64,000 nucleotides of DNA from Chitinophagales bacterium (GCA_013816805.1 JACDDS010000001.1:1-64000), one strand, 5' to 3'. Shown: positions 1-64,000, counted from the stretch's first letter. Numbers and translations are program-made. Notes: generated from the sequence alone by a model not told the origin.

Positions 1-153
1 GGAACAGAATTTGGCCTGGATACCAGTGCAGTAACCATAGAAAAGATTCCACTTATACTCACCCGGCCCCGGGAACTAAAATTAACAAGGGTAGAGGAAA
101 ATGGAGAACTGGGGCTTCTCCGAAGAGAAGAACATAGACAGGAAAATAATTAA
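1..153 (+). CDS. C-terminal fragment of an unidentified protein (cut by the window edge)
   Basis: An open frame enters the window at base 1 and stops at TAA 151-153, giving the last 50 residues of a protein. The piece is charged and hydrophilic, with an Arg/Glu-rich tail (LLRREEHRQENN) and no motif I recognise. It runs convergently towards the pterin dehydratase gene, whose stop lies 10 bases further on. It could be a chance open frame, but lack of stops from the edge and tight packing against the next gene favour a real gene end. No function is proposed. Confidence 0.45.
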   Translation, partial: GTEFGLDTSAVTIEKIPLILTRPRELKLTRVEENGELGLLRREEHRQENN

Positions 154-162
154 CGATTGGCA

Positions 163-399
163 CTATGCCTCAAACATCTTGTCAATCTCACGCGCAAGTT
201 CCCGATCCTTATTTGTAACCTTATCTCCTGCGTCGTGAGTAGATAAAGATATTTCCACTTTATTATAGACATTTTTCCAGGAAGGGTGATGATCCATTTT
301 TTCTGCAATAAGTGCAACCCTGGTCATAAAGCTAAAAGCTTCTATAAAATTCCGGAACTCAAAAACTCTTTGAAGCTGGTCATCCTTTTCAGTCCACAT
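163..399 (-). CDS. phhB: 4a-hydroxytetrahydrobiopterin dehydratase (pterin-4-alpha-carbinolamine dehydratase)
   Basis: A 78-residue cytosolic protein covering most of the PCD/DCoH fold. It dehydrates 4a-hydroxytetrahydrobiopterin to the quinonoid dihydropterin, regenerating the cofactor used by aromatic amino acid hydroxylases. The active-site signature is present: DHHPSW near residues 36-41, then VYNKV, then STHDAG with the second His and Asp. The family is usually about 95-110 residues, so this copy is short at the N terminus but keeps all the catalytic His residues. ATG at 399-397. No hydroxylase gene lies nearby, so its physiological partner is unknown; in many bacteria the protein is kept without an obvious hydroxylase. 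Confidence 0.85.
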
Positions 400-506
400 A
401 TAGTATATTTAATTTGTGCAAGGTAATTTATCTGCTTTAAGGAAATCTTCATCATGTATTCAGGCTAATTCATCTAAACTATACAATGCGGGGTTAAGTT
501 TTTTGG

Positions 507-932
507 TTAATCGAAAATAAAATTAGCTTTTGACTTAAGTTTATTTAAATCTATTTCAGAAATCAATTGTATGGAAGGAATGGTTTTAAGTTTCAAGATA
601 AAGTCCTTTGCCTGCTCTGAATCAACTTCCCCTGTTATAAAAAAAAGATAGTCAGCATGTTTTATTTCAGATGTAAAAAAATCTCCGGCATGTTTATTTG
701 AAATTACATGAATAATCCATTTATCGATTTCGTTTTCGTAGCGGTAATAGCTGAAAAAAGACGTTTTACTCTTTCTCTTATGTACTATCTCCAAATCATC
801 TTTCTTTAGAAGTCTGAAATCAAAAGCCTTATTTAAATGCCAGCACAATTGATAATCTTTAAGCTGGCAGGCCAAGGCTATCAAAAGTCCGGTAAAAGTT
901 TCCTCGAAAAATGAGATTCTTTTTTTTGTCAA
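507..932 (-). CDS. IPExxxVDY family protein (Bacteroidota-specific, function unknown)
   Basis: A 141-residue protein that resembles the IPExxxVDY family, a small Bacteroidota family found beside acpP/fabF/rnc or pyk. Recognisable pieces are the KDYQLCWHLNKAF block near residues 26-38, a DDLEIVH block, and a C-terminal LKSKANFIFD. The name-giving motif is degenerate here: TSEIKHADY replaces IPExxxVDY. The frame begins at TTG 932-930, with an in-frame TGA at 953-951 and no ATG between, so a TTG start is the simplest reading. It is transcribed divergently from acpP. No enzymatic function is established for the family, and none is claimed here. Confidence 0.75.
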   Translation of the reverse strand: MTKKRISFFEETFTGLLIALACQLKDYQLCWHLNKAFDFRLLKKDDLEIVHKRKSKTSFFSYYRYENEIDKWIIHVISNKHAGDFFTSEIKHADYLFFITGEVDSEQAKDFILKLKTIPSIQLISEIDLNKLKSKANFIFD

Positions 933-1016
933 AAACCGAATATAATTGTGTCAAAAATGGTGATAAAAATAATATGCTGCATTAATTTCATATCCGGAAA
1001 ATAAATCTGTAAAAGA

Positions 1017-1047
1017 TTGCATAGCAAATTTCAAATCACTTACTTTG
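1017..1047 (+). promoter_or_regulatory. Bacteroidota-type promoter for acpP-fabF-rnc
   Basis: TTG at 1017-1019 and TTACTTTG at 1040-1047, separated by 20 bases, fit the Bacteroidota -33 (TTTG/TTG) and -7 (TAnnTTTG) layout with one mismatch in the -7 box. The acpP ATG is 36 bases downstream. Its position rules out the longer reading frame that would begin at 1017, since that start would precede the transcript. Confidence 0.6.
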
Positions 1048-1082
1048 CCAAAAATTTCTCAATTACAAAACCAATACTTTTT

Positions 1083-1322
1083 ATGTCAGACATCGCAGCA
1101 AGAGTGAAAAAGATCATCATTGATAAATTGGGTGTTGATGAAAGTGAAGTAACTCCCGAGGCAACTTTCACTAATGATCTTGGTGCTGATTCTCTCGACA
1201 CGGTTGAGCTGATCATGGAATTCGAAAAAGAATTTAATATTTCTATTCCTGACGAGCAAGCGGAAACAATTACTTCCGTTGGCCAGGCTATTGCGTATAT
1301 TGAACAATACGCAAAGTCATAA
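1083..1322 (+). CDS. acpP: Acyl carrier protein
   Basis: A 79-residue acidic protein that carries growing acyl chains on 4'-phosphopantetheine in type II fatty acid synthesis. The attachment site is the classic [10 protein letters not shown] motif with Ser37. Length and acidic helix II match the AcpP family. I chose ATG 1083 rather than the upstream in-frame start at 1017 because the extra 22 residues have no counterpart in the family and the promoter lies within that stretch. fabF follows after 12 bases, so the two are almost certainly co-transcribed, with rnc downstream. Confidence 0.97.
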
Positions 1323-1334
1323 TTTTCTCTGCAC

Positions 1335-2588
1335 ATGAATTTAAAAAGGGTTGTAGTCACCGGTTTGGGTGCACTCACTCCTTTGGGTAATACGGTTCCG
1401 GAATATTGGAGCAACCTGAGGAAGGGTGTTAGCGGAGGCGGCTTGCTTACCTATTTTGATACTACAAAATTTAAAACTAAAATTGCCTGCCAGCTTAAAA
1501 ATTTCAATATCCTTGATTTTATTGACAGGAAAGAAGTTCGGAAGCTTGATCCTTACTCACAGTATGCGTTGGTAGCCGCCGATGAAGCAGTAAAAGACAG
1601 TGGCCTGAATCTGCAAACTGAAGACAAATCACGCATAGGAGTTATCTGGGCTACTGGAGTTGGTGGTATTGATTCATATGCTAAAGCAATGATGGAATAT
1701 TGTAAAGGAGATGGAACTCCGCGCTTCAGTCCTTTTCTTATTCCCCTTATTATACCTGATCTGGCTGCCGGTCATCTCTCTATTAAGTATGGATTTATGG
1801 GTCCAAATTATACTACAGTTGCTGCCTGTGCCTCTTCCACCAGTTCTGTGATAGATGCGTTCAATTATATCCGTTTGGGAAAATCTGATATTATTCTTAC
1901 CGGTGGTTCTGAATTTCCTTTTTGTATTCCGGCTGTAGGAGGTTTTTCATCCATGAAGGCATTATCTGAAAGAAATGATGATCCGGAGCATGCTTCCCGT
2001 CCCTACGATAAAGACCGTGATGGATTTGTTATGGGTGAGGGAGCAGGTGCCATTTTCTTAGAGGAATATGAGCATGCCGTTGCACGCGGCGCTAAGATTT
2101 ATTGCGAAGTAGCAGGCGGCGGAATGTCGGGTGATGCCTATCATATCTCTGCACCCCATCCCGATGGCATTGGCGTTATCCTTGTCTTAAAGGCAGCTCT
2201 TGAGGATGCAGGTATGAAACCTGAGGATATCGATTACATCAATACTCATGGTACATCCACACCGCTTGGCGATATAGCGGAACTTAAAGCAATCGTAAAT
2301 GTATTTGGTAATCATGCCTATAAAATGAGCATTAGCTCCACCAAGTCTATGACGGGCCATATGCTTGGAGCTGCCGGAGCAGCGGAGGCAATCGCTTGCA
2401 TCGCATCCATCACCGAAGGCTTTATTCCCCCTACTATTAACCATGTTACCTGTGATCCGAACATAGATCCAAACCTTGACCTCACTTTAAATATAGTTAA
2501 AGAAAGAGAGGTCCGCATTGCAATGAGTAATACCTTCGGTTTCGGCGGACACAATGCGACTATTATTTTTAAAAAGTTCGAGGGATAG
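1335..2588 (+). CDS. fabF: 3-oxoacyl-[acyl-carrier-protein] synthase II
   Basis: A 417-residue KAS II condensing enzyme that elongates acyl-ACP with malonyl-ACP in the cytosol. The catalytic triad is visible: Cys165 in the AACASS nucleophilic elbow, His305 in NTHGTSTPLGD and His342 in TKSMTGHMLGAAGA, followed by the GFGGHN glycine-rich loop near the C terminus. Length matches FabF exactly. It lies 12 bases after acpP and 46 bases before rnc, the usual Bacteroidota acpP-fabF-rnc arrangement, and shares the acpP promoter. Confidence 0.97.
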   Translation: MNLKRVVVTGLGALTPLGNTVPEYWSNLRKGVSGGGLLTYFDTTKFKTKIACQLKNFNILDFIDRKEVRKLDPYSQYALVAADEAVKDSGLNLQTEDKSRIGVIWATGVGGIDSYAKAMMEYCKGDGTPRFSPFLIPLIIPDLAAGHLSIKYGFMGPNYTTVAACASSTSSVIDAFNYIRLGKSDIILTGGSEFPFCIPAVGGFSSMKALSERNDDPEHASRPYDKDRDGFVMGEGAGAIFLEEYEHAVARGAKIYCEVAGGGMSGDAYHISAPHPDGIGVILVLKAALEDAGMKPEDIDYINTHGTSTPLGDIAELKAIVNVFGNHAYKMSISSTKSMTGHMLGAAGAAEAIACIASITEGFIPPTINHVTCDPNIDPNLDLTLNIVKEREVRIAMSNTFGFGGHNATIIFKKFEG

Positions 2589-2634
2589 GTAATTGCCCTG
2601 TAATTGTAAGCCCCAATAAGTAAAGTAATACGAT

Positions 2635-3336
2635 TTGATACGCCGTGTTTTTTCAAAAGATGCTGCTTTTTATAAAAGGCTGAAACACTTAACCGGTTTT
2701 CTACCATCTAATATCCGATTATATCATCATGCGTTCTGTCACAGTTCTTTGGCACAGGAGGAATTTGAAAGTAATGAGCGTCTTGAATTTTTGGGTGATG
2801 CCATCCTGAGTGCAGTAATTGCAACTTATCTTTTTAAAAAATTTCCATATAAAAACGAAGGTTATCTGACGGATATCCGCTCCAAAATGGTGAGCAGAAG
2901 TCAGTTAAATGTTATTGCCTTTAAAATTGGTATTGACCAGTTCGTTACGTTTAACAGTTCAGACCCCTTATTAAATAAGAAATCTCTTGCAGGAAATGCG
3001 CTTGAAGCCTTGATTGGTGCCATATACATAGACAAAGGATTTAAAAAAGCTGATAGATTTATCTTAAAGAAAATCGTGAAACCCTTTTTAGATATTCCTG
3101 AAATTGAAATTTCGGAATTCAACTATAAAAGTAAATTGCTGGAATGGGCTCAAAAAAGCGGTAAGTCTTTATCATTTTCAATGAAAAGCCATTTTAAACA
3201 TCATCATCGGACTTTCTACAAAATGGCAGCCTTGATTGATGGTATTGAGTTAGGGTTAGGAGAAGACACCAACAAAAAAAATGCTGAAAAAATTGCTGCT
3301 AAAGAGGCTTTTCAAAAGCTTAATATTAACCTATAG
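2635..3336 (+). CDS. rnc: Ribonuclease III
   Basis: A 233-residue double-strand-specific endoribonuclease that processes rRNA precursors and structured RNAs. The signature ERLEFLGDAILS, carrying the metal-binding Glu and Asp residues, lies near residues 48-59, with a second acidic pair in GNALEALIGAIYID. A C-terminal double-stranded RNA-binding domain follows from about residue 160, ending in NAEKIAAKEAFQKL. The start is TTG 2635, the only plausible initiator ahead of the conserved helix. It is third in the acpP-fabF-rnc unit. The N-terminal RRVFSKDAAFYKRLKHLTGF segment resembles other Bacteroidota RNase III proteins. Confidence 0.94.
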   Translation: MIRRVFSKDAAFYKRLKHLTGFLPSNIRLYHHAFCHSSLAQEEFESNERLEFLGDAILSAVIATYLFKKFPYKNEGYLTDIRSKMVSRSQLNVIAFKIGIDQFVTFNSSDPLLNKKSLAGNALEALIGAIYIDKGFKKADRFILKKIVKPFLDIPEIEISEFNYKSKLLEWAQKSGKSLSFSMKSHFKHHHRTFYKMAALIDGIELGLGEDTNKKNAEKIAAKEAFQKLNINL

Positions 3337-3451
3337 GCTAAAATATTCTTCAATTATTAATCAGGCTTTCCTTTAATTGCTTTTTTCTATATCATTAATT
3401 TAAGGAGGTCTAAAATTTCTTGTCTTAATGATGCATGCCGATTGATGCTAC

Positions 3452-3479
3452 TTTGCTCGTATTAATTGTTTTAGATTTG
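3452..3479 (+). promoter_or_regulatory. Candidate promoter of the PurF-like gene
   Basis: TAGATTTG at 3472-3479 is a perfect TAnnTTTG -7 element 20 bases before the ATG at 3500. TTTG at 3452-3455 could be the -33 box, although the 16-base spacing is a few bases shorter than usual. Confidence 0.55.
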
Positions 3480-3499
3480 CATATCGAAATACCATTTGA

Positions 3500-5386
3500 A
3501 TGAGCGACCCTGTTAAGCATGAATGCGGCATTGCTCTTATTCGCTTGTTAAAACCCCTCAGCTATTATCGCGAGAAATATGGTACGCCCCTTTATGGGTT
3601 GAATAAACTGTACCTGCTGATGGAAAAGCAGCATAACCGCGGGCAGGATGGTGCAGGGGTAGGGGCAATCAAGCTTAATATGAATACCGGGCAGCGCTTC
3701 ATGAGCCGCTATCGCTCCAATTCCCCTCATGCAATTGGTGAAATATTCCAAAAAATTTTTAGCAGGATAGATAAGCTTACCAAAATTAATCCTGCATTAA
3801 TGGAAGATACGGAATGGCTTAAAAAGAATGTAAGCTTTGTGGCCGAGATGCTGCTGGGCCACCTTCGTTATGGCACATATGGACGAAATGAAATAGATGC
3901 ATGTCACCCATTCATAAACAACCATCAGTCATCTACCCGCAGCCTTATTATGGCGGGAAACTTTAACCTCACCAACATTGAAGAGTTGGGATGGAATGCA
4001 GAGGCCAGAGCTGCAAGGCCGGATACGGCGGTGGTGCTCGACCGTGTAACATTTTACCTGGACGAAGAAATTAAGAATATTATAGACAGAAGACAAAAAG
4101 AGAATGGACAGCCATTGGAAGTAAATATTCCAGTTCGTAAAGAGATCAATTTTCAAAATGTTTTGGCCAATGCAGTTAAGGAATTCGATGGTGGTTACCT
4201 GCTTGCCGGATTATCGGGAGCCGGGTTTGCCTTTGCGGTTCGGGATCCTAATGGAATTCGCCCGGCATTTTATTACCACAGCAGTGAAATTTTAGTAGTT
4301 GCTAGTGAACGGCCTGCCATTCAAACGGCTTTCAATCTATCTATTTCAGAAGTAAGGGAACTGAAACCAGGCAATGCTGTAATAGCGAACAGTGAGGGAG
4401 AAGTAGGAGAATATCAAATTGCAGAAGCAAAAGAAAAGCACTCCTGCAGCTTTGAGCGTATTTATTTTTCAAGAGGAAGCGATAAGGATATCTATGAAGA
4501 GAGAAAAAAACTAGGCTGCCTGCTTGCTCCCTCAATATTAAATGCCATTGATTTCGATTTCAATCATACAGTGTTTTCTTTTATACCCAATACTGCGGAG
4601 GTGGCATTCTACGGAATGGTAAAGGGCATTGAAGATCATCTGAGGCAATACAAATTCAATCGTATTCAAAATAATCACCTGAGTGAAATTCAATTAAAAG
4701 AAGTCCTTGATTTAAGGCCGCGTGTGGAAAAAATTGCTATTAAGGATGTTAAAATGCGAACCTTTATCACCCAGGATTCCCAGCGGAATGAATTAGTAGA
4801 GCATGTGTACGACATTACCTACGGCAGCATTAAGGCTGGCGAAGACACTATTGTAGTCATCGATGATTCTATCGTTCGGGGAACTACATTGAAGCGCAGT
4901 ATAATAAAGATGCTCGACAGGCTTGGTCCCAGAAAAATTATCATTGTCTCATCGGCCCCGCAGATCCGCTATCCCGATTGCTATGGTATCGATATGAGCA
5001 AGATGAAGGACTTTATTGCATTTCGTGCGCTGGTTTCATTGCTGAATAAAAAAGGTAAAGAAAACATTTTAGATGAGGTCTATGAGAAATGTAAATTTCA
5101 AATGACCTTGCCCGAAAATCAAATAGTAAATGAGGTTAAAAGACTATATGATTTATTTACTGAAGAGGAAATTTCCAATGAGTTAGCATTGCTGGTGAAA
5201 GATGAATGTGTGAATGCTGAAGTCCAGGTAATTTTTCAAACCATAGCTAATCTCCATATTGCCTGCCCAAATCATACAGGAGACTGGTATTTCTCCGGAA
5301 ATTATCCTACAACCGGGGGAAATAAAGTGGTGAACCGTGCCTTTATTAATTATATGGAAGGCAAAGACGTAAGGGCCTATTCCTGA
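3500..5386 (+). CDS. Amidophosphoribosyltransferase family protein, long Bacteroidota type
   Basis: A 628-residue class II glutamine amidotransferase fused to a PRTase domain. In PurF this pair makes 5-phosphoribosylamine from PRPP and glutamine, the first step of purine synthesis. The nucleophile is Cys9 (HECGIALIRLL), so a short N-terminal segment would need to be cleaved. The N-half carries RGQDGAG and GHLRYGTYG; the C-half has the PRPP loop VVIDDSIVRGTTLK. It is about 120-150 residues longer than canonical PurF (around 470-510), with inserts in both halves. Bacteroidota commonly carry such a long paralogue besides a normal PurF, so it may be the housekeeping enzyme or a specialised copy. 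Monocistronic by spacing. Confidence 0.85.
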   Translation: MSDPVKHECGIALIRLLKPLSYYREKYGTPLYGLNKLYLLMEKQHNRGQDGAGVGAIKLNMNTGQRFMSRYRSNSPHAIGEIFQKIFSRIDKLTKINPALMEDTEWLKKNVSFVAEMLLGHLRYGTYGRNEIDACHPFINNHQSSTRSLIMAGNFNLTNIEELGWNAEARAARPDTAVVLDRVTFYLDEEIKNIIDRRQKENGQPLEVNIPVRKEINFQNVLANAVKEFDGGYLLAGLSGAGFAFAVRDPNGIRPAFYYHSSEILVVASERPAIQTAFNLSISEVRELKPGNAVIANSEGEVGEYQIAEAKEKHSCSFERIYFSRGSDKDIYEERKKLGCLLAPSILNAIDFDFNHTVFSFIPNTAEVAFYGMVKGIEDHLRQYKFNRIQNNHLSEIQLKEVLDLRPRVEKIAIKDVKMRTFITQDSQRNELVEHVYDITYGSIKAGEDTIVVIDDSIVRGTTLKRSIIKMLDRLGPRKIIIVSSAPQIRYPDCYGIDMSKMKDFIAFRALVSLLNKKGKENILDEVYEKCKFQMTLPENQIVNEVKRLYDLFTEEEISNELALLVKDECVNAEVQVIFQTIANLHIACPNHTGDWYFSGNYPTTGGNKVVNRAFINYMEGKDVRAYS

Positions 5387-5544
5387 TGTTAGGATTCCGT
5401 GCTAATTTATATATGTCTGCAAGATTGCCCAGTTGAGTTTCCCTCACGAAAGATCTGAGCAGATCCAATCACCAATTAAAGAAAAAGTGCGAACCTGGCT
5501 TATAACTAGATATTCGTGTAGTCAATAATAAGGATCAGATATTT

Positions 5545-7605
5545 TTATCTCATTACATGTTTTTTTACTGCTACCCGATATAATATGATACCCATAAATA
5601 CAAATATGAGTGCACCAAGTACCTGGTAACCGCCATCACCCAGCATTTGGGATAATACAGGCCCGGCACTTATCTTTTCCAAACCATGAAAAATTGATTC
5701 ATTAATGGAGAGCAGTGCAACGATTACACCCGCTAAGGCTCCGCCTGCAACCAATCCCGTAGCGAATAAGCTGCCTCTTCCAAGTTCTCCGTCTTCCGTA
5801 TTTTCTCCGCGGCGTTTCGACCTCATGTCCACTATCTTCTTAACTGCACCACCGGCAAAAATAGGGAGCGTAGTAGACAGTGGCAGATAGGCGCCAACTG
5901 CAAAGTTTAATGCATTTACACCGCACAGCTCCATGGTGATCGCCAGAAAAACTCCAACTAACACAAATTGCCAGTCAAGGTTGAAGGAAAGCAATCCTTT
6001 AATGAGGGTCGCCATCAGGGTTCCTTGTGGAGCAGGAAATTTATCACTTCCAATAGCATGAGTAATGCCTGCAGCAGCCATATCCGGCGTGGGGATATCG
6101 AGCAGCTTGATGGTAATTCCAATCACTACAGAAGAAACTACAGCGCCAATGAATAAACTCAATTGCTGCAGGCGCGGTGTAGCGCCAACTATAAAACCGG
6201 TTTTCAGATCCTGTGAAGTGGCACCTCCGTTTGCCGCAGCAATGCAAATCATGCTTCCTACTACCAAAACCATAGGCTCATAAGCATGGCCCGTAAGGCC
6301 AATGCCAATAAATACCAGTGAGGTTGCCATCAGGGTGGCGATAGTCATTCCAGATATAGGATTAGAGCTGGATCCTATAATGCCTACAATACGGGATGAA
6401 ACAGTAACAAAGAAAAATCCGAAGACAACCACTAAAATACCAATCAAAAATTTAGACCCAATAGAATCGCCGGGTATTTGCGGCATTAGTGCCATTAAGA
6501 CTACCAGAGCAAGTGATCCGAATATTACCGTATTCACAGAAAGGTCATTTTCTGTTCTTACTCTTTCAACACCTGCGCTTTTATCTTTAATAGAACTTAA
6601 ACTATCGCGGAAGGAAGAAACAATAGTAGGAATGCTTTTCATCAGCGTCATAAAACCACCGGCGGCCACTGCTCCTGCACCAATTTGCCTGATATAAGCG
6701 CGATAGACAGCGTCATTTGTTGCAGCAAAAGAATGCGAATTAGGATTCCAGTTACCAGGACCGCCTGCAGTAGCAATATCTTTCAGATAGCCAAGCTTCA
6801 CCAGTTGCAGTGCAATCATATCCGTTGGCACCAGCGATGCAAGCAATGGAATTAATCCAAGCCAGGCAAGAACACCACCAGCAACTAATATTCCCGCAAT
6901 GCGGAAACCAATAATATAGCCTACACCCATGTACTCTGGAGTAATTTCTCCATTAACGGTGGCGGAGGGAAAAAATCGGTTCGTCTGTTTTGTCACGAAC
7001 GTGGGGGCCTCCGCTATTACATGGAAAACCCGCTGAAACAGCGCATATAATATTGCAAAGCCTAAACCCTGATACGCTGTTTTTGCAAAATCTCCTCCTT
7101 TTTCACCGGCAATTAATACAGATGCACAAGCGGTTCCTTCAGGATAAGGAAGGTTGCCGTGCTCTTTCACAATTAGTGAGCGGCGTAAAGGAATCATCAT
7201 CAGCGTTCCAAGTAATCCCCCTAAAACGGCAAGAGTAAAAATGGTGAGATAATTAAAATAGGGTGCTCCTACACTTTCTCCATTATCATTCAGCGAAAGG
7301 AATAAAAATCCTGGGAGTGTAAATACAACTCCTGAGGCAATGGATTCGCCGGCCGAGGCTGTAGTTTGAATAATGTTATTTTCAAGTATAGTTGTTTTAA
7401 GAAATTTTCTTCCTAAGGAAATAGCCAGCACTGCAACCGGAATAGAAGCAGAGACTGTAAGTCCGGCGCGAAGTGCAAGGTACACCGAGGCCGCACCAAA
7501 CAAGATTCCGAATAATCCGCCGGCTACAATGGATTTTACGGTAAATTCTTTTACTTTTTCAACAGGCGAAATGTAAGGTTTAAAAGAAGATAGGTTATCT
7601 GCCAT
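5545..7605 (-). CDS. OPT family oligopeptide transporter
   Basis: A 686-residue inner-membrane protein of the OPT superfamily, which imports small peptides or metal chelates with protons. The chain is almost all hydrophobic segments (roughly 14-16 predicted by eye) split by short loops. It contains the family's NLPYPEGTACASVLIAGE-type motif near residues 150-165 and the N-terminal FTVKSIVAGGLFGILFGAASVYLALRAGL start. Length fits bacterial OPTs of about 650-700 residues. Substrate cannot be read from sequence. Gene is separated from both neighbours by more than 150 bases, so probably stands alone. Confidence 0.9.
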   Translation of the reverse strand: MADNLSSFKPYISPVEKVKEFTVKSIVAGGLFGILFGAASVYLALRAGLTVSASIPVAVLAISLGRKFLKTTILENNIIQTTASAGESIASGVVFTLPGFLFLSLNDNGESVGAPYFNYLTIFTLAVLGGLLGTLMMIPLRRSLIVKEHGNLPYPEGTACASVLIAGEKGGDFAKTAYQGLGFAILYALFQRVFHVIAEAPTFVTKQTNRFFPSATVNGEITPEYMGVGYIIGFRIAGILVAGGVLAWLGLIPLLASLVPTDMIALQLVKLGYLKDIATAGGPGNWNPNSHSFAATNDAVYRAYIRQIGAGAVAAGGFMTLMKSIPTIVSSFRDSLSSIKDKSAGVERVRTENDLSVNTVIFGSLALVVLMALMPQIPGDSIGSKFLIGILVVVFGFFFVTVSSRIVGIIGSSSNPISGMTIATLMATSLVFIGIGLTGHAYEPMVLVVGSMICIAAANGGATSQDLKTGFIVGATPRLQQLSLFIGAVVSSVVIGITIKLLDIPTPDMAAAGITHAIGSDKFPAPQGTLMATLIKGLLSFNLDWQFVLVGVFLAITMELCGVNALNFAVGAYLPLSTTLPIFAGGAVKKIVDMRSKRRGENTEDGELGRGSLFATGLVAGGALAGVIVALLSINESIFHGLEKISAGPVLSQMLGDGGYQVLGALIFVFMGIILYRVAVKKHVMR

Positions 7606-7779
7606 AATTGGAGATTATTGTTTTTGCCTGGAAGGGTTCTTTGAAACTGTGCTGCAACTCTGAATGTGACTAGGTTTGATAAAAAACTGCTTAGGTTATA
7701 GTACTATCTGTAATAAAAAATTTATGTACAAGATACTTATTCCATCCATCTATCCTAAAAACTGTTTTCCATATTCGGA

Positions 7780-8364
7780 TTATGTCTCAGCCTTTTTATT
7801 TCCTTCAAGAAAACATTTCCTGCATCTTGGTTCGTACATCTCTTTCTCACCAAGAAGCACCTGTAACTTTTGCGTTGATTTACGAAAAGAATAGGAAGCT
7901 AAATTTCCACAAATCATACATATTGCATGCACTTTAGTTGCATATTCCGCCCTCGCCAGAAGATAGGGCATCGGTCCGAAAGGTTTTCCTGTGAAATCCA
8001 TATCGAGCCCTGCAACAATTACCCGGATGCCACGGCTGGCAAAAACATCACACACCCTGGGCAATTCAAGATCAAAAAATTGTGCTTCATCAATTCCAAT
8101 CACTTCTATCTCATCCGCTAATAGTAATAGTTGCTCAGAATGAGATACCGGTGTTGAAAGAATATAATTTTCATCATGAGATACCACATTGGTTTCATGG
8201 TACCTCGTATCAGTAAATGGCTTAAAAATTTCCACTTTTTGATTGGCAATTTTTGCGCGCTTCAAACGGCGGATAAGCTCTTCTGTTTTACCTGAAAACA
8301 TACAGCCGCAAATCACTTCTATCCAACCAGTTTTATATTCTTTTCGATAAGGTTCAATAAACAT
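7780..8364 (-). CDS. tdk: Thymidine kinase
   Basis: A 194-residue type II thymidine kinase that phosphorylates thymidine to dTMP with ATP in the salvage pathway. Seen directly: the P-loop GCMFSGKT at residues 20-27, the DEAQFF motif with the catalytic Glu near 93, and two zinc-binding pairs CMIC and CRKC in the C-terminal lasso domain. Length is normal. ATG at 8364 is supported by the family start a few residues before the GWIEVICG strand. It is divergent from the hypothetical gene at 8433, with a shared 68-base intergenic region. Confidence 0.96.
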
Positions 8365-8405
8365 AAGAGGTGAAAATAAAATATTCTGTACTGGCGTTAC
8401 TGTTG

Positions 8406-8413
8406 TATTTTCG
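8406..8413 (+). promoter_or_regulatory. Weak candidate -7 element of the 8433 gene
   Basis: TATTTTCG matches TAnnTTTG with one mismatch and sits 20 bases before the ATG at 8433, the same spacing as the better promoters in the window. No clear -33 box is visible. Confidence 0.35.
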
Positions 8414-8432
8414 AATGTGAAAATGAAGGAAG

Positions 8433-9104
8433 ATGAATGAGTTCAACCGTATCAGTTTGCTTACTGCAAAAATTAATAATTTATTAGATTCTATCCGAAA
8501 AAATAATGGGCAGTTTACATCTATAGATAAAGACCTTATTGCCGGTTATACCAGGGAGTTGTATGAGTTGGTTCTTACTATTCAAACGGTGAACCAACCT
8601 TTGCAAAATAATTTTGAACCTATACAAAAGGAGGAGATGAAAATTGATATTAATAGGACGAAATCTAACGGAATAAAAGATAAACGGGAAGATTTTTTAA
8701 ATGGAAAGCAGGAAATTTCATTCAATAAGCTTCCTCCATATCCGGAAGAGGCTTTTCAGAAGAAATCTATTGCTGAAGTGTATGCGGAAAAGAATGATAG
8801 AGGCACTTTAAATGAAAAATATAAAAAGCAAAATGGTGAATTAGCCGATCGTCTGAAGCAAACCCCGATAAAAGATTTAAAAGGATATATAGGGTTGAAT
8901 AAGCGGTTTACTTTTATTAATTCCCTTTTTAACGGCGATGAAAAATATTATGAAGAGGTTATCTCAAAGCTGAATTCTTCCAGAAATTATGAAGAGGCAA
9001 TTCTTTATGTTCAGACAAAGCTTATGAATAAGCTGGAGTGGAATGCCTCTGATCCCCTGGTGGCAGATTTTTTCCATTTGATTTTAAGAAGGTATTTAAA
9101 TTAG
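8433..9104 (+). CDS. Conserved hypothetical protein
   Basis: A 223-residue, charged, soluble protein with no signal peptide or membrane segment. Residues 1-60 look helical ([15 protein letters not shown]); the middle, about 65-140, is low-complexity and Lys/Glu-rich. The C-terminal 75 residues are the conserved part: [35 protein letters not shown] and a closing LRRYLN. I recall similar C-terminal blocks in uncharacterised Bacteroidota proteins but no function. A GAAGGAAG ribosome binding site precedes ATG 8433. Its last 9 bases overlap the convergent waaA gene end. Confidence 0.75.
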
Positions 9105-10370
9105 GGGTATTTGCGCTTTGTATTTTTTATAGGTCTCTAACTGACTGATATAGTTCATAATTTTAGTAGTTGCCCCCTTGTTTGCAGCTATATAATTTTT
9201 ATTGGAAATAGCTTTAATTGCATTTTTTTCCTGTTTATAATAAGTGAATGCATTGTTCATTTCCATGTCATTTTGTACAGATCGCACTTCACCTTGCAGT
9301 AGTAATTCTTTTGCCTCGGTAAATTTATGGTATTGAGGTCCGAACAAAACAGGAATACCATAAACGGCAGCTTCTAAAATATTATGGATTCCTTTTCCAA
9401 ATCCTCCGCCTACGTAAGCTAGATTGGCATACTGATAGACAGAAGAAAGAAGACCGATCTTGTCAACTATGAGAAAATCCTTGTGATTAATATTTTCATC
9501 GGTTGCCTCTGAAAAGAAAATGACTTTTTCTCCCCATCTGTTTTTCAGTTCACGCAGATGATGGTAATTAATTTCGTGAGGCGCTATTATCCATTTCCAG
9601 AATTCATCATTGCCAATAAGAGGAAATAGTATCGTTTCATCCTCCTCCCATGTGCTGCCGGCAACAAATACTTTTTCGTGACCTTTAAATTTTTCAATCA
9701 TTGGAATTCGAACCGGGCTTTCGGCAATCTTCCACACCCTATCCAGCCGGGTGTCACCCGAGATCTCCGCGTTGGCTATTCCAAACTCATTTAACAGTAA
9801 AAATGAATTTTCATCCTGCACAAATATTTTATTAAAACAGGATAAAATCTCTCTAAAAGGTCTCCCATACCATTTGAAAAAAAAATGCTCTTTCCTGAAA
9901 ACTCCTGATACCAGCAAAAGCGGAATTTTTTGAGCACTCAATTGATAGAGAATATTAAACCAGTATTCATATTTTATAAACAGTGCAAGCTGCGGCTGCA
10001 GCAGCAATACAAACTGTTTTGCACGTTGCGGAGTATCAACGGGCAGGTAAAAAATATAATCGGCACCTTTATAATTTTTAAACAGTTCGTATCCCGAAGG
10101 AGAAAAGAAGGTGAGAATAATCTTGTGTAAAGGAAATTGCTTTCTATATGCCTCTATTACCGGCCGGCCCTGCTCAAATTCACCTGCCGATGCACAATGA
10201 AACCATACCCGGTTTTCATCTTTATTTAAGAGGCTGGTAATTATTTTGCCTTGATTTTTTCTGCCTTGTACCCATTGTTTCGCTTTTTTATTCCATGAAG
10301 AAGCAATAAGGATTCCCCCTGAATAAAAAAAAATTCCCAAGCTGTAAGCGCGCAATGCCAGTAAATTCAT
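9096..10370 (-). CDS. waaA: 3-deoxy-D-manno-octulosonic acid (Kdo) transferase
   Basis: A 424-residue GT30 glycosyltransferase that moves Kdo from CMP-Kdo to lipid A precursor at the inner face of the inner membrane. An N-terminal hydrophobic anchor (residues 3-24) precedes the Rossmann half. SAGEFEQGRP near residue 60 carries the catalytic Glu; the C-terminal half has the YVGGGFGKGIHNILEAA signature and FGPQYHKFTEAKEL. Length is normal for WaaA. The organism therefore makes Kdo-containing lipopolysaccharide or lipid A. Downstream end overlaps the convergent 8433 gene by 9 bases; upstream lies a same-strand envelope gene at 10437. Confidence 0.95.
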   Translation of the reverse strand: MNLLALRAYSLGIFFYSGGILIASSWNKKAKQWVQGRKNQGKIITSLLNKDENRVWFHCASAGEFEQGRPVIEAYRKQFPLHKIILTFFSPSGYELFKNYKGADYIFYLPVDTPQRAKQFVLLLQPQLALFIKYEYWFNILYQLSAQKIPLLLVSGVFRKEHFFFKWYGRPFREILSCFNKIFVQDENSFLLLNEFGIANAEISGDTRLDRVWKIAESPVRIPMIEKFKGHEKVFVAGSTWEEDETILFPLIGNDEFWKWIIAPHEINYHHLRELKNRWGEKVIFFSEATDENINHKDFLIVDKIGLLSSVYQYANLAYVGGGFGKGIHNILEAAVYGIPVLFGPQYHKFTEAKELLLQGEVRSVQNDMEMNNAFTYYKQEKNAIKAISNKNYIAANKGATTKIMNYISQLETYKKYKAQIPLI

Positions 10371-10436
10371 TATATTCTTAACGCTCCGATAATATTGTAG
10401 TAACCTTAAGTAATTTGTTAATGAAGCAGTAAAAAT

Positions 10437-11204
10437 TTAATACGTGTAAATACGCTCTTCATTTTTTCCGTAAAAAGGTATAAGCCAGGCGAGCTTAAGC
10501 CCGATCAACACATCCAACCTCTTTGAATTATCTTTTTGCATCTGGTCAAAATTCCAATCGCGACGATTTTGGGTAAATCCTTCCAGAGCTTCCGCGCTTA
10601 TAGAAAAATTAACCAGCTTCCTTTTATCTAAATGTATGTAACCAAGTGATTGTGATATTGCAAAACCATTAGTTAGCCGATCGTAACCTTTAGCATAGTC
10701 GTCATCTACTTCAGGTACCTGGTGATTCGGATCCTCAAATTTAATTTTATGCTGAAGAAAACCTGCACCTATCATTAACGATATTCCACTGTTAGGGTTT
10801 GAGTGAAATACAGGCACAATCTTCCCAAATTTTCCCATTAAAGAATAACCACGCTCGGAAAGAAAAATAGTTTCATAGTTCCCATTTGTTCCAACAATTC
10901 CCCCTGTAGAGGTTAGTAATTTATTCAGAATAGAATCCTCTTTAACCCTTCCTCCAAAAATAAAGTTGAATTCCGCACCCAGCAACCAGTTATTACCCAG
11001 TTTAAAATTAATTCCAGCGCCGATATTGTTATTTGCCCCGAAGCGATCACTCATATCACCAGCGGGGAGCTGCAAAGCATAACCCAGGTAAAGCAACTTG
11101 GCGTTTAAAGTTGTATCTATAAAATTGGATGTAACCTGCGCATTGGTATGAAAGCCAATAAATAAAATTACTGATAAGAAATACAATTTAGCCAGTAATT
11201 GCAT
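10437..11204 (-). CDS. Outer-membrane beta-barrel-like envelope protein, function unknown
   Basis: A 255-residue protein with a signal peptide (hydrophobic 5-17, cleavage after NAQ about residue 23). The mature part alternates short polar and hydrophobic stretches ending in aromatic residues (GAGINFKLGNNWLLGAEFNFIFG; SLMIGAGFLQHKIKFE), as in small beta-barrels. It lies on the same strand just upstream of waaA, so may share a transcript with it, and diverges from the DegT-family aminotransferase. I recall this gene order (aminotransferase, barrel, waaA) in other Bacteroidota but no assigned function. The only good start is ATG 11204, directly next to a promoter-like element. Confidence 0.7.
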   Translation of the reverse strand: MQLLAKLYFLSVILFIGFHTNAQVTSNFIDTTLNAKLLYLGYALQLPAGDMSDRFGANNNIGAGINFKLGNNWLLGAEFNFIFGGRVKEDSILNKLLTSTGGIVGTNGNYETIFLSERGYSLMGKFGKIVPVFHSNPNSGISLMIGAGFLQHKIKFEDPNHQVPEVDDDYAKGYDRLTNGFAISQSLGYIHLDKRKLVNFSISAEALEGFTQNRRDWNFDQMQKDNSKRLDVLIGLKLAWLIPFYGKNEERIYTY

Positions 11205-11209
11205 GGCGG

Positions 11210-11217
11210 CAAAAGTA
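11210..11217 (-). promoter_or_regulatory. -7 element directly abutting the 10437-11204 start codon
   Basis: On the minus strand TACTTTTG (11217 to 11210) is a perfect TAnnTTTG match. Only five bases (11205-11209) separate it from the ATG, so the predicted transcript would have almost no leader. No other initiator codon fits ahead of the signal peptide. Confidence 0.45.
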
Positions 11218-11368
11218 GAGCATTTAGATTTTCAATTTGACTGATTGATGATATAGCCAGGGGCTTCTCCACTTTAATTTCAATTAATACGTACTTATAT
11301 TATTGTTATTAGACCGGCATAGAATGGTGGTCACTTTAATTTCCTGCTTCACATTTCTGGTCAATCCC

Positions 11369-11376
11369 TATATTTG
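11369..11376 (+). promoter_or_regulatory. -7 element at the head of the polysaccharide locus
   Basis: TATATTTG is a perfect TAnnTTTG match, 18 bases before ATG 11395 of the aminotransferase gene. The -33 region is not clearly conserved. It argues against the alternative in-frame TTG start at 11374, which lies inside the element. Confidence 0.6.
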
Positions 11377-11394
11377 CGGCTTCCTGGAAGATCT

Positions 11395-12519
11395 ATGCGT
11401 AACATTGAAATGGTTGACCTTAAGGTTCAATACCGGAACATTAAAGAGGAGATGGACCGATCTATCCGGGAGGTAATTGATTCTGCAGGGTTTATTAATG
11501 GTAAAGCAGTTCAAGCATTTTCAAAGGATCTGGCCGGTTATCTTGGTGTAAAACATGTTATACCCTGCGCTAATGGTACTGATGCCCTGCAAGTGGCCAT
11601 GATGGCATTGGATCTGCATTCCGGTGACGAAGTAATTTGCCCGTCTTTTACCTATTTTGCTACTGTAGAGGTAATAGCCCTTTTAAAATTAACGCCTGTT
11701 TTTATTGATGTAAATCGGGAAACGTTCACGATTGAGGCCAATGAGGTTGAAAAGGCCATTTCATCTAAAACAAAAGCAATTATTCCAGTCCATTTGTATG
11801 GCCAATCGGCTGATATGCAGCCATTGCTTTCGCTGGGAAAGAAGTATTCAATTCCAATTATAGAAGATAACGCTCAGGGTATTGGAGGAGATTATATTTT
11901 CCCGGACGGCACAAGAAAAAAAACAGGCACTATTGCCGAAATAGGCAGTACTTCTTTTTTCCCCTCAAAAAATTTAGGATGTTATGGCGATGGCGGCGCA
12001 CTCATTACAAATGATGATCTGTTAGCAGAAAAATTGAGAATGATTGCAAATCATGGTCAGAAAGACCGGTATTATCATGAAGTTATAGGTATAAATTCAC
12101 GATTAGATACCATTCAGGCTGCGGTGCTGCAGGTAAAGCTCCCTCATTTGGATGAATATATTCTTGCAAGAAGAAAGGCTGCCAGCTTTTATGACCAGGC
12201 TTTTGCTAACCATAATTCCATTAGAGTGCCCTACAGGGCACCATATGCTTACCATGTGTTTCATCAATACACTTTAATAGTAGAAACAGATCGCGATAAA
12301 TTGATAAAGCACTTACAGGAAAAACAAATTCCGGCAATGATCTATTATCCGGTTGCCTGTCACCAACAGAAAGCATTCGAAGGAAAAGGAAGGATAGTTG
12401 GTGACCTCAAAAATACCTATTGGCTCAGTGAAAGAGTGATCTCACTTCCTATGCATACAGAATTGGATGAAGAGCAATTAGAGTACATTACAAATGGTGT
12501 GTTGGAATTTTTTCAATAA
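11395..12519 (+). CDS. DegT/DnrJ/EryC1 sugar aminotransferase (WbpE/FdtB-like)
   Basis: A 374-residue PLP-dependent fold-I aminotransferase acting on a nucleotide-linked keto-sugar. The Schiff-base Lys is Lys192 in GSTSFFPSKNLG, with the PLP-binding Asp158/Gln161 pair in IIEDNAQGIGG and the GDGGAL loop after it. The N-terminal IEMVDLKVQY start and overall pattern resemble WbpE/WlbC, which makes UDP-GlcNAc3NA, and FdtB-type enzymes acting on dTDP-3-keto sugars. A WbpD-like acetyltransferase at 17053 supports a 3-acetamido sugar product, but neither WbpB nor an FdtA isomerase is in the window, so the route is undecided. First gene of the polysaccharide locus. Confidence 0.88.
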   Translation: MRNIEMVDLKVQYRNIKEEMDRSIREVIDSAGFINGKAVQAFSKDLAGYLGVKHVIPCANGTDALQVAMMALDLHSGDEVICPSFTYFATVEVIALLKLTPVFIDVNRETFTIEANEVEKAISSKTKAIIPVHLYGQSADMQPLLSLGKKYSIPIIEDNAQGIGGDYIFPDGTRKKTGTIAEIGSTSFFPSKNLGCYGDGGALITNDDLLAEKLRMIANHGQKDRYYHEVIGINSRLDTIQAAVLQVKLPHLDEYILARRKAASFYDQAFANHNSIRVPYRAPYAYHVFHQYTLIVETDRDKLIKHLQEKQIPAMIYYPVACHQQKAFEGKGRIVGDLKNTYWLSERVISLPMHTELDEEQLEYITNGVLEFFQ

Positions 12520-12552
12520 TAATGAATAGCTATAGAATTTTAATATTCATTA
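12520..12552 (+). other. AT-rich inverted repeat between the aminotransferase and ugd
   Basis: TAATGAATA (12520-12528) and TATTCATTA (12544-12552) form a perfect 9-bp stem with a 15-base loop, starting immediately after the aminotransferase stop codon. It is A/T only except one pair per arm, so weakly stable, and no U-run follows. It may be a processing or attenuation site, or chance. Confidence 0.3.
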
Positions 12553-12577
12553 CTTATATCCCTAAAAATATTTATAA

Positions 12578-13936
12578 ATGAATATTTCTGTCATCGGAAC
12601 CGGATATGTTGGCCTCGTCACAGGTACTTGCTTTGCGGAAATGGGTAACGACGTGATCTGCGTAGACATTGACGAATCAAAAATTAATGCACTGAGGAAA
12701 GGCAAAATGACCATTTTCGAACCTGATCTCGATATTTTGTTCGAAAGAAATCTGAAGCAGGGTCGCCTTCAATTTACAACGGAATTATCTGAAGCGGTAG
12801 AAAGTGCAAAGGTGATATTTTTGGCATTACCAACGCCTGAAGGAGAAGACGGAAGCGCTGACCTTAGCTACATCCTTAAGGCTGCTCAGGATATCGGGAA
12901 GCTTATTACAGAATATAAAGTAATTGTCGATAAAAGTACTGTACCTGTGGGCACAGCAGAAAAAGTGAGTGATATGGTTGGGCAATTCGCGCAGGCTGAT
13001 TTCGATATTGTTTCTAATCCCGAATTTCTCAGGGAAGGAATTGCAGTGGAGGATTTCATGAAACCCGACCGGGTAGTAGTAGGCACTTCTTCTGAAAGAG
13101 CCAGGAAACTTATGGAACTGCTGTATGAACCTTTTGTAAGGCAAGGTAATCCCATCCTTTTTATGGATGAGCGCTCCGCGGAAATGACTAAATATGCAGC
13201 GAACTCTTACTTAGCAGCCCGCATCTCCTTCATGAATGAAATAGCCAACCTTTGTGAATTGCTTGGTGCCGATGTAGATATGGTAAGAAAAGGTGTTGGT
13301 AGTGATGCACGAATTGGAAAAAGGTTTTTATTTCCCGGAATAGGGTATGGCGGAAGCTGCTTTCCTAAAGATGTTAAAGCCTTGGCTAAAACAGGCAAAA
13401 ATATGGGTTATGAGATGAAAATATTAAATTCTGTAATGAGTGTAAATGAAAAGCAGCGGGTAATTTTGGTTAAGAAAATGGAGGATTTTTTTGGCAAAGA
13501 AATAAAAGGAAAAAGGATTGCAGTATGGGGAATTTCTTTTAAACCGAATACAGATGATATCAGGGAAGCCCCGTCTCTTTATATACTTAGGGAACTCATA
13601 AAGCGCGGATGCATAATTTCCGTATACGATCCCGAAGCATGTAATAATCTTCGAAAGGAGATGGGTGATCAAGTAGAATATTGTACGGACATTTATTCTC
13701 CACTAAAAGATTCAAATGCTTTATTAATACTTACAGAATGGAGTGTTTTTCGTACGCCGGATTTTGAAAAGATTGCATCACTTATGGCTGATAAAGTGAT
13801 TTTTGACGGTCGTAACCTTTACAATTTAGATCAGATTACTGATTACGGCTTTTATTATAATAGTATCGGCCGTAATACCATCATTCCTGAAAAGACTAAA
13901 TCCGGTCATGAACAGGCGGCCAGGCAACAGGTCTGA
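12578..13936 (+). CDS. ugd: UDP-glucose 6-dehydrogenase
   Basis: A 452-residue NAD-dependent dehydrogenase that oxidises UDP-glucose twice to UDP-glucuronate. It begins with the Rossmann motif GTGYVGLVTG; the catalytic Cys is Cys261 in GYGGSCFPKD, and the conserved PEFLREG and NSYLAARISFMNE segments are present. The C-terminal UDP-binding domain ends near residue 430, followed by a short polar tail. Product UDP-GlcA is the substrate of the decarboxylase encoded at 16017. 58 bases separate it from the aminotransferase, so the two may be co-transcribed. Confidence 0.95.
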   Translation: MNISVIGTGYVGLVTGTCFAEMGNDVICVDIDESKINALRKGKMTIFEPDLDILFERNLKQGRLQFTTELSEAVESAKVIFLALPTPEGEDGSADLSYILKAAQDIGKLITEYKVIVDKSTVPVGTAEKVSDMVGQFAQADFDIVSNPEFLREGIAVEDFMKPDRVVVGTSSERARKLMELLYEPFVRQGNPILFMDERSAEMTKYAANSYLAARISFMNEIANLCELLGADVDMVRKGVGSDARIGKRFLFPGIGYGGSCFPKDVKALAKTGKNMGYEMKILNSVMSVNEKQRVILVKKMEDFFGKEIKGKRIAVWGISFKPNTDDIREAPSLYILRELIKRGCIISVYDPEACNNLRKEMGDQVEYCTDIYSPLKDSNALLILTEWSVFRTPDFEKIASLMADKVIFDGRNLYNLDQITDYGFYYNSIGRNTIIPEKTKSGHEQAARQQV

Positions 13937-14010
13937 AACGACTTAGTGAATCTCAATTGCCTGAGGTTTACATTTTTCAAAACATCCCAAATGTATTCCC
14001 AAATTGGTGA

Positions 14011-15738
14011 TCAATCGTGATCTATCAAAAATGATTTAGCCCTGGTTTCTTTATCTATTGTCACTGTTACCACATATAAGCCATTAGCGTAATTTTTAAC
14101 ATCCAGCAGGGTCTCCAGTATCCCTGTAAATTTTATTTTTCTGGAGTAAATAATTAAGCCGAGGTTGTTTGTGACCTCGATATTTATGTAGTTTTTTAAA
14201 GGATTGAGAACTCCTACTTTAAGCAAAGCATATGCATCTGCCGGATTTGGAGTTATTTTAAATTGAAATGTGTCAGAGGAGTTAACCACTTCCGGACTAT
14301 TGCGAACAGGAGGAACATCAGAAATTAATTTACAAGGAAGAAAAAGATTATCTGATGATAAGGTATCATGGGTTGCATTTGCAAGGCTATCAAAAAGAAA
14401 CCGGTAGCGGTTCACTACCAATGCATACGAGGGCTTATTTATAACATTGGTATTTTCATCCGGGTCGTTTTGCAGGTCAAAAAGCTGTTCTGTAAGCGTA
14501 GTACAATTGTATTTAACGTAATTATAGGAGAAAGAACGTACTCCCCGGAAGGACGGGGATTCAGAACCAGAATTACTAATCTGTGCGCTTCGGATATCCT
14601 CATAATAAAACATAGAATCTTTTTTTCCCTGCTGAATAAGGGTACGTAGGGAATTTCCTGTTTGCTGCGCTGTAAATTCTGCATCATGTACACGGGCTAC
14701 ATCCAAAATGGTCGGCCCCACATCTATACTGGTAAACATGGTAGAGTCATTTTCAGAGCCGGGAGCAAACCACGGCTTATACTGTATGTAGCATGGCGTA
14801 TTTAAAGCTTCCTTGTAAGGTTTTTCTTTACCAAGTAAAAGATGTTCACCGTTTAGGTAACCATTATCGTCAATAATAATAATAAAGGTATTATCGAGAA
14901 GCCCGCGCGATTTAAGCGTGTTAAACTGTTTTGTAAAGGATGCATCAATATCTACAAAGCATTCTAAATTGTGTTCTCTTTTTTTCTGCACCTTATTTGA
15001 ATCGTTCAGTGTATAATATTTAGCAGGATCAGCATATGTAAACGATGGATAATCATTCGTGAATGACGTATAATTTTCTAAAGGAATGTATTTATCATTA
15101 TACTTTTTTTTAGTGGAGGGCAAAGGTTCGGTTGGAGAATGAGGAACGATTACTCCTTCCCAGAAACAAAAAGGAGTATCAATGGTGGATAGCCAATTAT
15201 TGGTCGTATCGCCTATAATGGTAATAGTATTTCCAGTGATCACTTTACTGGTTCCATTACTGAAAAACATCGTGGGGTTGGTGTAGTCAATCCTTTGTAG
15301 GCACATCCATCGCTTATTTTCAGCCCAGGGCTGATACTGATACATCGTATTAGTTAGTTTTCCGCATACCTGTACGTGATAACCCGCATCATCAAGCGCC
15401 TGTGTAAATAACCGGTATTTAGGATTTAGTTTGTGTGAATTATCAATAGCGCCGTTGCTGTGCGGATAGAGAGATGTAAGGTAGCTGGAGCGTGCCGGAT
15501 TGCATAACGGATAGACACAAAAAGCAGAATGAATCGTAACTCCATTAATCCGTATGGAGTCAAAGGCCGGAAGCTTAACATAAGATGGCACATCAGGCGG
15601 GGAAAGCGTTGGGGATGCATCATCTATTACTATTATTAAAATGTTAGGCCGCGGAAGGGCTTGATATTTCATTTGCTGCGCTCTAACTGCGTAAAATAGT
15701 GTCAGGCTGATAAAGCTTAGGTAAATTTTTTTTTGCAT
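14011..15738 (-). CDS. Secreted type I sulfatase with T9SS sorting domain
   Basis: A 575-residue alkaline-phosphatase-fold sulfatase that would hydrolyse a sulfate ester outside the cell. A signal peptide (MQKK..FYAVRAQQ, cleavage near 21) is followed by the metal-binding VIDD at 37-40 and the formylglycine signature CNPAR at 79-83 with downstream SSYLTS. Cys79 is the residue converted by a sulfatase-modifying enzyme; none is in this window. A second metal site is likely in FIIIIDDNGYLNGEH. Residues from about 495 form a type A T9SS C-terminal domain (FKITPNPADAYALLKV ... NGLYVVTV). It sits on the opposite strand between ugd and uxs, so is regulated separately. Substrate specificity cannot be read from the sequence. 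Confidence 0.9.
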   Translation of the reverse strand: MQKKIYLSFISLTLFYAVRAQQMKYQALPRPNILIIVIDDASPTLSPPDVPSYVKLPAFDSIRINGVTIHSAFCVYPLCNPARSSYLTSLYPHSNGAIDNSHKLNPKYRLFTQALDDAGYHVQVCGKLTNTMYQYQPWAENKRWMCLQRIDYTNPTMFFSNGTSKVITGNTITIIGDTTNNWLSTIDTPFCFWEGVIVPHSPTEPLPSTKKKYNDKYIPLENYTSFTNDYPSFTYADPAKYYTLNDSNKVQKKREHNLECFVDIDASFTKQFNTLKSRGLLDNTFIIIIDDNGYLNGEHLLLGKEKPYKEALNTPCYIQYKPWFAPGSENDSTMFTSIDVGPTILDVARVHDAEFTAQQTGNSLRTLIQQGKKDSMFYYEDIRSAQISNSGSESPSFRGVRSFSYNYVKYNCTTLTEQLFDLQNDPDENTNVINKPSYALVVNRYRFLFDSLANATHDTLSSDNLFLPCKLISDVPPVRNSPEVVNSSDTFQFKITPNPADAYALLKVGVLNPLKNYINIEVTNNLGLIIYSRKIKFTGILETLLDVKNYANGLYVVTVTIDKETRAKSFLIDHD

Positions 15739-15992
15739 TTGCTGGTGTTTTAAATGAAAAATTGTTTGCCGCGCGAAAATGAAGCCAAAAATGACCGATC
15801 TAAAACGTTAATATAGAACGAAAGAATGTAAGTGCTGCTTAAGCCTCAGAACAAATGAGTTTAAGGCTCATAGGTTGCTAACATAAAAGTTATACAATGG
15901 TTGATTTACAATATGATTTAAGTTGACCATTTCAGCATATAAAAGACGCCAGAACTATTTATTTGATCTTGGAAATGCCTGATGTCATTTTA

Positions 15993-16001
15993 TTACCTTG
16001 G
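15993..16001 (+). promoter_or_regulatory. Weak -7 element of the uxs gene
   Basis: TTACCTTGG resembles TAnnTTTG with one T missing, and lies 16 bases before the ATG at 16017. It falls inside an in-frame upstream extension (from 15963), so supports the shorter start. Confidence 0.35.
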
Positions 16002-16016
16002 CGCGAATTTAAATTT

Positions 16017-16970
16017 ATGTCTGGACAAAAACGCATTCTTATTACTGGCGCTGCCGGCTTTATTGGCTCACATTTAAGTGAAAGGTTTGTACAGGAAGGC
16101 TTTAGTGTTATTGGTATGGATAACCTGATTACCGGCGAATTAAAGAATATTGAAAATCTTTTTCCGCTGCCAAACTTTCAGTTTTATCATCATGATGTCT
16201 CTAAATTTGTGCATGTCCCGGGGGACTTACATTATATTTTACATTTTGCCTCTCCCGCAAGCCCTGTAGATTATTTGAAATGGCCGATACAAACTTTAAA
16301 GGTAGGATCCCTTGGCACGCATAACTGCCTTGGCCTTGCGCTTGCTAAAAAAGCCCGGATATTGGTTGCTTCCACTTCAGAGGTTTATGGCGATCCGCTT
16401 GTACATCCTCAAACGGAAGAGTATTGGGGAAATGTGAATCCCATAGGGCCACGAGGAGTATATGATGAGGCAAAAAGATTCCAGGAAGCCATAACTATGG
16501 CGTACCATAATGCGCATGGTGTAGATACACGCATTGTGAGAATTTTTAATACTTATGGCCCAAGAATGCGGTTAAATGACGGGCGTGTACTTCCTAACTT
16601 TTTCTACCAGGCAATTACCGGCCAGGATTTAACTATCTATGGTGATGGCTCACAAACACGTTCGTTTTGTTATGTAAACGATTTGGTGGAAGGAATATAC
16701 AGGCTGCTTTTCAGTGATTATACCCAACCGGTTAACCTGGGAAATCCTGAGGAAATCTCAATCAGTCAATTTGCAGAGGAGATTATAAAACTTACTAATA
16801 CGAAGCAAAAAGTGGTTTATGAGGCTTTACCGAAAGATGACCCTAAGCAACGGAAGCCTGATATTTCCAAAGCGAAACAGTTGCTCGGCTGGGAGCCTAA
16901 AATAAATCGCAGGGAAGGATTGCAAATTACCTACGAATACTTCAAAAAAACCTTAGGTAAAATGGATTAG
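16017..16970 (+). CDS. uxs: UDP-glucuronate decarboxylase (UDP-xylose synthase), extended SDR
   Basis: A 317-residue extended short-chain dehydrogenase that decarboxylates UDP-glucuronate to UDP-xylose through a 4-keto intermediate. It has the NAD motif [10 protein letters not shown] at 11-20, [10 protein letters not shown], the STSEVYGDP strand and the catalytic pair Tyr149/Lys153 in [21 protein letters not shown] and [14 protein letters not shown] are characteristic of Uxs. Start set at ATG 16017, whose product begins [11 protein letters not shown]; an extension to 15963 has no family counterpart. It uses the Ugd product, so UDP-xylose is a likely building block of the locus's polysaccharide. 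Confidence 0.92.
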
Positions 16971-17034
16971 AGTCCTATTCAGCTTCTGTGCAGGATATTA
17001 CAGCCCGTTATTTCCGCGTTCTATATGAATCTGT

Positions 17035-17042
17035 TAAGTTTG
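17035..17042 (+). promoter_or_regulatory. -7 element of the WbpD-like acetyltransferase gene
   Basis: TAAGTTTG is a perfect TAnnTTTG match and ends 10 bases before ATG 17053, implying a very short leader. No strong -33 box. Confidence 0.45.
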
Positions 17043-17052
17043 CGCTCGCTTT

Positions 17053-17631
17053 ATGAATAGTAAGCCATACTTTGCACATCCCACGGCGATAATTGATGAA
17101 GGTTGTAATATAGGCAGCAATACTAAAATCTGGCATTTTAGTCATATTATGCCAGGTTGTATTATTGGAAGTAACTGCAACATTGGACAAAATGTAGTTA
17201 TAAGTCCCGGGGTTATATTAGGAAATAATGTAAAGGTTCAGAATAACGTTTCCATTTATACAGGAGTTATTTGTGAGGATGATGTCTTCCTGGGACCTTC
17301 TATGGTTTTTACGAATGTAATTAATCCCAGAAGCGCTATTGCAAGGAAAGATGAATATAAAAAGACAGTGGTTAAAAGAGGGGTAAGCATTGGCGCGAAT
17401 GCCACTATCATCTGTGGTATTACTATTGAAGATTTTGCATTTATCGGGGCAGGTGCTGTAGTAACAAAAAATGTGAAATCCTATGCATTAATTACTGGCA
17501 ACCCGGGCAGGCGAACCGGTTGGATGAGTGAGTATGGACACGGCCTGAAATTCGATGAAAATAACAGAGCCGCCTGTCCTGAAAGTGGGCAAACATATTT
17601 GCTCATAAATGAAGAAGTAAAAAAATTATAA
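17053..17631 (+). CDS. Hexapeptide-repeat sugar N-acetyltransferase (WbpD/WlbB-like)
   Basis: A 192-residue left-handed beta-helix acyltransferase, with repeated [I/V]GxN-type hexads from residue 16 to about 150. The segment [24 protein letters not shown] and the ending GWMSEYG are diagnostic of the WbpD/WlbB group, which acetylates the 3-amino group of UDP-GlcNAc3NA using acetyl-CoA. FdtC/QdtC enzymes acting on dTDP-3-amino sugars are close relatives. The expected aminotransferase partner is at 11395. It lies 18 bases before the nucleotide-sugar dehydrogenase and probably shares its transcript. Confidence 0.88.
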
Positions 17632-17649
17632 CTGGTAATATAGAAAGAC

Positions 17650-18939
17650 TTGTATCAGGAGTTGATTAACAAGGATTTTAAGCTGGCAGTAATCGGGCTC
17701 GGTTATGTGGGACTACCTATTGCGCTTGAATTCGCAAAAAGAATTTCAGTAATTGGCTTTGATATAAATGAAAAGCGGGTGGAGATGATGCGTAAAAGCA
17801 TTGATCCCAGCAGTGAATTAAAAAAGGAAGATTTTCTTGGATGTGATATTGAATTCACAACTGATAAAGAAATACTGCGCCAGGCAAAATTTTTCATAGT
17901 CGCTGTTCCTACACCGGTAGATGACCATAATGTTCCGGATTTAAAACCCCTTATTAACTCTTCACAGTCTATTGGAAGCATACTTAAAAAGGGCGACTAT
18001 ATAGTATATGAGTCTACCACTTATCCCGGCTGTACGGAAGAAGACTGTCTTCCCATTCTCGAAGAGAGATCCGGCCTGAAATTGAATCGCGACTTCAAGC
18101 TGGGTTACTCCCCTGAACGCATTAATCCGGGTGATAAGGATCACACCATTACCAACATCTTAAAGGTAGTATCCGCATGCGACCTTGAATCTTTGGATGA
18201 GATTGCCAAAGTTTACAGCATTGTAGTAAAGGCTGGCATCTATAAAGCTGTCTCAATTAAAGTAGCAGAAGCTGCAAAGATCATTGAAAACACACAGCGT
18301 GATGTTAACATTGCACTGATGAACGAATTGTCAAGAATTTTTCAAAGGCTTGGGATTAATACCTATGATGTATTGGAAGCAGCAGCCACCAAATGGAATT
18401 TTCTAAAATTTAATCCGGGTCTTGTTGGCGGGCATTGCATTAGCGTAGATCCCTATTATCTTACTTACAAGGCCCAGGCGCTGGGATATGAACCGGAAGT
18501 GATCACCAGCGGACGAAGGATTAATGATGATATGGGTCCTTACATTGCCCGCCGTACCGTACAGCTGCTTACACAGGCTGGCAAAGATCCCGGGAAATCG
18601 AAGGTGCTGGTGATGGGAGCTACTTTCAAAGAAAATGTTACCGATATCCGAAATTCGAAAGTCGTTGATCTGGTAAATGAATTAAAGCAGTTTAGCGTGA
18701 ATGTGGAAGTTACTGATCCTTATGCTTCTTCAGCCGAAGTGCTTCACGAATATGGCTTTTCTCTTGTTTCAGAAATTGCGAATAACTATGATGCTGTGAT
18801 TGTTGCAGTAAGCCATCGAGAATACCGCGAATTTAATGAGGCGTACTTTCTTTCTATCACTACACCTAACGCCATCGTTATAGATGTGAAAGGTATTTTG
18901 AGGAAAAAAATTGAAACCCTGATATACTGGTCTCTTTAG
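17650..18939 (+). CDS. Nucleotide-sugar 6-dehydrogenase (TviB/WbpO family)
   Basis: A 429-residue NAD-dependent UDP-sugar dehydrogenase. The Rossmann motif GLGYVGLPIA lies at 16-25, the SPERINPGD motif near 154-162, and the catalytic Cys is Cys263 in GLVGGHCISVDPYYL. This ERINPGD plus GGHCI pattern is that of TviB/WbpO, which oxidise UDP-GalNAc or UDP-GlcNAc to the uronic acid, rather than Ugd. A TviC/WbpP-like epimerase at 22770 makes UDP-GalNAcA the best guess. Alternatively it supplies UDP-GlcNAcA to the WbpE/WbpD route. Start is TTG 17650; a second TTG at 17662 preceded by AGGAG is possible. Confidence 0.9.
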   Translation: MYQELINKDFKLAVIGLGYVGLPIALEFAKRISVIGFDINEKRVEMMRKSIDPSSELKKEDFLGCDIEFTTDKEILRQAKFFIVAVPTPVDDHNVPDLKPLINSSQSIGSILKKGDYIVYESTTYPGCTEEDCLPILEERSGLKLNRDFKLGYSPERINPGDKDHTITNILKVVSACDLESLDEIAKVYSIVVKAGIYKAVSIKVAEAAKIIENTQRDVNIALMNELSRIFQRLGINTYDVLEAAATKWNFLKFNPGLVGGHCISVDPYYLTYKAQALGYEPEVITSGRRINDDMGPYIARRTVQLLTQAGKDPGKSKVLVMGATFKENVTDIRNSKVVDLVNELKQFSVNVEVTDPYASSAEVLHEYGFSLVSEIANNYDAVIVAVSHREYREFNEAYFLSITTPNAIVIDVKGILRKKIETLIYWSL

Positions 18940-18992
18940 TATTAAATTCGGAAATTCAAACACATAATCAGTTATCAATAAATTCAATAAAA

Positions 18993-20063
18993 GTGGAAGA
19001 GCGAAGAAAAATTTTAATTACCGGCGGGGCAGGCTTCATCGGTTCCCATGTAGTCAGGCTATTTTTAAGGAATTATCCCGATTACCAGGTTTTCAATCTT
19101 GATAAATTAACCTACGCGGGAAATCTTGAAAACCTGTGTGATTTAGAAGATACATCCAATTATCATTTTATCAGGGGTGATATTGTGGATGAAAGTTTTG
19201 TTCGTAAATTATTTGAAGAGTTCCGGTTTGATAGTGTAATTCACCTGGCTGCAGAAAGTCATGTAGATCGTTCTATCTTTTCACCAATGGATTTTATAGC
19301 GACCAATATTGTGGGCACGGTAAACCTGCTGAATGCCGCCAAATCGATCTGGCTTAATCCTCAATCATCAGTTCAGAATCCAAGATTTCACCACGTTTCT
19401 ACAGATGAGGTTTTTGGTTCCTTACCTGGAGAAGGATATTTTAATGAGGAAACCAAATATGATCCCCGTTCCCCCTATTCAGCTTCAAAAGCCAGTGCCG
19501 ACCACCTGGTTCGTGCTTACATGCATACTTATGGTTTACCCATTATTATTACCAACTGCTCAAATAACTATGGTCCTTTTCAGTTTCCTGAGAAGCTGAT
19601 ACCGCTTGCCATTAATAATATCAGGAATAATAGGCCGGTACCTGTTTATGCAAATGGAGAAAATATTCGTGACTGGCTTTTTGTTGAAGATCATGCTGAA
19701 GCAATTGACCTTGTATTCCACAAAGCAGCTACAGGCAGTAATTATAATATCGGCGGCTTTAATGAATGGAAAAATATTGACCTTGTTCTCCTGCTTTGCA
19801 GGATTATGGATGAAAAGCTTGGTCAACCCGAAGGTACCAGTGAAAAGCTGATAACATTTGTAAAGGATCGCGCAGGTCATGATTTGAGATATGCTATCGA
19901 TGCAACAAAAATTTCGGAAGATCTTGGATGGAAACCATCGGTTACATTCGAGGAAGGCTTGCGGAAAACCGTAGACTGGTATCTGGAAAATGAATTATGG
20001 CTTAACCACGTAACCACAGGAGAATACCAGAAGTATTATCAGCAACAGTATCACCAGCGGTAA
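18993..20063 (+). CDS. rfbB: dTDP-glucose 4,6-dehydratase
   Basis: A 356-residue extended SDR that converts dTDP-glucose to dTDP-4-keto-6-deoxyglucose, entry to rhamnose and many deoxysugars. Seen: GGAGFIGSHVV at 11-21, LAAESHVDRS at 86-94, the catalytic DE pair in VSTDEVFGSL (138-139) and Tyr162/Lys166 in YSASKASADHL. Later, RDWLFVEDHAEAI and the GGFNEW loop are typical of RmlB. Start is GTG 18993. No rfbA, rfbC or rfbD is in the window, so dTDP-glucose supply and the final sugar are encoded elsewhere. Confidence 0.95.
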   Translation: MEERRKILITGGAGFIGSHVVRLFLRNYPDYQVFNLDKLTYAGNLENLCDLEDTSNYHFIRGDIVDESFVRKLFEEFRFDSVIHLAAESHVDRSIFSPMDFIATNIVGTVNLLNAAKSIWLNPQSSVQNPRFHHVSTDEVFGSLPGEGYFNEETKYDPRSPYSASKASADHLVRAYMHTYGLPIIITNCSNNYGPFQFPEKLIPLAINNIRNNRPVPVYANGENIRDWLFVEDHAEAIDLVFHKAATGSNYNIGGFNEWKNIDLVLLLCRIMDEKLGQPEGTSEKLITFVKDRAGHDLRYAIDATKISEDLGWKPSVTFEEGLRKTVDWYLENELWLNHVTTGEYQKYYQQQYHQR

Positions 20064-20108
20064 TTGCGGACTTGGATTGTCCATTGCATTACACCTGATC
20101 TAATTTAT

Positions 20109-20996
20109 ATGCGGCGATTCACAATATTTTTAGCTTTATTTTTTTCGATTGAAAAATCTTTAGGGCAGATTTACACTGTGCCCTTTGCGCAGGTGCAACC
20201 TGCCTGGGTTTTTCCTTTGTGGTTTGAAGATGGAAGTGGAGCAAAGGATACATTGTATTTCTGTTATGATCCAACGGCAAGCACCGGACCACCGCTCGAT
20301 ACTTTGATGGGAGAAATAAGACATATTATGGATACAAGTAAGTTTAATGTCTATTTTGATTGCAGTTTTTCTATAGATTTCAGTGTACTAAAAGTCAAGA
20401 TTGATAGTGCAGATTTAGCTAAAGATATTTGTGTATGGAAAGCATACTTGCCACTAAAGATTAAATGGGATAGAACACTTTTCTACAGCGATTCTCTTCC
20501 CTATCCGGATCAATCTCCGGCTCCACGAGCTGAGGGACATTTTTTCTTTGATTTACCTACCGCTTCATTAGATCCTGAACCAAATTGTCTCAGTCCAATA
20601 TTAATGACTGATTCTACAATAACAAGTTTTGATTGTTACGCCACAGATAGCATTATACTTGGGGGTGGCTTTTCTATTATGAACTTTACTCTTGCAGCTT
20701 GGCAGGGAAGGCCATTGAATACGGGTACCGGGATAAGCAACTCTAAAGTAATCGAAGGTTTACAGATATACCCAAATATTATTTCAAGAATGGTTATTAT
20801 TGATAATCAAAAGTCAAACTCTTACTCTTATTTAATCATGAATGCGTCCGGAGAAACTATTCTAAAGGGAATCATTTCTCCTGTAACAAAAACTTTCATT
20901 TATGTTGATGATTGGAATGCTGGCTTATATCTGCTACAAAGTATTAATCATGCAACTGGGAAAAATCTTTCCTTCAAACTTTTGAAGCCAAACTAA
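20109..20996 (+). CDS. T9SS-secreted protein of unknown function, tandem paralogue A
   Basis: A 295-residue secreted protein. ATG 20109 gives a signal peptide (MRRFTIFLALFFS..LGQ); an in-frame start at 20064 would add 15 residues with no support. The mature N terminus reads YTVPFAQVQPAWVFPLWFEDGSGAKDT, nearly the same as the paralogue at 21538. The middle contains short Asp/Ser-rich beta-strand stretches and several Cys residues. The last 75 residues are a T9SS type A sorting domain (GLQIYPNIISRMVIID ... NAGLYLLQS). Immediate placement after rfbB suggests insertion into the sugar operon. No domain with a known function seen; adhesin or structural surface protein would be a guess. Confidence 0.75.
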   Translation: MRRFTIFLALFFSIEKSLGQIYTVPFAQVQPAWVFPLWFEDGSGAKDTLYFCYDPTASTGPPLDTLMGEIRHIMDTSKFNVYFDCSFSIDFSVLKVKIDSADLAKDICVWKAYLPLKIKWDRTLFYSDSLPYPDQSPAPRAEGHFFFDLPTASLDPEPNCLSPILMTDSTITSFDCYATDSIILGGGFSIMNFTLAAWQGRPLNTGTGISNSKVIEGLQIYPNIISRMVIIDNQKSNSYSYLIMNASGETILKGIISPVTKTFIYVDDWNAGLYLLQSINHATGKNLSFKLLKPN

Positions 20997-21002
20997 CTTC
21001 CA

Positions 21003-21098
21003 ATGAAAAAACTACTTAACCTCTCCATCTCACTATTGTTAGCCGTTATTTCTTTTGCTCCCCGCAGCTTCACTCCAAGCAGAGCAATTCGTGATTGA
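21003..21098 (+). pseudogene. Signal-peptide stub of a lost secreted protein
   Basis: ATG 21003 begins MKKLLNLSISLLLAVISFAP, a good Sec signal peptide, but the frame stops at TGA 21096-21098 after 31 residues. Its position immediately after one T9SS cargo gene and before its paralogue suggests the 5' end of a third cargo gene whose remainder was lost. Confidence 0.4.
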
Positions 21099-21420
21099 AG
21101 GGGAAGCTGCGGCATTCAAGGTACTCATACTAAGTCTTTGTAAATGTGTAATCACAACAGAAAGGTTGCTGTGCCTCATAGAATCTTGCCTAAGAATATA
21201 TGAAATCATACAGTGCCGTTATTTCAAATAAAAGGAGCCATTGCAGACAGGTGAACGTGATAAAATAGACATGATGGCTTTCGGAACATGTAGTTCGTGT
21301 TGTCAATTTTTTCCTTAAAATAAGGTGGTACTGTGATTATGCAATTTTACTCCCTATCTTTTTTCTGCAGCTTCCTCCACTATTGCCCAAAGGCGCTCCG
21401 GAGTGAAGCCGCAGGGGAAG
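21058..21420. repeat. Imperfect inverted-repeat element, about 360 bases
   Basis: The left arm, about 21058-21076 (CCCCGCAGCTTCACTCC core), matches the reverse complement of the right arm about 21402-21420 (CCCCTGCGGCTTCACTCC) with one gap and one mismatch. Further copies of the core lie inside: GAAGCTGCGG at 21103-21112, which pairs with CCGCAGCTTC at 21062-21071 as a 10-bp stem, and CTGCAGCTTCC near 21365. No transposase is encoded. It could be a degraded miniature element or a REP-like cluster. Confidence 0.4.
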
Positions 21421-21537
21421 AGTAGCACTTACAGCAGATGGCTAACAACTAACAATTAAGATGGAAATTTAACTGATTCAATGCACAAAACAATTATATA
21501 AATCAGTTAAATCTGTAGCTTGAAAGAAATTTCAAGG

Positions 21538-22440
21538 ATGAAGAAAATATTTCTCCTCTTTCCGCTTATTTTCCTTAGCAAAATTTTATTAGCCCAGGTT
21601 TACACCGTGCCAGGGGCACAAGTACAGCCAGCATGGGTTTTCCCTTTGTGGTTTGAAGATGGTAGCGGAGCAAAGGATACAATTTACTATTGCTATGATC
21701 CTACTGCGGATAATTTTGGAATTAGCGAAGATACAGTATTCGGTGAAAGATTCTTGGAAGAAGACACTTTATCTTTTTTTGTATCGATGTCAGATTTAAG
21801 CAATCCAAACCAAGATATTGCAATAAAGGTAGGAGTAAAAAATGAATTACCTTCTGGAAATATTTATGCCAATAAAGCCAAGCTGCCTTTTAAAATTAAG
21901 TGGGATAAGAACCTTTTTTATGATTCTATATTATTAACTATTCCAGTAACAGATCGATTACCTTATCCGTTGTTTCAAATTGACGTTGAATGTGGTGATT
22001 TTGATCCTGATTATAATAACTGCCCTACGAGTTATCCTTTAATTTTTGTTCCTGAAGATCCTATAGGTTGTTGTCCAAATGGGTTTTTTACTGATAGCTT
22101 TACTTTTATTGGCGATACCGTCGGCCCTCAAAGTTATTTAGCAACGAACTTTTCACTTATTTTTTCGGAGCTGCACATCCCTTTAGGCATTTCTGTAATT
22201 CAAAATAAAGACACCATCTTTGTTTATCCAAATCCTGCAACTGGTTTATTACACCTTAACATCCCTGCGACCAATTCAGGTCTTCTGCAGACTTATAATT
22301 CAAGCGGAAAATTAATTCAATCGTTAATAGCAGATAAAAAAGAATTGGAGATTGATGTCTCTTACTTATCTTCTGGAATTTATATGATCCAGTTTTTTGA
22401 TAATCATCACCGTTATTTCAATAAATTTATTAAGCTATAA
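21538..22440 (+). CDS. T9SS-secreted protein of unknown function, tandem paralogue B
   Basis: A 300-residue secreted protein paralogous to the one at 20109. ATG 21538, preceded by CAAGG, starts a signal peptide (MKKIFLLFPLIFLSKILLAQ). The mature start YTVPGAQVQPAWVFPLWFEDGSGAKDT and the following YCYDPTAD are shared almost residue for residue with paralogue A, and the DNA there is also close. The middle diverges and is rich in Asp, Pro and Cys. The end is a T9SS type A domain (TIFVYPNPATGLLHLNIP ... LSSGIYMIQFFDN). Function unknown. Strong N-terminal conservation with a divergent core suggests duplication followed by diversifying change. Confidence 0.78.
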   Translation: MKKIFLLFPLIFLSKILLAQVYTVPGAQVQPAWVFPLWFEDGSGAKDTIYYCYDPTADNFGISEDTVFGERFLEEDTLSFFVSMSDLSNPNQDIAIKVGVKNELPSGNIYANKAKLPFKIKWDKNLFYDSILLTIPVTDRLPYPLFQIDVECGDFDPDYNNCPTSYPLIFVPEDPIGCCPNGFFTDSFTFIGDTVGPQSYLATNFSLIFSELHIPLGISVIQNKDTIFVYPNPATGLLHLNIPATNSGLLQTYNSSGKLIQSLIADKKELEIDVSYLSSGIYMIQFFDNHHRYFNKFIKL

Positions 22441-22451
22441 ACAAAACATTT

Positions 22452-22700
22452 ATGAAAAAAACTCTTCTTTTAGGTGTATCTATATAATTGTTTGCTCTCC
22501 TTTGTCGGCACAGACCGTTGCAAACGGATATACGATACCCACAGTAGGAACAACCAAGCTTTTATAATTTGTTCAAGTTGATTATAGTGCTGTGCCTTGT
22601 ATGGACAGTTATACTACTCCTGTTTGATTAGCTCCGTTGGGATTTATTCAAGCATTTACAGCATTAAGCACATAGCCATTGGTGATTCAGAGATTTATTT
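22452..22700 (+). pseudogene. Decayed remnant of a secreted-protein gene
   Basis: ATG 22452 starts a signal-peptide-like MKKTLLLGVSI and hits a stop at once. In a shifted frame, coding-like text continues: SAQTVANGYTIPTVGTTKLL, stop, FVQVDYSAVPCMDSYTTPV, stop, LAPLGFIQAFTALST, stop. One frameshift and at least three in-frame stops show a dead gene. The residual text resembles neither paralogue upstream closely enough to name it. Confidence 0.5.
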
Positions 22701-22713
22701 AACCTATAACAAA

Positions 22714-22763
22714 AATTGCTTCGTGCGTTTGAGGCAGTATCTTCGCAGCGCTTCGTAATGACG
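22714..22763 (-). repeat. Dispersed-repeat-like sequence upstream of the WbpP-like gene
   Basis: Read on the minus strand this begins CGTCATTACGAAGCG and ends ACGAAGCAAT. That matches the pattern CGTCATTGCGA...CGAAGCAATC, which I know as a common intergenic repeat in many bacterial genomes. It directly precedes the start codon region of the epimerase, and an open frame extending the epimerase upstream to 22716 is simply translation of this repeat. Only one copy is visible in the window. Confidence 0.45.
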
Positions 22764-22769
22764 TGCGGC

Positions 22770-23753
22770 ATGTACGAGATACCCTTTCACTCCAAACCCC
22801 TTTCTGAATTATCATTTCTGGTAACCGGAGGTGCCGGCTTTATTGGCTCGCATCTCGTAGAGTATTTATTAAAGTATAAAGCGAAGAAGGTTCGCGTGCT
22901 GGATAATCTGCTTACCGGCAAGAAAGAAAATGTGGAGCTGTTTAGCGGCCAGCCAGGTTATGAATTTCTCAATGGTGATATCCGTGATTATGAAACCTGC
23001 CTCAGAGCTTGTGAAGGAACAGACTTTATTTTCCATGAGGCCGCGCTGGGTTCGGTGCAGCGATCAATAAAAGATCCCATTCAATCTCATAATATTAATG
23101 CAACAGGGTTCATAAATATTCTATGGTCTGCAAAGGCATCGGGTGTAAGAAGAATCGTCTTTGCTTCTTCCTCATCCGTGTATGGTGATCATACTTTTCT
23201 GCCTAAAAAAGAAGATATTATTGGCAATCCTCTTTCACCCTATGCAGTTACGAAGTTGTCCAATGAACAATATGCCATGTTGTTTTCTTCATTGTACAGC
23301 ATGGAAATAATTGGCCTCCGGTATTTTAATATTTTTGGCCCAAGGCAGGATCCCAATGGCCCATATGCAGCAGTAATACCGGCTTTTATTCGGGACCTGT
23401 TAAATGATGTTTCTCCTGTTATCTATGGCGATGGCACTCAAACCCGTGACTTTACTTTTGTAGAGAATGCAGTACAGGCAAATATTCAGGCAATACTCAC
23501 CCAGGATAAATATGCAATAAACCAGGTGTACAACATTGCAGCAGGGGAGCCTTTTTCTGTGCTTGAGTTGGTTGATATTCTTAAAAATATGTTAATAAAA
23601 AACATTTCTCCCCGATTCTTATCTGCCCGAAAAGGAGATATTTTACATTCGTATGCTGATATTTCAAAAGCACGACAGTATTTAAAATATCGACCTGATG
23701 TAAATTTAAATACAGGTTTGCGTGTGCTTACAGAACATATTCAGAAGTTCTGA
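22770..23753 (+). CDS. UDP-N-acetylglucosamine 4-epimerase-like SDR (TviC/WbpP family)
   Basis: A 327-residue extended SDR. NAD motif [13 protein letters not shown] at 20-32, then HEAALGSVQRSIKDP at 89-103, which is the WbpP/TviC hallmark, SSSSVYGDH at 133-141, and the catalytic Tyr158/Lys162 in YAVTKLSNE. LRYFNIFGPRQDPNGPYAAVIP also matches WbpP. It should interconvert UDP-GlcNAc/UDP-GalNAc or their uronic acids, and pairs naturally with the TviB/WbpO-like dehydrogenase at 17650 to give UDP-GalNAcA. Start set at ATG 22770; longer starts read through a repeat. The gene is cut off from the other sugar genes by the T9SS block. Confidence 0.88.
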   Translation: MYEIPFHSKPLSELSFLVTGGAGFIGSHLVEYLLKYKAKKVRVLDNLLTGKKENVELFSGQPGYEFLNGDIRDYETCLRACEGTDFIFHEAALGSVQRSIKDPIQSHNINATGFINILWSAKASGVRRIVFASSSSVYGDHTFLPKKEDIIGNPLSPYAVTKLSNEQYAMLFSSLYSMEIIGLRYFNIFGPRQDPNGPYAAVIPAFIRDLLNDVSPVIYGDGTQTRDFTFVENAVQANIQAILTQDKYAINQVYNIAAGEPFSVLELVDILKNMLIKNISPRFLSARKGDILHSYADISKARQYLKYRPDVNLNTGLRVLTEHIQKF

Positions 23754-23835
23754 AATGTAGTTCCAGTCAATGATTTGAATACTTTTTGAATACTTATAAA
23801 AGATAACGATATTTATCAAAATAGAAAACTAATCC

Positions 23836-23843
23836 TATTTTTG
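23836..23843 (+). promoter_or_regulatory. -7 element of the export operon (SLBB-wzz-cpsB)
   Basis: TATTTTTG is a perfect TAnnTTTG match, 22 bases before ATG 23866. An in-frame GTG at 23845 is too close to the element to be used. It likely drives the three export genes through 28228. Confidence 0.6.
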
Positions 23844-23865
23844 CGTGCTTATTAAAAAACCATCC

Positions 23866-26301
23866 ATGAAATTGTTTATGCGATTATTATTATTATTTAT
23901 TTTATTTGGTCGCTTCACCTTTGCCCAACAGCCTTCTACACTCACACAACAGTCACAAGATCCTGCAAATGCACCTTCTACATCCGGATATTTTCAACAG
24001 GGAATCTCTACCAATATAGCAACTATGCAGCTGCTGGGTATCAATCCTACCGATGCTCAAAATGCAAAAAAGCAAATTAAAACAGATGGTACCGGAACCC
24101 CTGCGGGCACAACGCCGGCTTCAACACAAACCACTACCGGATTATCTAATCAGCCACAGCCAACAGCCACGCCTACAGTTACTCCATCTTCTGTTCAGCA
24201 TGTAATGCCACCTGCTTCGGTAACGGATACTGCCAGCGGATTAATTTCTGATACTGCAAGGCTTCCTACGTCTGACATTTTTGGGATGGCCTTTTTCAGG
24301 AATAAGACCATCACTATGTTTTCCAAATCTACAGATGCGCAGGCTATGGGAAATTATATTATAGGTTTGGGAGACCAGATAAGTATAAATGTTTGGGGGT
24401 ACTCCAGCTTTAGCGGTTCTTATACAGTTGATGAAGGAGGGTCTATTTTCCCCCAGGGTGTAGGCAAAATTTATGTTAAAGGATTAACGCTCGATAAAGC
24501 AAAGCAGCTGATAAGAAGCAGGTTTGCTTCTTACCTCGATATGAAGAATTCGCAGATCGAGGTTACCATTGTTTACTCAAGAGTAATTACAGTTAATATC
24601 GTGGGTGAGGTATTCAATCCCGGATCTTATTCTATTCCTGCAACAAACACTGTTTTTAATGCCCTGCTGGCTTCTAATGGGCCTACTGATCTGGGTTCTT
24701 TGCGTAAAATTTATGTGAAACGCCAGGGCCAAACAGTGAGAACGCTGGATGTTTATGATTTTCTTCTGAACCCCCGGGCTAATTCGGATTATTTTCTTCA
24801 AAACAATGATTACATTTTTGTACCTCCTGTCGGAAAATTGATCAGCATCAGTGGTGAAGTAAAACGTCCCTTCCGCTATGAGCTTATAGAGGGGGAAGAT
24901 CTTAGCGATCTGCTCAATTACGCGGGTGGACTCACTGCTAAAGCCTATGGTGCATCTATACAGGTAAGGAGGTATATGGGTAACCAGCTAAAGCTTATTG
25001 ATGTAAATCTGGATAGTCTGACTAAATCAAAAGGTAAATATGAATTGCTGAACGGCGATGAGGTTTTTGTGAGTACGGTACCTTCTCAATTGTTTCAATT
25101 TGTAAAAATCAGTGGAGCAGTGATGCAGCCCGGGCAATTTAATTTTACGCAGGGAATGCGTATATCCGATGTTTTAAACAAATCGCATGGATTAAGAGAA
25201 GATGCTATAACAGACCGGGGTTATATTATTCGTAAAAATGATGATCTTACTTCTACCTATATTCCATTCAATCCTTCGAGTGTGGTCAGTAATTCAAAGT
25301 CCGCAGATAATGTTACACTCAAAAACCTGGATGAAGTTTATTTCTTTGACAGGAATACTTTTAACGATTCACTAAATGTAAATATTAGCGGCGCGGTTCA
25401 TCTTCCCGGCAAATATGCATATGCGAAAGGAATGACTTTAAACGACCTTATACTGGAATCAGGTGGGGTAAAAGCCGAAGCAGCAAATGCAAAAATTGAA
25501 ATTTCCCGATATACGGCCGTTGAAAATGGAGCTATGGTACCTGCCGTAGTTGGGTCAGTAATAGTAGGCAGTGATTTGTCTATTGACACAGCTGGAAGAG
25601 GATATTCGCTGCAGCCTTTCGATATGGTTTTTGTTCGTTCGGTTGCTACTATCGATTCTCAAAATATCGTGATGATAAAAGGAGAAGTATTGTATCCCGG
25701 GCAGTATTCTATGACAGATAAGGAAGAGAAGCTGGTGGATCTTATTCAGCGTGCCGGTGGACTTACACAATGGGCATCGCCTAATCGTGCAACACTGATA
25801 CGCGTAGAAGATGAGAGAGGCATTGTTTTTATGGAATTGGATAAGGCTATTCATGATCCTGATAGCAGGTATAACTTTATACTCCGGCCGGGTGATGTAA
25901 TAGAAGTTCCTTCCAGCAGTGACCTGGTGGCAATTTCAGGACAGATAAATTATCCTTTCAGAGATTCCAGCGGCGTAATCAATGCGCCGTATCATGCCGG
26001 GAAGCGTGCAAAGTTCTATATAAAAAAATATGGGCTTGGCTTTAATAAAGAAGCGAAACGCTCACACACTTATGTGATACAGCCTGGTCAGACACTGCAA
26101 GATCCGCACCGGTGGACATTTATTCGCATTTATCCAAAAGTACAGAGTGGCGCTTATGTTGTAGTTCCATTAAAGCCGCACGACAATACGCCCAAGCCAC
26201 CAGCTGCACCTGTTGATATAAATCAGATTATTGAAAGTGCAATGGTTAAGATAACCGGGCTTTTAACCTTATATGTACTGGTAACCCGAATTAATTTTTA
26301 A
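23866..26301 (+). CDS. SLBB-domain polysaccharide export protein (Wza-like)
   Basis: An 811-residue outer-membrane/periplasmic polysaccharide export protein. A Sec signal peptide (MKLFMRLLLLFILFGRFTFAQ) without a lipobox Cys is followed by a Pro/Thr/Gln-rich linker to about residue 125. The polysaccharide export domain begins at NYIIGLGDQISINVWG and runs to about residue 250, then roughly six SLBB repeats follow (ISGEVKRPFRYEL, ISGAVMQPGQF, ISGAVHLPGKY, IKGEVLYPGQYS, ISGQINYPFR). The C terminus ends in a short hydrophobic segment. Wza is about 380 residues; these long multi-SLBB forms are common in Bacteroidota. It heads a cluster with wzz and cpsB and should form the outer-membrane exit. Confidence 0.92.
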   Translation: MKLFMRLLLLFILFGRFTFAQQPSTLTQQSQDPANAPSTSGYFQQGISTNIATMQLLGINPTDAQNAKKQIKTDGTGTPAGTTPASTQTTTGLSNQPQPTATPTVTPSSVQHVMPPASVTDTASGLISDTARLPTSDIFGMAFFRNKTITMFSKSTDAQAMGNYIIGLGDQISINVWGYSSFSGSYTVDEGGSIFPQGVGKIYVKGLTLDKAKQLIRSRFASYLDMKNSQIEVTIVYSRVITVNIVGEVFNPGSYSIPATNTVFNALLASNGPTDLGSLRKIYVKRQGQTVRTLDVYDFLLNPRANSDYFLQNNDYIFVPPVGKLISISGEVKRPFRYELIEGEDLSDLLNYAGGLTAKAYGASIQVRRYMGNQLKLIDVNLDSLTKSKGKYELLNGDEVFVSTVPSQLFQFVKISGAVMQPGQFNFTQGMRISDVLNKSHGLREDAITDRGYIIRKNDDLTSTYIPFNPSSVVSNSKSADNVTLKNLDEVYFFDRNTFNDSLNVNISGAVHLPGKYAYAKGMTLNDLILESGGVKAEAANAKIEISRYTAVENGAMVPAVVGSVIVGSDLSIDTAGRGYSLQPFDMVFVRSVATIDSQNIVMIKGEVLYPGQYSMTDKEEKLVDLIQRAGGLTQWASPNRATLIRVEDERGIVFMELDKAIHDPDSRYNFILRPGDVIEVPSSSDLVAISGQINYPFRDSSGVINAPYHAGKRAKFYIKKYGLGFNKEAKRSHTYVIQPGQTLQDPHRWTFIRIYPKVQSGAYVVVPLKPHDNTPKPPAAPVDINQIIESAMVKITGLLTLYVLVTRINF

Positions 26302-26322
26302 ACACAAAAATTTTCTTCCACA

Positions 26323-27483
26323 ATGGCTGCAGAAAACATAAGGCCTATTCAACCATATCAGGAGGATGAAGAAATTCATTTAGGGCCGCTTTGGAACAGC
26401 ATTAAGGATAGCTTTAAATATTTGTTAAGAAAGTGGTACTGGCTATTTGCCTGGATGGCTGCGTTTGCTCTATTAGCATGGGGATACACTATTTGGTATG
26501 GAAAAAAGTACATAGCCACTGGTACTTTTGCCGTGCAGGGTCAAAATGCGCAAAACACATTATTGGGAACGGCGTTGCAGTTCGCCGGTTCTGTAGGTAT
26601 TGGTACTTCCAGCCATTCACAGGGTTACGATAATAATTTTTTTGCGACCCTAATGCAGTCACAGCGGGTTATCAAAGAAGCAATGCTTCAAAAAGCAGTC
26701 TGCTTTAACAAGGAAGATTTGCTTGCCAACCATTATATAACATTGTATCACTGGAGAGAAGGAACTTTGCTGCATAAAGGGTGGAAAAAAGATCCTCATC
26801 TGAAAGATTTTACATTTAAAAATACAGACCTTGTTCAGTTATCCCCTCTGGAAGACAGTATCTTAACTGTTATCTATAGCAATATTGAAGATAACAACCT
26901 GGTAGTAACGTATGATGCCGCTTCCCCTTTTAATACTGCTACGTTTAATACCCGGGATATGGATTTTTCCCGAAATGCTATGAAAAAGCTGATTGATATA
27001 TCCGCTTCTTATTACATGGACAACATTTACCGTCTTAGCCGTGAAAATTTAAGCCTGGCTGATCGCCGGTTAGATTCTATTGCCAATGCTCTAAGACGGA
27101 CTGATTATACAGTAGCATCTATGAGAGATATTACTAATAATCTTATTCAGCAAAAAGGGGCTCTGCAATTAAATGCTGCTCAGCGCAATCAAAGCTTACT
27201 GAGCACACAATATACTTCAGCAATAAATAACCTGGAGCTTGCTAAGGTAACGCTCCTTTCAGATGCACCCATTTTGCAAATAATTGACGACCCTACGTTC
27301 TCTACTGCATTATCATTTGTCAGTTTGCCTCTTGCATTGATTATAGGTTCCATACTTGGTTTCTTCTTCGGTTCCATTTATCTTATTGTATCACGCACAG
27401 TAAAGGAATCTAACCGGAAAATTAAAGAACGGATGCATCTTTACGAGGAACAGATGAAGCATCAGGGATCTGCTACAGCCTGA
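26323..27483 (+). CDS. wzz: Chain-length determinant protein (Wzz family), no kinase domain
   Basis: A 386-residue polysaccharide co-polymerase of the inner membrane. Transmembrane segments lie near residues 38-57 (WYWLFAWMAAFALLAWGYTIW) and 333-357 (SLPLALIIGSILGFFFGSIYLIV), with a large periplasmic, coiled-coil-rich region between them, the standard Wzz topology. No Walker motifs or Tyr-rich tail follow, so this is a stand-alone Wzz rather than a Wzc BY-kinase. It starts 21 bases after the SLBB gene and 4 bases before cpsB, a tight operon. It would set polymer length together with the Wzy-like protein at 40289. Confidence 0.9.
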   Translation: MAAENIRPIQPYQEDEEIHLGPLWNSIKDSFKYLLRKWYWLFAWMAAFALLAWGYTIWYGKKYIATGTFAVQGQNAQNTLLGTALQFAGSVGIGTSSHSQGYDNNFFATLMQSQRVIKEAMLQKAVCFNKEDLLANHYITLYHWREGTLLHKGWKKDPHLKDFTFKNTDLVQLSPLEDSILTVIYSNIEDNNLVVTYDAASPFNTATFNTRDMDFSRNAMKKLIDISASYYMDNIYRLSRENLSLADRRLDSIANALRRTDYTVASMRDITNNLIQQKGALQLNAAQRNQSLLSTQYTSAINNLELAKVTLLSDAPILQIIDDPTFSTALSFVSLPLALIIGSILGFFFGSIYLIVSRTVKESNRKIKERMHLYEEQMKHQGSATA

Positions 27484-27487
27484 CCAA

Positions 27488-28228
27488 GTGCTGAACCTTT
27501 TTAACAGGAAAAAACAGAATAAAAGACAGGTTTTCCACTTGCTTACGGACCTGCATTCCCATTTAATAACCGCTATTGATGACGGTGCACAAACAGAGGA
27601 GGATTCCATTGCCCTGCTTCATGGATTATTTGCTTTAGGCTACCGCAATTGCATCATTACACCCCATATCTATCAGGGTCTTTTCAATAATAAAGAGCAA
27701 AACATTTTACTGGGCTTGGAAAAATTGAAGGCATTGTGTGAATCACAAAAGATTCCAATGAAACTGGAAGCAGCAGCTGAATACTTTTTTGACGATCACT
27801 TTTTTTTATTATTAGAAAATAAGAAGCTTCTCACTTTCGGTAAAAATTTTGTTTTGTTTGAGCTTCCTGTACAAAACCGGCCAATGATGCTGGAAGATAT
27901 AATCTTTAAATTGAATCTTGCAGCATACTCACCGGTTCTTGCTCACGCAGAGCGATACGTCTATTTTCACGATAAGAAAATGCGGGATTACCAAGCAATC
28001 AGGGAAAAAGGAATATCCTTTCAGGTAAATCTAATGTCAGTTACCGGTTATTATGGGGAGCCATTTAAAAGAGCCGCGAGAGATTTAATAAAGAATAATA
28101 TGGTTGATTTTTTGGGTACGGATGCTCACCGCCCTAATCAGCTTCCGGTGATTGCAGAATCATTAAAAGATGGATTAGTACAAGAACTAATTGCATCCGG
28201 AAGATTACAAAATGAAAAACTCTCTTAA
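27488..28228 (+). CDS. cpsB: CpsB/CapC-type tyrosine-protein phosphatase (PHP domain)
   Basis: A 246-residue metal-dependent PHP-fold phosphatase. LLTDLHSHLITAIDDGAQTEEDS near residues 18-40 carries the metal-binding DLHSH and DDGA motifs; IITPH, AHAERY and the final LGTDAHRPNQ supply the remaining ligands. The family removes phosphate from the Tyr cluster of BY-kinases controlling capsule export. No such kinase is encoded in this window, and the Wzz just upstream lacks the domain. GTG 27488 start lies 4 bases after the wzz stop, so the two are translationally coupled. Confidence 0.9.
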   Translation: MLNLFNRKKQNKRQVFHLLTDLHSHLITAIDDGAQTEEDSIALLHGLFALGYRNCIITPHIYQGLFNNKEQNILLGLEKLKALCESQKIPMKLEAAAEYFFDDHFFLLLENKKLLTFGKNFVLFELPVQNRPMMLEDIIFKLNLAAYSPVLAHAERYVYFHDKKMRDYQAIREKGISFQVNLMSVTGYYGEPFKRAARDLIKNNMVDFLGTDAHRPNQLPVIAESLKDGLVQELIASGRLQNEKLS

Positions 28229-28351
28229 TAAATTAAGGATGGTCTTTCTGTAAAAAAAAGAAATTAATTATTGAAGTATAGAAATCAATTTTCTGAAAGC
28301 CGATTAAGCGGAAAAAGTTTATAATTCTCCGTCCACAGTTTATTTCTTTGT

Positions 28352-28359
28352 TACATTTG
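28352..28359 (+). promoter_or_regulatory. -7 element of cysQ
   Basis: TACATTTG is a perfect TAnnTTTG match 24 bases before ATG 28384. The in-frame upstream start at 28348 overlaps the element and is rejected. Thus cysQ appears to have its own promoter despite being in the polysaccharide locus. Confidence 0.6.
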
Positions 28360-28383
28360 GCGCGCAAATCAAAAAACTATTTC

Positions 28384-29169
28384 ATGCAACCTGATATTGA
28401 TATTCAAAAAATTATAGATATAGCGCTTGATGCGGGTAAAGAAATTATGACCATTTATGCAGGAGAGTTTTCTGTTGAGCTTAAGGGAGATAATTCTCCG
28501 CTGACTATTGCAGATCAAAAATCGAACGGTATTATTGTTTCTTCCTTAAAAAAGGAATATCCTGATATCCCTATTATTTCCGAAGAAACCAGGCTGATTC
28601 CATTTGAAGAACGCAGCAAATGGAATACATTCTGGCTGGTAGATCCGCTTGATGGTACCAAAGAGTTTATTAAAAAAAACGGAGAATTTACTGTCAATAT
28701 CGCATTGATGAGTGAGGGGCAACCTATACTCGGTGTAGTCTATGCTCCCGCAAAGAACAGGATGTGGTATGGAATAAAAGGGGAAGGCAGTTTTGTGCTG
28801 AATGCTGATGGCTCAAAATCGGCTCTGGAAAAAGGCTCAAGCTGGCGTAATTTAAAAAAGGTAAATGTAGTAGCGAGCCGTTCCCATTTAAGTGATGAGA
28901 CTCTCGAATTTGTGGAAGATTTAAAGAAGGAAGGCAAAGAAGTAGATTTTGTTTCTTCAGGAAGCTCACTTAAGTTTTGCCTGGTAGCAGAGGGGCGGGC
29001 AGATGTCTATCCTCGCTTTGGCCCCACGATGGAGTGGGATACTGCCGCTGGCCAGGCAGTTATAGAGCTTGCCGGAGGGCGAGTCCTGAATTGGCAAACC
29101 AAACAACGATTAGAGTACAACAAAGAAAATTTACTGAATCCGTTTTTTATTGTTGAATTTCCGGCTTAA
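28384..29169 (+). CDS. cysQ: 3'(2'),5'-bisphosphate nucleotidase
   Basis: A 261-residue Mg-dependent, Li-sensitive phosphatase that hydrolyses 3'-phosphoadenosine 5'-phosphate (PAP), the by-product of PAPS-dependent sulfotransfer, to AMP. The inositol-phosphatase-family motifs are clear: ISEET near residues 66-70, WLVDPLDGTKEF near 84-95 and WDTAAGQAVIELAGG near 218-232. Length matches CysQ. Its place between the export operon and the sulfotransferase block is functionally apt, since PAP accumulation inhibits sulfotransferases. Its end overlaps the convergent T9SS gene by 4 bases. Confidence 0.94.
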   Translation: MQPDIDIQKIIDIALDAGKEIMTIYAGEFSVELKGDNSPLTIADQKSNGIIVSSLKKEYPDIPIISEETRLIPFEERSKWNTFWLVDPLDGTKEFIKKNGEFTVNIALMSEGQPILGVVYAPAKNRMWYGIKGEGSFVLNADGSKSALEKGSSWRNLKKVNVVASRSHLSDETLEFVEDLKKEGKEVDFVSSGSSLKFCLVAEGRADVYPRFGPTMEWDTAAGQAVIELAGGRVLNWQTKQRLEYNKENLLNPFFIVEFPA

Positions 29170-30548
29170 TGTGCCACTAAAATTTTTCCCCGTTGAACTT
29201 TATGGTTCGAATAAGCTTCAATGAAATACATGTCATTCTTCAATCCGCTTACATCTAATTGGTATTTTGACTCACCAATATTGTCAAATTGTCCAAACAG
29301 TTTTCCATCGGTGGAGAAAATGCGGAGCGATTGTATAGGTGAAGAAAAAATAAGCGTTACTTTTTTGTAACAGGGATTGGAAAACACATGAATAGCTGCT
29401 TCTTCGGAATTCAGATGTAATTCCTCAATACCCACAACGTTGGATTGAAATTTAACAACATAGGCTTCACTATGGTCAGTACAATTTATACAGTTAGTCC
29501 CAACTGCAATTAAGGTTTCATCAAAACATTTTGCAACCTCACTAATTGCACTCGTAGAATTAGAATAGTCATCATTCATGTCAATAGAATCTCCATTTTC
29601 AGTGAGATCCATGAATCGAAAATCGTTACTAACGACAGTAATTTTCTTATTATCCCACTGTTGAAGGAATACAGGATGGATAGGAATTTTTTTTTGCCAT
29701 AATAATGAATGCAAAGAATCAAGACTTGTCAGCAATTTTTGCGTAGTGAACGGACTGGTTACAGAGAAAATTATTCCTCCATTAGCCCTGCCAATGCAAG
29801 CACTCGAGCCTATACATCCAAGTAAATCAATATCTTGAATAGTAAGGTACCAGGTGAGTGCACCGCTTGAATCGAATTCATTAATTAATGGCCCCAATGG
29901 CAATACGTTGAAGTTACCAGAAACGGTTATTCTTTCCTGACCATCTAACAAAACATTCGTAGCGAAACCCGGAGGTCCAAACTGATCAGTCTGAATTCGC
30001 TTTTCCCATAGCAGTTGTAAATTCTTATTATATTTTCTGATGAGAGCAATAGAGTGAAAGTTCCCATAGTCATACCAGTCATACCACCCTTTGGCTCCGG
30101 CAATATAAATATTTTCGCTTTTTGCCATTCGCAGCTTTCCCGCAGAAAATGTTGAATCAGCAGGTATATATAAGAGAGAATCTCCGTTCGCATCGGTCTT
30201 AAGAAAATTTAAATAATTATCAATACCAGAAACATGAGTGTCGAATGCAATGATCACTTCACCGTTGTTAAGCTGACATAATCCTGCAATTCCCGGATAG
30301 TTAAATGGTCCGTATTGCTTTGACCATATAGAAGCACCCTTTTTATCTAGTTTAAGAAGGAATATTTTATAAAATAAGGTATTAGTATCTGTGGTGGCCC
30401 CACAAACCATAAAACCACTATCGTTGGTTTGAATAACTTGGTGGGCTCCAGTAAATTTTCCAAACGAATAAGTCTTTACAAAACCTGTTTGAGCGTTCAC
30501 AGCAGAAACGATAATTGTCCAGACTATAATAATTACTATTCTGATCAT
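29166..30548 (-). CDS. T9SS-secreted beta-propeller-like protein
   Basis: A 460-residue secreted protein. Signal peptide MIRIVIIIVWTIIVSAVNAQ, then repeated strands of the kind VIQTNDSGFMVCGATTD and LLKLDKKGASIWSKQYG, typical of the uncharacterised propeller proteins common among T9SS cargo. The last 75 residues are the sorting domain (IHVFSNPCYKKVTLIF ... LKNDMYFIEAYSNHKVQRGKILV). Several Cys residues lie in the second half (CIGSSACIG, CINCTD). It is convergent with cysQ and separates the two halves of the polysaccharide locus. No enzymatic motif is visible. Confidence 0.8.
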   Translation of the reverse strand: MIRIVIIIVWTIIVSAVNAQTGFVKTYSFGKFTGAHQVIQTNDSGFMVCGATTDTNTLFYKIFLLKLDKKGASIWSKQYGPFNYPGIAGLCQLNNGEVIIAFDTHVSGIDNYLNFLKTDANGDSLLYIPADSTFSAGKLRMAKSENIYIAGAKGWYDWYDYGNFHSIALIRKYNKNLQLLWEKRIQTDQFGPPGFATNVLLDGQERITVSGNFNVLPLGPLINEFDSSGALTWYLTIQDIDLLGCIGSSACIGRANGGIIFSVTSPFTTQKLLTSLDSLHSLLWQKKIPIHPVFLQQWDNKKITVVSNDFRFMDLTENGDSIDMNDDYSNSTSAISEVAKCFDETLIAVGTNCINCTDHSEAYVVKFQSNVVGIEELHLNSEEAAIHVFSNPCYKKVTLIFSSPIQSLRIFSTDGKLFGQFDNIGESKYQLDVSGLKNDMYFIEAYSNHKVQRGKILVAH

Positions 30549-30665
30549 ATTACAGAAATATTATTATAAACATTAGCAGTATCCAACAAATTAATCATTT
30601 CCCTTAATTCTTTTACAAAACCACATTTCGCAATCAATAATTCGCGCCTGCTAAAAACTGGAATC

Positions 30666-30685
30666 TATGATTGATTAGAATCATA
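30666..30685. other. Short hairpin in the 30549-30846 spacer
   Basis: TATGATT (30666-30672), a 6-base loop, and AATCATA (30679-30685) form a perfect 7-bp stem in the divergent spacer between the T9SS propeller gene and the MBOAT gene. No U-tract follows. It could be an operator dyad or chance. The remainder of the spacer shows only the promoter at 30784. Confidence 0.3.
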
Positions 30686-30783
30686 AGTAAGATTTATGCT
30701 TGATTTTGTACTACCGTAAGAATTGTTTTTGAAACCTCGGAATTCTGGTTACCCGTTTATCACCCTTCCCGGATTAATTTTTT

Positions 30784-30791
30784 TACATTTG
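30784..30791 (+). promoter_or_regulatory. -7 element of the MBOAT/sulfotransferase/wzx operon
   Basis: TACATTTG followed by CG is a perfect TAnnTTTG match 55 bases before ATG 30847, leaving a leader of about 50 bases. It probably drives 30847 to 35730. Confidence 0.6.
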
Positions 30792-30846
30792 CGCGACTTT
30801 TTAGATCACGTCTAAGCCGGGGCACTTACTAACTGCCGGATTCAGT

Positions 30847-32289
30847 ATGGTTTTCAATTCATTTGCCTTCATGGTATTTTTTCCGGTGGTCACTATACTT
30901 TATTTCCTGTTGCCACATAATGTAAGATGGTTGCATTTGCTTTTGTCCAGCTGTATCTTTTACATGTTTTTTATTCCTGTTTATGTCCTGATCCTATTTT
31001 TTACTATAGTTATTGATTATTTCGCTGGAATACTTATAGATCAGGCACAAGGTCGAAGGCGAAAAGCATTTTTAATGATGAGCTTAGTAGCTAATATCGG
31101 GGTGCTTGCTGTTTTTAAGTATTATAATTTTTTCATGGATAATTTTAAGTGGATCACCGATATTTTTGGTGTTCACATGGATATTCCTTTTCTCACCATT
31201 ATTCTTCCAATCGGACTTTCCTTCCATACTTTCCAGGCAATGAGTTACACCATCGAAGTGTACCGTAGAAACTTTAAACCTGTTCGTGATTTTGGTATCT
31301 ATTCTTTATATGTAATGTTTTATCCGCAATTGGTTGCAGGACCTATAGAGCGCCCTCAAAATCTGATACACCAATTCTATGAAAAACATTATTTCGATTA
31401 TAATAGAGTGGTATCGGGACTCAAGCTGATGTTGTGGGGACTCTTTAAAAAAGTGGTGATCGCGGATCGCCTGGGTGCATACGTTGCCAATGTGTTCAAT
31501 TTCCCTCATCAGCACAATGGAGAGCCGCTTACCTTTTGGGTATCCGCATGGTTTTTTGCGATACAGCTCTATTGTGATTTTAGCGGATACAGTGATATAG
31601 CCATTGGAGCAGCCAGAATTATGGGCTTTAATTTAATGACCAATTTCAGAAGACCCTATCTCGGTCAAAGTGTCGGCGACGTATGGCAACGCTGGCATAT
31701 TTCTCTTACCACCTGGTTCGCTGATTATGTTTTTAAACCACTGGGAGGCTATCGGAAGGGAAGGTGGCGGGGAATTCTTAACCTTGGTATCCTTATGTTT
31801 CTTGCCGGACTTTGGCACGGAGCTAATTGGACGTATGTTCTTTGCTTTCTGGTTTTCTTTTGCTTCCTCGCTTCAAGACTGATCTTTAAAAAGCAATTAG
31901 ATAAATTTGATAAAATCACTTATGGTATTCATCCATTGTTTGGGAGAGTAGTGAGTTCGATTCTCGCATTTCACTGTGGAATTTTTTCTTACATCTTTTT
32001 CCGGTCGCCAAGTGTACACGATGCCTTGTACTATTATTCCCAGATGTTCAGCTTTAAAAGTCTGAAGTTTTATGATGGCGATGCCTCCACTTTATGGTAC
32101 GGGGTATTTGGCATACTATGCTTATTCTTTATTGAGATTTACCAGGAAGATTTTGCAACTAATAAACAATCCATTTTTCCTGAGCCAAAAAATATCTTCG
32201 GTAAATATATTTTTTACGGTGCAGTAATTTCCATCATCTTATTAATTGGAGTCTTCGATGCAAGTCAGTTCATTTACTTCCAGTTCTAA
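30847..32289 (+). CDS. MBOAT family O-acyltransferase (AlgI-like)
   Basis: A 480-residue polytopic inner-membrane protein of the membrane-bound O-acyltransferase family, which passes acetyl groups across the membrane for polysaccharide O-acetylation. Family motifs: VAGPIERPQNL near 163-172, CDFSGYSDIAIG near 243-254, WQRWHISLTTW near 280-290 and the catalytic His324 in LAGLWHGANW. Length fits AlgI/PatA. The next gene overlaps it and encodes an SGNH-like partner, the usual pairing. The likely target is the polymer made by this locus. Confidence 0.92.
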   Translation: MVFNSFAFMVFFPVVTILYFLLPHNVRWLHLLLSSCIFYMFFIPVYVLILFFTIVIDYFAGILIDQAQGRRRKAFLMMSLVANIGVLAVFKYYNFFMDNFKWITDIFGVHMDIPFLTIILPIGLSFHTFQAMSYTIEVYRRNFKPVRDFGIYSLYVMFYPQLVAGPIERPQNLIHQFYEKHYFDYNRVVSGLKLMLWGLFKKVVIADRLGAYVANVFNFPHQHNGEPLTFWVSAWFFAIQLYCDFSGYSDIAIGAARIMGFNLMTNFRRPYLGQSVGDVWQRWHISLTTWFADYVFKPLGGYRKGRWRGILNLGILMFLAGLWHGANWTYVLCFLVFFCFLASRLIFKKQLDKFDKITYGIHPLFGRVVSSILAFHCGIFSYIFFRSPSVHDALYYYSQMFSFKSLKFYDGDASTLWYGVFGILCLFFIEIYQEDFATNKQSIFPEPKNIFGKYIFYGAVISIILLIGVFDASQFIYFQF

Positions 32290-33337
32290 AGCCGGGGAAG
32301 AAGCTATAAAAATCGCGTCACCAAAATATGGTGTTTGGCGTCTTATGCGCAATGGTATGCTCTTATTATGCGTAATAATAGCCTTTGATCAAGTAGGCGG
32401 AAGATTCCTTCATTATATGTATTTCAAACAAAAAACCGGACCAAATGCTGAGACTACTTTCACTTTTACAAAAATGCAGCAAGATGCTGTAATCCTGGGT
32501 TCGTCCCGTGGCAGGAGAAACTATAATCCACAGCCTATCGGCGATTCATTGGGAATTGGTTGCTATAATGCGGGTCATGATGGCCAGACGATATTTTATG
32601 AGGAAGCTATTATTCGAATGGTATTAAGCCGCTATACTCCTAAATTGGTTGTGCTGGATTTAAATCCGGAAGAAATGTATTACAAGGATGTCCATTACGA
32701 CCGGTTAAATGTATTAGCTCCGTACTATTCTGATTATCCGCAAGTGCGGGATATTTATCTATTGAAAGGTAACCGTAATCCGGACCACGACAGAATTGCA
32801 TATCGGCTGTGGCCCGTTAATAATGAAGGAATAAAGATGATGTCACTCATTTATCGTAATAATTCCGCCGTGCTGGATATTCTTACGGGAATGTTTAAAA
32901 ATAGGAAATCAGATTCTGGCTTTAAGCCATTAAAGGGCATTATTACGCAGCAAAAAGCGAATGAGCTGATTAAAGAAAATAACAACCTAAGAGATACAAA
33001 GGGGAAAATTGTAGATATAAATAAGATAAACGGTTTGGAAGAGATTCTTTCAACCCTCACCTCGCGCGGCGCAAAAGTATATGTGAGTATGTCTCCCGCT
33101 TTGACACCATTTGGCATGGAGCCATCTTACCACAGTATTCTTGATGTTTGCAGAAAATATAACGTTGCCTTTAAAGACTATAGTCAGGACGCTGCCTACA
33201 ATCATTTAGATTATTTTTTTGATAACCATATGAATAAGGATGGAGCTAATTTATTTTCTGTTCATCTTGCGCACGATATAAAACAACTCTATCCCGAATT
33301 ATCAAATAAACAGGTTGCAGTTTCTAATACCCATTAA
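32258..33337 (+). CDS. SGNH-like membrane-anchored protein, probable O-acetylation partner
   Basis: A 359-residue protein with one N-terminal membrane segment (LMRNGMLLLCVIIAFDQVGGRFLHYMY, about residues 24-50) and an extracytoplasmic domain. The fold is suggested by VILGSSRGRRNY, where GSSR replaces the GDS block, YNAGHDGQ (block with Gly and Asn), and FFDNHMNKDGA near the end for the Asp/His pair. It starts inside the MBOAT gene (32-base overlap), so is translationally coupled. AlgX/AlgJ/DltD-type SGNH proteins finish the O-acetyl transfer begun by an MBOAT, and this one likely does the same. ATG 32258 is chosen over TTG 32246. Confidence 0.7.
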   Translation: MQVSSFTSSSKAGEEAIKIASPKYGVWRLMRNGMLLLCVIIAFDQVGGRFLHYMYFKQKTGPNAETTFTFTKMQQDAVILGSSRGRRNYNPQPIGDSLGIGCYNAGHDGQTIFYEEAIIRMVLSRYTPKLVVLDLNPEEMYYKDVHYDRLNVLAPYYSDYPQVRDIYLLKGNRNPDHDRIAYRLWPVNNEGIKMMSLIYRNNSAVLDILTGMFKNRKSDSGFKPLKGIITQQKANELIKENNNLRDTKGKIVDINKINGLEEILSTLTSRGAKVYVSMSPALTPFGMEPSYHSILDVCRKYNVAFKDYSQDAAYNHLDYFFDNHMNKDGANLFSVHLAHDIKQLYPELSNKQVAVSNTH

Positions 33338-33355
33338 AGCAGCGAAAGCTATTAC

Positions 33356-34234
33356 ATGCCACTTCCGAATTTTCTATTAGTTGGTGCAGCAAAATCAGCT
33401 ACCCGGTCGCTGTATAACTATATGATACAGCATCCTGATGTATTCATGCCAAAGCTTAAAGAGCCGCAGTTTTTTGTGGCCGCTCAGGTACAGAACAGGA
33501 TTCAGAAGTGGGTTGATGATGAAACCCAGTATAGAGCGCTTTTTGCGGGGTCAGAGGGTAAGAAAGCAATTGGTGAAGCGAGTGTGATGTATCTTTTTTT
33601 TTATCGGGAAGCAGTAGAAAATATTAAAAAATACCTGGGTAACGAAATAAAGATCCTCATGATCCTTCGCAATCCTGTGGAACGGGCCTATTCAGCCTAT
33701 AATTTCGTAAGGGTAAACAATCCAGAAGAAAAGTATTCATTTGAGTCAGCTCTTGAAAAGGAAGATGAACGTTTTAAATCAGAAGTTTCCCTTTTCATGC
33801 AATACCGGAAAATGGGCTTGTATGCGGATGCAGTAAAGTCCTATCTGGAAAGTTTTAAATCTGTGCACATTGTTTGGTATGATGATTTTATTAAGGATGT
33901 TCCGGGCACTATTAAATCTATTTTCCGTTTTCTTTCAGTTAACCCTGATGTGAATATTGATTACAACAAACGATGGAATGAAGGTGGCTGGCAATGGAAA
34001 AACCCGGTGCTTCGCTGGCTCTTCATGAGTGATAATCCGTTTAAGAAGGCCTATAAAATGTTTTCAAAAAAGAAAAAAGGAGTTCGTACCAATAAATTTT
34101 TCAGAGATAATTTCGCTAAGAAAGCAGAACCAATGGATTCCGAAACCAGGAAAAACCTCATTGAATACTTTCGAAGTGATATCGAAAAGCTTTCCATTGT
34201 TACAGGAAGAGATTTATCTTCCTGGCTGGAATAA
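33356..34234 (+). CDS. PAPS-dependent sulfotransferase 1
   Basis: A 292-residue sulfotransferase (P-loop-like Sulfotransfer fold) that would move sulfate from PAPS to a sugar hydroxyl. The 5'-phosphosulfate loop lies at VGAAKSATRSLYNYM (9-23) and the 3'-phosphate site at LRNPVERAYSAY (104-115) with Arg105 and Ser113. The loop is unusual: SATRS in place of the common SGTTS, so Gly and one Thr are replaced by Ala and Arg. It begins 18 bases after the SGNH-like gene and precedes the flippase by 32 bases, within one operon. Confidence 0.88.
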   Translation: MPLPNFLLVGAAKSATRSLYNYMIQHPDVFMPKLKEPQFFVAAQVQNRIQKWVDDETQYRALFAGSEGKKAIGEASVMYLFFYREAVENIKKYLGNEIKILMILRNPVERAYSAYNFVRVNNPEEKYSFESALEKEDERFKSEVSLFMQYRKMGLYADAVKSYLESFKSVHIVWYDDFIKDVPGTIKSIFRFLSVNPDVNIDYNKRWNEGGWQWKNPVLRWLFMSDNPFKKAYKMFSKKKKGVRTNKFFRDNFAKKAEPMDSETRKNLIEYFRSDIEKLSIVTGRDLSSWLE

Positions 34235-34266
34235 TCATATAACAAAAAGAGGTATCCGGATGAATT

Positions 34267-35730
34267 ATGAGTGGAAAAGATGAAAAAATAGTGAACCCTG
34301 TACAGGTAACTGAGGAAGGAGTGGTTCATGATAAAGAAATTGTTAAGGGAGGAATATCTGCCTTTACTGCCCGTATCATCGGTATGGGATTTAGCTGGCT
34401 GTTTGCAATTATTATTGCACGTGGATATGGAGCAGCGGGCTCCGGCCTATATAACCTGAGCCAGAGCCTGATGAATTTTATGGCGAGCATCACGAAGATG
34501 GGCTCCGATACATTGATGACTCGTTACGGAGCACAGTATGCTGCTAAAAAGCAGTTTGGCTGGATCAAAGACCTGTACAATAAAAGCATGCTGGTTTCGG
34601 TACCGCTTGCCATCTTTTTTTCGGGGTTGCTTTTCTTTCTGGCGCCATGGATTGCAACAAAAGTTTTTGATAAAAGTGACCCGACGGTTACTCTGGCTTT
34701 TCGTATTGCTGCTTTTTCTTTATTGCCCGTAACGGTATTTAATATTTCAAACGGTGGTTTACGTGGCTTAAAGCAGATTCGCATCTACTCATTGCTTCAG
34801 AACGTGAGTAATTTTTTCTTTGGCTGTATTATAATTACTATTTTTTTATTCATTACCCGTGATATTTATGCACCGGTTATTACCTATGTTTCTTTCATTA
34901 CAATCACCGGAGTTCTTGCTTTTTATTTCTTTCTTAAATATTCCCGTTACAGCACTACTCAGGTCGAAAAGGGCCTCGATTTCAACGAGAAATTCTGGAT
35001 TGGCGTTTCACTTTTTATTGCATCATTTGCATCTCTTGTCCGTGGGTACTCCGATACATTTGTTCTTGGCCGCTACGCAACTATTGAGGATGTTGGAATC
35101 TATAGGAATGCTTTTAAGATTGCAACCGTAGCACGGATCGCTCTCACTGCATTTCTGGTTCCTGCTGCGCCACGATTTTCAGAACTATTCAGCCAGGGAA
35201 AAATGAAAGAATTAGGACAATCGGCGCAGTTTGCCACAAAGGTTATTTTCTGGACATCCGCACCTATTTTGCTGGTTATTATATTATTTCCTAAGCCGAT
35301 TATGAGCGTGTTCGGTGAAAAATTTACAGAGGGCAGCACTGCCCTGGTGATTTTAGCTATAGGTCAGTTTATCAATGCAGCTACAGGTCCGGTAAGCAAT
35401 ATTCTGGTTATGACGGGCAAGCAGAAAATAAATAGAAACCTTATGGTATTAGCTACTATAGCTGCCATAGCATTGGATTTGTGGCTGATACCAATTTACG
35501 GTGCTACAGCAGCTGCGGCTGTCAACACTTTTGGAGTTGTGTTAATGAATATGATTCCCTTTTTCCTCATAAAATATTATTATGGGTTTTATACGCTTGA
35601 TGTTAGAGACCTGTTTAAAATTAGTCCGAAGGGATTAATCAAAGACATCAGAAAATCATTGAAGCAGGAAAAGAGGAAAAAGGTTGAAAAAGAAAATGAG
35701 GTAGAAGAACAAATAGGAACTATCGAATAA
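34267..35730 (+). CDS. wzx: Lipid-linked oligosaccharide flippase (Wzx-like)
   Basis: A 487-residue polytopic inner-membrane protein of the MOP superfamily. It starts with a short polar segment, then FTARIIGMGFSWLFAIIIARGYGAAGSGLYNLSQSL, the usual Wzx opening, and has about 12-14 hydrophobic segments with a charged C-terminal tail (RKSLKQEKRKKVEKENEVEEQ). It should flip the undecaprenyl-linked repeat unit to the periplasm for polymerisation. Located between sulfotransferases 1 and 2 and ends the transcript that begins at 30784. Confidence 0.9.
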   Translation: MSGKDEKIVNPVQVTEEGVVHDKEIVKGGISAFTARIIGMGFSWLFAIIIARGYGAAGSGLYNLSQSLMNFMASITKMGSDTLMTRYGAQYAAKKQFGWIKDLYNKSMLVSVPLAIFFSGLLFFLAPWIATKVFDKSDPTVTLAFRIAAFSLLPVTVFNISNGGLRGLKQIRIYSLLQNVSNFFFGCIIITIFLFITRDIYAPVITYVSFITITGVLAFYFFLKYSRYSTTQVEKGLDFNEKFWIGVSLFIASFASLVRGYSDTFVLGRYATIEDVGIYRNAFKIATVARIALTAFLVPAAPRFSELFSQGKMKELGQSAQFATKVIFWTSAPILLVIILFPKPIMSVFGEKFTEGSTALVILAIGQFINAATGPVSNILVMTGKQKINRNLMVLATIAAIALDLWLIPIYGATAAAAVNTFGVVLMNMIPFFLIKYYYGFYTLDVRDLFKISPKGLIKDIRKSLKQEKRKKVEKENEVEEQIGTIE

Positions 35731-35777
35731 TACATATCATTTCAAGGCACGGATACAATTATTTCTGCGGGGTTCTT

Positions 35778-35798
35778 AACGGATAAACCGTTTTATTA
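35778..35798 (+). terminator. Weak candidate terminator after wzx
   Basis: AACGG, a 5-base loop ATAAA, then CCGTT followed by TTATT. The stem is only 5 bp with two G:C-rich pairs in the middle, so it is weak, but it lies between the wzx stop and the promoter at 35821 where a transcript boundary is expected. Confidence 0.3.
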
Positions 35799-35820
35799 AT
35801 TACTAACAACTCACTTTTTT

Positions 35821-35828
35821 TACATTTG
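35821..35828 (+). promoter_or_regulatory. -7 element of the sulfotransferase 2-3 unit
   Basis: TACATTTG followed by CG is a perfect match to TAnnTTTG, 28 bases before ATG 35857. It is the same 10-mer as at 30784. Confidence 0.6.
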
Positions 35829-35856
35829 CGTCGCTTTCAATAAATAGAAGGTGCTG

Positions 35857-36738
35857 ATGGCATTACCGAATTTCCTGTGTGTGGGCGCACAAAAAGCAGG
35901 AACAACCACGCTTTACGAAATTCTGAAGCAACATCCTGATATCTTTCTTCCGCAAAATGTGAAGGAGACTAAATTCTTTGTCTACCCTGATAAGTATGAA
36001 AATGGTCTTGAGTATTATGAAAAAGAATACTTCAGTGAATGGCAAGGCCAGCAAGCCATTGGCGAAGTGGACCCTGCAATCATGTTTGAGGAACAAGCTG
36101 CTTCACGTATCCACCGCTCCCTTGGTAATAAGGTAAAACTGATTTTTATTCTCCGGAATCCGGCCGCGAGAGCTTATTCCCATTTTTTAATGACTCAGCG
36201 AAAAGGATTTGAAGAGCTCTCCTTTGATGAAGCTATTTCAAAGGAGAAAGATCGGTTGGTCCAGAATCCTGCACAAAAATTTAATTTCAGCTATTTAACC
36301 CGTGGATATTATAGCAGGCAAATTGAAAGGTTTAAAGAATATTTTCCGGCTGAAAATTTTCTTTTTTTAATATTCGAAGATGACTTTATTAAAAACCGTA
36401 AGATTACGTTTGACCGTATACAGGATTTTCTGGAAGTAAAAAGAGTCGGGCTTGATTTGGATATCAGAAGTAATAAGGCTGCAGCTCCTAAAAATAAAAC
36501 AGTGCATGAACTCATGCGAAAGAGAAATGCTGTTCGCAACACACTTAGTAAGATCATGCCGGGGTCTTTAAAAAAAACGATTCAGGATTTTATTTCAAAG
36601 AAAAATATTAAGGAAATAGAGCACTCAACTCTCGACGTTAAAAAAGAAATGGAATTGATACAGAAATTTTTTATGGAAGATATTCAAAAGCTTGAAAAGA
36701 TTCTCTACCGAGACTTAAGTACGTGGTATACCAAATAA
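35857..36738 (+). CDS. PAPS-dependent sulfotransferase 2
   Basis: A 293-residue member of the same family. The PAPS loop VGAQKAGTTTLYEIL (9-23) is canonical, and the 3'-phosphate motif ILRNPAARAYSHF (98-110) supplies Arg100 and Ser108. KETKFF follows the loop, as in heparan-type and bacterial sugar sulfotransferases. The C-terminal third is Lys-rich. ATG 35857 chosen; GTG 35851 is the only competitor. Begins a new transcript with its own promoter, followed after 30 bases by sulfotransferase 3. Confidence 0.92.
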   Translation: MALPNFLCVGAQKAGTTTLYEILKQHPDIFLPQNVKETKFFVYPDKYENGLEYYEKEYFSEWQGQQAIGEVDPAIMFEEQAASRIHRSLGNKVKLIFILRNPAARAYSHFLMTQRKGFEELSFDEAISKEKDRLVQNPAQKFNFSYLTRGYYSRQIERFKEYFPAENFLFLIFEDDFIKNRKITFDRIQDFLEVKRVGLDLDIRSNKAAAPKNKTVHELMRKRNAVRNTLSKIMPGSLKKTIQDFISKKNIKEIEHSTLDVKKEMELIQKFFMEDIQKLEKILYRDLSTWYTK

Positions 36739-36768
36739 AAATCATTAACCAAGGCTTATCCAGCAAAG

Positions 36769-37713
36769 ATGGATTATAGTTCAGGCTCACATAATGATTC
36801 GCGATTCCCAAATTTATTTATTGTAGGAGCTGCCAAGGCAGGTACTACCACGTTGCATTACGCGCTGGCAAAGCATCCTCAGGTATACATGAGTGAAAAA
36901 AAAGAACCTGGCTATTTTGCATGGCCTGAAGAAAGCCTCTCCTTTATTAATAACGGTAAACTGATAACTCAGCCACGCTTTTTAGTCAATCATTTGGATG
37001 ATTACCTCCGGTTATTTGAAAATGGAAAGAGTAAAAAAATCAGGGGTGAATCATCTACTACCTATTTGTTTTTTTATCAAAAAACGATTGCAAATATTAA
37101 GCGGATACATCCTGATGCAGAACAGGTAAATATTGTTATTGCTTTGCGTAACCCTGTTGAACGTGCTTTCTCACAGTATATGCACAAGCTCAGGGACGCG
37201 GCGGAAACACTTTCTTTTGAAGAAGCTATAGACCTTGAGGAAAAACGCAAAGATGAAAACTGGCATTTCGATTACCAGTATATACAAAGAGGATTTTATT
37301 ACAACCAGGTTAAGGCTTATCTCGATAATTTCAGGAATGTAAAAATATACCTCAATGAAGACCTTCGCAACCAGCCTCTAAACGTAGGAAAGTCTTTAGA
37401 AGAGTTTTTAAATATTGAATTGTTACCAATGGATTTCAGCGGAGATTTGAATGTAAGCGGAGAGCCTAAAATGGAATCGCTGAATACGTTTTTGAAAAAG
37501 CCAAATCCTGTAAAAAAACTGCTAGGTCAGTTACTGCCAAAAACCTTGCGTCGCAAAATGAGGCTTCGGATACAAAGTACTGTGTACAAATATAACCTTG
37601 AGAAAAAGGAAATAAACCCCGAAACGAAAGCAACTCTTACGAAAGTTTACTATGAAGATGTGATGAAGTTGCAGGATTTGATTAAAAGAGATTTAGGATT
37701 GTGGATGAAATAA
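36769..37713 (+). CDS. PAPS-dependent sulfotransferase 3
   Basis: A 314-residue member. The N-terminal 12 residues are polar; the PAPS loop IVGAAKAGTTTLHYAL (18-33) and KEPGYF follow, and the 3'-phosphate site is ALRNPVERAFSQY (125-137; Arg127, Ser135). Between the motifs is an extra segment of about 25 residues relative to sulfotransferase 2. FDYQYIQRGFYYNQVKAYLDNF near 165-186 is a conserved substrate-side helix found also in the other copies. Divergence among the copies suggests different sugar positions rather than simple gene dosage. Confidence 0.92.
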   Translation: MDYSSGSHNDSRFPNLFIVGAAKAGTTTLHYALAKHPQVYMSEKKEPGYFAWPEESLSFINNGKLITQPRFLVNHLDDYLRLFENGKSKKIRGESSTTYLFFYQKTIANIKRIHPDAEQVNIVIALRNPVERAFSQYMHKLRDAAETLSFEEAIDLEEKRKDENWHFDYQYIQRGFYYNQVKAYLDNFRNVKIYLNEDLRNQPLNVGKSLEEFLNIELLPMDFSGDLNVSGEPKMESLNTFLKKPNPVKKLLGQLLPKTLRRKMRLRIQSTVYKYNLEKKEINPETKATLTKVYYEDVMKLQDLIKRDLGLWMK

Positions 37714-37804
37714 CAATCAAGTTCTACCTGTTTTGTTTAACAAAAAAAAGCTTGTTTATAAGGCTATTCTTCAATATCAAGCAATGCCTTTCTAACTTTT
37801 TTTG

Positions 37805-38044
37805 TTACTTTTTTTGGGTGGTGGAAGGCTTGGATTGCTGATCTCCTTTATCACCGTATCCCGGTTTTACTTTGGTTTTTGCCGTTCTCTTTCTATCCTG
37901 ACTTAAAGATCTGCCCTGGTCATCGCTTTCAGTAAATTCACCTTTTTCATTCCTTCTAACATAACGCTTATCTCCTTTTGGAGCAATTAAAGTACGCTTT
38001 CCGGAACCGGAACTTTTGCCGGAGCTTTTTGAGGACTTTGCCAT
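37805..38044 (-). CDS. Small basic protein of unknown function
   Basis: A 79-residue, very Lys/Ser/Gly-rich protein without hydrophobic segments. The core KRTLIAPKGDKRYVRRNEKGEFTESDDQGRSLSQDRKR resembles a small conserved bacterial protein that I have seen widely distributed but without a function. It is the only minus-strand gene inside the 30.8-45.6 kb half of the locus, between sulfotransferases 3 and 4. The basic composition suggests nucleic acid binding, but that is a guess. Confidence 0.65.
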   Translation of the reverse strand: MAKSSKSSGKSSGSGKRTLIAPKGDKRYVRRNEKGEFTESDDQGRSLSQDRKRTAKTKVKPGYGDKGDQQSKPSTTQKK

Positions 38045-38238
38045 TTTTTTTATTTAAATAGTTTGAGAAATAAAAAGCTTGTGATTTCTTTACAAATGTA
38101 AGTTTATATCTCACGAATCACCAATAACTAAAAAATTTTTATGGTGAAAATACTTCAGCTTTTCCCCCGCTTAGGGAAAGCCTGTTATGCAATTATAAAT
38201 GCCTTATACAATCATTGATTATTTTCCTTTCATAATTC

Positions 38239-38246
38239 TATCTTCG
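38239..38246 (+). promoter_or_regulatory. -7 element of sulfotransferase 4
   Basis: TATCTTCG matches TAnnTTTG with one mismatch, 19 bases before ATG 38266. Likely drives 38266 to 45613, whose genes overlap or nearly abut. Confidence 0.45.
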
Positions 38247-38265
38247 CCGCAATTATATAAGCAGT

Positions 38266-39222
38266 ATGAAAGAAGAAGAGAGCAGGCTTCCTAATTTTTT
38301 TATTGTAGGTGCGGCCAAATCAGGTACCACTTCATTATATGAATATATGAAGATGCATCCCCAGGTATATATGGCGCCTATCAAGGAAACGCATCACTTT
38401 TCCAGTGATATTGATAACACAAAATTCCGACCCAACTATGCCCGCTCGCTAAATAAAGACCTGTCAAAATTTTTACAGGGCGATATGAGTGATGGAATTT
38501 TTCATGCCTTTGTAAAAGACTGGGATCAGTATACCCAATTGTTTAAGAACGTAAACGGGGAAAAAGCAATTGGAGAAGTCACCAATTCATATCTGTATTC
38601 TAAGGAAGCCGCCCAAAATATTTTTAGCCGGTTTTCAAATGCAAAAATAATTATGATGCTGCGAAATCCGGTGGAGCGCGCATTTAGCCACTACCTTATG
38701 GATTTGCGAATCGGTTATGAGAGAGATAATTTTATGGATGCTTTAAAAAAGGATATGGCCAGGGATCCGAAAGGTTGGGGCATCTCTAATTTATATGTAG
38801 AGGTAGGAATGTATTATGAGCAGGTGAAACGCTATATAGATATTTTTCCGGAGCGGCAGCGCCGTATCTACATTTTTGATGATTTTAAAAAAGATCCGGG
38901 GTTGATTGTAAAAGATATGTTTTCCTTCCTGGGTGTTAACCCAAATGTGGAAATCGATTATTCTCAAAAGTTCAATCCTTCATTCATTCCCAAAAATAAA
39001 ATGATCGGTAAATTGAACAGTCAGAAACGGATCAAAGATTGGTTGAAGGGAATATTGCCCAAATCGGTAAAGTCAAAATTTAAAAAAACATTGTACACTG
39101 ATAAAAATCTTCCAGCAATCACCCTATCCGAAAAAAAATATCTTTCTGAAATTTTCAGGGATAATGTAATGAAGCTGAGCCAGCTTTTAAACCGTGATCT
39201 GTCTAACTGGGTTAATGTTTAG
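38266..39222 (+). CDS. PAPS-dependent sulfotransferase 4
   Basis: A 318-residue member with canonical motifs: IVGAAKSGTTSLYEYM (13-28) and MLRNPVERAFSHYL (131-144; Arg133, Ser141). KETHHFSSDID after the loop carries two His residues in a region where related enzymes bind the acceptor. It has an insertion of about 30 residues between the two motifs. Its stop codon touches the start of the GT2 gene (39222/39225), which indicates co-translation of sulfotransfer and glycosyl transfer functions. Confidence 0.93.
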   Translation: MKEEESRLPNFFIVGAAKSGTTSLYEYMKMHPQVYMAPIKETHHFSSDIDNTKFRPNYARSLNKDLSKFLQGDMSDGIFHAFVKDWDQYTQLFKNVNGEKAIGEVTNSYLYSKEAAQNIFSRFSNAKIIMMLRNPVERAFSHYLMDLRIGYERDNFMDALKKDMARDPKGWGISNLYVEVGMYYEQVKRYIDIFPERQRRIYIFDDFKKDPGLIVKDMFSFLGVNPNVEIDYSQKFNPSFIPKNKMIGKLNSQKRIKDWLKGILPKSVKSKFKKTLYTDKNLPAITLSEKKYLSEIFRDNVMKLSQLLNRDLSNWVNV

Positions 39223-39224
39223 TG

Positions 39225-40310
39225 ATGCCGGAACCTAAAGTGTATATTATTTTAATAAATTTCAATGGGCATGCTAATACTGCGGAAACTATAGAAAGCC
39301 TTTCGAAGCAATCGTATAAGAATTTCCAGGTAATAGTTGTCGATAACAATACGCCTCAATCCCTTCATATCATTAAAGAATGGTGCCTTGGAAAACAGGT
39401 TATAGAGTTTACGCCGCCGGATGAGATTAAAAAATTTTCGTTCCCATACTGCCCAAAGCCCTTATCATGGGCTGACTATGAAGTTGAAGAGGCGGAAAAA
39501 GGGGGAAATATTGAAAAAGAAAAAGTTGCACAAATGCAGGCTGATGCCGCTTTCAGATTCCCCTTCATCTTTATACAGGCAAGGAGTGATATCGGTTTCG
39601 CAGGTGGCAACAATGTCGGCTCGCATTACGCTCTTTCTAAAGGGGACGCGGATTATGTATGGCTGCTGAATAACGATACTACGCTTGATTTCGATGCACT
39701 CAAAATGTTGATTGAAAAAGCAGGGGAATACAAATCAGGAAGTGAAAAAGTAGGGATCATCGGATCGAAGCTATTATGGTACAGGTGGCCCGATAAGATA
39801 AATGCCATAGGAGGGATGTTTAACAAATGGACCACCTGGTCGTACCATCTTGGTTTGCGTGAAACAGACAATGGACAATACAACCGCGATGATGTGAAGT
39901 TTGATTATGTATATGGCGCATCACTTTTTCTATATAAAGCATTTCTGGAAGATGTGGGATTCATGAATGAAATGTATTATGCTTATTTTGAAGAGATGGA
40001 TTGGGCGGTCCGGGGGGCGCGCCGCGGCTGGAAGCACGGTTATGCATACAAAAGCGTAATCTATCACAAGCAAGGTGTAACCACCGGAAAAGAAATAAAG
40101 AGCAAACGAAGACCGCAATTCTTCATGTGCTGCAAATACCGTGGCTGGATGCTTTTCTACCAACTTTACTATCCTTACCTTATCTTCGCCCCCGTTTTCA
40201 GGTTGATAGGGAAAGCTCTCAAAAACTTAACAGAAGGAAATTCAAAAGAATCGATTCTTATTCTTAAAATTCTATTAGGTAAACGCACGTGCCACAGGGA
40301 TACGAATTAA
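39225..40310 (+). CDS. Glycosyltransferase family 2
   Basis: A 361-residue GT-A inverting glycosyltransferase in the cytosol. KVYIILINFNGHANTAETIESL is the classic start, VVDNNT the donor-binding strand, and WLLNNDTTL the DxD-type metal site. FEEMDWAVRGARRGW near 260 contains the catalytic acidic residue. The arrangement resembles rhamnosyltransferase-like WbbL proteins, but an unusual charged insert of about 45 residues (near 75-120) separates the first two strands from the NVGSHYALSKG region. Donor and acceptor cannot be deduced. ATG 39225 is preferred to GTG 39222. Confidence 0.88.
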   Translation: MPEPKVYIILINFNGHANTAETIESLSKQSYKNFQVIVVDNNTPQSLHIIKEWCLGKQVIEFTPPDEIKKFSFPYCPKPLSWADYEVEEAEKGGNIEKEKVAQMQADAAFRFPFIFIQARSDIGFAGGNNVGSHYALSKGDADYVWLLNNDTTLDFDALKMLIEKAGEYKSGSEKVGIIGSKLLWYRWPDKINAIGGMFNKWTTWSYHLGLRETDNGQYNRDDVKFDYVYGASLFLYKAFLEDVGFMNEMYYAYFEEMDWAVRGARRGWKHGYAYKSVIYHKQGVTTGKEIKSKRRPQFFMCCKYRGWMLFYQLYYPYLIFAPVFRLIGKALKNLTEGNSKESILILKILLGKRTCHRDTN

Positions 40311-41662
40311 CATCACAACCGTTACTGACAACAGAACATGCTGTTAGTGACACATGGATGAGGCGTATCAAAATCGGGTTAACGTATCTGCTTTTTTTGA
40401 ATATATTCGGCACGCTTATTAAAAGCCCCGTAACGCTGTATTATTTAATATATGGTGGCTATCCTTTTCTTTTCCTATACCTCGGCTTTACATTTTTATA
40501 TGTGGTAGATAAGGTGCTCTCAAAAGGATCCGGTTTTACACCATACGAGTTTATCATTTTTTTTATTCTCACCTATATAATGCTTCAAGCAGGCTTTGTT
40601 ACAAATTATTACTTCGGACAGCCGGTAATGCTTGGAATGTCTGCAGAAAAATCATGGCTAGCTATTCTTTCCGGCATATTTGTTTTTTACTTATTGAAGA
40701 CCAGGATCCTGGATCTAACTATCATCCGTGATGCGCTGATTTTTACTGCGTGGTTCAATACCCCCTTTTATTTACTGATGATTTTGGCGCTTAACCCAAA
40801 TCAATTTCAGGGAACCCTTTTTGTGTATTGTAATCAGGTGAAGGGTGGTTGCCAGTTTGAGTTCGACATTTTTGGGCTTGAATTCGCGACCATCTACTAT
40901 TTTATTCGTTTTCTTCGAACTACCAGATGGAAATATGCCGTATTTTTTGTGTTCTTTTTTTCTTATATCTTCTTCATAAATCAAAAGCGCGGCACTTCCG
41001 TAGCGCTTTTAGGCACCATGGGTTTATATTTCCTGATTTATACAAATATCGAAAAGATCATTTTTTATACCGTTACTTTTTTCCTTGGCATTGTGGGTGG
41101 AGTAGGGCTGCTGGAACTGGTACGTCCTGACATTGTTGCGCGTATAGTGCAGATGTACACAGATGTATTACTGGTGCTTGAAGGTAAAGCAACCGGGGAG
41201 GCCTCCGCAGATGCGCGCATACGGGAATCGAATACCGTATTTAAATACTTTAATCTCCATCCGGGTAGCTGGTTTTTTGGAAATGGGAAAATCAATAATA
41301 ACTGGCAGTCTGGTCCGCATGGTGAATTCGGGCATTTCTATGCTTCAGATATTGGTATGCTGGGAGTAGTTTTTCAATTTGGTGTATTGGGCCTTCTTGT
41401 GGGCTTAATGCAATACTGGCTGGTATTTAGAACGCACCGGAAGCTTAGCAGGTTTTATAGGAAAGATTACTTTTATCAGGGAGTCCTGTTTTTTATTATA
41501 TTTTTTATTGTAAGAGGAATTCCATCAGGAGGAAATTTCTTCGACCCGGGAATGGCTATTGCCTCTTCTTTTATAGCTATCCATTATTTCTTTTATTATA
41601 TGCAATTGCATCCTTCCCGGAATTATAAATATTTCAACAGGCAACAACAACTTTTAGATTGA
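40289..41662 (+). CDS. Wzy-like polysaccharide polymerase / O-antigen ligase family membrane protein
   Basis: A 457-residue inner-membrane protein with about 10-12 hydrophobic segments, beginning after a 25-residue cytosolic lead. A long extracytoplasmic region of about 70 residues near 290-350 (DVLLVLEGKATGEASADARIRES ... NGKINNNWQSG) is in the place where Wzy/WaaL proteins carry their active loop. FINQKRGTSVALLG and a final Arg-rich periplasmic patch fit too. Sequence conservation in this class is low, so the call rests on topology plus the wzx/wzz/SLBB context. GTG 40289 overlaps the GT2 gene by 22 bases. Confidence 0.75.
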   Translation: MPQGYELTSQPLLTTEHAVSDTWMRRIKIGLTYLLFLNIFGTLIKSPVTLYYLIYGGYPFLFLYLGFTFLYVVDKVLSKGSGFTPYEFIIFFILTYIMLQAGFVTNYYFGQPVMLGMSAEKSWLAILSGIFVFYLLKTRILDLTIIRDALIFTAWFNTPFYLLMILALNPNQFQGTLFVYCNQVKGGCQFEFDIFGLEFATIYYFIRFLRTTRWKYAVFFVFFFSYIFFINQKRGTSVALLGTMGLYFLIYTNIEKIIFYTVTFFLGIVGGVGLLELVRPDIVARIVQMYTDVLLVLEGKATGEASADARIRESNTVFKYFNLHPGSWFFGNGKINNNWQSGPHGEFGHFYASDIGMLGVVFQFGVLGLLVGLMQYWLVFRTHRKLSRFYRKDYFYQGVLFFIIFFIVRGIPSGGNFFDPGMAIASSFIAIHYFFYYMQLHPSRNYKYFNRQQQLLD

Positions 41663-41667
41663 GACCG

Positions 41668-42594
41668 ATGGCGAATGCTTTAAAGTTACCCAATCTGATT
41701 ATCGGGGGTGTGCACAAAGCAGGAACCACTTCTGTTTTTACTTATTTAGGTATGCACCCTGAAGTGTGTGCTTCAATTAAAAAAGAAATCGGATTTTTTA
41801 TGCCGTTGAAATACGGAAAAAATCTGCCTCCCATAGAAGAATATAGTAAATACTTTGTCCAGTGCAATGAGGAGAAAAAATATTTTCTGGAAGCTAGTCC
41901 CAGTTACCTGTATGGGAAAGAGTTTATAGCAGACAGCATTTTGAAAGAATGTGGCGCTAATACCAGGATGATATTTATTTTAAGAAATCCGGCTGACCGG
42001 CTGTTTTCCTTTTATGAAAGAAAAAAGGCAAATGCTTACCTAAATTCATCAATTTCATTTTCTGACTTTATTCATACCTCTGAAAAACTAATCAATACAA
42101 GGCTGGAAGACCATCGTGAAGATGAAGAAGCTATTTACATAAGAGGAATACAGGAAGGTTTTTATATAGATTATTTGCCTGTTTGGTTTGATAAATTCGG
42201 TCCCAATCTTAAAATTCTTTTTTTTGAAGAACTTAAAAAGGACACCATTTCTTTTATGCAATCACTCTGCAATTGGCTTGATATACCTTTTGATAGCTAT
42301 AAACCTGAAGACTTTAAAGTAGAGAATCAAACCATTGCTTACAGGAACAGGTTCCTTCATAAAACCTTACTCTTTATTAACAAAAAATTTGAAACGCTTT
42401 GGCGCAAAAATGTTTCTTTGAAGCGTACCTTACGAGGCCTTTATAAGCGTGTAAACGCTGAGGATAGAAAACGTGAGCATATGAATGAGGAAGAGCGCCA
42501 ATACCTTAATACGCTTTATCAGCCTTACAATGAACAACTTTCTGATTTCCTGCACAAGAAAGGGATAACACTGTTGCCGGATTGGCTAACATAA
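41668..42594 (+). CDS. PAPS-dependent sulfotransferase 5
   Basis: A 308-residue, more divergent member. The PAPS loop is IIGGVHKAGTTSVFTYL (11-27), where His replaces Pro/Ala before the Lys, and the 3'-phosphate site is ILRNPADRLFSFYER (104-118; Arg106, Ser114). The segment KKEIGFF corresponds to KEPxYF in the others. ATG 41668 is chosen over TTG 41659, which avoids overlap with the polymerase gene. It ends 5 bases before the start codon of sulfotransferase 6. Confidence 0.9.
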   Translation: MANALKLPNLIIGGVHKAGTTSVFTYLGMHPEVCASIKKEIGFFMPLKYGKNLPPIEEYSKYFVQCNEEKKYFLEASPSYLYGKEFIADSILKECGANTRMIFILRNPADRLFSFYERKKANAYLNSSISFSDFIHTSEKLINTRLEDHREDEEAIYIRGIQEGFYIDYLPVWFDKFGPNLKILFFEELKKDTISFMQSLCNWLDIPFDSYKPEDFKVENQTIAYRNRFLHKTLLFINKKFETLWRKNVSLKRTLRGLYKRVNAEDRKREHMNEEERQYLNTLYQPYNEQLSDFLHKKGITLLPDWLT

Positions 42595-42599
42595 CGGAA

Positions 42600-43481
42600 A
42601 TGCAAAAAAAGCTACCTAATTTCTTTATTGTCGGCGCTCCTAAAGCAGGAACTACTTCCTTATATTATTATCTCGATAAGCATCCGGAAGTGTTTATGAG
42701 TCCTATCAAAGAGCCGAACTATTTTTCATATAATGAAACCGTTGCCCAGGATTTATATCATAAAGAAAAGGGAGTAGGAACACTTAAGGAATATCTTGAG
42801 CTTTTTAAAAATGTAAAAAACGAGAAGATAATTGGTGAAGCCAGTGTCTCCTATCTTTACTATCCCTCCGTCCCGCAAAAAATTTATGATTTCAATGCTG
42901 ATTCTAAAATCGTGATTGTGCTGCGCAATCCTGTGGACCGTGCTTTTTCCCACTATTTCATGGAGCACAAATTAGGATACGTTCACGCTCCCCTTGAAAA
43001 GATTTTGTTAAATAATCTAAAGCATAAACATGCTCACCTGTATTATCAGCAGTATGTTAAATTAGGAATATATACCCCGCAGGTAAAACGATACCTTGAC
43101 ATATTTGGAAAAGATCGTGTAAAGATTTTTATCTACGAAGATCTCGATCTGAGTAAGGAGAAAATGATTCGTGAGCTATTTGATTTTTTAAGTATTGATA
43201 AATCAATTTTGCCTGATCTGAATCAAAAGCATAACTCTTACTCTACACCAAGGAATGAAGTGATACGTTTTTTATATGCTCAGAAAACACTGCGCTCAAT
43301 GGCAAGAAAAATATTGCCTGCCGGTAAAGTGGATAAGGTAAAAAGCTTCTTCTTATCATCTTCAAAAAAAAAGGAGAAGCATGAAGAAGCAGTTGCGGTC
43401 ATGAAAAATATTTTTAGACCAGACATTATAGAGCTCGAAAAATTGCTTAACAAAAATCTAAGTTCCTGGTATGAGCAATAG
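42600..43481 (+). CDS. PAPS-dependent sulfotransferase 6
   Basis: A 293-residue member with fully canonical motifs: IVGAPKAGTTSLYYYL (10-25), KEPNYFSYN (37-45) and VLRNPVDRAFSHYFM (107-121; Arg109, Ser117). It most resembles sulfotransferase 4 in these blocks. ATG 42600 is favoured; an in-frame TTG 42582 would overlap the previous gene. It overlaps the GT4 gene by 11 bases, so the two are translationally coupled. Confidence 0.93.
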   Translation: MQKKLPNFFIVGAPKAGTTSLYYYLDKHPEVFMSPIKEPNYFSYNETVAQDLYHKEKGVGTLKEYLELFKNVKNEKIIGEASVSYLYYPSVPQKIYDFNADSKIVIVLRNPVDRAFSHYFMEHKLGYVHAPLEKILLNNLKHKHAHLYYQQYVKLGIYTPQVKRYLDIFGKDRVKIFIYEDLDLSKEKMIRELFDFLSIDKSILPDLNQKHNSYSTPRNEVIRFLYAQKTLRSMARKILPAGKVDKVKSFFLSSSKKKEKHEEAVAVMKNIFRPDIIELEKLLNKNLSSWYEQ

Positions 43482-44652
43482 CGAAAAGCTGCGTGTAGCA
43501 ATGGTGGAACCGATCGGGGGTCACAGTGGAAATGACTTTTATGATTTTGGCTTGTGCAAAGCAGTGGCCGATCTTGGGACGGAAATGGTTTTTTATACAT
43601 GCGATGAAACGGATCTGGACACTAAATTTTCTTTCCCTTTTAAAACCGTAAAGCCTTTTAAAAAGATATACGGAAAGGATCCCAAGGTTATTCGTGGAGC
43701 ACGTTATGCCTTTGGTTCTTATATGGCTTCCAGGCATGCTTCAAGGTCCGGATTAAAAGTAGTTCACTTTCATGTTTATCATTTTGCAGGCAGAGAGTAC
43801 TTAAATTTCCTTTTGTTTAAGAGAAGAGGTTTTAAAATAGTAGCTACTATTCATGACATCGAAAGCTTTGATAAATTCGGACAGCAGATAGATCCGGCGA
43901 AATATGCAAAGTTTGAGCGGTTGATTGACCAGATTATCGTCCATTCTGATTACGCCCGCGATTCATTAAAAAAATACTTTCCTAATTTTAATCAGAATAG
44001 AATACATATTGTTCCTCACGGAGATTCCGATTTCCTGTACAACAGGCACATTGAAAAAGATACGGCCCGCCGTAAATTGAGTCTGCCCCCTGACAAAAAG
44101 CTCGTGCTGTTCTTCGGTCAGATAAAAAAAGTAAAAGGTTTGGATGTACTGTTAAAGGCACATGCAATTGTTCGGGATAGAATGCCCGATGTAAAGCTGG
44201 TGGTGGTAGGCAAACCCTGGAAGGTTGAACAGGATGAATTCGATCAGATTATTAAAGAAAAAAACCTGGCTGGTGATTGCATCTTAAATTACTCATACGT
44301 TCCTAATGAAATTATTCCTGATTATTTTGCAGCAGCTGATGTGGTCGCACTGCCTTACCGTGAAATATATTCCAGCGGTGTAATGATCCGGTCACTTGAT
44401 TATAGCTCTGCAATCGTTGCTTCTGATCTCGATACGTTTAAAAAGATTATTGTGGATGGCCAAAATGGAGTTCTGTTCCGAAATGAAGATGAAAAAGACC
44501 TCGCTGAAAAAATTATTTATTTATTAAGCAATGAAGAGAAGTTAAAAATAATGCGTGCTAATGCAAAGAAAACTGCAGAGGAAAAATTTGGCTGGAGAAT
44601 GATCGGTAACCGGGTGAATGAAATCTATAAACTCGCATTGAATGGCAAGTGA
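43471..44652 (+). CDS. Glycosyltransferase family 4
   Basis: A 393-residue GT-B retaining glycosyltransferase. N-terminal domain: LRVAMVEPIGGHSGNDFYDFGL with the Gly loop, and VVHFHVYHFAG. C-terminal donor domain: LVLFFGQIKKVKGLDVLLKAH at about 210-230 and DVVALPYREIYSSGVMIRSLDY at about 288-310, which carries the E-x7-E-like region of GT4, where the second Glu position appears replaced by Asp. Cytosolic, acting on the lipid-linked repeat. Donor unknown. It overlaps sulfotransferase 6 and the SDR gene by 11 bases on either side. Confidence 0.88.
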   Translation: MSNSEKLRVAMVEPIGGHSGNDFYDFGLCKAVADLGTEMVFYTCDETDLDTKFSFPFKTVKPFKKIYGKDPKVIRGARYAFGSYMASRHASRSGLKVVHFHVYHFAGREYLNFLLFKRRGFKIVATIHDIESFDKFGQQIDPAKYAKFERLIDQIIVHSDYARDSLKKYFPNFNQNRIHIVPHGDSDFLYNRHIEKDTARRKLSLPPDKKLVLFFGQIKKVKGLDVLLKAHAIVRDRMPDVKLVVVGKPWKVEQDEFDQIIKEKNLAGDCILNYSYVPNEIIPDYFAAADVVALPYREIYSSGVMIRSLDYSSAIVASDLDTFKKIIVDGQNGVLFRNEDEKDLAEKIIYLLSNEEKLKIMRANAKKTAEEKFGWRMIGNRVNEIYKLALNGK

Positions 44653-45613
44653 ATATATATTTATTACAGGAGCTGCCGGTATGGTAGGCTCGCACTTAAT
44701 TGACCATTACAGGAGATTTCTCCCGAAAAAACAAATCATCGGTACCTGGTTTTCTCCCACCATTGACGTAAAAGATATTAAAGGGATATGTAACTCCAGG
44801 ATACTGGATGTAACCCATACCTGCAAAGTATTCGAGCTGATTAATAAGTTTCGGCCCGATAAAATTTTTCACCTTGCTGCTCAAAGCCTTCCTACCGTTT
44901 CCTGGCAAAAACCTATTGAAACCATTGAAGCAAATATGAATGGTACGGTGAACGTTTTTGAAGCGGTAAAAAAAATTCGTCTTCATAATCCAGACTACGA
45001 TCCAATGGTTGTGGTAGCCTGTTCCAGTGCGGAGTACGGTGCATCACTTACGCCTGAAAATTCTCCGGTAAAAGAAGACACTCCTTTACTACCACTGCAC
45101 CCTTACGGGGTGAGTAAGGTGGGGCAGGACTTGCTTTCATTCCAATATTTTCAGAATTTTAAGATTCGCTGTATAAGAGTGCGCATCTTCAATACAACAG
45201 GCGCCCGCAAAACCAATGATGTTACTTCAGATTTTGTAAAACGTGCATTCGATATTTCTAATGGATCTGAGAATAGTTTCCGCGTTGGAAATCTGGAAAC
45301 GAGGCGCGCCATCACCGATGTGCGTGATCTGGTTAAAGCACTAGTACTTCTTTCTGAAAAAGGTAAAGCCGGTGAGGTATATAATGTGAGCGGTGAAAAA
45401 GTATACCAGGTTATAGAAATAATTCCGCTTATTGAAAAAGCAATCAATGTTAAACTAAATGTGGAGGTAGCACAAGATCTATTAAGGCCAAGTGATGAGC
45501 CTATTATCTACGGTGACAGCAGCAAATTAAAAAGAGACACCGGGTGGCAGCAGCAATATTCTTTAGAAGAGACAATAAGTGACATGCTGCGGTATTTGAA
45601 AGAGAAAGTTTGA
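44642..45613 (+). CDS. NAD-dependent SDR, GDP-mannose 4,6-dehydratase / reductase-like
   Basis: A 323-residue extended SDR. NAD motif ITGAAGMVGSHLIDHY (8-23), KIFHLAAQSLP near 74-84, CSSAEYG at 127-133 and the catalytic Tyr155/Lys159 in YGVSKVGQDLL. FNTTGARK and RRAITDVRDLVKAL resemble both Gmd (GDP-mannose 4,6-dehydratase) and Rmd (GDP-4-keto-6-deoxymannose reductase). Residues that separate them are not decisive by eye. It would add a GDP-linked deoxysugar to the donor set. Last gene of the continuous overlapping run; directly at its stop begins a pseudogene. Confidence 0.8.
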   Translation: MASEYIFITGAAGMVGSHLIDHYRRFLPKKQIIGTWFSPTIDVKDIKGICNSRILDVTHTCKVFELINKFRPDKIFHLAAQSLPTVSWQKPIETIEANMNGTVNVFEAVKKIRLHNPDYDPMVVVACSSAEYGASLTPENSPVKEDTPLLPLHPYGVSKVGQDLLSFQYFQNFKIRCIRVRIFNTTGARKTNDVTSDFVKRAFDISNGSENSFRVGNLETRRAITDVRDLVKALVLLSEKGKAGEVYNVSGEKVYQVIEIIPLIEKAINVKLNVEVAQDLLRPSDEPIIYGDSSKLKRDTGWQQQYSLEETISDMLRYLKEKV

Positions 45614-46283
45614 TAGAATATACAGTAACAGCTTCACCGACGCATACTACGACATATCAACTTTTTTCCATGAGAATTAATTTAAATGAGAATGGTTGCT
45701 GTGCTGTAGAATCTGAAAGAATAAATGTATTTGATCTTCCGCAAATTGATGGTCCTACTTCTGTCAATTCTGGAGCTACCGTAATGCTGTCTTTAGTGGA
45801 CGGGTCTAAATACCCTGTTTCCACTACTTATGTTTGGAAATTAGGGAATAATATAGTTCAGCAAAGCGCACTGAATACTTATCAATTTACCGCTGGTCCA
45901 AGCACAGTAGGCACGTATACCGTAAAAGTTACCTTACCATCAAATTGTAATGAAAGTGCAGAATTAAAAATCAAACTCAATAGTGCTCGATTAAATGATT
46001 CAGCGAACAATGCTTTTCTCGGGAATTTTTATCTTTATCCAAATCCTGCCATTAATGCTGTTGCATTATCATTCTCGGGCAATGAATGGAATCAATCTTC
46101 AGAAGCATTTCTTCAGCTGTGCGATCCAAATGGAGTAATAATCTTTACCGAAATGGTTACTGCTAGTACAGATAGAAATACCATTTTGCATTTCCTTCAA
46201 ACATTATATCTGGCTTATATCATGTACGAATTGTGAAAAATAATAAGACCATTTCCAAACCTCTTCTAATTTTCAAACCATGA
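45610..46283 (+). pseudogene. Truncated and frameshifted T9SS cargo gene
   Basis: The open frame from 45610 gives an N-terminally truncated secreted-type protein. It has a PKD/Ig-like region (GPTSVNSGATVMLSL ... STVGTYTVKVTLPSNC) and then the start of a T9SS sorting domain (NFYLYPNPAINAVALSF), but stops early at 46236. Shifting frame by one base near 46190-46196 restores the domain's end: FPSNIISGLYHVRIVKNNK, running to TGA 46281-46283, which overlaps the next gene's ATG. No signal peptide or upstream part exists, because the SDR gene ends here. So the gene is both 5'-truncated and frameshifted. Confidence 0.7.
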
Positions 46284-47590
46284 AAATCAAGTGCTCAATA
46301 TCCCTTGTGATACTGATGAATCTTTTTTACGCTCAAGTTATATTGGGTCAGGTTTGGAGACCTTTAGATCAGGGTCTTAATAATACGGTTTTTGCGATGT
46401 GTGTAGATTCTCAAAATAATCAATTATATGTAGGAGGTCATTTTACTAAGGCAGGAAGTATAAAAGTGCAAAACCTATCCATTTGGGATGGCAATACTTG
46501 GCTTAATGCTCCTGACATGCAAGACCAGGTAAATGCTCTTATTTATTTCAAAGGCCATATATATGTGGCTTTAGATAATGGTTGGGTTGGATATATCCAG
46601 GATAATGATTTTGTAATAGCCGGTACTTTTGACAATTATGTAAGCTGTTTTGCTCTTTATAAAGATACCTTATATGCTGGAGGGCACTTTACAACAGCTT
46701 ACGGTTTTTTTGGTGAGGATGACAGGGAGGTAAATCACATTGCAAGGTTTGATAGTATTGGAAGATGGGTTTCATTGGGGAAAGGCGTTACGGGTCCAAT
46801 AGATCCGGAGGTAGAAGCTATGCATGAGTATAATGGTGATTTAGTTGCGGGCGGATTCTTTAATATGGCCGGAGATAGTGCTGTAAAAAATATCGCACGC
46901 TGGGATGGAACGAATTGGCGTCCCATGAAGAAAGGCTTATATGATCCAGATAATGAGTACTCAGCTTACGTTGATGCGATGGATACCTTTCAAGGCAAAT
47001 TAGTCGTAGGTGGTGAATTTCACCAGGCTGGTTCAATTCCATGCCATAGTCTTGCCACTTGGTCAGGCGAGTCATGGGATACATTAGAATATGTTGTAAC
47101 AAATTCGGTAAGGACAATTTATAGTTCATTCGGTAATTTATATGTTTCAGGAATTATTGATGATGGGCTATCCGCGTGGAATGGCGTTAACTGGTACCAG
47201 CTGAACTGGGGTGGCGCGGGAGATATTTTTTCATTCAGAACTTTCCAAGGCCATATATACGCAGGAGGCGGATTTTATCAATTAAAAGATAGTTTAAATG
47301 AAATAGCATATCTTGACTATGCGACTTCTGCTGGTTCCATTGTGTCTGATGAATCGTTTTTACTCTTTCCTAATCCTGTAAGCGGTAAACTCATCATTAA
47401 TTATAACATTAGTCAGCCCGCTCAGCTTTTACTTAGTGATCCATATGGAAGAACTCTCAAATCATTTACGATATCTCCAGCCTCTAAAAACGAAGTCATT
47501 GATGTACATAATCTTGCCAGTGGAATGTATTTAGTTGCTCTGCAGTCGGCAGGAAAGCGAATCAGTCAAAGGGTAATGGTGGTACGATAG
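46280..47590 (+). CDS. T9SS-secreted beta-propeller protein
   Basis: A 436-residue secreted protein. Signal peptide ends near residue 24 (VILGQ). Seven or so repeats of a propeller-like unit follow, for example LYVGGHFTKAGSIKVQNLSIWDGNTW, LVAGGFFNMAGDSAVKNIARWDGTNW and LVVGGEFHQAGSIPCHSLATWSGESW, each about 45-60 residues. The C-terminal 75 residues are a T9SS type A domain (FLLFPNPVSGKLIINYN ... LASGMYLVALQS). It follows the broken T9SS gene with an ATGA overlap, so they were once an operon. Function unknown; possibly adhesion or a surface scaffold. Confidence 0.82.
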   Translation: MKIKCSISLVILMNLFYAQVILGQVWRPLDQGLNNTVFAMCVDSQNNQLYVGGHFTKAGSIKVQNLSIWDGNTWLNAPDMQDQVNALIYFKGHIYVALDNGWVGYIQDNDFVIAGTFDNYVSCFALYKDTLYAGGHFTTAYGFFGEDDREVNHIARFDSIGRWVSLGKGVTGPIDPEVEAMHEYNGDLVAGGFFNMAGDSAVKNIARWDGTNWRPMKKGLYDPDNEYSAYVDAMDTFQGKLVVGGEFHQAGSIPCHSLATWSGESWDTLEYVVTNSVRTIYSSFGNLYVSGIIDDGLSAWNGVNWYQLNWGGAGDIFSFRTFQGHIYAGGGFYQLKDSLNEIAYLDYATSAGSIVSDESFLLFPNPVSGKLIINYNISQPAQLLLSDPYGRTLKSFTISPASKNEVIDVHNLASGMYLVALQSAGKRISQRVMVVR

Positions 47591-48123
47591 TAATATAGCA
47601 TGGTGGATTAAGTAAGTTATCTAAGATATATTTGAAAGAGAAAAGTTTATAGATTCGCGTTCTTCGATGAACGGATTGATAACCATTGTTTTCTTGGTGA
47701 TTGCAAAAGTCTTTATGACTCTCGCATGGTATGGTCATTTAAAAGCTTTAAGAGTATAACTGGTTTGCTGCATTACCACTGATTATAGTTATTCTTATAA
47801 GCTGGGGCATTGCATTTATTGAATATTGTTTCCAGGTGCCGGCAAACAGAATGGGCTTTAAAGAGAATGGAGGTCCTTTTACTTTGATGCAGTTAAAAGT
47901 TATTCAGGAAGTAATAACCCTTGTGGTCTTTACGATATTTACTCTTATTTTTTTAAAAATGAAACATTAAAATGGAATCATCTTGTGGGTTTTGGATTCC
48001 TTATTTTATCAGTATATTTTATTTTCAGGAAATAATTTAAGCACGAGTTTTTAAACTTCTACAATAATCACTTCCGAAATCTTTTTATCTTAATAGAATT
48101 ATTAACCGGTAACCAGCAGCACA
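47591..48123. other. Spacer holding the broken DUF486 gene
   Basis: No intact gene lies in this 533-base stretch. Bases 47667-48035 contain a DUF486 coding sequence disrupted by two frameshifts (separate entry). The flanking 76 and 88 bases show nothing I can identify; no good TAnnTTTG element precedes the CBS gene at 48124. Confidence 0.6.
47667..48035 (+). pseudogene. DUF486 (DMT-like small membrane protein) gene with two frameshifts
   Basis: Three consecutive frames together encode a full-length DUF486 protein of about 120 residues. Piece 1 from ATG 47667 reads MNGLITIVFLVIAKVFMTLA then WYGHLKAL. After a one-base shift around 47745-47755, piece 2 reads WFAALPLIIVILISWGIAF, IEYCFQVPANRMGFKENGG and LMQLKVIQEVITLVVFTIF. 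After another shift in the T/A run at about 47950-47960, piece 3 reads LKWNHLVGFGFLILSVYFIF to TAA 48033-48035. The QVPANRMG and LKxxQEVITL motifs identify the family. Four membrane segments are expected. Either a true pseudogene or homopolymer sequencing errors. Confidence 0.8.
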
Positions 48124-48552
48124 ATGAAAGTAAATGATATTTTAAGGCGAAAGGGAAATTCTGTATATTCCATTACTCCCGGCACATCAGTTTACGATGC
48201 ATTGAAACTGATGGCGGAAAAAAACCTGGGTGGATTATTAGTGATGGAAAGTGAGCAGCTGGTAGGCATCTTTACAGAACGGGATTATGCCAGAAAAATA
48301 ATTCTGCTTGGCAGAGCTTCGAAGGACACGCTGATCCGTGACGTGATGACTGCCGAAGTGCGTACCATTACAAAGGATACGGAGATCGGTGAATGCATGC
48401 AGCTCATGACTAACAAAACCATTCGCCATTTGCCGGTTATGGAAGATGGAAAAGTTACGGGCATCATTTCCATTGGCGATGTGGTAAAGTTTATAATAGA
48501 AGAGCAGCAGGGAATTATTGAACATCTGCAGAGCTACATTGCAGGAACATGA
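48124..48552 (+). CDS. CBS-domain pair protein
   Basis: A 142-residue cytosolic protein made of two CBS motifs (residues about 8-58 and 72-128), which bind adenine nucleotides and usually regulate a partner. VYDALKLMAEKNLGGLLVMESEQLVGIFTERDYARKI is the first, and IGECMQLMTNKTIRHLPVMEDGKVTGIISIGDVVKFII the second, both in typical form. No catalytic domain is attached. Stand-alone CBS pairs of this size are widespread and mostly uncharacterised. It lies 139 bases before the seventh sulfotransferase on the same strand, but that gene has its own promoter. Confidence 0.9.
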   Translation: MKVNDILRRKGNSVYSITPGTSVYDALKLMAEKNLGGLLVMESEQLVGIFTERDYARKIILLGRASKDTLIRDVMTAEVRTITKDTEIGECMQLMTNKTIRHLPVMEDGKVTGIISIGDVVKFIIEEQQGIIEHLQSYIAGT

Positions 48553-48611
48553 CCTTGCACTTTCAGCTAATTTAATATCATAATAGGTTTCCTCCATACA
48601 AGAAAACTGTG

Positions 48612-48645
48612 CTTGTAGACCATAGCGGATTTTAGTAACTACAAG
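48612..48645. promoter_or_regulatory. Dyad overlapping the -33 region of sulfotransferase 7
   Basis: CTTGTAG (48612-48618) and CTACAAG (48639-48645) are perfect inverted 7-mers separated by 20 bases, just upstream of the -7 element at 48657. The spacing between half-site centres, 27 bases, is compatible with a DNA-binding dimer on one face or an RNA hairpin. Only one occurrence is seen. Confidence 0.3.
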
Positions 48646-48656
48646 ATCAATATTTC

Positions 48657-48664
48657 TACATTTG
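48657..48664 (+). promoter_or_regulatory. -7 element of sulfotransferase 7
   Basis: TACATTTG is a perfect TAnnTTTG match 26 bases before ATG 48691. Confidence 0.6.
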
Positions 48665-48690
48665 CCACCTTTTAATTTATAGAACTGGTA

Positions 48691-49692
48691 ATGGCGTTCA
48701 TTTTTGTAGTTGGAAACAGCCGAAGCGGCACCACTATGATGGGTCGCATCCTGAACAACCATTCAAGGATCCATACATTTCCCGAGCTCCATTTCTTCGA
48801 ACAATTATGGTCAGGTAAAGACAAGGATAAAATACTGTCTGCAGATCAGGCAGTAAAGCTTGCAACTACATTGCTCAATATTTCTGATAAAGGATATTTT
48901 GCAGTGCGGGAACCAGCAAAATACAGCGTTGAAGCCCAGCAGCTGACCAATAATCTCCAAGATGAAAAACTTACAGCTGCAAAAGTTTTTGCATCGGTTA
49001 TAGTACATGAGGCAAGGAAGAACCATAAAGAATTTCCATGCGATCAAACACCTCAGAATGTCTTTTACATTCCGGAGATTTTAAATGCATTTCCTGATTC
49101 GCGAATCATTAATATGGTTCGCGATCCGCGCGATGTGCTGTTATCTCAAAAAAGAAAATGGAAAAGAAGGTTCCTCGGCGGCAAGCATGCTACCTGGTAT
49201 GAAACCATCCGCGCCTGGACAAATTATCATCCTATTACTATCAGCAAGCTCTGGAATTCGGCAGTAAAGTCTGGTGATAGTACTAAAGATGAACGCTTAT
49301 TAACGGTTCGTTTTGAGAACCTTTTAAAGAATTCCGATAACACTATTGAGCAGGTTTGCGAGTTTATTGGAATCGATTTTTCTATTGCGCTTAAGGAAGT
49401 GCCGCAAATAGGATCTTCAAGCGGAATGGATAAAAAGGATGTGAAAGGAATAAACTCATCCCGGGCGCAGAGCTGGTTAAAAGGAGGACTGAATAAGACT
49501 GAGATCTGGTTTTGTCAGCGACTATGTAAGGAACATATGCAGCAATACGGATATCGGGCAGAGAGTATTGTGGCGAATCCTTTCTTCGTAGTTGGTTATT
49601 ATCTCCTTTTTCCTGTTAAGCTGGGATTCGCTTTTTTACTGAATCTGCACCGTATGAAAAATATTGCCGAAACAATCCGGAAGCGCTTGTGA
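48691..49692 (+). CDS. Sulfotransferase family protein 7 (divergent subfamily)
   Basis: A 333-residue sulfotransferase of a different subgroup from the six upstream. The PAPS loop comes right at the N terminus, FVVGNSRSGTTMMGRIL (5-21), followed by HTFPELHFFEQLW; the 3'-phosphate site is MVRDPRDVLLSQKRKW (142-157; Arg144, Ser152), with RDP instead of RNP. The C terminus has an amphipathic or membrane-contacting stretch (FFVVGYYLLFPVKLGFAFLLNL, about 297-318). SRSGTT/RDPRD forms act on varied sugars and lipids; the membrane-like tail hints at a membrane-bound acceptor. It is outside the polysaccharide operon, 3 kb away. Confidence 0.88.
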   Translation: MAFIFVVGNSRSGTTMMGRILNNHSRIHTFPELHFFEQLWSGKDKDKILSADQAVKLATTLLNISDKGYFAVREPAKYSVEAQQLTNNLQDEKLTAAKVFASVIVHEARKNHKEFPCDQTPQNVFYIPEILNAFPDSRIINMVRDPRDVLLSQKRKWKRRFLGGKHATWYETIRAWTNYHPITISKLWNSAVKSGDSTKDERLLTVRFENLLKNSDNTIEQVCEFIGIDFSIALKEVPQIGSSSGMDKKDVKGINSSRAQSWLKGGLNKTEIWFCQRLCKEHMQQYGYRAESIVANPFFVVGYYLLFPVKLGFAFLLNLHRMKNIAETIRKRL

Positions 49693-49694
49693 AG

Positions 49695-49922
49695 TCAAAG
49701 ACCCTCTTCTATAAAGTGCGGTCCCATCACTTCAATCAGGAATATAAGGATGAAAACCATTCCTGATAAAAATAATCCTAGTGCAAAGGCAATGCGATCC
49801 GCCTTGATTCCCATAAAACGGAAATGCTTATCATTCACTTTATTTTTTCCGTAAAAAGTAACAATACCTGTTATAACTAATACAAGCCCTGAGACAAGAA
49901 TAAAAATGGTGTAAGCTTTCAT
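49695..49922 (-). CDS. Small two-helix membrane protein of unknown function
   Basis: A 75-residue protein with two clear membrane segments (residues 5-23, IFILVSGLVLVITGIVTFY, and 45-66, IAFALGLFLSGMVFILIFLI) joined by a charged loop KNKVNDKHFRFMGIKADR. It is convergent with sulfotransferase 7, 2 bases between stops, and divergent from rpsJ. A possible -7 element TTACTTTG sits on the minus strand at 49979-49972, about 50 bases before the ATG. No family recognised. Confidence 0.65.
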   Translation of the reverse strand: MKAYTIFILVSGLVLVITGIVTFYGKNKVNDKHFRFMGIKADRIAFALGLFLSGMVFILIFLIEVMGPHFIEEGL

Positions 49923-50082
49923 AGGTTATCACAATGGGATTTATAACATAAGATCACCCTTTGATCAAATGCAAAGTAATTTTATAACGTTAAAATAATG
50001 TTATATAAAGGTGTATTTGTTTTTGAATAGCCATATTCTTAGAGTATAATAGACCCATTGCCGGAAAAATATTCCTGCTCTA

Positions 50083-50113
50083 TTGGATAAACAGAAACCT
50101 TATTATACCTTTG
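50083..50113 (+). promoter_or_regulatory. Promoter of the S10 ribosomal protein cluster
   Basis: TTG at 50083-50085 and TACCTTTG at 50106-50113, separated by 20 bases, give an ideal Bacteroidota promoter, 29 bases before the rpsJ ATG at 50143. The in-frame TTG at 50083 is thus the -33 box and not a start codon. Confidence 0.7.
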
Positions 50114-50142
50114 CCATCCCTTTTTTAAAGCTCATTGAAATA

Positions 50143-50448
50143 ATGGCACAGAGAATTAGAATTAAATTGCTTTCGTATGACCACTCACTGGTAGATAAGA
50201 GCTGTGAGAAAATTGTAAAAACTGTGCGAAGTACCGGTGCGGTAGTGGCAGGACCAATTCCCTTACCCACTGAAACAAAAGTATTTACTGTTTTGCGCTC
50301 GCCGCACGTTAATAAAAAAGCAAGGGAACAATTTAAACTCTGTACCTACAAGCGGTTGCTTGACATTTACACCTCATCATCCAAAACGGTGGATGCGCTA
50401 AGCAAATTAGAACTGCCCAGTGGTGTTGAAATAAACATTAAAGGATAA
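50143..50448 (+). CDS. rpsJ: 30S ribosomal protein S10
   Basis: A 101-residue S10, which binds 16S rRNA in the head of the 30S subunit and also serves in antitermination complexes. [20 protein letters not shown] and the [17 protein letters not shown] loop are diagnostic. ATG 50143 chosen because the promoter lies inside the longer frame. First gene of a continuous ribosomal block; rpsL, rpsG and fusA, which precede rpsJ in many Bacteroidota, are absent from the upstream 2 kb. Confidence 0.98.
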
Positions 50449-50469
50449 CAATTAAATATCGACACCATA

Positions 50470-51087
50470 ATGAAAGGTATTATAGGGAAAAAAGTAGGCA
50501 TGACCAGCTACTTCGATGAAGGTGGCAAAAGCATTTCATGCACCCTTATTGAAGCGGGTCCTTGTGTAGTTACTCAGGTTAAGACTAATGATAGCGACGG
50601 TTATAATGCCGTTCAACTGGGTTACGATACTAAAAAGGACAAAAACACTACTAAGCCGCTGAAAAGCCATTTTGCCAAAGCAGGCAGTCCTGCCAAAAAG
50701 AAGGTTATTGAGATGCGGGATTTTGAGATCCAAAAAAGTCCTGGCGATACTGTAACAGTGGAAATTTTTGAGCAAGGAGAAAAAGTCAATATTACGGGAA
50801 CTTCCAAGGGGAAAGGATTTCAGGGTGTAGTAAAGCGTCATGGATTTCATGGTGTTGGAGGTAGTTCTCATGGCCAGCATGACCGCAACAGGGCACCTGG
50901 TTCATTAGGTGGATCCTCATATCCTGCACGGGTTTTTAAAGGATTGCGGATGGCGGGAAGAGATGGCGGCAAAACGATTAAGATTCGCAATGTTTCGGTA
51001 TTAAAAATCTTGCCGGATCAGAACCTTATCGTGGTGAACGGATGTGTTCCGGGACCGAAAGGTTCTTATGTTATCATTAAGAAATAA
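50470..51087 (+). CDS. rplC: 50S ribosomal protein L3
   Basis: A 205-residue L3, an early-assembling protein near the peptidyl transferase centre. [17 protein letters not shown] at the start and the signature [12 protein letters not shown] late in the chain are typical; the central [21 protein letters not shown]-like loop is the extension reaching the catalytic centre. Its Gln in HGQHDR is the residue methylated by PrmB in proteobacteria. 21 bases after rpsJ. Confidence 0.98.
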
Positions 51088-51110
51088 CCGATTCTTTAAA
51101 GTATAAGAGC

Positions 51111-51743
51111 ATGAAAGTGGAAGTACTCAAAATGGATGGAAACAAGGCAGGCAGAAGCATCGATTTGCCAGATACTCATTTTGGTATTGAGCCTAACGAT
51201 CATGCCATCTATTTAGCCGTAAAGCAGTTTCTTGCAAACCAGCGCCAGGGAACCCATAAGGCAAAAGAGAAATCTGAAGTATCCGGGTCTACCCGCAAGC
51301 TGCATAAGCAAAAGGGTACTGGCGGGGCAAGAAAGGGCAGCATAAAAAATCCTCTTTACACAGGTGGTGGAAGAATCTTTGGTCCCCGACCGAGGGATTA
51401 CAGTTTTAAGTTGAATAAAAAAGTAAAGGATCTTGCTAAAAAATCTGCACTCAGTTATAAAGCTAAGGATAACGGAATTGCAGTAATAGAAGATTTTCAA
51501 CTGCAGGACCATAAAACAAAAGAGTATTTCCGCATTCTTAAAAATTTAGGAGTGGCGGAAAAGAAAATTATTCTGGTGATCGGTGAGGCCAGTAATAATT
51601 TGAAGCTAGCAAGCCGCAACCTGTCAAAATGTAAAATTTCAACGGTAAAAGATTTGAATACCTATGAGATTTTAAATGCTGGTACATTGCTATTTGTCGA
51701 AAGCAGTTTGAAACAATTTGAATCGACTAACGAAGTAAATTGA
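51111..51743 (+). CDS. rplD: 50S ribosomal protein L4
   Basis: A 210-residue L4 (uL4), which binds 23S rRNA and lines the exit tunnel. The tunnel loop KLHKQKGTGGARKGSIKNPLYTGGGRIFGPRPRDY is intact. In Escherichia coli L4 represses its own operon; whether this happens here cannot be told, because no S10-type leader is seen. 23 bases after rplC. Confidence 0.98.
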   Translation: MKVEVLKMDGNKAGRSIDLPDTHFGIEPNDHAIYLAVKQFLANQRQGTHKAKEKSEVSGSTRKLHKQKGTGGARKGSIKNPLYTGGGRIFGPRPRDYSFKLNKKVKDLAKKSALSYKAKDNGIAVIEDFQLQDHKTKEYFRILKNLGVAEKKIILVIGEASNNLKLASRNLSKCKISTVKDLNTYEILNAGTLLFVESSLKQFESTNEVN

Positions 51744-51750
51744 AACAACC

Positions 51751-52044
51751 ATGGTAGATGTACTGATTAAACCACTAATTTCTGAGAAGATGAATCTGAT
51801 TACTCAGAAGCTGAATAAAGTGGGCTTTCTTGTTTCAAAAGACGCAAATAAGATTCAAATAAAAAGCGCTGTAGAAAAGATGTACGGCGTTACCGTAAAA
51901 GGTGTGGCAACGGCCGTAAACCCGGGTAAGTTAACACAACGACACACCAAGACCGGAAGCAGTAAGGGTATGAAAAGCTCTTATAAAAAAGCATATGTTA
52001 CGCTGGCAAAAGGGGAAGCAATTGATTTTTATGCTAATGTGTAG
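51751..52044 (+). CDS. rplW: 50S ribosomal protein L23
   Basis: A 97-residue L23 (uL23), at the tunnel exit, docking site for trigger factor and SRP. KPLISEKMNLITQKLNKVGFLVSKDANKIQIKSAVEKMYGV is the family core. Begins 7 bases after the rplD stop. Confidence 0.97.
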   Translation: MVDVLIKPLISEKMNLITQKLNKVGFLVSKDANKIQIKSAVEKMYGVTVKGVATAVNPGKLTQRHTKTGSSKGMKSSYKKAYVTLAKGEAIDFYANV

Positions 52045-52083
52045 TGAAGTATAATATTACGATCAGGGAATAAATAGTATATA

Positions 52084-52908
52084 ATGGCAGTACGAAAATT
52101 TAATCCGGTTACGCCGGGAACAAGGTTTAGAATCATTAACTCATTTTCAGAACTCACTTCGGATACACCTGAAAAAAGCTTATTGGTTCCGGCAAAGAAA
52201 AGCGGCGGTCGAAACAGCTCCGGGCGTCGTGCTATGCGATATATCGGAGGTGGTCATAAGCAAATGTATCGCCTGATAGACTTTAAACGCGATAAACAGG
52301 GTGTTCCAGCCAAGGTGCAGTCCATTGAATATGATCCAAATCGTTCCGCATTTATTGCTTTGCTTCATTATGTTGATGGTGATAAAAAATACATTCTTGC
52401 TCCACAGGGTTTAAAAGTTGGTCAAACACTTTTATCCGGTAGCGATGCCCCTCCTGAAATTGGAAATGCATTATTTTTAAAAGACATTCCTTTAGGTACC
52501 ATAATTCATAACATAGAGTTACATCCTGGCAAAGGCGCCGCAATGGTGCGTAGCGCAGGTGCAAATGCACAGCTTAGCGCAAAAGAGGGAAAATTTGCAA
52601 TAATAAAATTGCCTTCCGGCGAAAACCGCATGGTGTTGGCCACCTGTATGGCTACCATTGGCTCAGCATCAAATCCTGACCATATTCTAGAAACATCAGG
52701 AAAAGCAGGCCGCACAAGATGGAAAGGAACACGTCCGCGTAACCGTGGAGTGGCAATGAATCCGGTTGATCACCCTATGGGAGGCGGTGAAGGAAAAGCA
52801 TCTGGAGGCCATCCGCGCTCCAGAAAGGGTTTATTAGCGAAGGGTTTAAAAACACGCCATCCTAAAAATCCATCCAGTAAATACATTATTAGTAAAAGAA
52901 AGAAATAA
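52084..52908 (+). CDS. rplB: 50S ribosomal protein L2
   Basis: A 274-residue L2 (uL2), required for subunit association and peptidyl transferase. [29 protein letters not shown] near the N terminus and the [24 protein letters not shown] block with the essential His in the C-terminal region are intact. Length normal. Confidence 0.98.
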
Positions 52909-52943
52909 TAAAATACATCCGTAAAGGATAACTTATTTTAAGT

Positions 52944-53216
52944 ATGAGCAGAAGCATTAAAAAAGGACCATATGTCGACCATTCCCTTCAGCAAAAGGTT
53001 GATAAATTGAGCCAATCCGGAAGAAAGACGGTTATTAAAACATGGTCACGGCGGTCCACTATTACACCGGAATTTGTGGGTCATACTTTTGCAGTCCATA
53101 ATGGAAATAAGTTTATTCCTATTTATGTAAGTGAAAATATGGTAGGTCATAAATTAGGTGAATTTGCTCCTACCAGGAATTTTAAAGGTCATTCATCTAA
53201 AAAAATTGTTGCTTAA
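52944..53216 (+). CDS. rpsS: 30S ribosomal protein S19
   Basis: A 90-residue S19 (uS19) of the 30S head. [19 protein letters not shown] and [35 protein letters not shown] match the family from end to end. The upstream in-frame extension of the next gene (L22) into this one is not real. Confidence 0.98.
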
Positions 53217-53226
53217 AATTCGAGAC

Positions 53227-53709
53227 ATGGCGGAAGCTAAAGCTGTATTAAGAAACTGCCAATCATCACCGCGTAAAATGCGGTATGTGGCTGATGTAGT
53301 TCGGGGCATGAATGCAGAGAAAGCACTTTACATGCTTCAGTATAATGCGAAGCATGCTTCAAAGGATATAGGAAAATTACTGCGTTCGGCAATTGACAAC
53401 TGGGAGAAGCAAAATGAAGGTACCCGCGTAGAAGATGCTCAGCTTATTGTAAAAACGGTCTTTGTAGATGGAGGCAAAATGTTGAAACGATGGCTGCCTG
53501 CGCCACACGGAAGAGCATATAAAAAACGTAAACGATCTAACCACGTTACCATTATCGTTGATTCGAAAATGGTGTTAATACCTGAAGATAAGGGGGGAAA
53601 ATCCGTTCCGGAAACCGCCGTAGCAGATAGCAGCAGTGCCGGGGTTAACACCACACCGAAAAAGTCACGGCGAAGAAGGAAAAAGGAAATTGAAACAGTG
53701 GCATCATAA
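53227..53709 (+). CDS. rplV: 50S ribosomal protein L22 with C-terminal extension
   Basis: A 160-residue L22 (uL22), lining the exit tunnel. The core of about 115 residues is normal (SPRKMRYVADVVRGMNAEKALYML; MLKRWLPAPHGRAYKKRKRSNHVTI). About 40 extra residues follow, rich in Ser/Thr then ending in KKSRRRRKKEIETVAS, so probably a disordered basic tail contacting rRNA. ATG 53227 is chosen, 10 bases after the S19 stop; the longer frame overlaps rpsS. Confidence 0.95.
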   Translation: MAEAKAVLRNCQSSPRKMRYVADVVRGMNAEKALYMLQYNAKHASKDIGKLLRSAIDNWEKQNEGTRVEDAQLIVKTVFVDGGKMLKRWLPAPHGRAYKKRKRSNHVTIIVDSKMVLIPEDKGGKSVPETAVADSSSAGVNTTPKKSRRRRKKEIETVAS

Positions 53710-53735
53710 TTAAAACACGCAACGAATAATATCAA

Positions 53736-54518
53736 ATGGGACAAAAAGCAAATCCAATAGGTAACAGGCTTGGAATAATCAGGGGTTGGGAATCCAACTG
53801 GTTTGGAGGTAAGGAATTTGCCGAAAAACTTGTTGGCGATGAAAAAATCCGGACATACCTGAGGGCCCGTATTTCTAAAGGAGGCATTGCCCAGATTGTA
53901 ATTGAGAGAACGCTTAATCGTATTACTATTACGATTCACACTTCCCGTCCCGGTATCATCATCGGCAAAGGCGGAGGAGAAGTTGATAGGATTAAGGAAG
54001 AATTAAAGAAGATTACAGATAAAGAGGTTCAGATTAATATAGTAGAAATCCGCCGTCCGGAAATCGAAGCTGCAATTGTTGCAGATACCGTTGCACGGCA
54101 GCTTGAGGCACGAATAAATTATAGACGTGCTATTAAAATGGCGATGGCATCAGCTTTAAGAATGGGTGCTGAAGGAATAAAAGTGAGGATCAGTGGCCGT
54201 TTGGGTGGTGCCGAAATTGCTCGTTCGGAAGAGATTAAGCAGGGAAGAGTGCCGCTGCATACCTTTCGGGCAGATATTGATTATGCCTTGGGCGAAGCGC
54301 AGACCGTATATGGTAAAATAGGCATTAAGGTGTGGATTTGTAAAGGAGAAGTCTATGGTAAGCGTGATCTTTCTCCAAATGTGGGTCAGAAAACAAATGA
54401 AATGCAGCGACCGAAAGGAGCCGGTCCCGGAGGCGATAGAAGAAGAGCTGGCGGTGCTCCTGGTGGCATAGGAAGAGGAAGGGATAAGGATAGAGATAGA
54501 GGTCGTGCAAAAGAATAA
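53736..54518 (+). CDS. rpsC: 30S ribosomal protein S3 with Gly/Arg-rich tail
   Basis: A 260-residue S3 (uS3) at the mRNA entry site. [25 protein letters not shown] starts it; the KH domain has the [17 protein letters not shown] loop. The family core ends near residue 215; a tail of about 45 residues, mainly Gly, Arg, Asp and Lys, follows. Such tails are seen in other Bacteroidota S3 proteins. Confidence 0.97.
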
Positions 54519-54553
54519 TTAGATTTTAATACGGAAGATAAAGTTATTGAAAC

Positions 54554-54973
54554 ATGTTACAGCCGAAAAAGACAAAATACCGTAAAACACAGAGGGGTAA
54601 AATGAAAGGTAATGATGTGCGTGGTGCTCAGCTGTCGTTTGGTTCCTTTGGATTAAAGACCCTGGATCAGGCCTGGCTTACAGATAAACAACTTGAGGCG
54701 GCACGTGTGGCTCTAACACGGCATATGAAGCGGGAAGGGCAGGTGTGGATACGTGTATTTCCGGATAAGCCTTTAACAAAAAAACCTGCGGAAGTACGTA
54801 TGGGAAAAGGTAAAGGAAATCCTGAAGGCTGGGTAAGTGTGGTAAAGCCCGGAAGAATTTTATTTGAGGCGGAAGGCGTATCACTAGCCATAGCGAAAGA
54901 AGCATTGCATCTGGCAGCACAGAAATTACCTGTACATACCAAGTTTGTGATGGCCCGTGATTATAAAGCGTAA
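54554..54973 (+). CDS. rplP: 50S ribosomal protein L16
   Basis: A 139-residue L16 (uL16), at the A-site side of the 50S subunit. [55 protein letters not shown] and the HTKFVMARD end are all as expected. The Arg targeted by YcfD-type hydroxylases lies in the GKGKGNPE region. Confidence 0.98.
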
Positions 54974-55025
54974 TTAATTTAAGTGTAAAACTAAAAGGTA
55001 GTCAATTAAGGATAATTGAAAGCAA

Positions 55026-55232
55026 ATGGCAAACAAAAAAATAAATTTTAAGGAGCTGTCTACGCAGGAAGTAGTTGAAAAATTAAAAGAAGACAGGATG
55101 CATTATAAGAAAATGAAATTCAACCATACCGTAAGCCAGTTGGAAAACCCGATTGTATTGAGAAGGTCACGCAGAGACATAGCCAGGATGATAACGGAAT
55201 TAAAAAAGCGCGAAACCGCTATTAATAAGTAA
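55026..55232 (+). CDS. rpmC: 50S ribosomal protein L29
   Basis: A 68-residue L29 (uL29), two antiparallel helices near the exit tunnel. FKELSTQEVVEKLKEDRMHYKKMKFNHTVSQLENP and RRDIARMITELKKRE are the family blocks. Gene order L16-L29-S17 is the usual one. Confidence 0.97.
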   Translation: MANKKINFKELSTQEVVEKLKEDRMHYKKMKFNHTVSQLENPIVLRRSRRDIARMITELKKRETAINK

Positions 55233-55286
55233 TCAAATTATTGTGAAGGTCTCTTAACGCCGTTTACAATTGATAATAGATAATAC

Positions 55287-55541
55287 ATGGAAAGAAATTT
55301 AAGAAAATCAAGGATAGGTATTGTTACCAGTAATAAGATGAATAAATCTATTACGGTTTCTATTGAAAGGAAGGTAAAGCATCCCCTGTATGGAAAATAC
55401 CTGAAAAAGACTAAAAAATTCATGGCTCATGATGAAAAACAGGAAGCCTCTATTGGGGACACCGTTCGAATAATGGAGACCAGGCCGTTAAGCAAAAGTA
55501 AGAGATGGCGTCTTGTGGAAATCGTTGAGAAAGTAAAGTAG
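55287..55541 (+). CDS. rpsQ: 30S ribosomal protein S17
   Basis: An 84-residue S17 (uS17), early 16S-binding OB-fold protein. [48 protein letters not shown] and the [15 protein letters not shown] signature are present. Confidence 0.98.
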
Positions 55542-55620
55542 AAAACAGCCTTTGGCATCTTTAATAAATAGTATCAGGTAATCAAAAAGAAAAAGCTGAC
55601 AAAATTAAACAGATCAAGTC

Positions 55621-55989
55621 ATGATACAGTCGGAATCTAGGTTGAATGTGGCAGATAATAGCGGAGCGCGCGAAGTACTGGTCATCCGGCTGCTAGGTCA
55701 CTCCCGTCAGCGATATGCTTCAGTAGGAGATGTTGTGGTGGTTACTGCTAAGGATGTAATACCAGCAGGTCAGTTAAAGAAAGGAACCGTTTCCAAAGCA
55801 GTAATTGTTCGAACACGGAACCGCATCCGGAGAAAAGATGGCTCTTATATTCGCTTTGATGATAATGCCTGCGTATTGCTTAATCCACAGGATGAACCGA
55901 GAGGTACACGGATCTTTGGCCCTGTAGCAAGAGAATTGCGGGAAAAACAATTCATGAAAATAATTTCATTAGCACCCGAAGTTTTATAA
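55621..55989 (+). CDS. rplN: 50S ribosomal protein L14
   Basis: A 122-residue L14 (uL14), a subunit interface protein that also binds Rsf[23 protein letters not shown] and the signature [26 protein letters not shown] are intact. Upstream is the longest spacer in this part of the cluster (79 bases), with no promoter element seen. It marks the start of the spc portion. Confidence 0.98.
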
Positions 55990-55995
55990 TAAAAT

Positions 55996-56352
55996 ATGAA
56001 AGCAAATAATACGGGCAATCGTTTTTCACCTAAGATTCATGTCAGGAAAAATGACATGGTATACGTCCGTTCCGGAGAAGATAAAGGAAAAAAAGGCAGG
56101 GTGCTTGAAGTGCTTGTGGCAGAAGGGAAAGCATTTGTAGAAGGTGTTAATATCGTCTCGAGACATACCAAGCCAAATGCAAAGAATACTCAAGGCGGGA
56201 TTGTAAAAAAGGAAGCGGCCGTTCCTGTTTCTAAGCTTATGTTGCTCGATCCCAAAGGTGGCAAGCCAACGCGGGTCGGCAGAAAAATAGTTGACGGAAA
56301 ATCTGTACGTTTTGCAAAGGGAGCAAAGAGCTCCGGTGAAATAATTAAGTAA
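55996..56352 (+). CDS. rplX: 50S ribosomal protein L24
   Basis: A 118-residue L24 (uL24), assembly initiator with a KOW motif: [49 protein letters not shown] is the RNA-binding part. 6 bases after rplN. Confidence 0.97.
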
Positions 56353-56367
56353 AAGAGATAAGGACAA

Positions 56368-56925
56368 ATGGAAAAATTCACTCCAAGATTAAAAAAACAT
56401 TATACCGAACAGGTAATTCCGGCCCTGCAGAAGCAATTTAGTTTTAAATCAATCATGCAGGTTCCACGCCTGGAAAAAATCAGTATTAATCAGGGTGTGG
56501 GCGCGGCAACGGCGGATAAGAAATTAATTGACAATGCCATCCAGGAAATGACTTCTATTAGCGGTCAAAGAGCGGTATCAACCAAGTCTAAAAAAGATAT
56601 TTCCAACTTTAAATTGCGGGTTAACACTGCCATAGGAGTAAGGGTAACACTTCGTGGAGAAAAGATGTACGAATTTTTAGATCGCCTTATTGCTGTGGCA
56701 TTGCCACGTGTTCGTGATTTTAAGGGAATCAACGATAAAAGTTTTGATGGCAGAGGAAACTATACACTCGGTGTTACAGAACATATCATTTTTCCGGAAA
56801 TCGATATTGATAAAATAACAAAAATCAATGGGTTTGACATCACTTTTGTTACTAATACTACCAAAGATGAAGAAGCAAAAGCTTTATTAAGCGAATTAGG
56901 TTTACCCTTCAAAAAAGATAAATAA
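56368..56925 (+). CDS. rplE: 50S ribosomal protein L5
   Basis: A 185-residue L5 (uL5), which binds 5S rRNA in the central protuberance. [17 protein letters not shown] and [22 protein letters not shown] are the family blocks. Last base of its stop is the first base of the rpsN start codon. Confidence 0.98.
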
Positions 56926-57194
56926 TGGCAAAAGAATCAGTTAAAGCCAGGGAAAGAAAGCGGGCAAGTATGGTGGCGAAATATGCTGAAAAACGAAAAG
57001 CCCTCAAAGCCGCCGGCGATTATGCCGCACTGGATAAGCTCCCGAAAAATTCTTCTGCAGTCCGCATGCACAATCGCTGCCAGCTGACCGGCAGGCCACG
57101 CGGATTTCTTCGGGAATTTGGTGTTTCAAGAAATAAATTTCGGGATCTTGCCTTAAATGGGAAAATTCCGGGCATCACAAAGGCAAGCTGGTAA
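56925..57194 (+). CDS. rpsN: 30S ribosomal protein S14 (zinc-independent long form)
   Basis: An 89-residue S14 (uS14). This is the long, Cys-poor form: only one Cys ([12 protein letters not shown]) is present, so there is no CxxC zinc site. [28 protein letters not shown] closes it. Start overlaps the rplE stop by one base, implying translational coupling. Confidence 0.97.
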
Positions 57195-57236
57195 TTTGAT
57201 AAAAGAATAATATTAAGTAAAACAAAGTTTAAGCAA

Positions 57237-57638
57237 ATGGTTACCGATCCTATAGCAGATTACCTTACCCGCATGCGCAATGCATTAGCTGCAAACCATC
57301 GCATTGTGGAAATTCCCGCTTCTAATGTAAAAAAACGCCTCACGGAAATTCTTTACGATAAAGGGTATATTTTAAAATATAAATTTGAAGATAATGAAAG
57401 GAATCAGGGAGTCATTAAAATTGCTTTAAAATATAATCAGGTTACTAAACAACCGGCCATCAGAACACTGCGTCGGGCAAGCAGGCCGGGTTTAAGAAAA
57501 TACGCTTCGGCAGATGAATTGCCAAGAGTTATTAATGGATTGGGAATAACAGTTATTTCTACATCTCACGGATTAATGACTGATAAGGAAGCGCGTGCCC
57601 AAAAAATTGGGGGTGAGGTTTTGTGCTATATTTATTAA
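57237..57638 (+). CDS. rpsH: 30S ribosomal protein S8
   Basis: A 133-residue S8 (uS8), central-domain 16S binder. MVTDPIADYLTRMRNALAANH and GLGITVISTSHGLMTDKEARAQKIGGEVLCYIY match the family; the last block is the rRNA contact. In Escherichia coli S8 represses the spc operon; a matching mRNA site is not visible to me. Confidence 0.98.
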   Translation: MVTDPIADYLTRMRNALAANHRIVEIPASNVKKRLTEILYDKGYILKYKFEDNERNQGVIKIALKYNQVTKQPAIRTLRRASRPGLRKYASADELPRVINGLGITVISTSHGLMTDKEARAQKIGGEVLCYIY

Positions 57639-57691
57639 CGAACAACAATAGTTAATAGTAATTTTAAATTACAAACACATTAAACAGTACC

Positions 57692-58255
57692 ATGTCACGA
57701 ATAGGTAAATTACCGGTTTCAGTTCCCAAAGGTGTTGCTGTTACTGTTTCACCTGCTAATGAGGTAACGGTAAAGGGTCCAAAAGGACAATTGTCTCAAA
57801 GGCTTGATCCTGATATTACTTTGAAGATTGAAGATGGAGTGCTTAAGCTCGAACGTGCTACGGAGCAAAAACGACATAAAGCGTTGCATGGCTTATACCG
57901 TGCTTTGCTTGCAAATATGGTAAAAGGAGTTACTGATGGATATGAAAAGAAGCTTGAACTTGTTGGCGTAGGATTTCGTGCCACCGTAACCGGTCAGTTG
58001 CTCGAGTTGTCAGTTGGATATTCTCACCCGGTAATGTTTGCATTGCCTAAAGAAATTAAAGCAACGGCAGAGCAGTTAAAAGGACAAAACCCTGTGATTA
58101 CTTTACAGAGCTATGATAAACAGCTGATTGGTCAGATTGCTGCTAAAATCCGAGGAGTTCGAAAGCCCGAACCTTATAAAGGAAAAGGTATTAAATTCAG
58201 CAATGAAATTTTGAGACGGAAGGCAGGCAAATCTGCTGCAACAGGAGCTAAATAA
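57692..58255 (+). CDS. rplF: 50S ribosomal protein L6
   Basis: A 187-residue L6 (uL6) with two homologous domains. [17 protein letters not shown] and the signature [26 protein letters not shown] are complete. Follows rpsH by 53 bases. Confidence 0.98.
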
Positions 58256-58293
58256 TTTCAATCTACGGCAAAATCCGTAGTAAATATAAAAAG

Positions 58294-58644
58294 ATGTCAG
58301 TTAGAAAAGAAGCAAGGAGAGAAAAAATACGAAGAAGGATTAGAAAAAGTCTTACAGGTACAAAAGAACGTCCCCGGCTTTCTGTTTTTCGCAGCAATCG
58401 CGATATATACGCTCAGATAATTGATGATGTTAACGGGCATACTTTGATTGCTGCTTCTTCCAGGGTAGTAAAATCAGAAACAGGTAATAAAGTGGATGCC
58501 TCAAAAGAAGTAGGAAGAACACTGGCCAGGCAAGCTGTTGATGCTGGTATTATCTCGGTGGTTTTCGATCGCGGAGGATACCTGTATCATGGGCGTGTAA
58601 AAGCGCTGGCCGATGGAGCCCGGGAGGGTGGATTGAAATTTTAA
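58294..58644 (+). CDS. rplR: 50S ribosomal protein L18
   Basis: A 116-residue L18 (uL18), 5S rRNA-binding. [29 protein letters not shown] and [26 protein letters not shown] match the family exactly at the C terminus. Confidence 0.98.
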
Positions 58645-58716
58645 TAATAAGCATTACTTGCAGTAACATTTAAAAAATTACCGTTACAGCAAAATGCTGA
58701 TAATTCAATATTAAAT

Positions 58717-59235
58717 ATGGCACAAGCTAACATACAAAGGGTAAAGGCGAGCGAGCTGGATCTTAAAGATAAAGTAGTAAGCATTCAACGCGTTGCAAAA
58801 GTTACTAAGGGAGGCCGCACTTTTAGTTTTTCTGCACTCGTGGTAGTGGGTGATGGTAATGGTATTGTAGGCCAGGGTTTGGGTAAAGCCAGTGAAGTAC
58901 AGGAAGCAATAACCAAAGGAATTGATGATGCAAAGAAGAATCTGGTTAAAGTGCCTATTTATAAAGGAACTATTCCACACGAACAAATATCTAAAAGCGG
59001 TGCTTCAAAGGTCTGGATAAAACCAGCCTCGCATGGTACGGGTGTAATTGCCGGTGGTGCTATGCGTGCTGTTCTGGAGAGTGCGGGTGTTACGGATGTA
59101 TTGGCAAAGTCTCTCGGCTCTACTAACCCTCATAATGTGGTGAAAGCAACTATACTCGCCCTGTCAATGTTGCGCGATCCGATTAGTATTTCACAAACCC
59201 GGAATGTTAATTTAAAAAAAGTGTTTAACGGATAA
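58717..59235 (+). CDS. rpsE: 30S ribosomal protein S5
   Basis: A 172-residue S5 (uS5), decoding fidelity protein. [38 protein letters not shown] is the signature; residues in the loop before it are those altered in spectinomycin-resistant mutants of other bacteria. [32 protein letters not shown] follows. Confidence 0.98.
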
Positions 59236-59240
59236 GGTGT

Positions 59241-59426
59241 ATGTCAAAATTAAAAATCACGCAGGTTAAAAGCGCTATTGATCGTTCTGCCCGTCAAAAG
59301 AAAACTATTGAAGCATTAGGCATTAGAAAATTACACATGTCGGTTGTAAAAGAGGATACTCCTCAAATACAGGGAATGATTGTAAAAGTGAAGCATTTAA
59401 TTACAGTGGAAAAAGCAGAAATATGA
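59241..59426 (+). CDS. rpmD: 50S ribosomal protein L30
   Basis: A 61-residue L30 (uL30). [46 protein letters not shown] is typical. Its stop overlaps the rplO start by 4 bases (ATGA). Confidence 0.97.
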
Positions 59427-59869
59427 ATCTTAGTAGCCTGAAGCCTGCAAAGGGTTCTATAAAGAAGGTAAAAAGAATTGGCCGTGGTGAGGGCAGTGGC
59501 CATGGTGGCACTTCCACACGTGGCAATAATGGTGCAGGTCAGCGGTCCGGTAACAAAGAAAAGAGAGGCTTTGAAGGTGGTCAAATGCCTTTACAGCGTC
59601 GCCTTCCTAAGGGTGGTTTTAAAAACTTGTTCCGGAGAGAATATGAAATTATCAACCTAGGAAAGTTGCAGGAATATGCTGATAAATTCGGTATAGCTGA
59701 TATCAACCATGAGACCTTAACTCAAAATCACATTATCAGAAAGAAAGACCGTGTTAAGATTCTTGGTAATGGCGAATTAAAAACAAAGCTGAATGTTCAT
59801 GTGAATGCAGTCAGCGAATCAGCAAAAAGTGCAATTGAGGCAGCAGGAGGAACTGTTAACCTGATATAA
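59423..59869 (+). CDS. rplO: 50S ribosomal protein L15
   Basis: A 148-residue L15 (uL15), late assembly protein. [41 protein letters not shown] is the rRNA-contacting N-terminal arm; [36 protein letters not shown]-like ending is normal. ATGA overlap with rpmD; secY follows after 5 bases. Confidence 0.97.
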
Positions 59870-59874
59870 TCGCA

Positions 59875-61212
59875 ATGAAACGTTTCATTCAAACTATACA
59901 AAACATCTGGAAAATAGATGACCTGCGTCAGCGTATCTTATATACCCTGGCTTTGGTTTTCATCTATCGCGTTGGTTCTTACATCGTGCTTCCGGGCGTA
60001 GATGCTGTTCAGCTCGAGTCACTCGGTCAGCAGTCAGCTAAAGGAGTATTTGGCCTGCTGGATATTTTTGCAGGAGGCGCCTTTTCCAGGGCTTCCATTT
60101 TTGCACTTGGCATTATGCCTTATATCTCTGCTTCTATTGTGATGCAATTGTTGACGATGGCGATTCCTACATTTCAAAAGATGCAGAAAGAAGGAGAAAG
60201 CGGTCGCAGGAAAATAAATCAATTTACTCGTGTCTTAACTGTGTTTATTACAGCTGCACAAGCTTCAGGCTATGTTGTATATTTAAAAAGCGGACTTGGA
60301 GCCAACCTTGTTAACGACAATGGCTTATTCTGGTTATCCTCGGTTACCATTCTTACTGCAGGGACCATCTTTGTAATGTGGATGGGCGAAAGAATAACCG
60401 ATCGCGGCATTGGAAATGGAATTTCACTCTTAATCATGATAGGCATTATTGCCCGGTTACCATTTGCTTTAATTTCAGAATTCGAAAGCCGTATTAATGA
60501 AGGAGGGGGGGCAATAGCCTTTCTATTGGAAATTGCGGTTTTATTGGGAGTTGTAGTGGTGGTAATTATGCTGGTACAGGGAACCCGGAAAATACCGGTT
60601 CAATATGCAAAAAGGGTAGTAGGAAATAAGCAATATGGCGGCGTCCGGCAATACATACCATTAAAAGTTAACGCTGCCGGAGTTATGCCTATAATCTTTG
60701 CGCAGGCTTTAATGTTTATTCCGGCAACTATAGCCCAGTTTTTTCCTGATTCGGCTGCTATGCAGGGAGCTACAACCTTTACAAATCCCGGTTCCTTTTG
60801 GTACAGCTTTATATTTACCATACTAATAGTGATTTTCACTTATTTTTATACAGCCCTGATCGTAAACCCGATTCAGATGGCTGATGATATGAAACGTAAT
60901 GGAGGTTTTATTCCTGGCGTAAAACCCGGAAGACAAACTGCCAACTTCATAGATAATGTAATGTCAAGGATCACTTTACCAGGTGCATTATTTTTAGCCT
61001 TTGTAGCAATTATGCCATCTTTTGCCAGAATTTTTGGTGTAAATACTCAGTTCGCCAATTTTTACGGTGGAACATCACTACTTATTTTGGTAGGTGTGGT
61101 TTTGGATACTCTTCAACAGATTGAGAGTCATTTATTGATGCGCCATTATGATGGCTTAATGAAATCAGGCCGGATAAAAGGCCGTACTCAAGGTGTACAA
61201 GTTTCTTCCTGA
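59875..61212 (+). CDS. secY: Preprotein translocase subunit SecY
   Basis: A 445-residue inner-membrane channel of the Sec translocon with the expected ten membrane helices. RQRILYTLALVFIYRVGSYIVLPGVD starts helix 1; GIMPYISASIVMQLLTMAIPTFQKMQKEGESGRRKI is the highly conserved plug/TM2 region, and GIGNGISLLIMIGII and the cytosolic loop IPVQYAKR follow. All signal-peptide proteins in this window depend on it. 5 bases after rplO. Confidence 0.98.
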   Translation: MKRFIQTIQNIWKIDDLRQRILYTLALVFIYRVGSYIVLPGVDAVQLESLGQQSAKGVFGLLDIFAGGAFSRASIFALGIMPYISASIVMQLLTMAIPTFQKMQKEGESGRRKINQFTRVLTVFITAAQASGYVVYLKSGLGANLVNDNGLFWLSSVTILTAGTIFVMWMGERITDRGIGNGISLLIMIGIIARLPFALISEFESRINEGGGAIAFLLEIAVLLGVVVVVIMLVQGTRKIPVQYAKRVVGNKQYGGVRQYIPLKVNAAGVMPIIFAQALMFIPATIAQFFPDSAAMQGATTFTNPGSFWYSFIFTILIVIFTYFYTALIVNPIQMADDMKRNGGFIPGVKPGRQTANFIDNVMSRITLPGALFLAFVAIMPSFARIFGVNTQFANFYGGTSLLILVGVVLDTLQQIESHLLMRHYDGLMKSGRIKGRTQGVQVSS

Positions 61213-61213
61213 T

Positions 61214-61996
61214 ATGATTTATTACAAAACAGTTGAAGAAATTGAGAACATCAGGAAAAGTTCTTTGCTTGTTTCCAGGACCCTTGCTGAAGTAGCAAAA
61301 AACATTAAGCCTGGTATCACCACGATTGATCTGGACGTTATTGGAGAAGAATTTATTCGTGACCATGGAGCGTATCCGGCTTTCCTTGGTTACAGAGGGT
61401 TCCCGAACACACTTTGTGTATCAGTAAATGAGCAGATAGTTCATGGGGTACCCGGAAGTTATGCTTTAAAAGAAGGTGATATTGTATCTATCGATACAGG
61501 AGTTGTGCTAGATAAATTTTATGGAGACAGCGCCTACACCTTTGCTGTAGGAGAAATAGATGAACAAAAAAAAAGGTTAATGCAAATTACCCGGGAGTCG
61601 TTGTTTCTTGCAGTAGAACAGGCACGCGTTGGGAAGAGGATAGGGGACATTGCATTTACCGTGCAGGACTTTGTTGAGCGAAATGGCTATTCAATAGTCA
61701 GGGAACTGGTTGGTCATGGTCTGGGGAAGAAATTACATGAAGATCCGGAAGTGCCTAATTATGGTAAACGGGGTGCAGGTACCAAGTTGCTGGAAGGATT
61801 GGTTATTGCCATTGAACCGATGGTGAATATGGGTAAGCGAAACGTAATGCAATCACCTGATGGTTGGACAATTTATACAGAAGATAAATTACCCTCGGCG
61901 CATTTCGAACATACTGTTGCGATTACCAGGAATGGTCCTGATGTGTTAACCACTTTTGAATTCATTGAAGAGGTTGTTTACGGAACCGTTGTATAG
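61214..61996 (+). CDS. map: Methionine aminopeptidase, type I
   Basis: A 260-residue metallopeptidase that removes initiator Met. The five metal ligands are visible: the Asp pair in SIDTGVVLDKFYGDSAYTF, His in VGHGLGKKLHEDPEVPNY, Glu in VIAIEPMV and Glu in the final segment after DKLPSAHFEHTVAIT. Start ATG 61214 is the first base after the secY stop; the longer frame from 61193 overlaps secY. Confidence 0.97.
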   Translation: MIYYKTVEEIENIRKSSLLVSRTLAEVAKNIKPGITTIDLDVIGEEFIRDHGAYPAFLGYRGFPNTLCVSVNEQIVHGVPGSYALKEGDIVSIDTGVVLDKFYGDSAYTFAVGEIDEQKKRLMQITRESLFLAVEQARVGKRIGDIAFTVQDFVERNGYSIVRELVGHGLGKKLHEDPEVPNYGKRGAGTKLLEGLVIAIEPMVNMGKRNVMQSPDGWTIYTEDKLPSAHFEHTVAITRNGPDVLTTFEFIEEVVYGTVV

Positions 61997-62019
61997 TCAG
62001 CAATTAAAACCGATATTTG
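61989..62019 (+). promoter_or_regulatory. Candidate internal promoter ahead of infA
   Basis: TTG at 61989-61991, a 20-base spacer, and GATATTTG at 62012-62019 (one mismatch to TAnnTTTG) overlap the end of map and the short map-infA gap. infA ATG is 16 bases downstream. It could allow extra transcription of infA-rpmJ-rpsM and onwards. Confidence 0.45.
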
Positions 62020-62035
62020 CACCTCAAAAATTTGA

Positions 62036-62254
62036 ATGGCGAAGCAGGATTTAATAAAACAAGACGGGACAATTACAGAAGCGTTATCTAATGCAATGTT
62101 TCGGGTTCGTCTTGAAAACGGTCATGAAATTATCGCCACAATATCCGGGAAAATGAGGATGCATTACATCCGGATTCTTCCAGGCGATAAGGTTACAGTT
62201 GAAATGTCACCTTATGATTTAACAAGAGGAAGAATTACATACCGGTTTAAGTAA
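62036..62254 (+). CDS. infA: Translation initiation factor IF-1
   Basis: A 72-residue OB-fold factor that occupies the A site during initiation. [72 protein letters not shown] is complete in length and agrees with the family throughout; here only the [14 protein letters not shown] and LPGDKVTVE blocks need be cited as diagnostic. Between map and rpmJ as usual in the phylum. Confidence 0.98.
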
Positions 62255-62295
62255 TACCAGATAGGAAAACATTAATAACATTTAATCGATATATA

Positions 62296-62412
62296 ATGAA
62301 GGTTCGGGCATCCATAAAAAAACGAAGCGTAGACTGCAAAATAGTTCGCAGAAAAGGAAAGCTTTACGTCATCAATAAAAAGAACCCACGTTTTAAACAA
62401 CGTCAGGGTTAA
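62296..62412 (+). CDS. rpmJ: 50S ribosomal protein L36 (zinc-free form)
   Basis: A 38-residue protein reading [20 protein letters not shown] through NPRFKQRQG. The family's zinc site (CxxC, C, H) is lost: one Cys remains in VDCKIV and no His, so this is the C-minus form. ATG 62296 follows infA by 41 bases and the stop is TAA 62410-62412. Too short for a 60-residue cut-off but unmistakable from the RRKGKLYVI and FKQRQG blocks. Confidence 0.97.
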
Positions 62413-62495
62413 ACTCTTGCAGCGATAATAAGATCTCTTATATCTTTTAATAACGGTTAAGATCAATGTCTTAACCGCAGAAAAAAATAAAATTA

Positions 62496-62879
62496 ATGGC
62501 ACGTATCTCAGGTGTTGATTTACCTAAAAATAAGCAGGGCTATGTAGGGCTCGCTTATCTTTTTGGTGTTGGCCAATCAGGCGCAAAAAAAATTTTACAG
62601 GATGCGGGAGTTGACATTTTTAAGAAGGTAAAGGACTGGAACGATGATGAACTGAATTCTATCCGTACGATTATAAATAATGATTGGAAAGTAGAAGGTG
62701 CACTTCGTTCCGAAGTTCAGCTTAACATTAAGCGGCTGATGGATATTGGATGTTATCGTGGCATTCGTCATAGAAAGGGCTTGCCTACAAGAGGGCAGCG
62801 CACACGTACTAATTCCCGTACAAGAAAAGGTAAAAGGAAAACAGTGGCCGGTAAGAAAAAGGCACCAGCTAAGAAATAG
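62496..62879 (+). CDS. rpsM: 30S ribosomal protein S13
   Basis: A 127-residue S13 (uS13), head protein contacting the P-site tRNA and L5. [33 protein letters not shown] starts it, and [27 protein letters not shown] is the signature. A Lys/Ala-rich tail closes it. Confidence 0.98.
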
Positions 62880-62939
62880 AAAGTTAATTATCAACGCTTG
62901 ACAAAGCAAATTATATAAGAACTAATAATTTTTGCATTC

Positions 62940-63329
62940 ATGGCAGAAGTAAAAAAGGTAGCTAAGAAAAGAACGATTAAGGCAGAGCCGGAAGGTCATG
63001 TTCACATTCAGGCCAGTTTTAATAATATTATTATCACCTTCACCAATAAAACCGGTCAGGTTATTTCCTGGTCATCTGCGGGAAAGGTAGGTTTTAAAGG
63101 TTCTAAGAAAAATACTCCTTATGCTGCCCAGGTTGCGGCGCAGGAGGCTTCAAAAGTTGCTCATGACTCAGGAATGAGAAAGGTAGAAGTCTTTGTGAAG
63201 GGACCCGGTTCAGGGCGTGAATCAGCGATTCGATCAATTTCAGCTTCAGGTATTGATGTAACGGTGATCCGCGATGTAACTCCGCTTCCGCATAATGGCT
63301 GCCGCCCCCCTAAAAGAAGAAGAGTTTAA
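62940..63329 (+). CDS. rpsK: 30S ribosomal protein S11
   Basis: A 129-residue S11 (uS11), platform protein near the mRNA exit. [46 protein letters not shown] and [17 protein letters not shown] are typical; the latter is the conserved end. The 60-base spacer before it is AT-rich with nothing else seen. Confidence 0.98.
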
Positions 63330-63360
63330 ATATCAGATAATTTTAGATTAAGACTATAAT

Positions 63361-63966
63361 ATGGCTCGATACACAGGACCCAGGGCAAAAGTGAATAGAA
63401 GTTTCGGTGAACCGATTATGGGTTATACCAAAGCACTTGAAAAGAAAAATCACCCTCCCGGAATGCATGGGCTGTCGCGCAAGAAAAAGCAGACGTCCGA
63501 GTATGCAACGCAGCTTAAAGAAAAACAAAAAGCAAAGATGACCTATGGCTTGCTGGAGCGGCAGTTTGCCAGATTTTATGGTGAGGCCGTCCGTAAAAAA
63601 GGAGTTACGGGTGAAAACCTTCTCAAGCTGCTGGAATCAAGACTGGATAATACAGTGTATCGTTTAGGTATTTCACCGACACGCCGGGGTGCCCGTCAGC
63701 TTGTTTCCCATAAGCATATCACGGTGAATGGAAGAGTAGCTAATGTTCCTTCTTACATTTTAAAACCGGGTGATGTAATTGGATTGAAAGGTAAATCTGC
63801 GGAGTTTGGTGCTGTTAAACAGGCGCTTGGGAACAGAGATGCAAAATATCCATGGCTCGAATGGAATAGCGATAAGCTTCAGGGTATTTTTCTGGCCTTG
63901 CCTGAAAAGGATCAGATACCAGAAAATATTCATGAGCAATTAATTGTGGAATTGTATTCAAAATAA
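63361..63966 (+). CDS. rpsD: 30S ribosomal protein S4 (zinc-free form)
   Basis: A 201-residue S4 (uS4), which nucleates 30S assembly. MARYTGPRAKVNRSFGEPIMGYTKALEKK has no Cys, so it lacks the zinc-binding motif of the C-plus form. The S4 domain ESRLDNTVYRLGISPTRRGARQLVSHKHITVNGRVANVPSYILKPGD is complete. rpoA and rplQ would be expected next, beyond the window. The remaining 34 bases hold no feature. Confidence 0.98.
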   Translation: MARYTGPRAKVNRSFGEPIMGYTKALEKKNHPPGMHGLSRKKKQTSEYATQLKEKQKAKMTYGLLERQFARFYGEAVRKKGVTGENLLKLLESRLDNTVYRLGISPTRRGARQLVSHKHITVNGRVANVPSYILKPGDVIGLKGKSAEFGAVKQALGNRDAKYPWLEWNSDKLQGIFLALPEKDQIPENIHEQLIVELYSK

Positions 63967-64000
63967 TCTTGTTTCCAATACTGCACTACTACCGTTTACA

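Follow-up and report, generated by a model that had tools for sequence, protein, structure and literature searches.

A conserved Chitinophagales polysaccharide locus with six sulfotransferase genes and a predicted multiply sulfated product

Results

Six sulfotransferase genes lie in a Wzx/Wzy-type locus

We analysed a 64,000-nucleotide window from a Chitinophagales bacterium (GCA_013816805.1 JACDDS010000001.1:1-64000) and found six PAPS-type sulfotransferase (ST) genes, ST1–ST6, within ~10 kb, interspersed with wzx, a wzy-like gene and genes for GT2 and GT4 glycosyltransferases. Features are on the + strand unless stated otherwise. All six open reading frames (ORFs) named in the original prediction were there, and 6/6 exceeded the Pfam gathering score of PF00685 (Sulfotransfer_1; E 4e-7 to 2e-19) as well as that of Sulfotransfer_3. 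They comprise ST1, of heparan-sulfotransferase type (33356..34234; PF00685 5.8e-15), ST2 (35857..36738; 2.1e-19), ST3 (36769..37713; 4e-7, with PF13469 at 9.3e-13), ST4 (38266..39222; 7.1e-15), ST5, the most divergent of the set (41668..42594; 4.7e-13), and ST6 (42600..43481; 2.3e-17). The P-loop Lys, the Arg and Ser of the predicted 3'-phosphate site, and a Glu that we take to be catalytic from general knowledge of 3-OST and NDST enzymes and from the ST4 alignment, were present in ST1–ST6 and in all syntenic orthologues of the same family. A KxGTT PAPS loop had been expected in all six; ST2–ST6 have it, but ST1 carries a variant P-loop, KSATR, which is invariant across ST1 orthologues. Pairwise identity among the six was 24–38%. 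Since each of them contains 0 hydrophobic segments, ST1–ST6 probably act in the cytoplasm, before Wzx.

Genome-wide, 12 Sulfotransfer_1 genes were found in 3.57 Mb, some at sites unlinked to the locus. When 12 genes were placed at random in 3.57 Mb, six fell within 9.3 kb in 0/200,000 simulations, which rules out chance clustering of ST1–ST6. Another gene overlooked in the original prediction, the Sulfotransfer_3-type ST7 (48691..49692; PF13469 1.9e-31), adjoins a CBS gene and is linked in relatives, the CBS-ST7 order being found in four further loci (L020, L021, L023, L038) and, more loosely, in a fifth (L026). ST7 shares the neighbourhood but was rejected as a member of the ST1–ST6 set, as it belongs to a different subfamily and has 14–20% identity to the six.

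Among the predicted neighbours, the Wzx flippase (34267..35730; PF01943, Polysacc_synt, 3e-24), GT2 (39225..40310; PF00535 4.8e-13), GT4 (43471..44652; PF00534 1.6e-26) and an MBOAT O-acyltransferase (30847..32289; PF03062 7.4e-24) were confirmed by Pfam. The Wzy-like polymerase (40289..41662) stayed under the PF04932 (Wzy_C) cut-off, with 26.6 against 31.7 bits, but it is polytopic, with ~7 hydrophobic segments, and syntenic in relatives. MBOAT had been assigned to an O-acetylation pair, whose second member, a membrane-anchored protein with conserved GSS(R/K) and DNH motifs (32246-33337 or, with the later start, 32264..33337), had no match in Pfam or NCBIfam scans. Its AF2 model (pLDDT 80) falls in the SGNH/GDSL fold and matches, among others, PatB O-acetyltransferases (Z ~13); the pair is therefore plausible, this SGNH-fold protein being the probable partner of MBOAT. 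The NCBIfam scan likewise returned no family for ST4, ST7 or the Wzy-like protein.

Upstream lie a Wza-type outer-membrane exporter with Poly_export and SLBB repeats (23845..26301; PF02563 1.6e-18, PF10531 3.7e-41), an adjoining Wzz-type chain-length protein that is syntenic in relatives (26323..27483; PF02706 20.4 bits against a cut-off of 25.5) and a CpsB/CapC phosphatase (27488..28228; PF19567 9.7e-42). The nucleotide-sugar genes of the window encode RmlB, dTDP-glucose 4,6-dehydratase (18993..20063; TIGR01181 467 bits, above cut-off), a TviC-like epimerase (22716..23753; best match TviC, below the equivalog cut-off), an SDR-family dehydratase/epimerase (44642..45613; PF16363 6e-53, no equivalog above cut-off) and two dehydrogenases above the TIGR03026 cut-off, one UDP-glucose 6-dehydrogenase-like (UDP-GlcA; 12578..13936; best match TuaD) and one TviB-like (UDP-HexNAc uronate; 17650..18939; best match TviB). 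The upstream linkage of these UDP-GlcA- and UDP-HexNAc-uronate-type dehydrogenases bears on the question of a hexosamine-uronate backbone; the exopolysaccharide is probably rich in uronic acids, which would lie in the backbone. Two genes for initiating sugar-phosphate transferases of WcaJ/WbaP type (PF02397) were found elsewhere in the genome. The S10 ribosomal operon lies downstream of the locus. A role of the sulfatase at 14011-15738 as a dedicated remodelling partner was not supported, this being one of ~12 similar sulfatases in the genome and its best matches in relatives lying at other sites.

Gene junctions comprised overlaps of 11, 11, 22 and ~26 bp and otherwise gaps of 2–552 bp, at variance with the 4–20 bases of overlap first reported. 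The genes are clustered, but 'one operon' is too strong for the source genome, because two opposite-strand ORFs (29166-30548 and 37805-38044) interrupt the cluster; relatives are without these interruptions. Por_Secre_tail domains occur in the ORF at 29166, inside the locus, and in another at 46280, beside it. T9SS Bacteroidota attach CTD proteins to A-LPS made via a Wzx/Wzy pathway, and these ORFs would fit a sulfated glycan that is a lipid-anchored polymer of O-antigen/A-LPS type, also anchoring type IX-secreted proteins, and not a free exopolysaccharide. We regard this as improbable: Wza with SLBB repeats, the Wzz-like protein and CpsB/CapC point to capsule or exopolysaccharide export, and the tail ORFs either run opposite to the locus or lack synteny in relatives.

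The predicted ST4 fold resembles heparan-sulfate sulfotransferases

A sequence search with ST4 recovered heparan-sulfate 3-OSTs and NDST1, and identity to the human enzymes was 21–25%. The closest solved structure was PDB 3rnl (174 bits, E 5e-50, Z 33), an Alicyclobacillus acidocaldarius protein annotated just 'Sulfotransferase'. The AF2 model of ST4 (pLDDT 88), the one ST modelled, gave Z-scores of 33 to 3rnl, 22–24 to NDST1 and 3-OST-1/3/5, 13–14 to TPSTs and 11–13 to SULTs; the predicted fold resembles 3-OST/NDST more than it does SULT or TPST. Likeness to the human 3-OSTs and NDST1 lies in this predicted fold and in the layout of the catalytic Lys, Glu, Arg and Ser. Heparan sulfate is made in animals by enzymes of the ST1–ST6 type. 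The animal 3-OSTs and NDST1 modify polymer chains in the Golgi, whereas ST1–ST6 would probably act in the cytoplasm on lipid-linked repeats.

The six genes are conserved as separate lineages

Sulfotransfer_1 genes were present in 16/16 genomes examined of the same GTDB family. When ORFs of ST-rich stretches from relatives were matched to the window's proteins, the locus was found to be syntenic in seven further genomes of this family, from four other genera (g4, g5, g6 and g7), several copies being cut by contig ends. The common order, as far as contigs reach, was TviC-Wza-Wzz-CpsB-CysQ-MBOAT-SGNH-ST1-Wzx-ST2-ST3-ST4-GT2-Wzy-ST5-ST6-GT4-SDR-CBS-ST7. The public records of these relatives are Chitinophagales/Bacteroidetes MAGs, which places the family in the order Chitinophagales: MGR_bin243, MGR_bin239, SZAS-60 and SKYG18 have the six-ST arrangement, whole or as far as their contig extends, and RH-14apr17-97 and RH-23may17-1171 a two-ST form. 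Among the named public records, L045-L048 have the common gene order. A related four-ST locus was found in another family of the order (f14), where an Arg replaces the P-loop Lys in the ST3-related gene.

A maximum-likelihood tree of 73 STs gave one clade for each of ST1–ST6 with 100% bootstrap (100/100 for ST1, 100/99 for ST5), the sequences grouping by locus position and not by genome; related genes from f14 were found for ST2 and ST3, and from a further genus, g8, for ST2 and ST6. Because each forms its own fully supported clade, the tree indicates that ST1–ST6 are old, separately maintained enzymes and not recent duplicates; recent tandem duplication is ruled out. For pairs with unsaturated dS, dN/dS was 0.06–0.11, indicating purifying selection; dS was saturated in most genus-level pairs, so that the values cover ST2, ST4, ST5 and ST6, not ST1 or ST3. 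The STs belong to one superfamily, and their pairwise identity could be read as that of partly redundant duplicates kept for dose or as alternative versions of one sulfation step. This is very unlikely given that the old, fully supported clades keep their slots and that the variant P-loop of ST1 is invariant.

Genus g8 has a shorter version of the locus: its ST genes are ST2- and ST6-like, or in one genome ST2- and ST4-like, and the locus is otherwise the same, which means that fewer STs can suffice for the pathway. This, together with the presence of six STs against two glycosyltransferases, would suit an arrangement in which part of ST1–ST6 modify the polysaccharide and the rest sulfate lipids, proteins or small molecules, co-located by history. 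We consider such a division rather unlikely, since the heparan-sulfate-type catalytic set is common to ST1–ST6, all six are set among pathway genes in an order that does not change from genus to genus, and purifying selection on the measurable STs is strong.

Genes for sulfate activation and PAP removal

The locus also contains a gene missed earlier for CysQ, 3'(2'),5'-bisphosphate nucleotidase (28384..29169), which scored 296.3 bits against the equivalog TIGR01331 (cut-off 228.8) and is syntenic in relatives. CysQ hydrolyses PAP, the inhibitory by-product of sulfotransfer. Outside the locus, the gene for ATP sulfurylase (Sat) adjoins that for APS kinase (CysC). No match to PF01507, the APS/PAPS reductase family, was found in the source genome, a 31-contig assembly rated 100% complete, while this family was present in 14/14 controls; it also covers the ATP sulfurylase subunit CysD. 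Two further genomes with the same six-ST locus (G008 and G009, 99% complete) likewise have CysC and lack PF01507. Its absence is not universal, as it is present in other family members, and in g8 a PF01507 gene stands beside CysC. Because CysC is present and PF01507 is absent, activated sulfate seems to serve transfer only in the three PF01507-lacking genomes, judging from absence in draft assemblies. CysQ and CysC could also have a role in general metabolism.

Discussion

We conclude that the window very probably holds a Wzx/Wzy-type locus for an exopolysaccharide or capsule that is predicted to be sulfated at several positions by the six STs. The mechanism we propose begins with Sat and CysC, which would supply PAPS, and with an initiating sugar transferase that, with GT2 and GT4, would build a lipid-linked repeat unit. 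Six soluble cytoplasmic STs of heparan-sulfate (3-OST/NDST) type would each sulfate one particular position of this repeat, and CysQ would destroy the inhibitory PAP. Wzx would then flip the sulfated repeat for polymerisation by the Wzy-like protein, MBOAT and the SGNH-fold protein may add O-acetyl groups in the periplasm, and Wzz, Wza and CpsB would set chain length and carry out export. That the acceptor is the polysaccharide of the locus, and that all six STs act on it at one position each, is what we infer. The original prediction, an exopolysaccharide carrying several sulfates placed by position-specific enzymes, gains indirect support from several independent lines: the conserved order, CysQ, the Sat-CysC pair, the lack of PF01507, the separate clades and purifying selection.

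Some observations count against this reading. The locus has two glycosyltransferases for six STs; further glycosyltransferases may act from other sites, part of the STs may act on different acceptors, or the repeat may be small and sulfate-dense. Furthermore, the Wzy and Wzz assignments lie under Pfam cut-offs, the two opposite-strand ORFs interrupt the source genome's cluster, and the genome has unlinked STs. In a stronger version, the polymer of this Bacteroidota family would be glycosaminoglycan-like and heavily sulfated, a fixed pattern being set on each lipid-linked repeat in the cytoplasm by six position-specific heparan-type STs, and some members would activate sulfate solely for this purpose; this version is tentative and on balance doubtful.

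Bacteroidota are better known as degraders of sulfated sugars. The locus gives a little-studied Bacteroidota family, and specific candidate genes, for the production of sulfated polysaccharide; if six old, separately conserved STs in fixed order do act in this way, they would form a compact bacterial toolkit for defined sulfated glycans. That such a locus is uncommon in Bacteroidota, as originally suggested, was borne out by an even sample of the phylum (E <= 1e-40): among the best five candidates per genome, STs of this type were found in at least 22 of 395 genomes, and in more than two copies in the source genome alone. Of 146 cyanobacterial genomes, at least 43 had Sulfotransfer_1 genes (E <= 1e-8), and one cyanobacterial contig (G507:C92) holds five within ~20 kb; the Chitinophagales family is therefore not alone in having ST-rich loci. 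Six STs with conserved order are unusual in the sampled Bacteroidota and cyanobacterial genomes. Our search of the open-access literature found no report of the locus in Chitinophagales. A mat survey reported no sulfotransferase among its Bacteroidetes MAGs (PMC9723792), and in granular sludge sulfated glycosaminoglycan-like material was found chemically, its producers not being identifiable from genomes (PMC10483923).

Sulfated polysaccharides have been called nearly exclusive, among bacteria, to cyanobacteria in PMC8205485, a statement repeated in PMC13390465. Sulfated capsules of marine Vibrio and Cobetia are now known despite that statement, and Pontiella produces a sulfated glycosaminoglycan-like polymer (PMC7356697). 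The capsules of Vibrio sp. KMM 8419 (PMC11641403) and Cobetia marina KMM 1449 (PMC11766843) have known sulfated structures, and their clusters resemble the Chitinophagales locus in combining STs (for the Vibrio cluster, the reported total is three) with PAPS genes, and in Cobetia with cysQ. They differ in being ABC-transporter capsules with PAPS synthesis encoded in the cluster, whereas the Chitinophagales locus holds just CysQ. Of Wzx/Wzy type is wps-1 of the actinomycete Actinoplanes missouriensis, a cluster for which sulfation was inferred, although its two STs are of different families, one of them of heparan-sulfotransferase type (PMC13390465). The xss cluster for synechan in Synechocystis sp. 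PCC 6803 is likewise a Wzx/Wzy exopolysaccharide cluster with STs, and its product was shown to be sulfated; this cyanobacterial cluster has two STs and eight glycosyltransferases, compared with six and two in the Bacteroidota locus, and in the part of that report consulted no CysQ is mentioned, which the Chitinophagales locus has (PMC8205485). Sulfated Wzx/Wzy exopolysaccharide loci were therefore already known from synechan, with two STs; what is new here is a set of six STs conserved across a Bacteroidota family.

In the window, ST3 and ST4 are separated by a small ORF on the opposite strand (37805-38044, minus strand), which encodes a basic 79-aa product. Because ST3 and ST4 were found to be adjacent or overlapping in two other sulfotransferase-rich loci (L019 and L021), this ORF looks like a lineage-specific insertion. 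The related locus of family f14 carries a 243-aa ORF between GT2 and an ST4-like gene (L035:16536-17264); it had no match in Pfam, and its sequence, in which LRNP is present, suggests a possible distant resemblance to sulfotransferases.

In genus g8 and genome G001, the ST6 gene is adjoined by a gene for a 520-534 aa protein (L028:11069-12667, L029:8943-10544, L030:15723-17321, L032:14988-16550 and L037:9915-11516). This protein, which gave no clear Pfam match, contains the glycoside-hydrolase-like motifs WPGG, ELGNE and TEWN and is probably secreted. In some relatives, proteins with several CxxCH heme-like motifs (L026:4591-6555 and L023:6553-8499) are encoded either in the CBS-ST7 interval or in the one that separates SDR from CBS.

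Further divergent sulfotransferases were located at unlinked sites in genome G000, at positions 40692 (L014) and 56655 (L034) of contig C11 and 14786 (L015) of contig C5, and another wzx-like gene adjoins one of the three.

The window also encodes a sulfatase (14011-15738, minus strand) with an SGSH_C domain, a CxPxR motif and a weak match to a T9SS tail. The source genome contains about 12 similar sulfatases, so the bacterium probably removes sulfate esters as well as making them.
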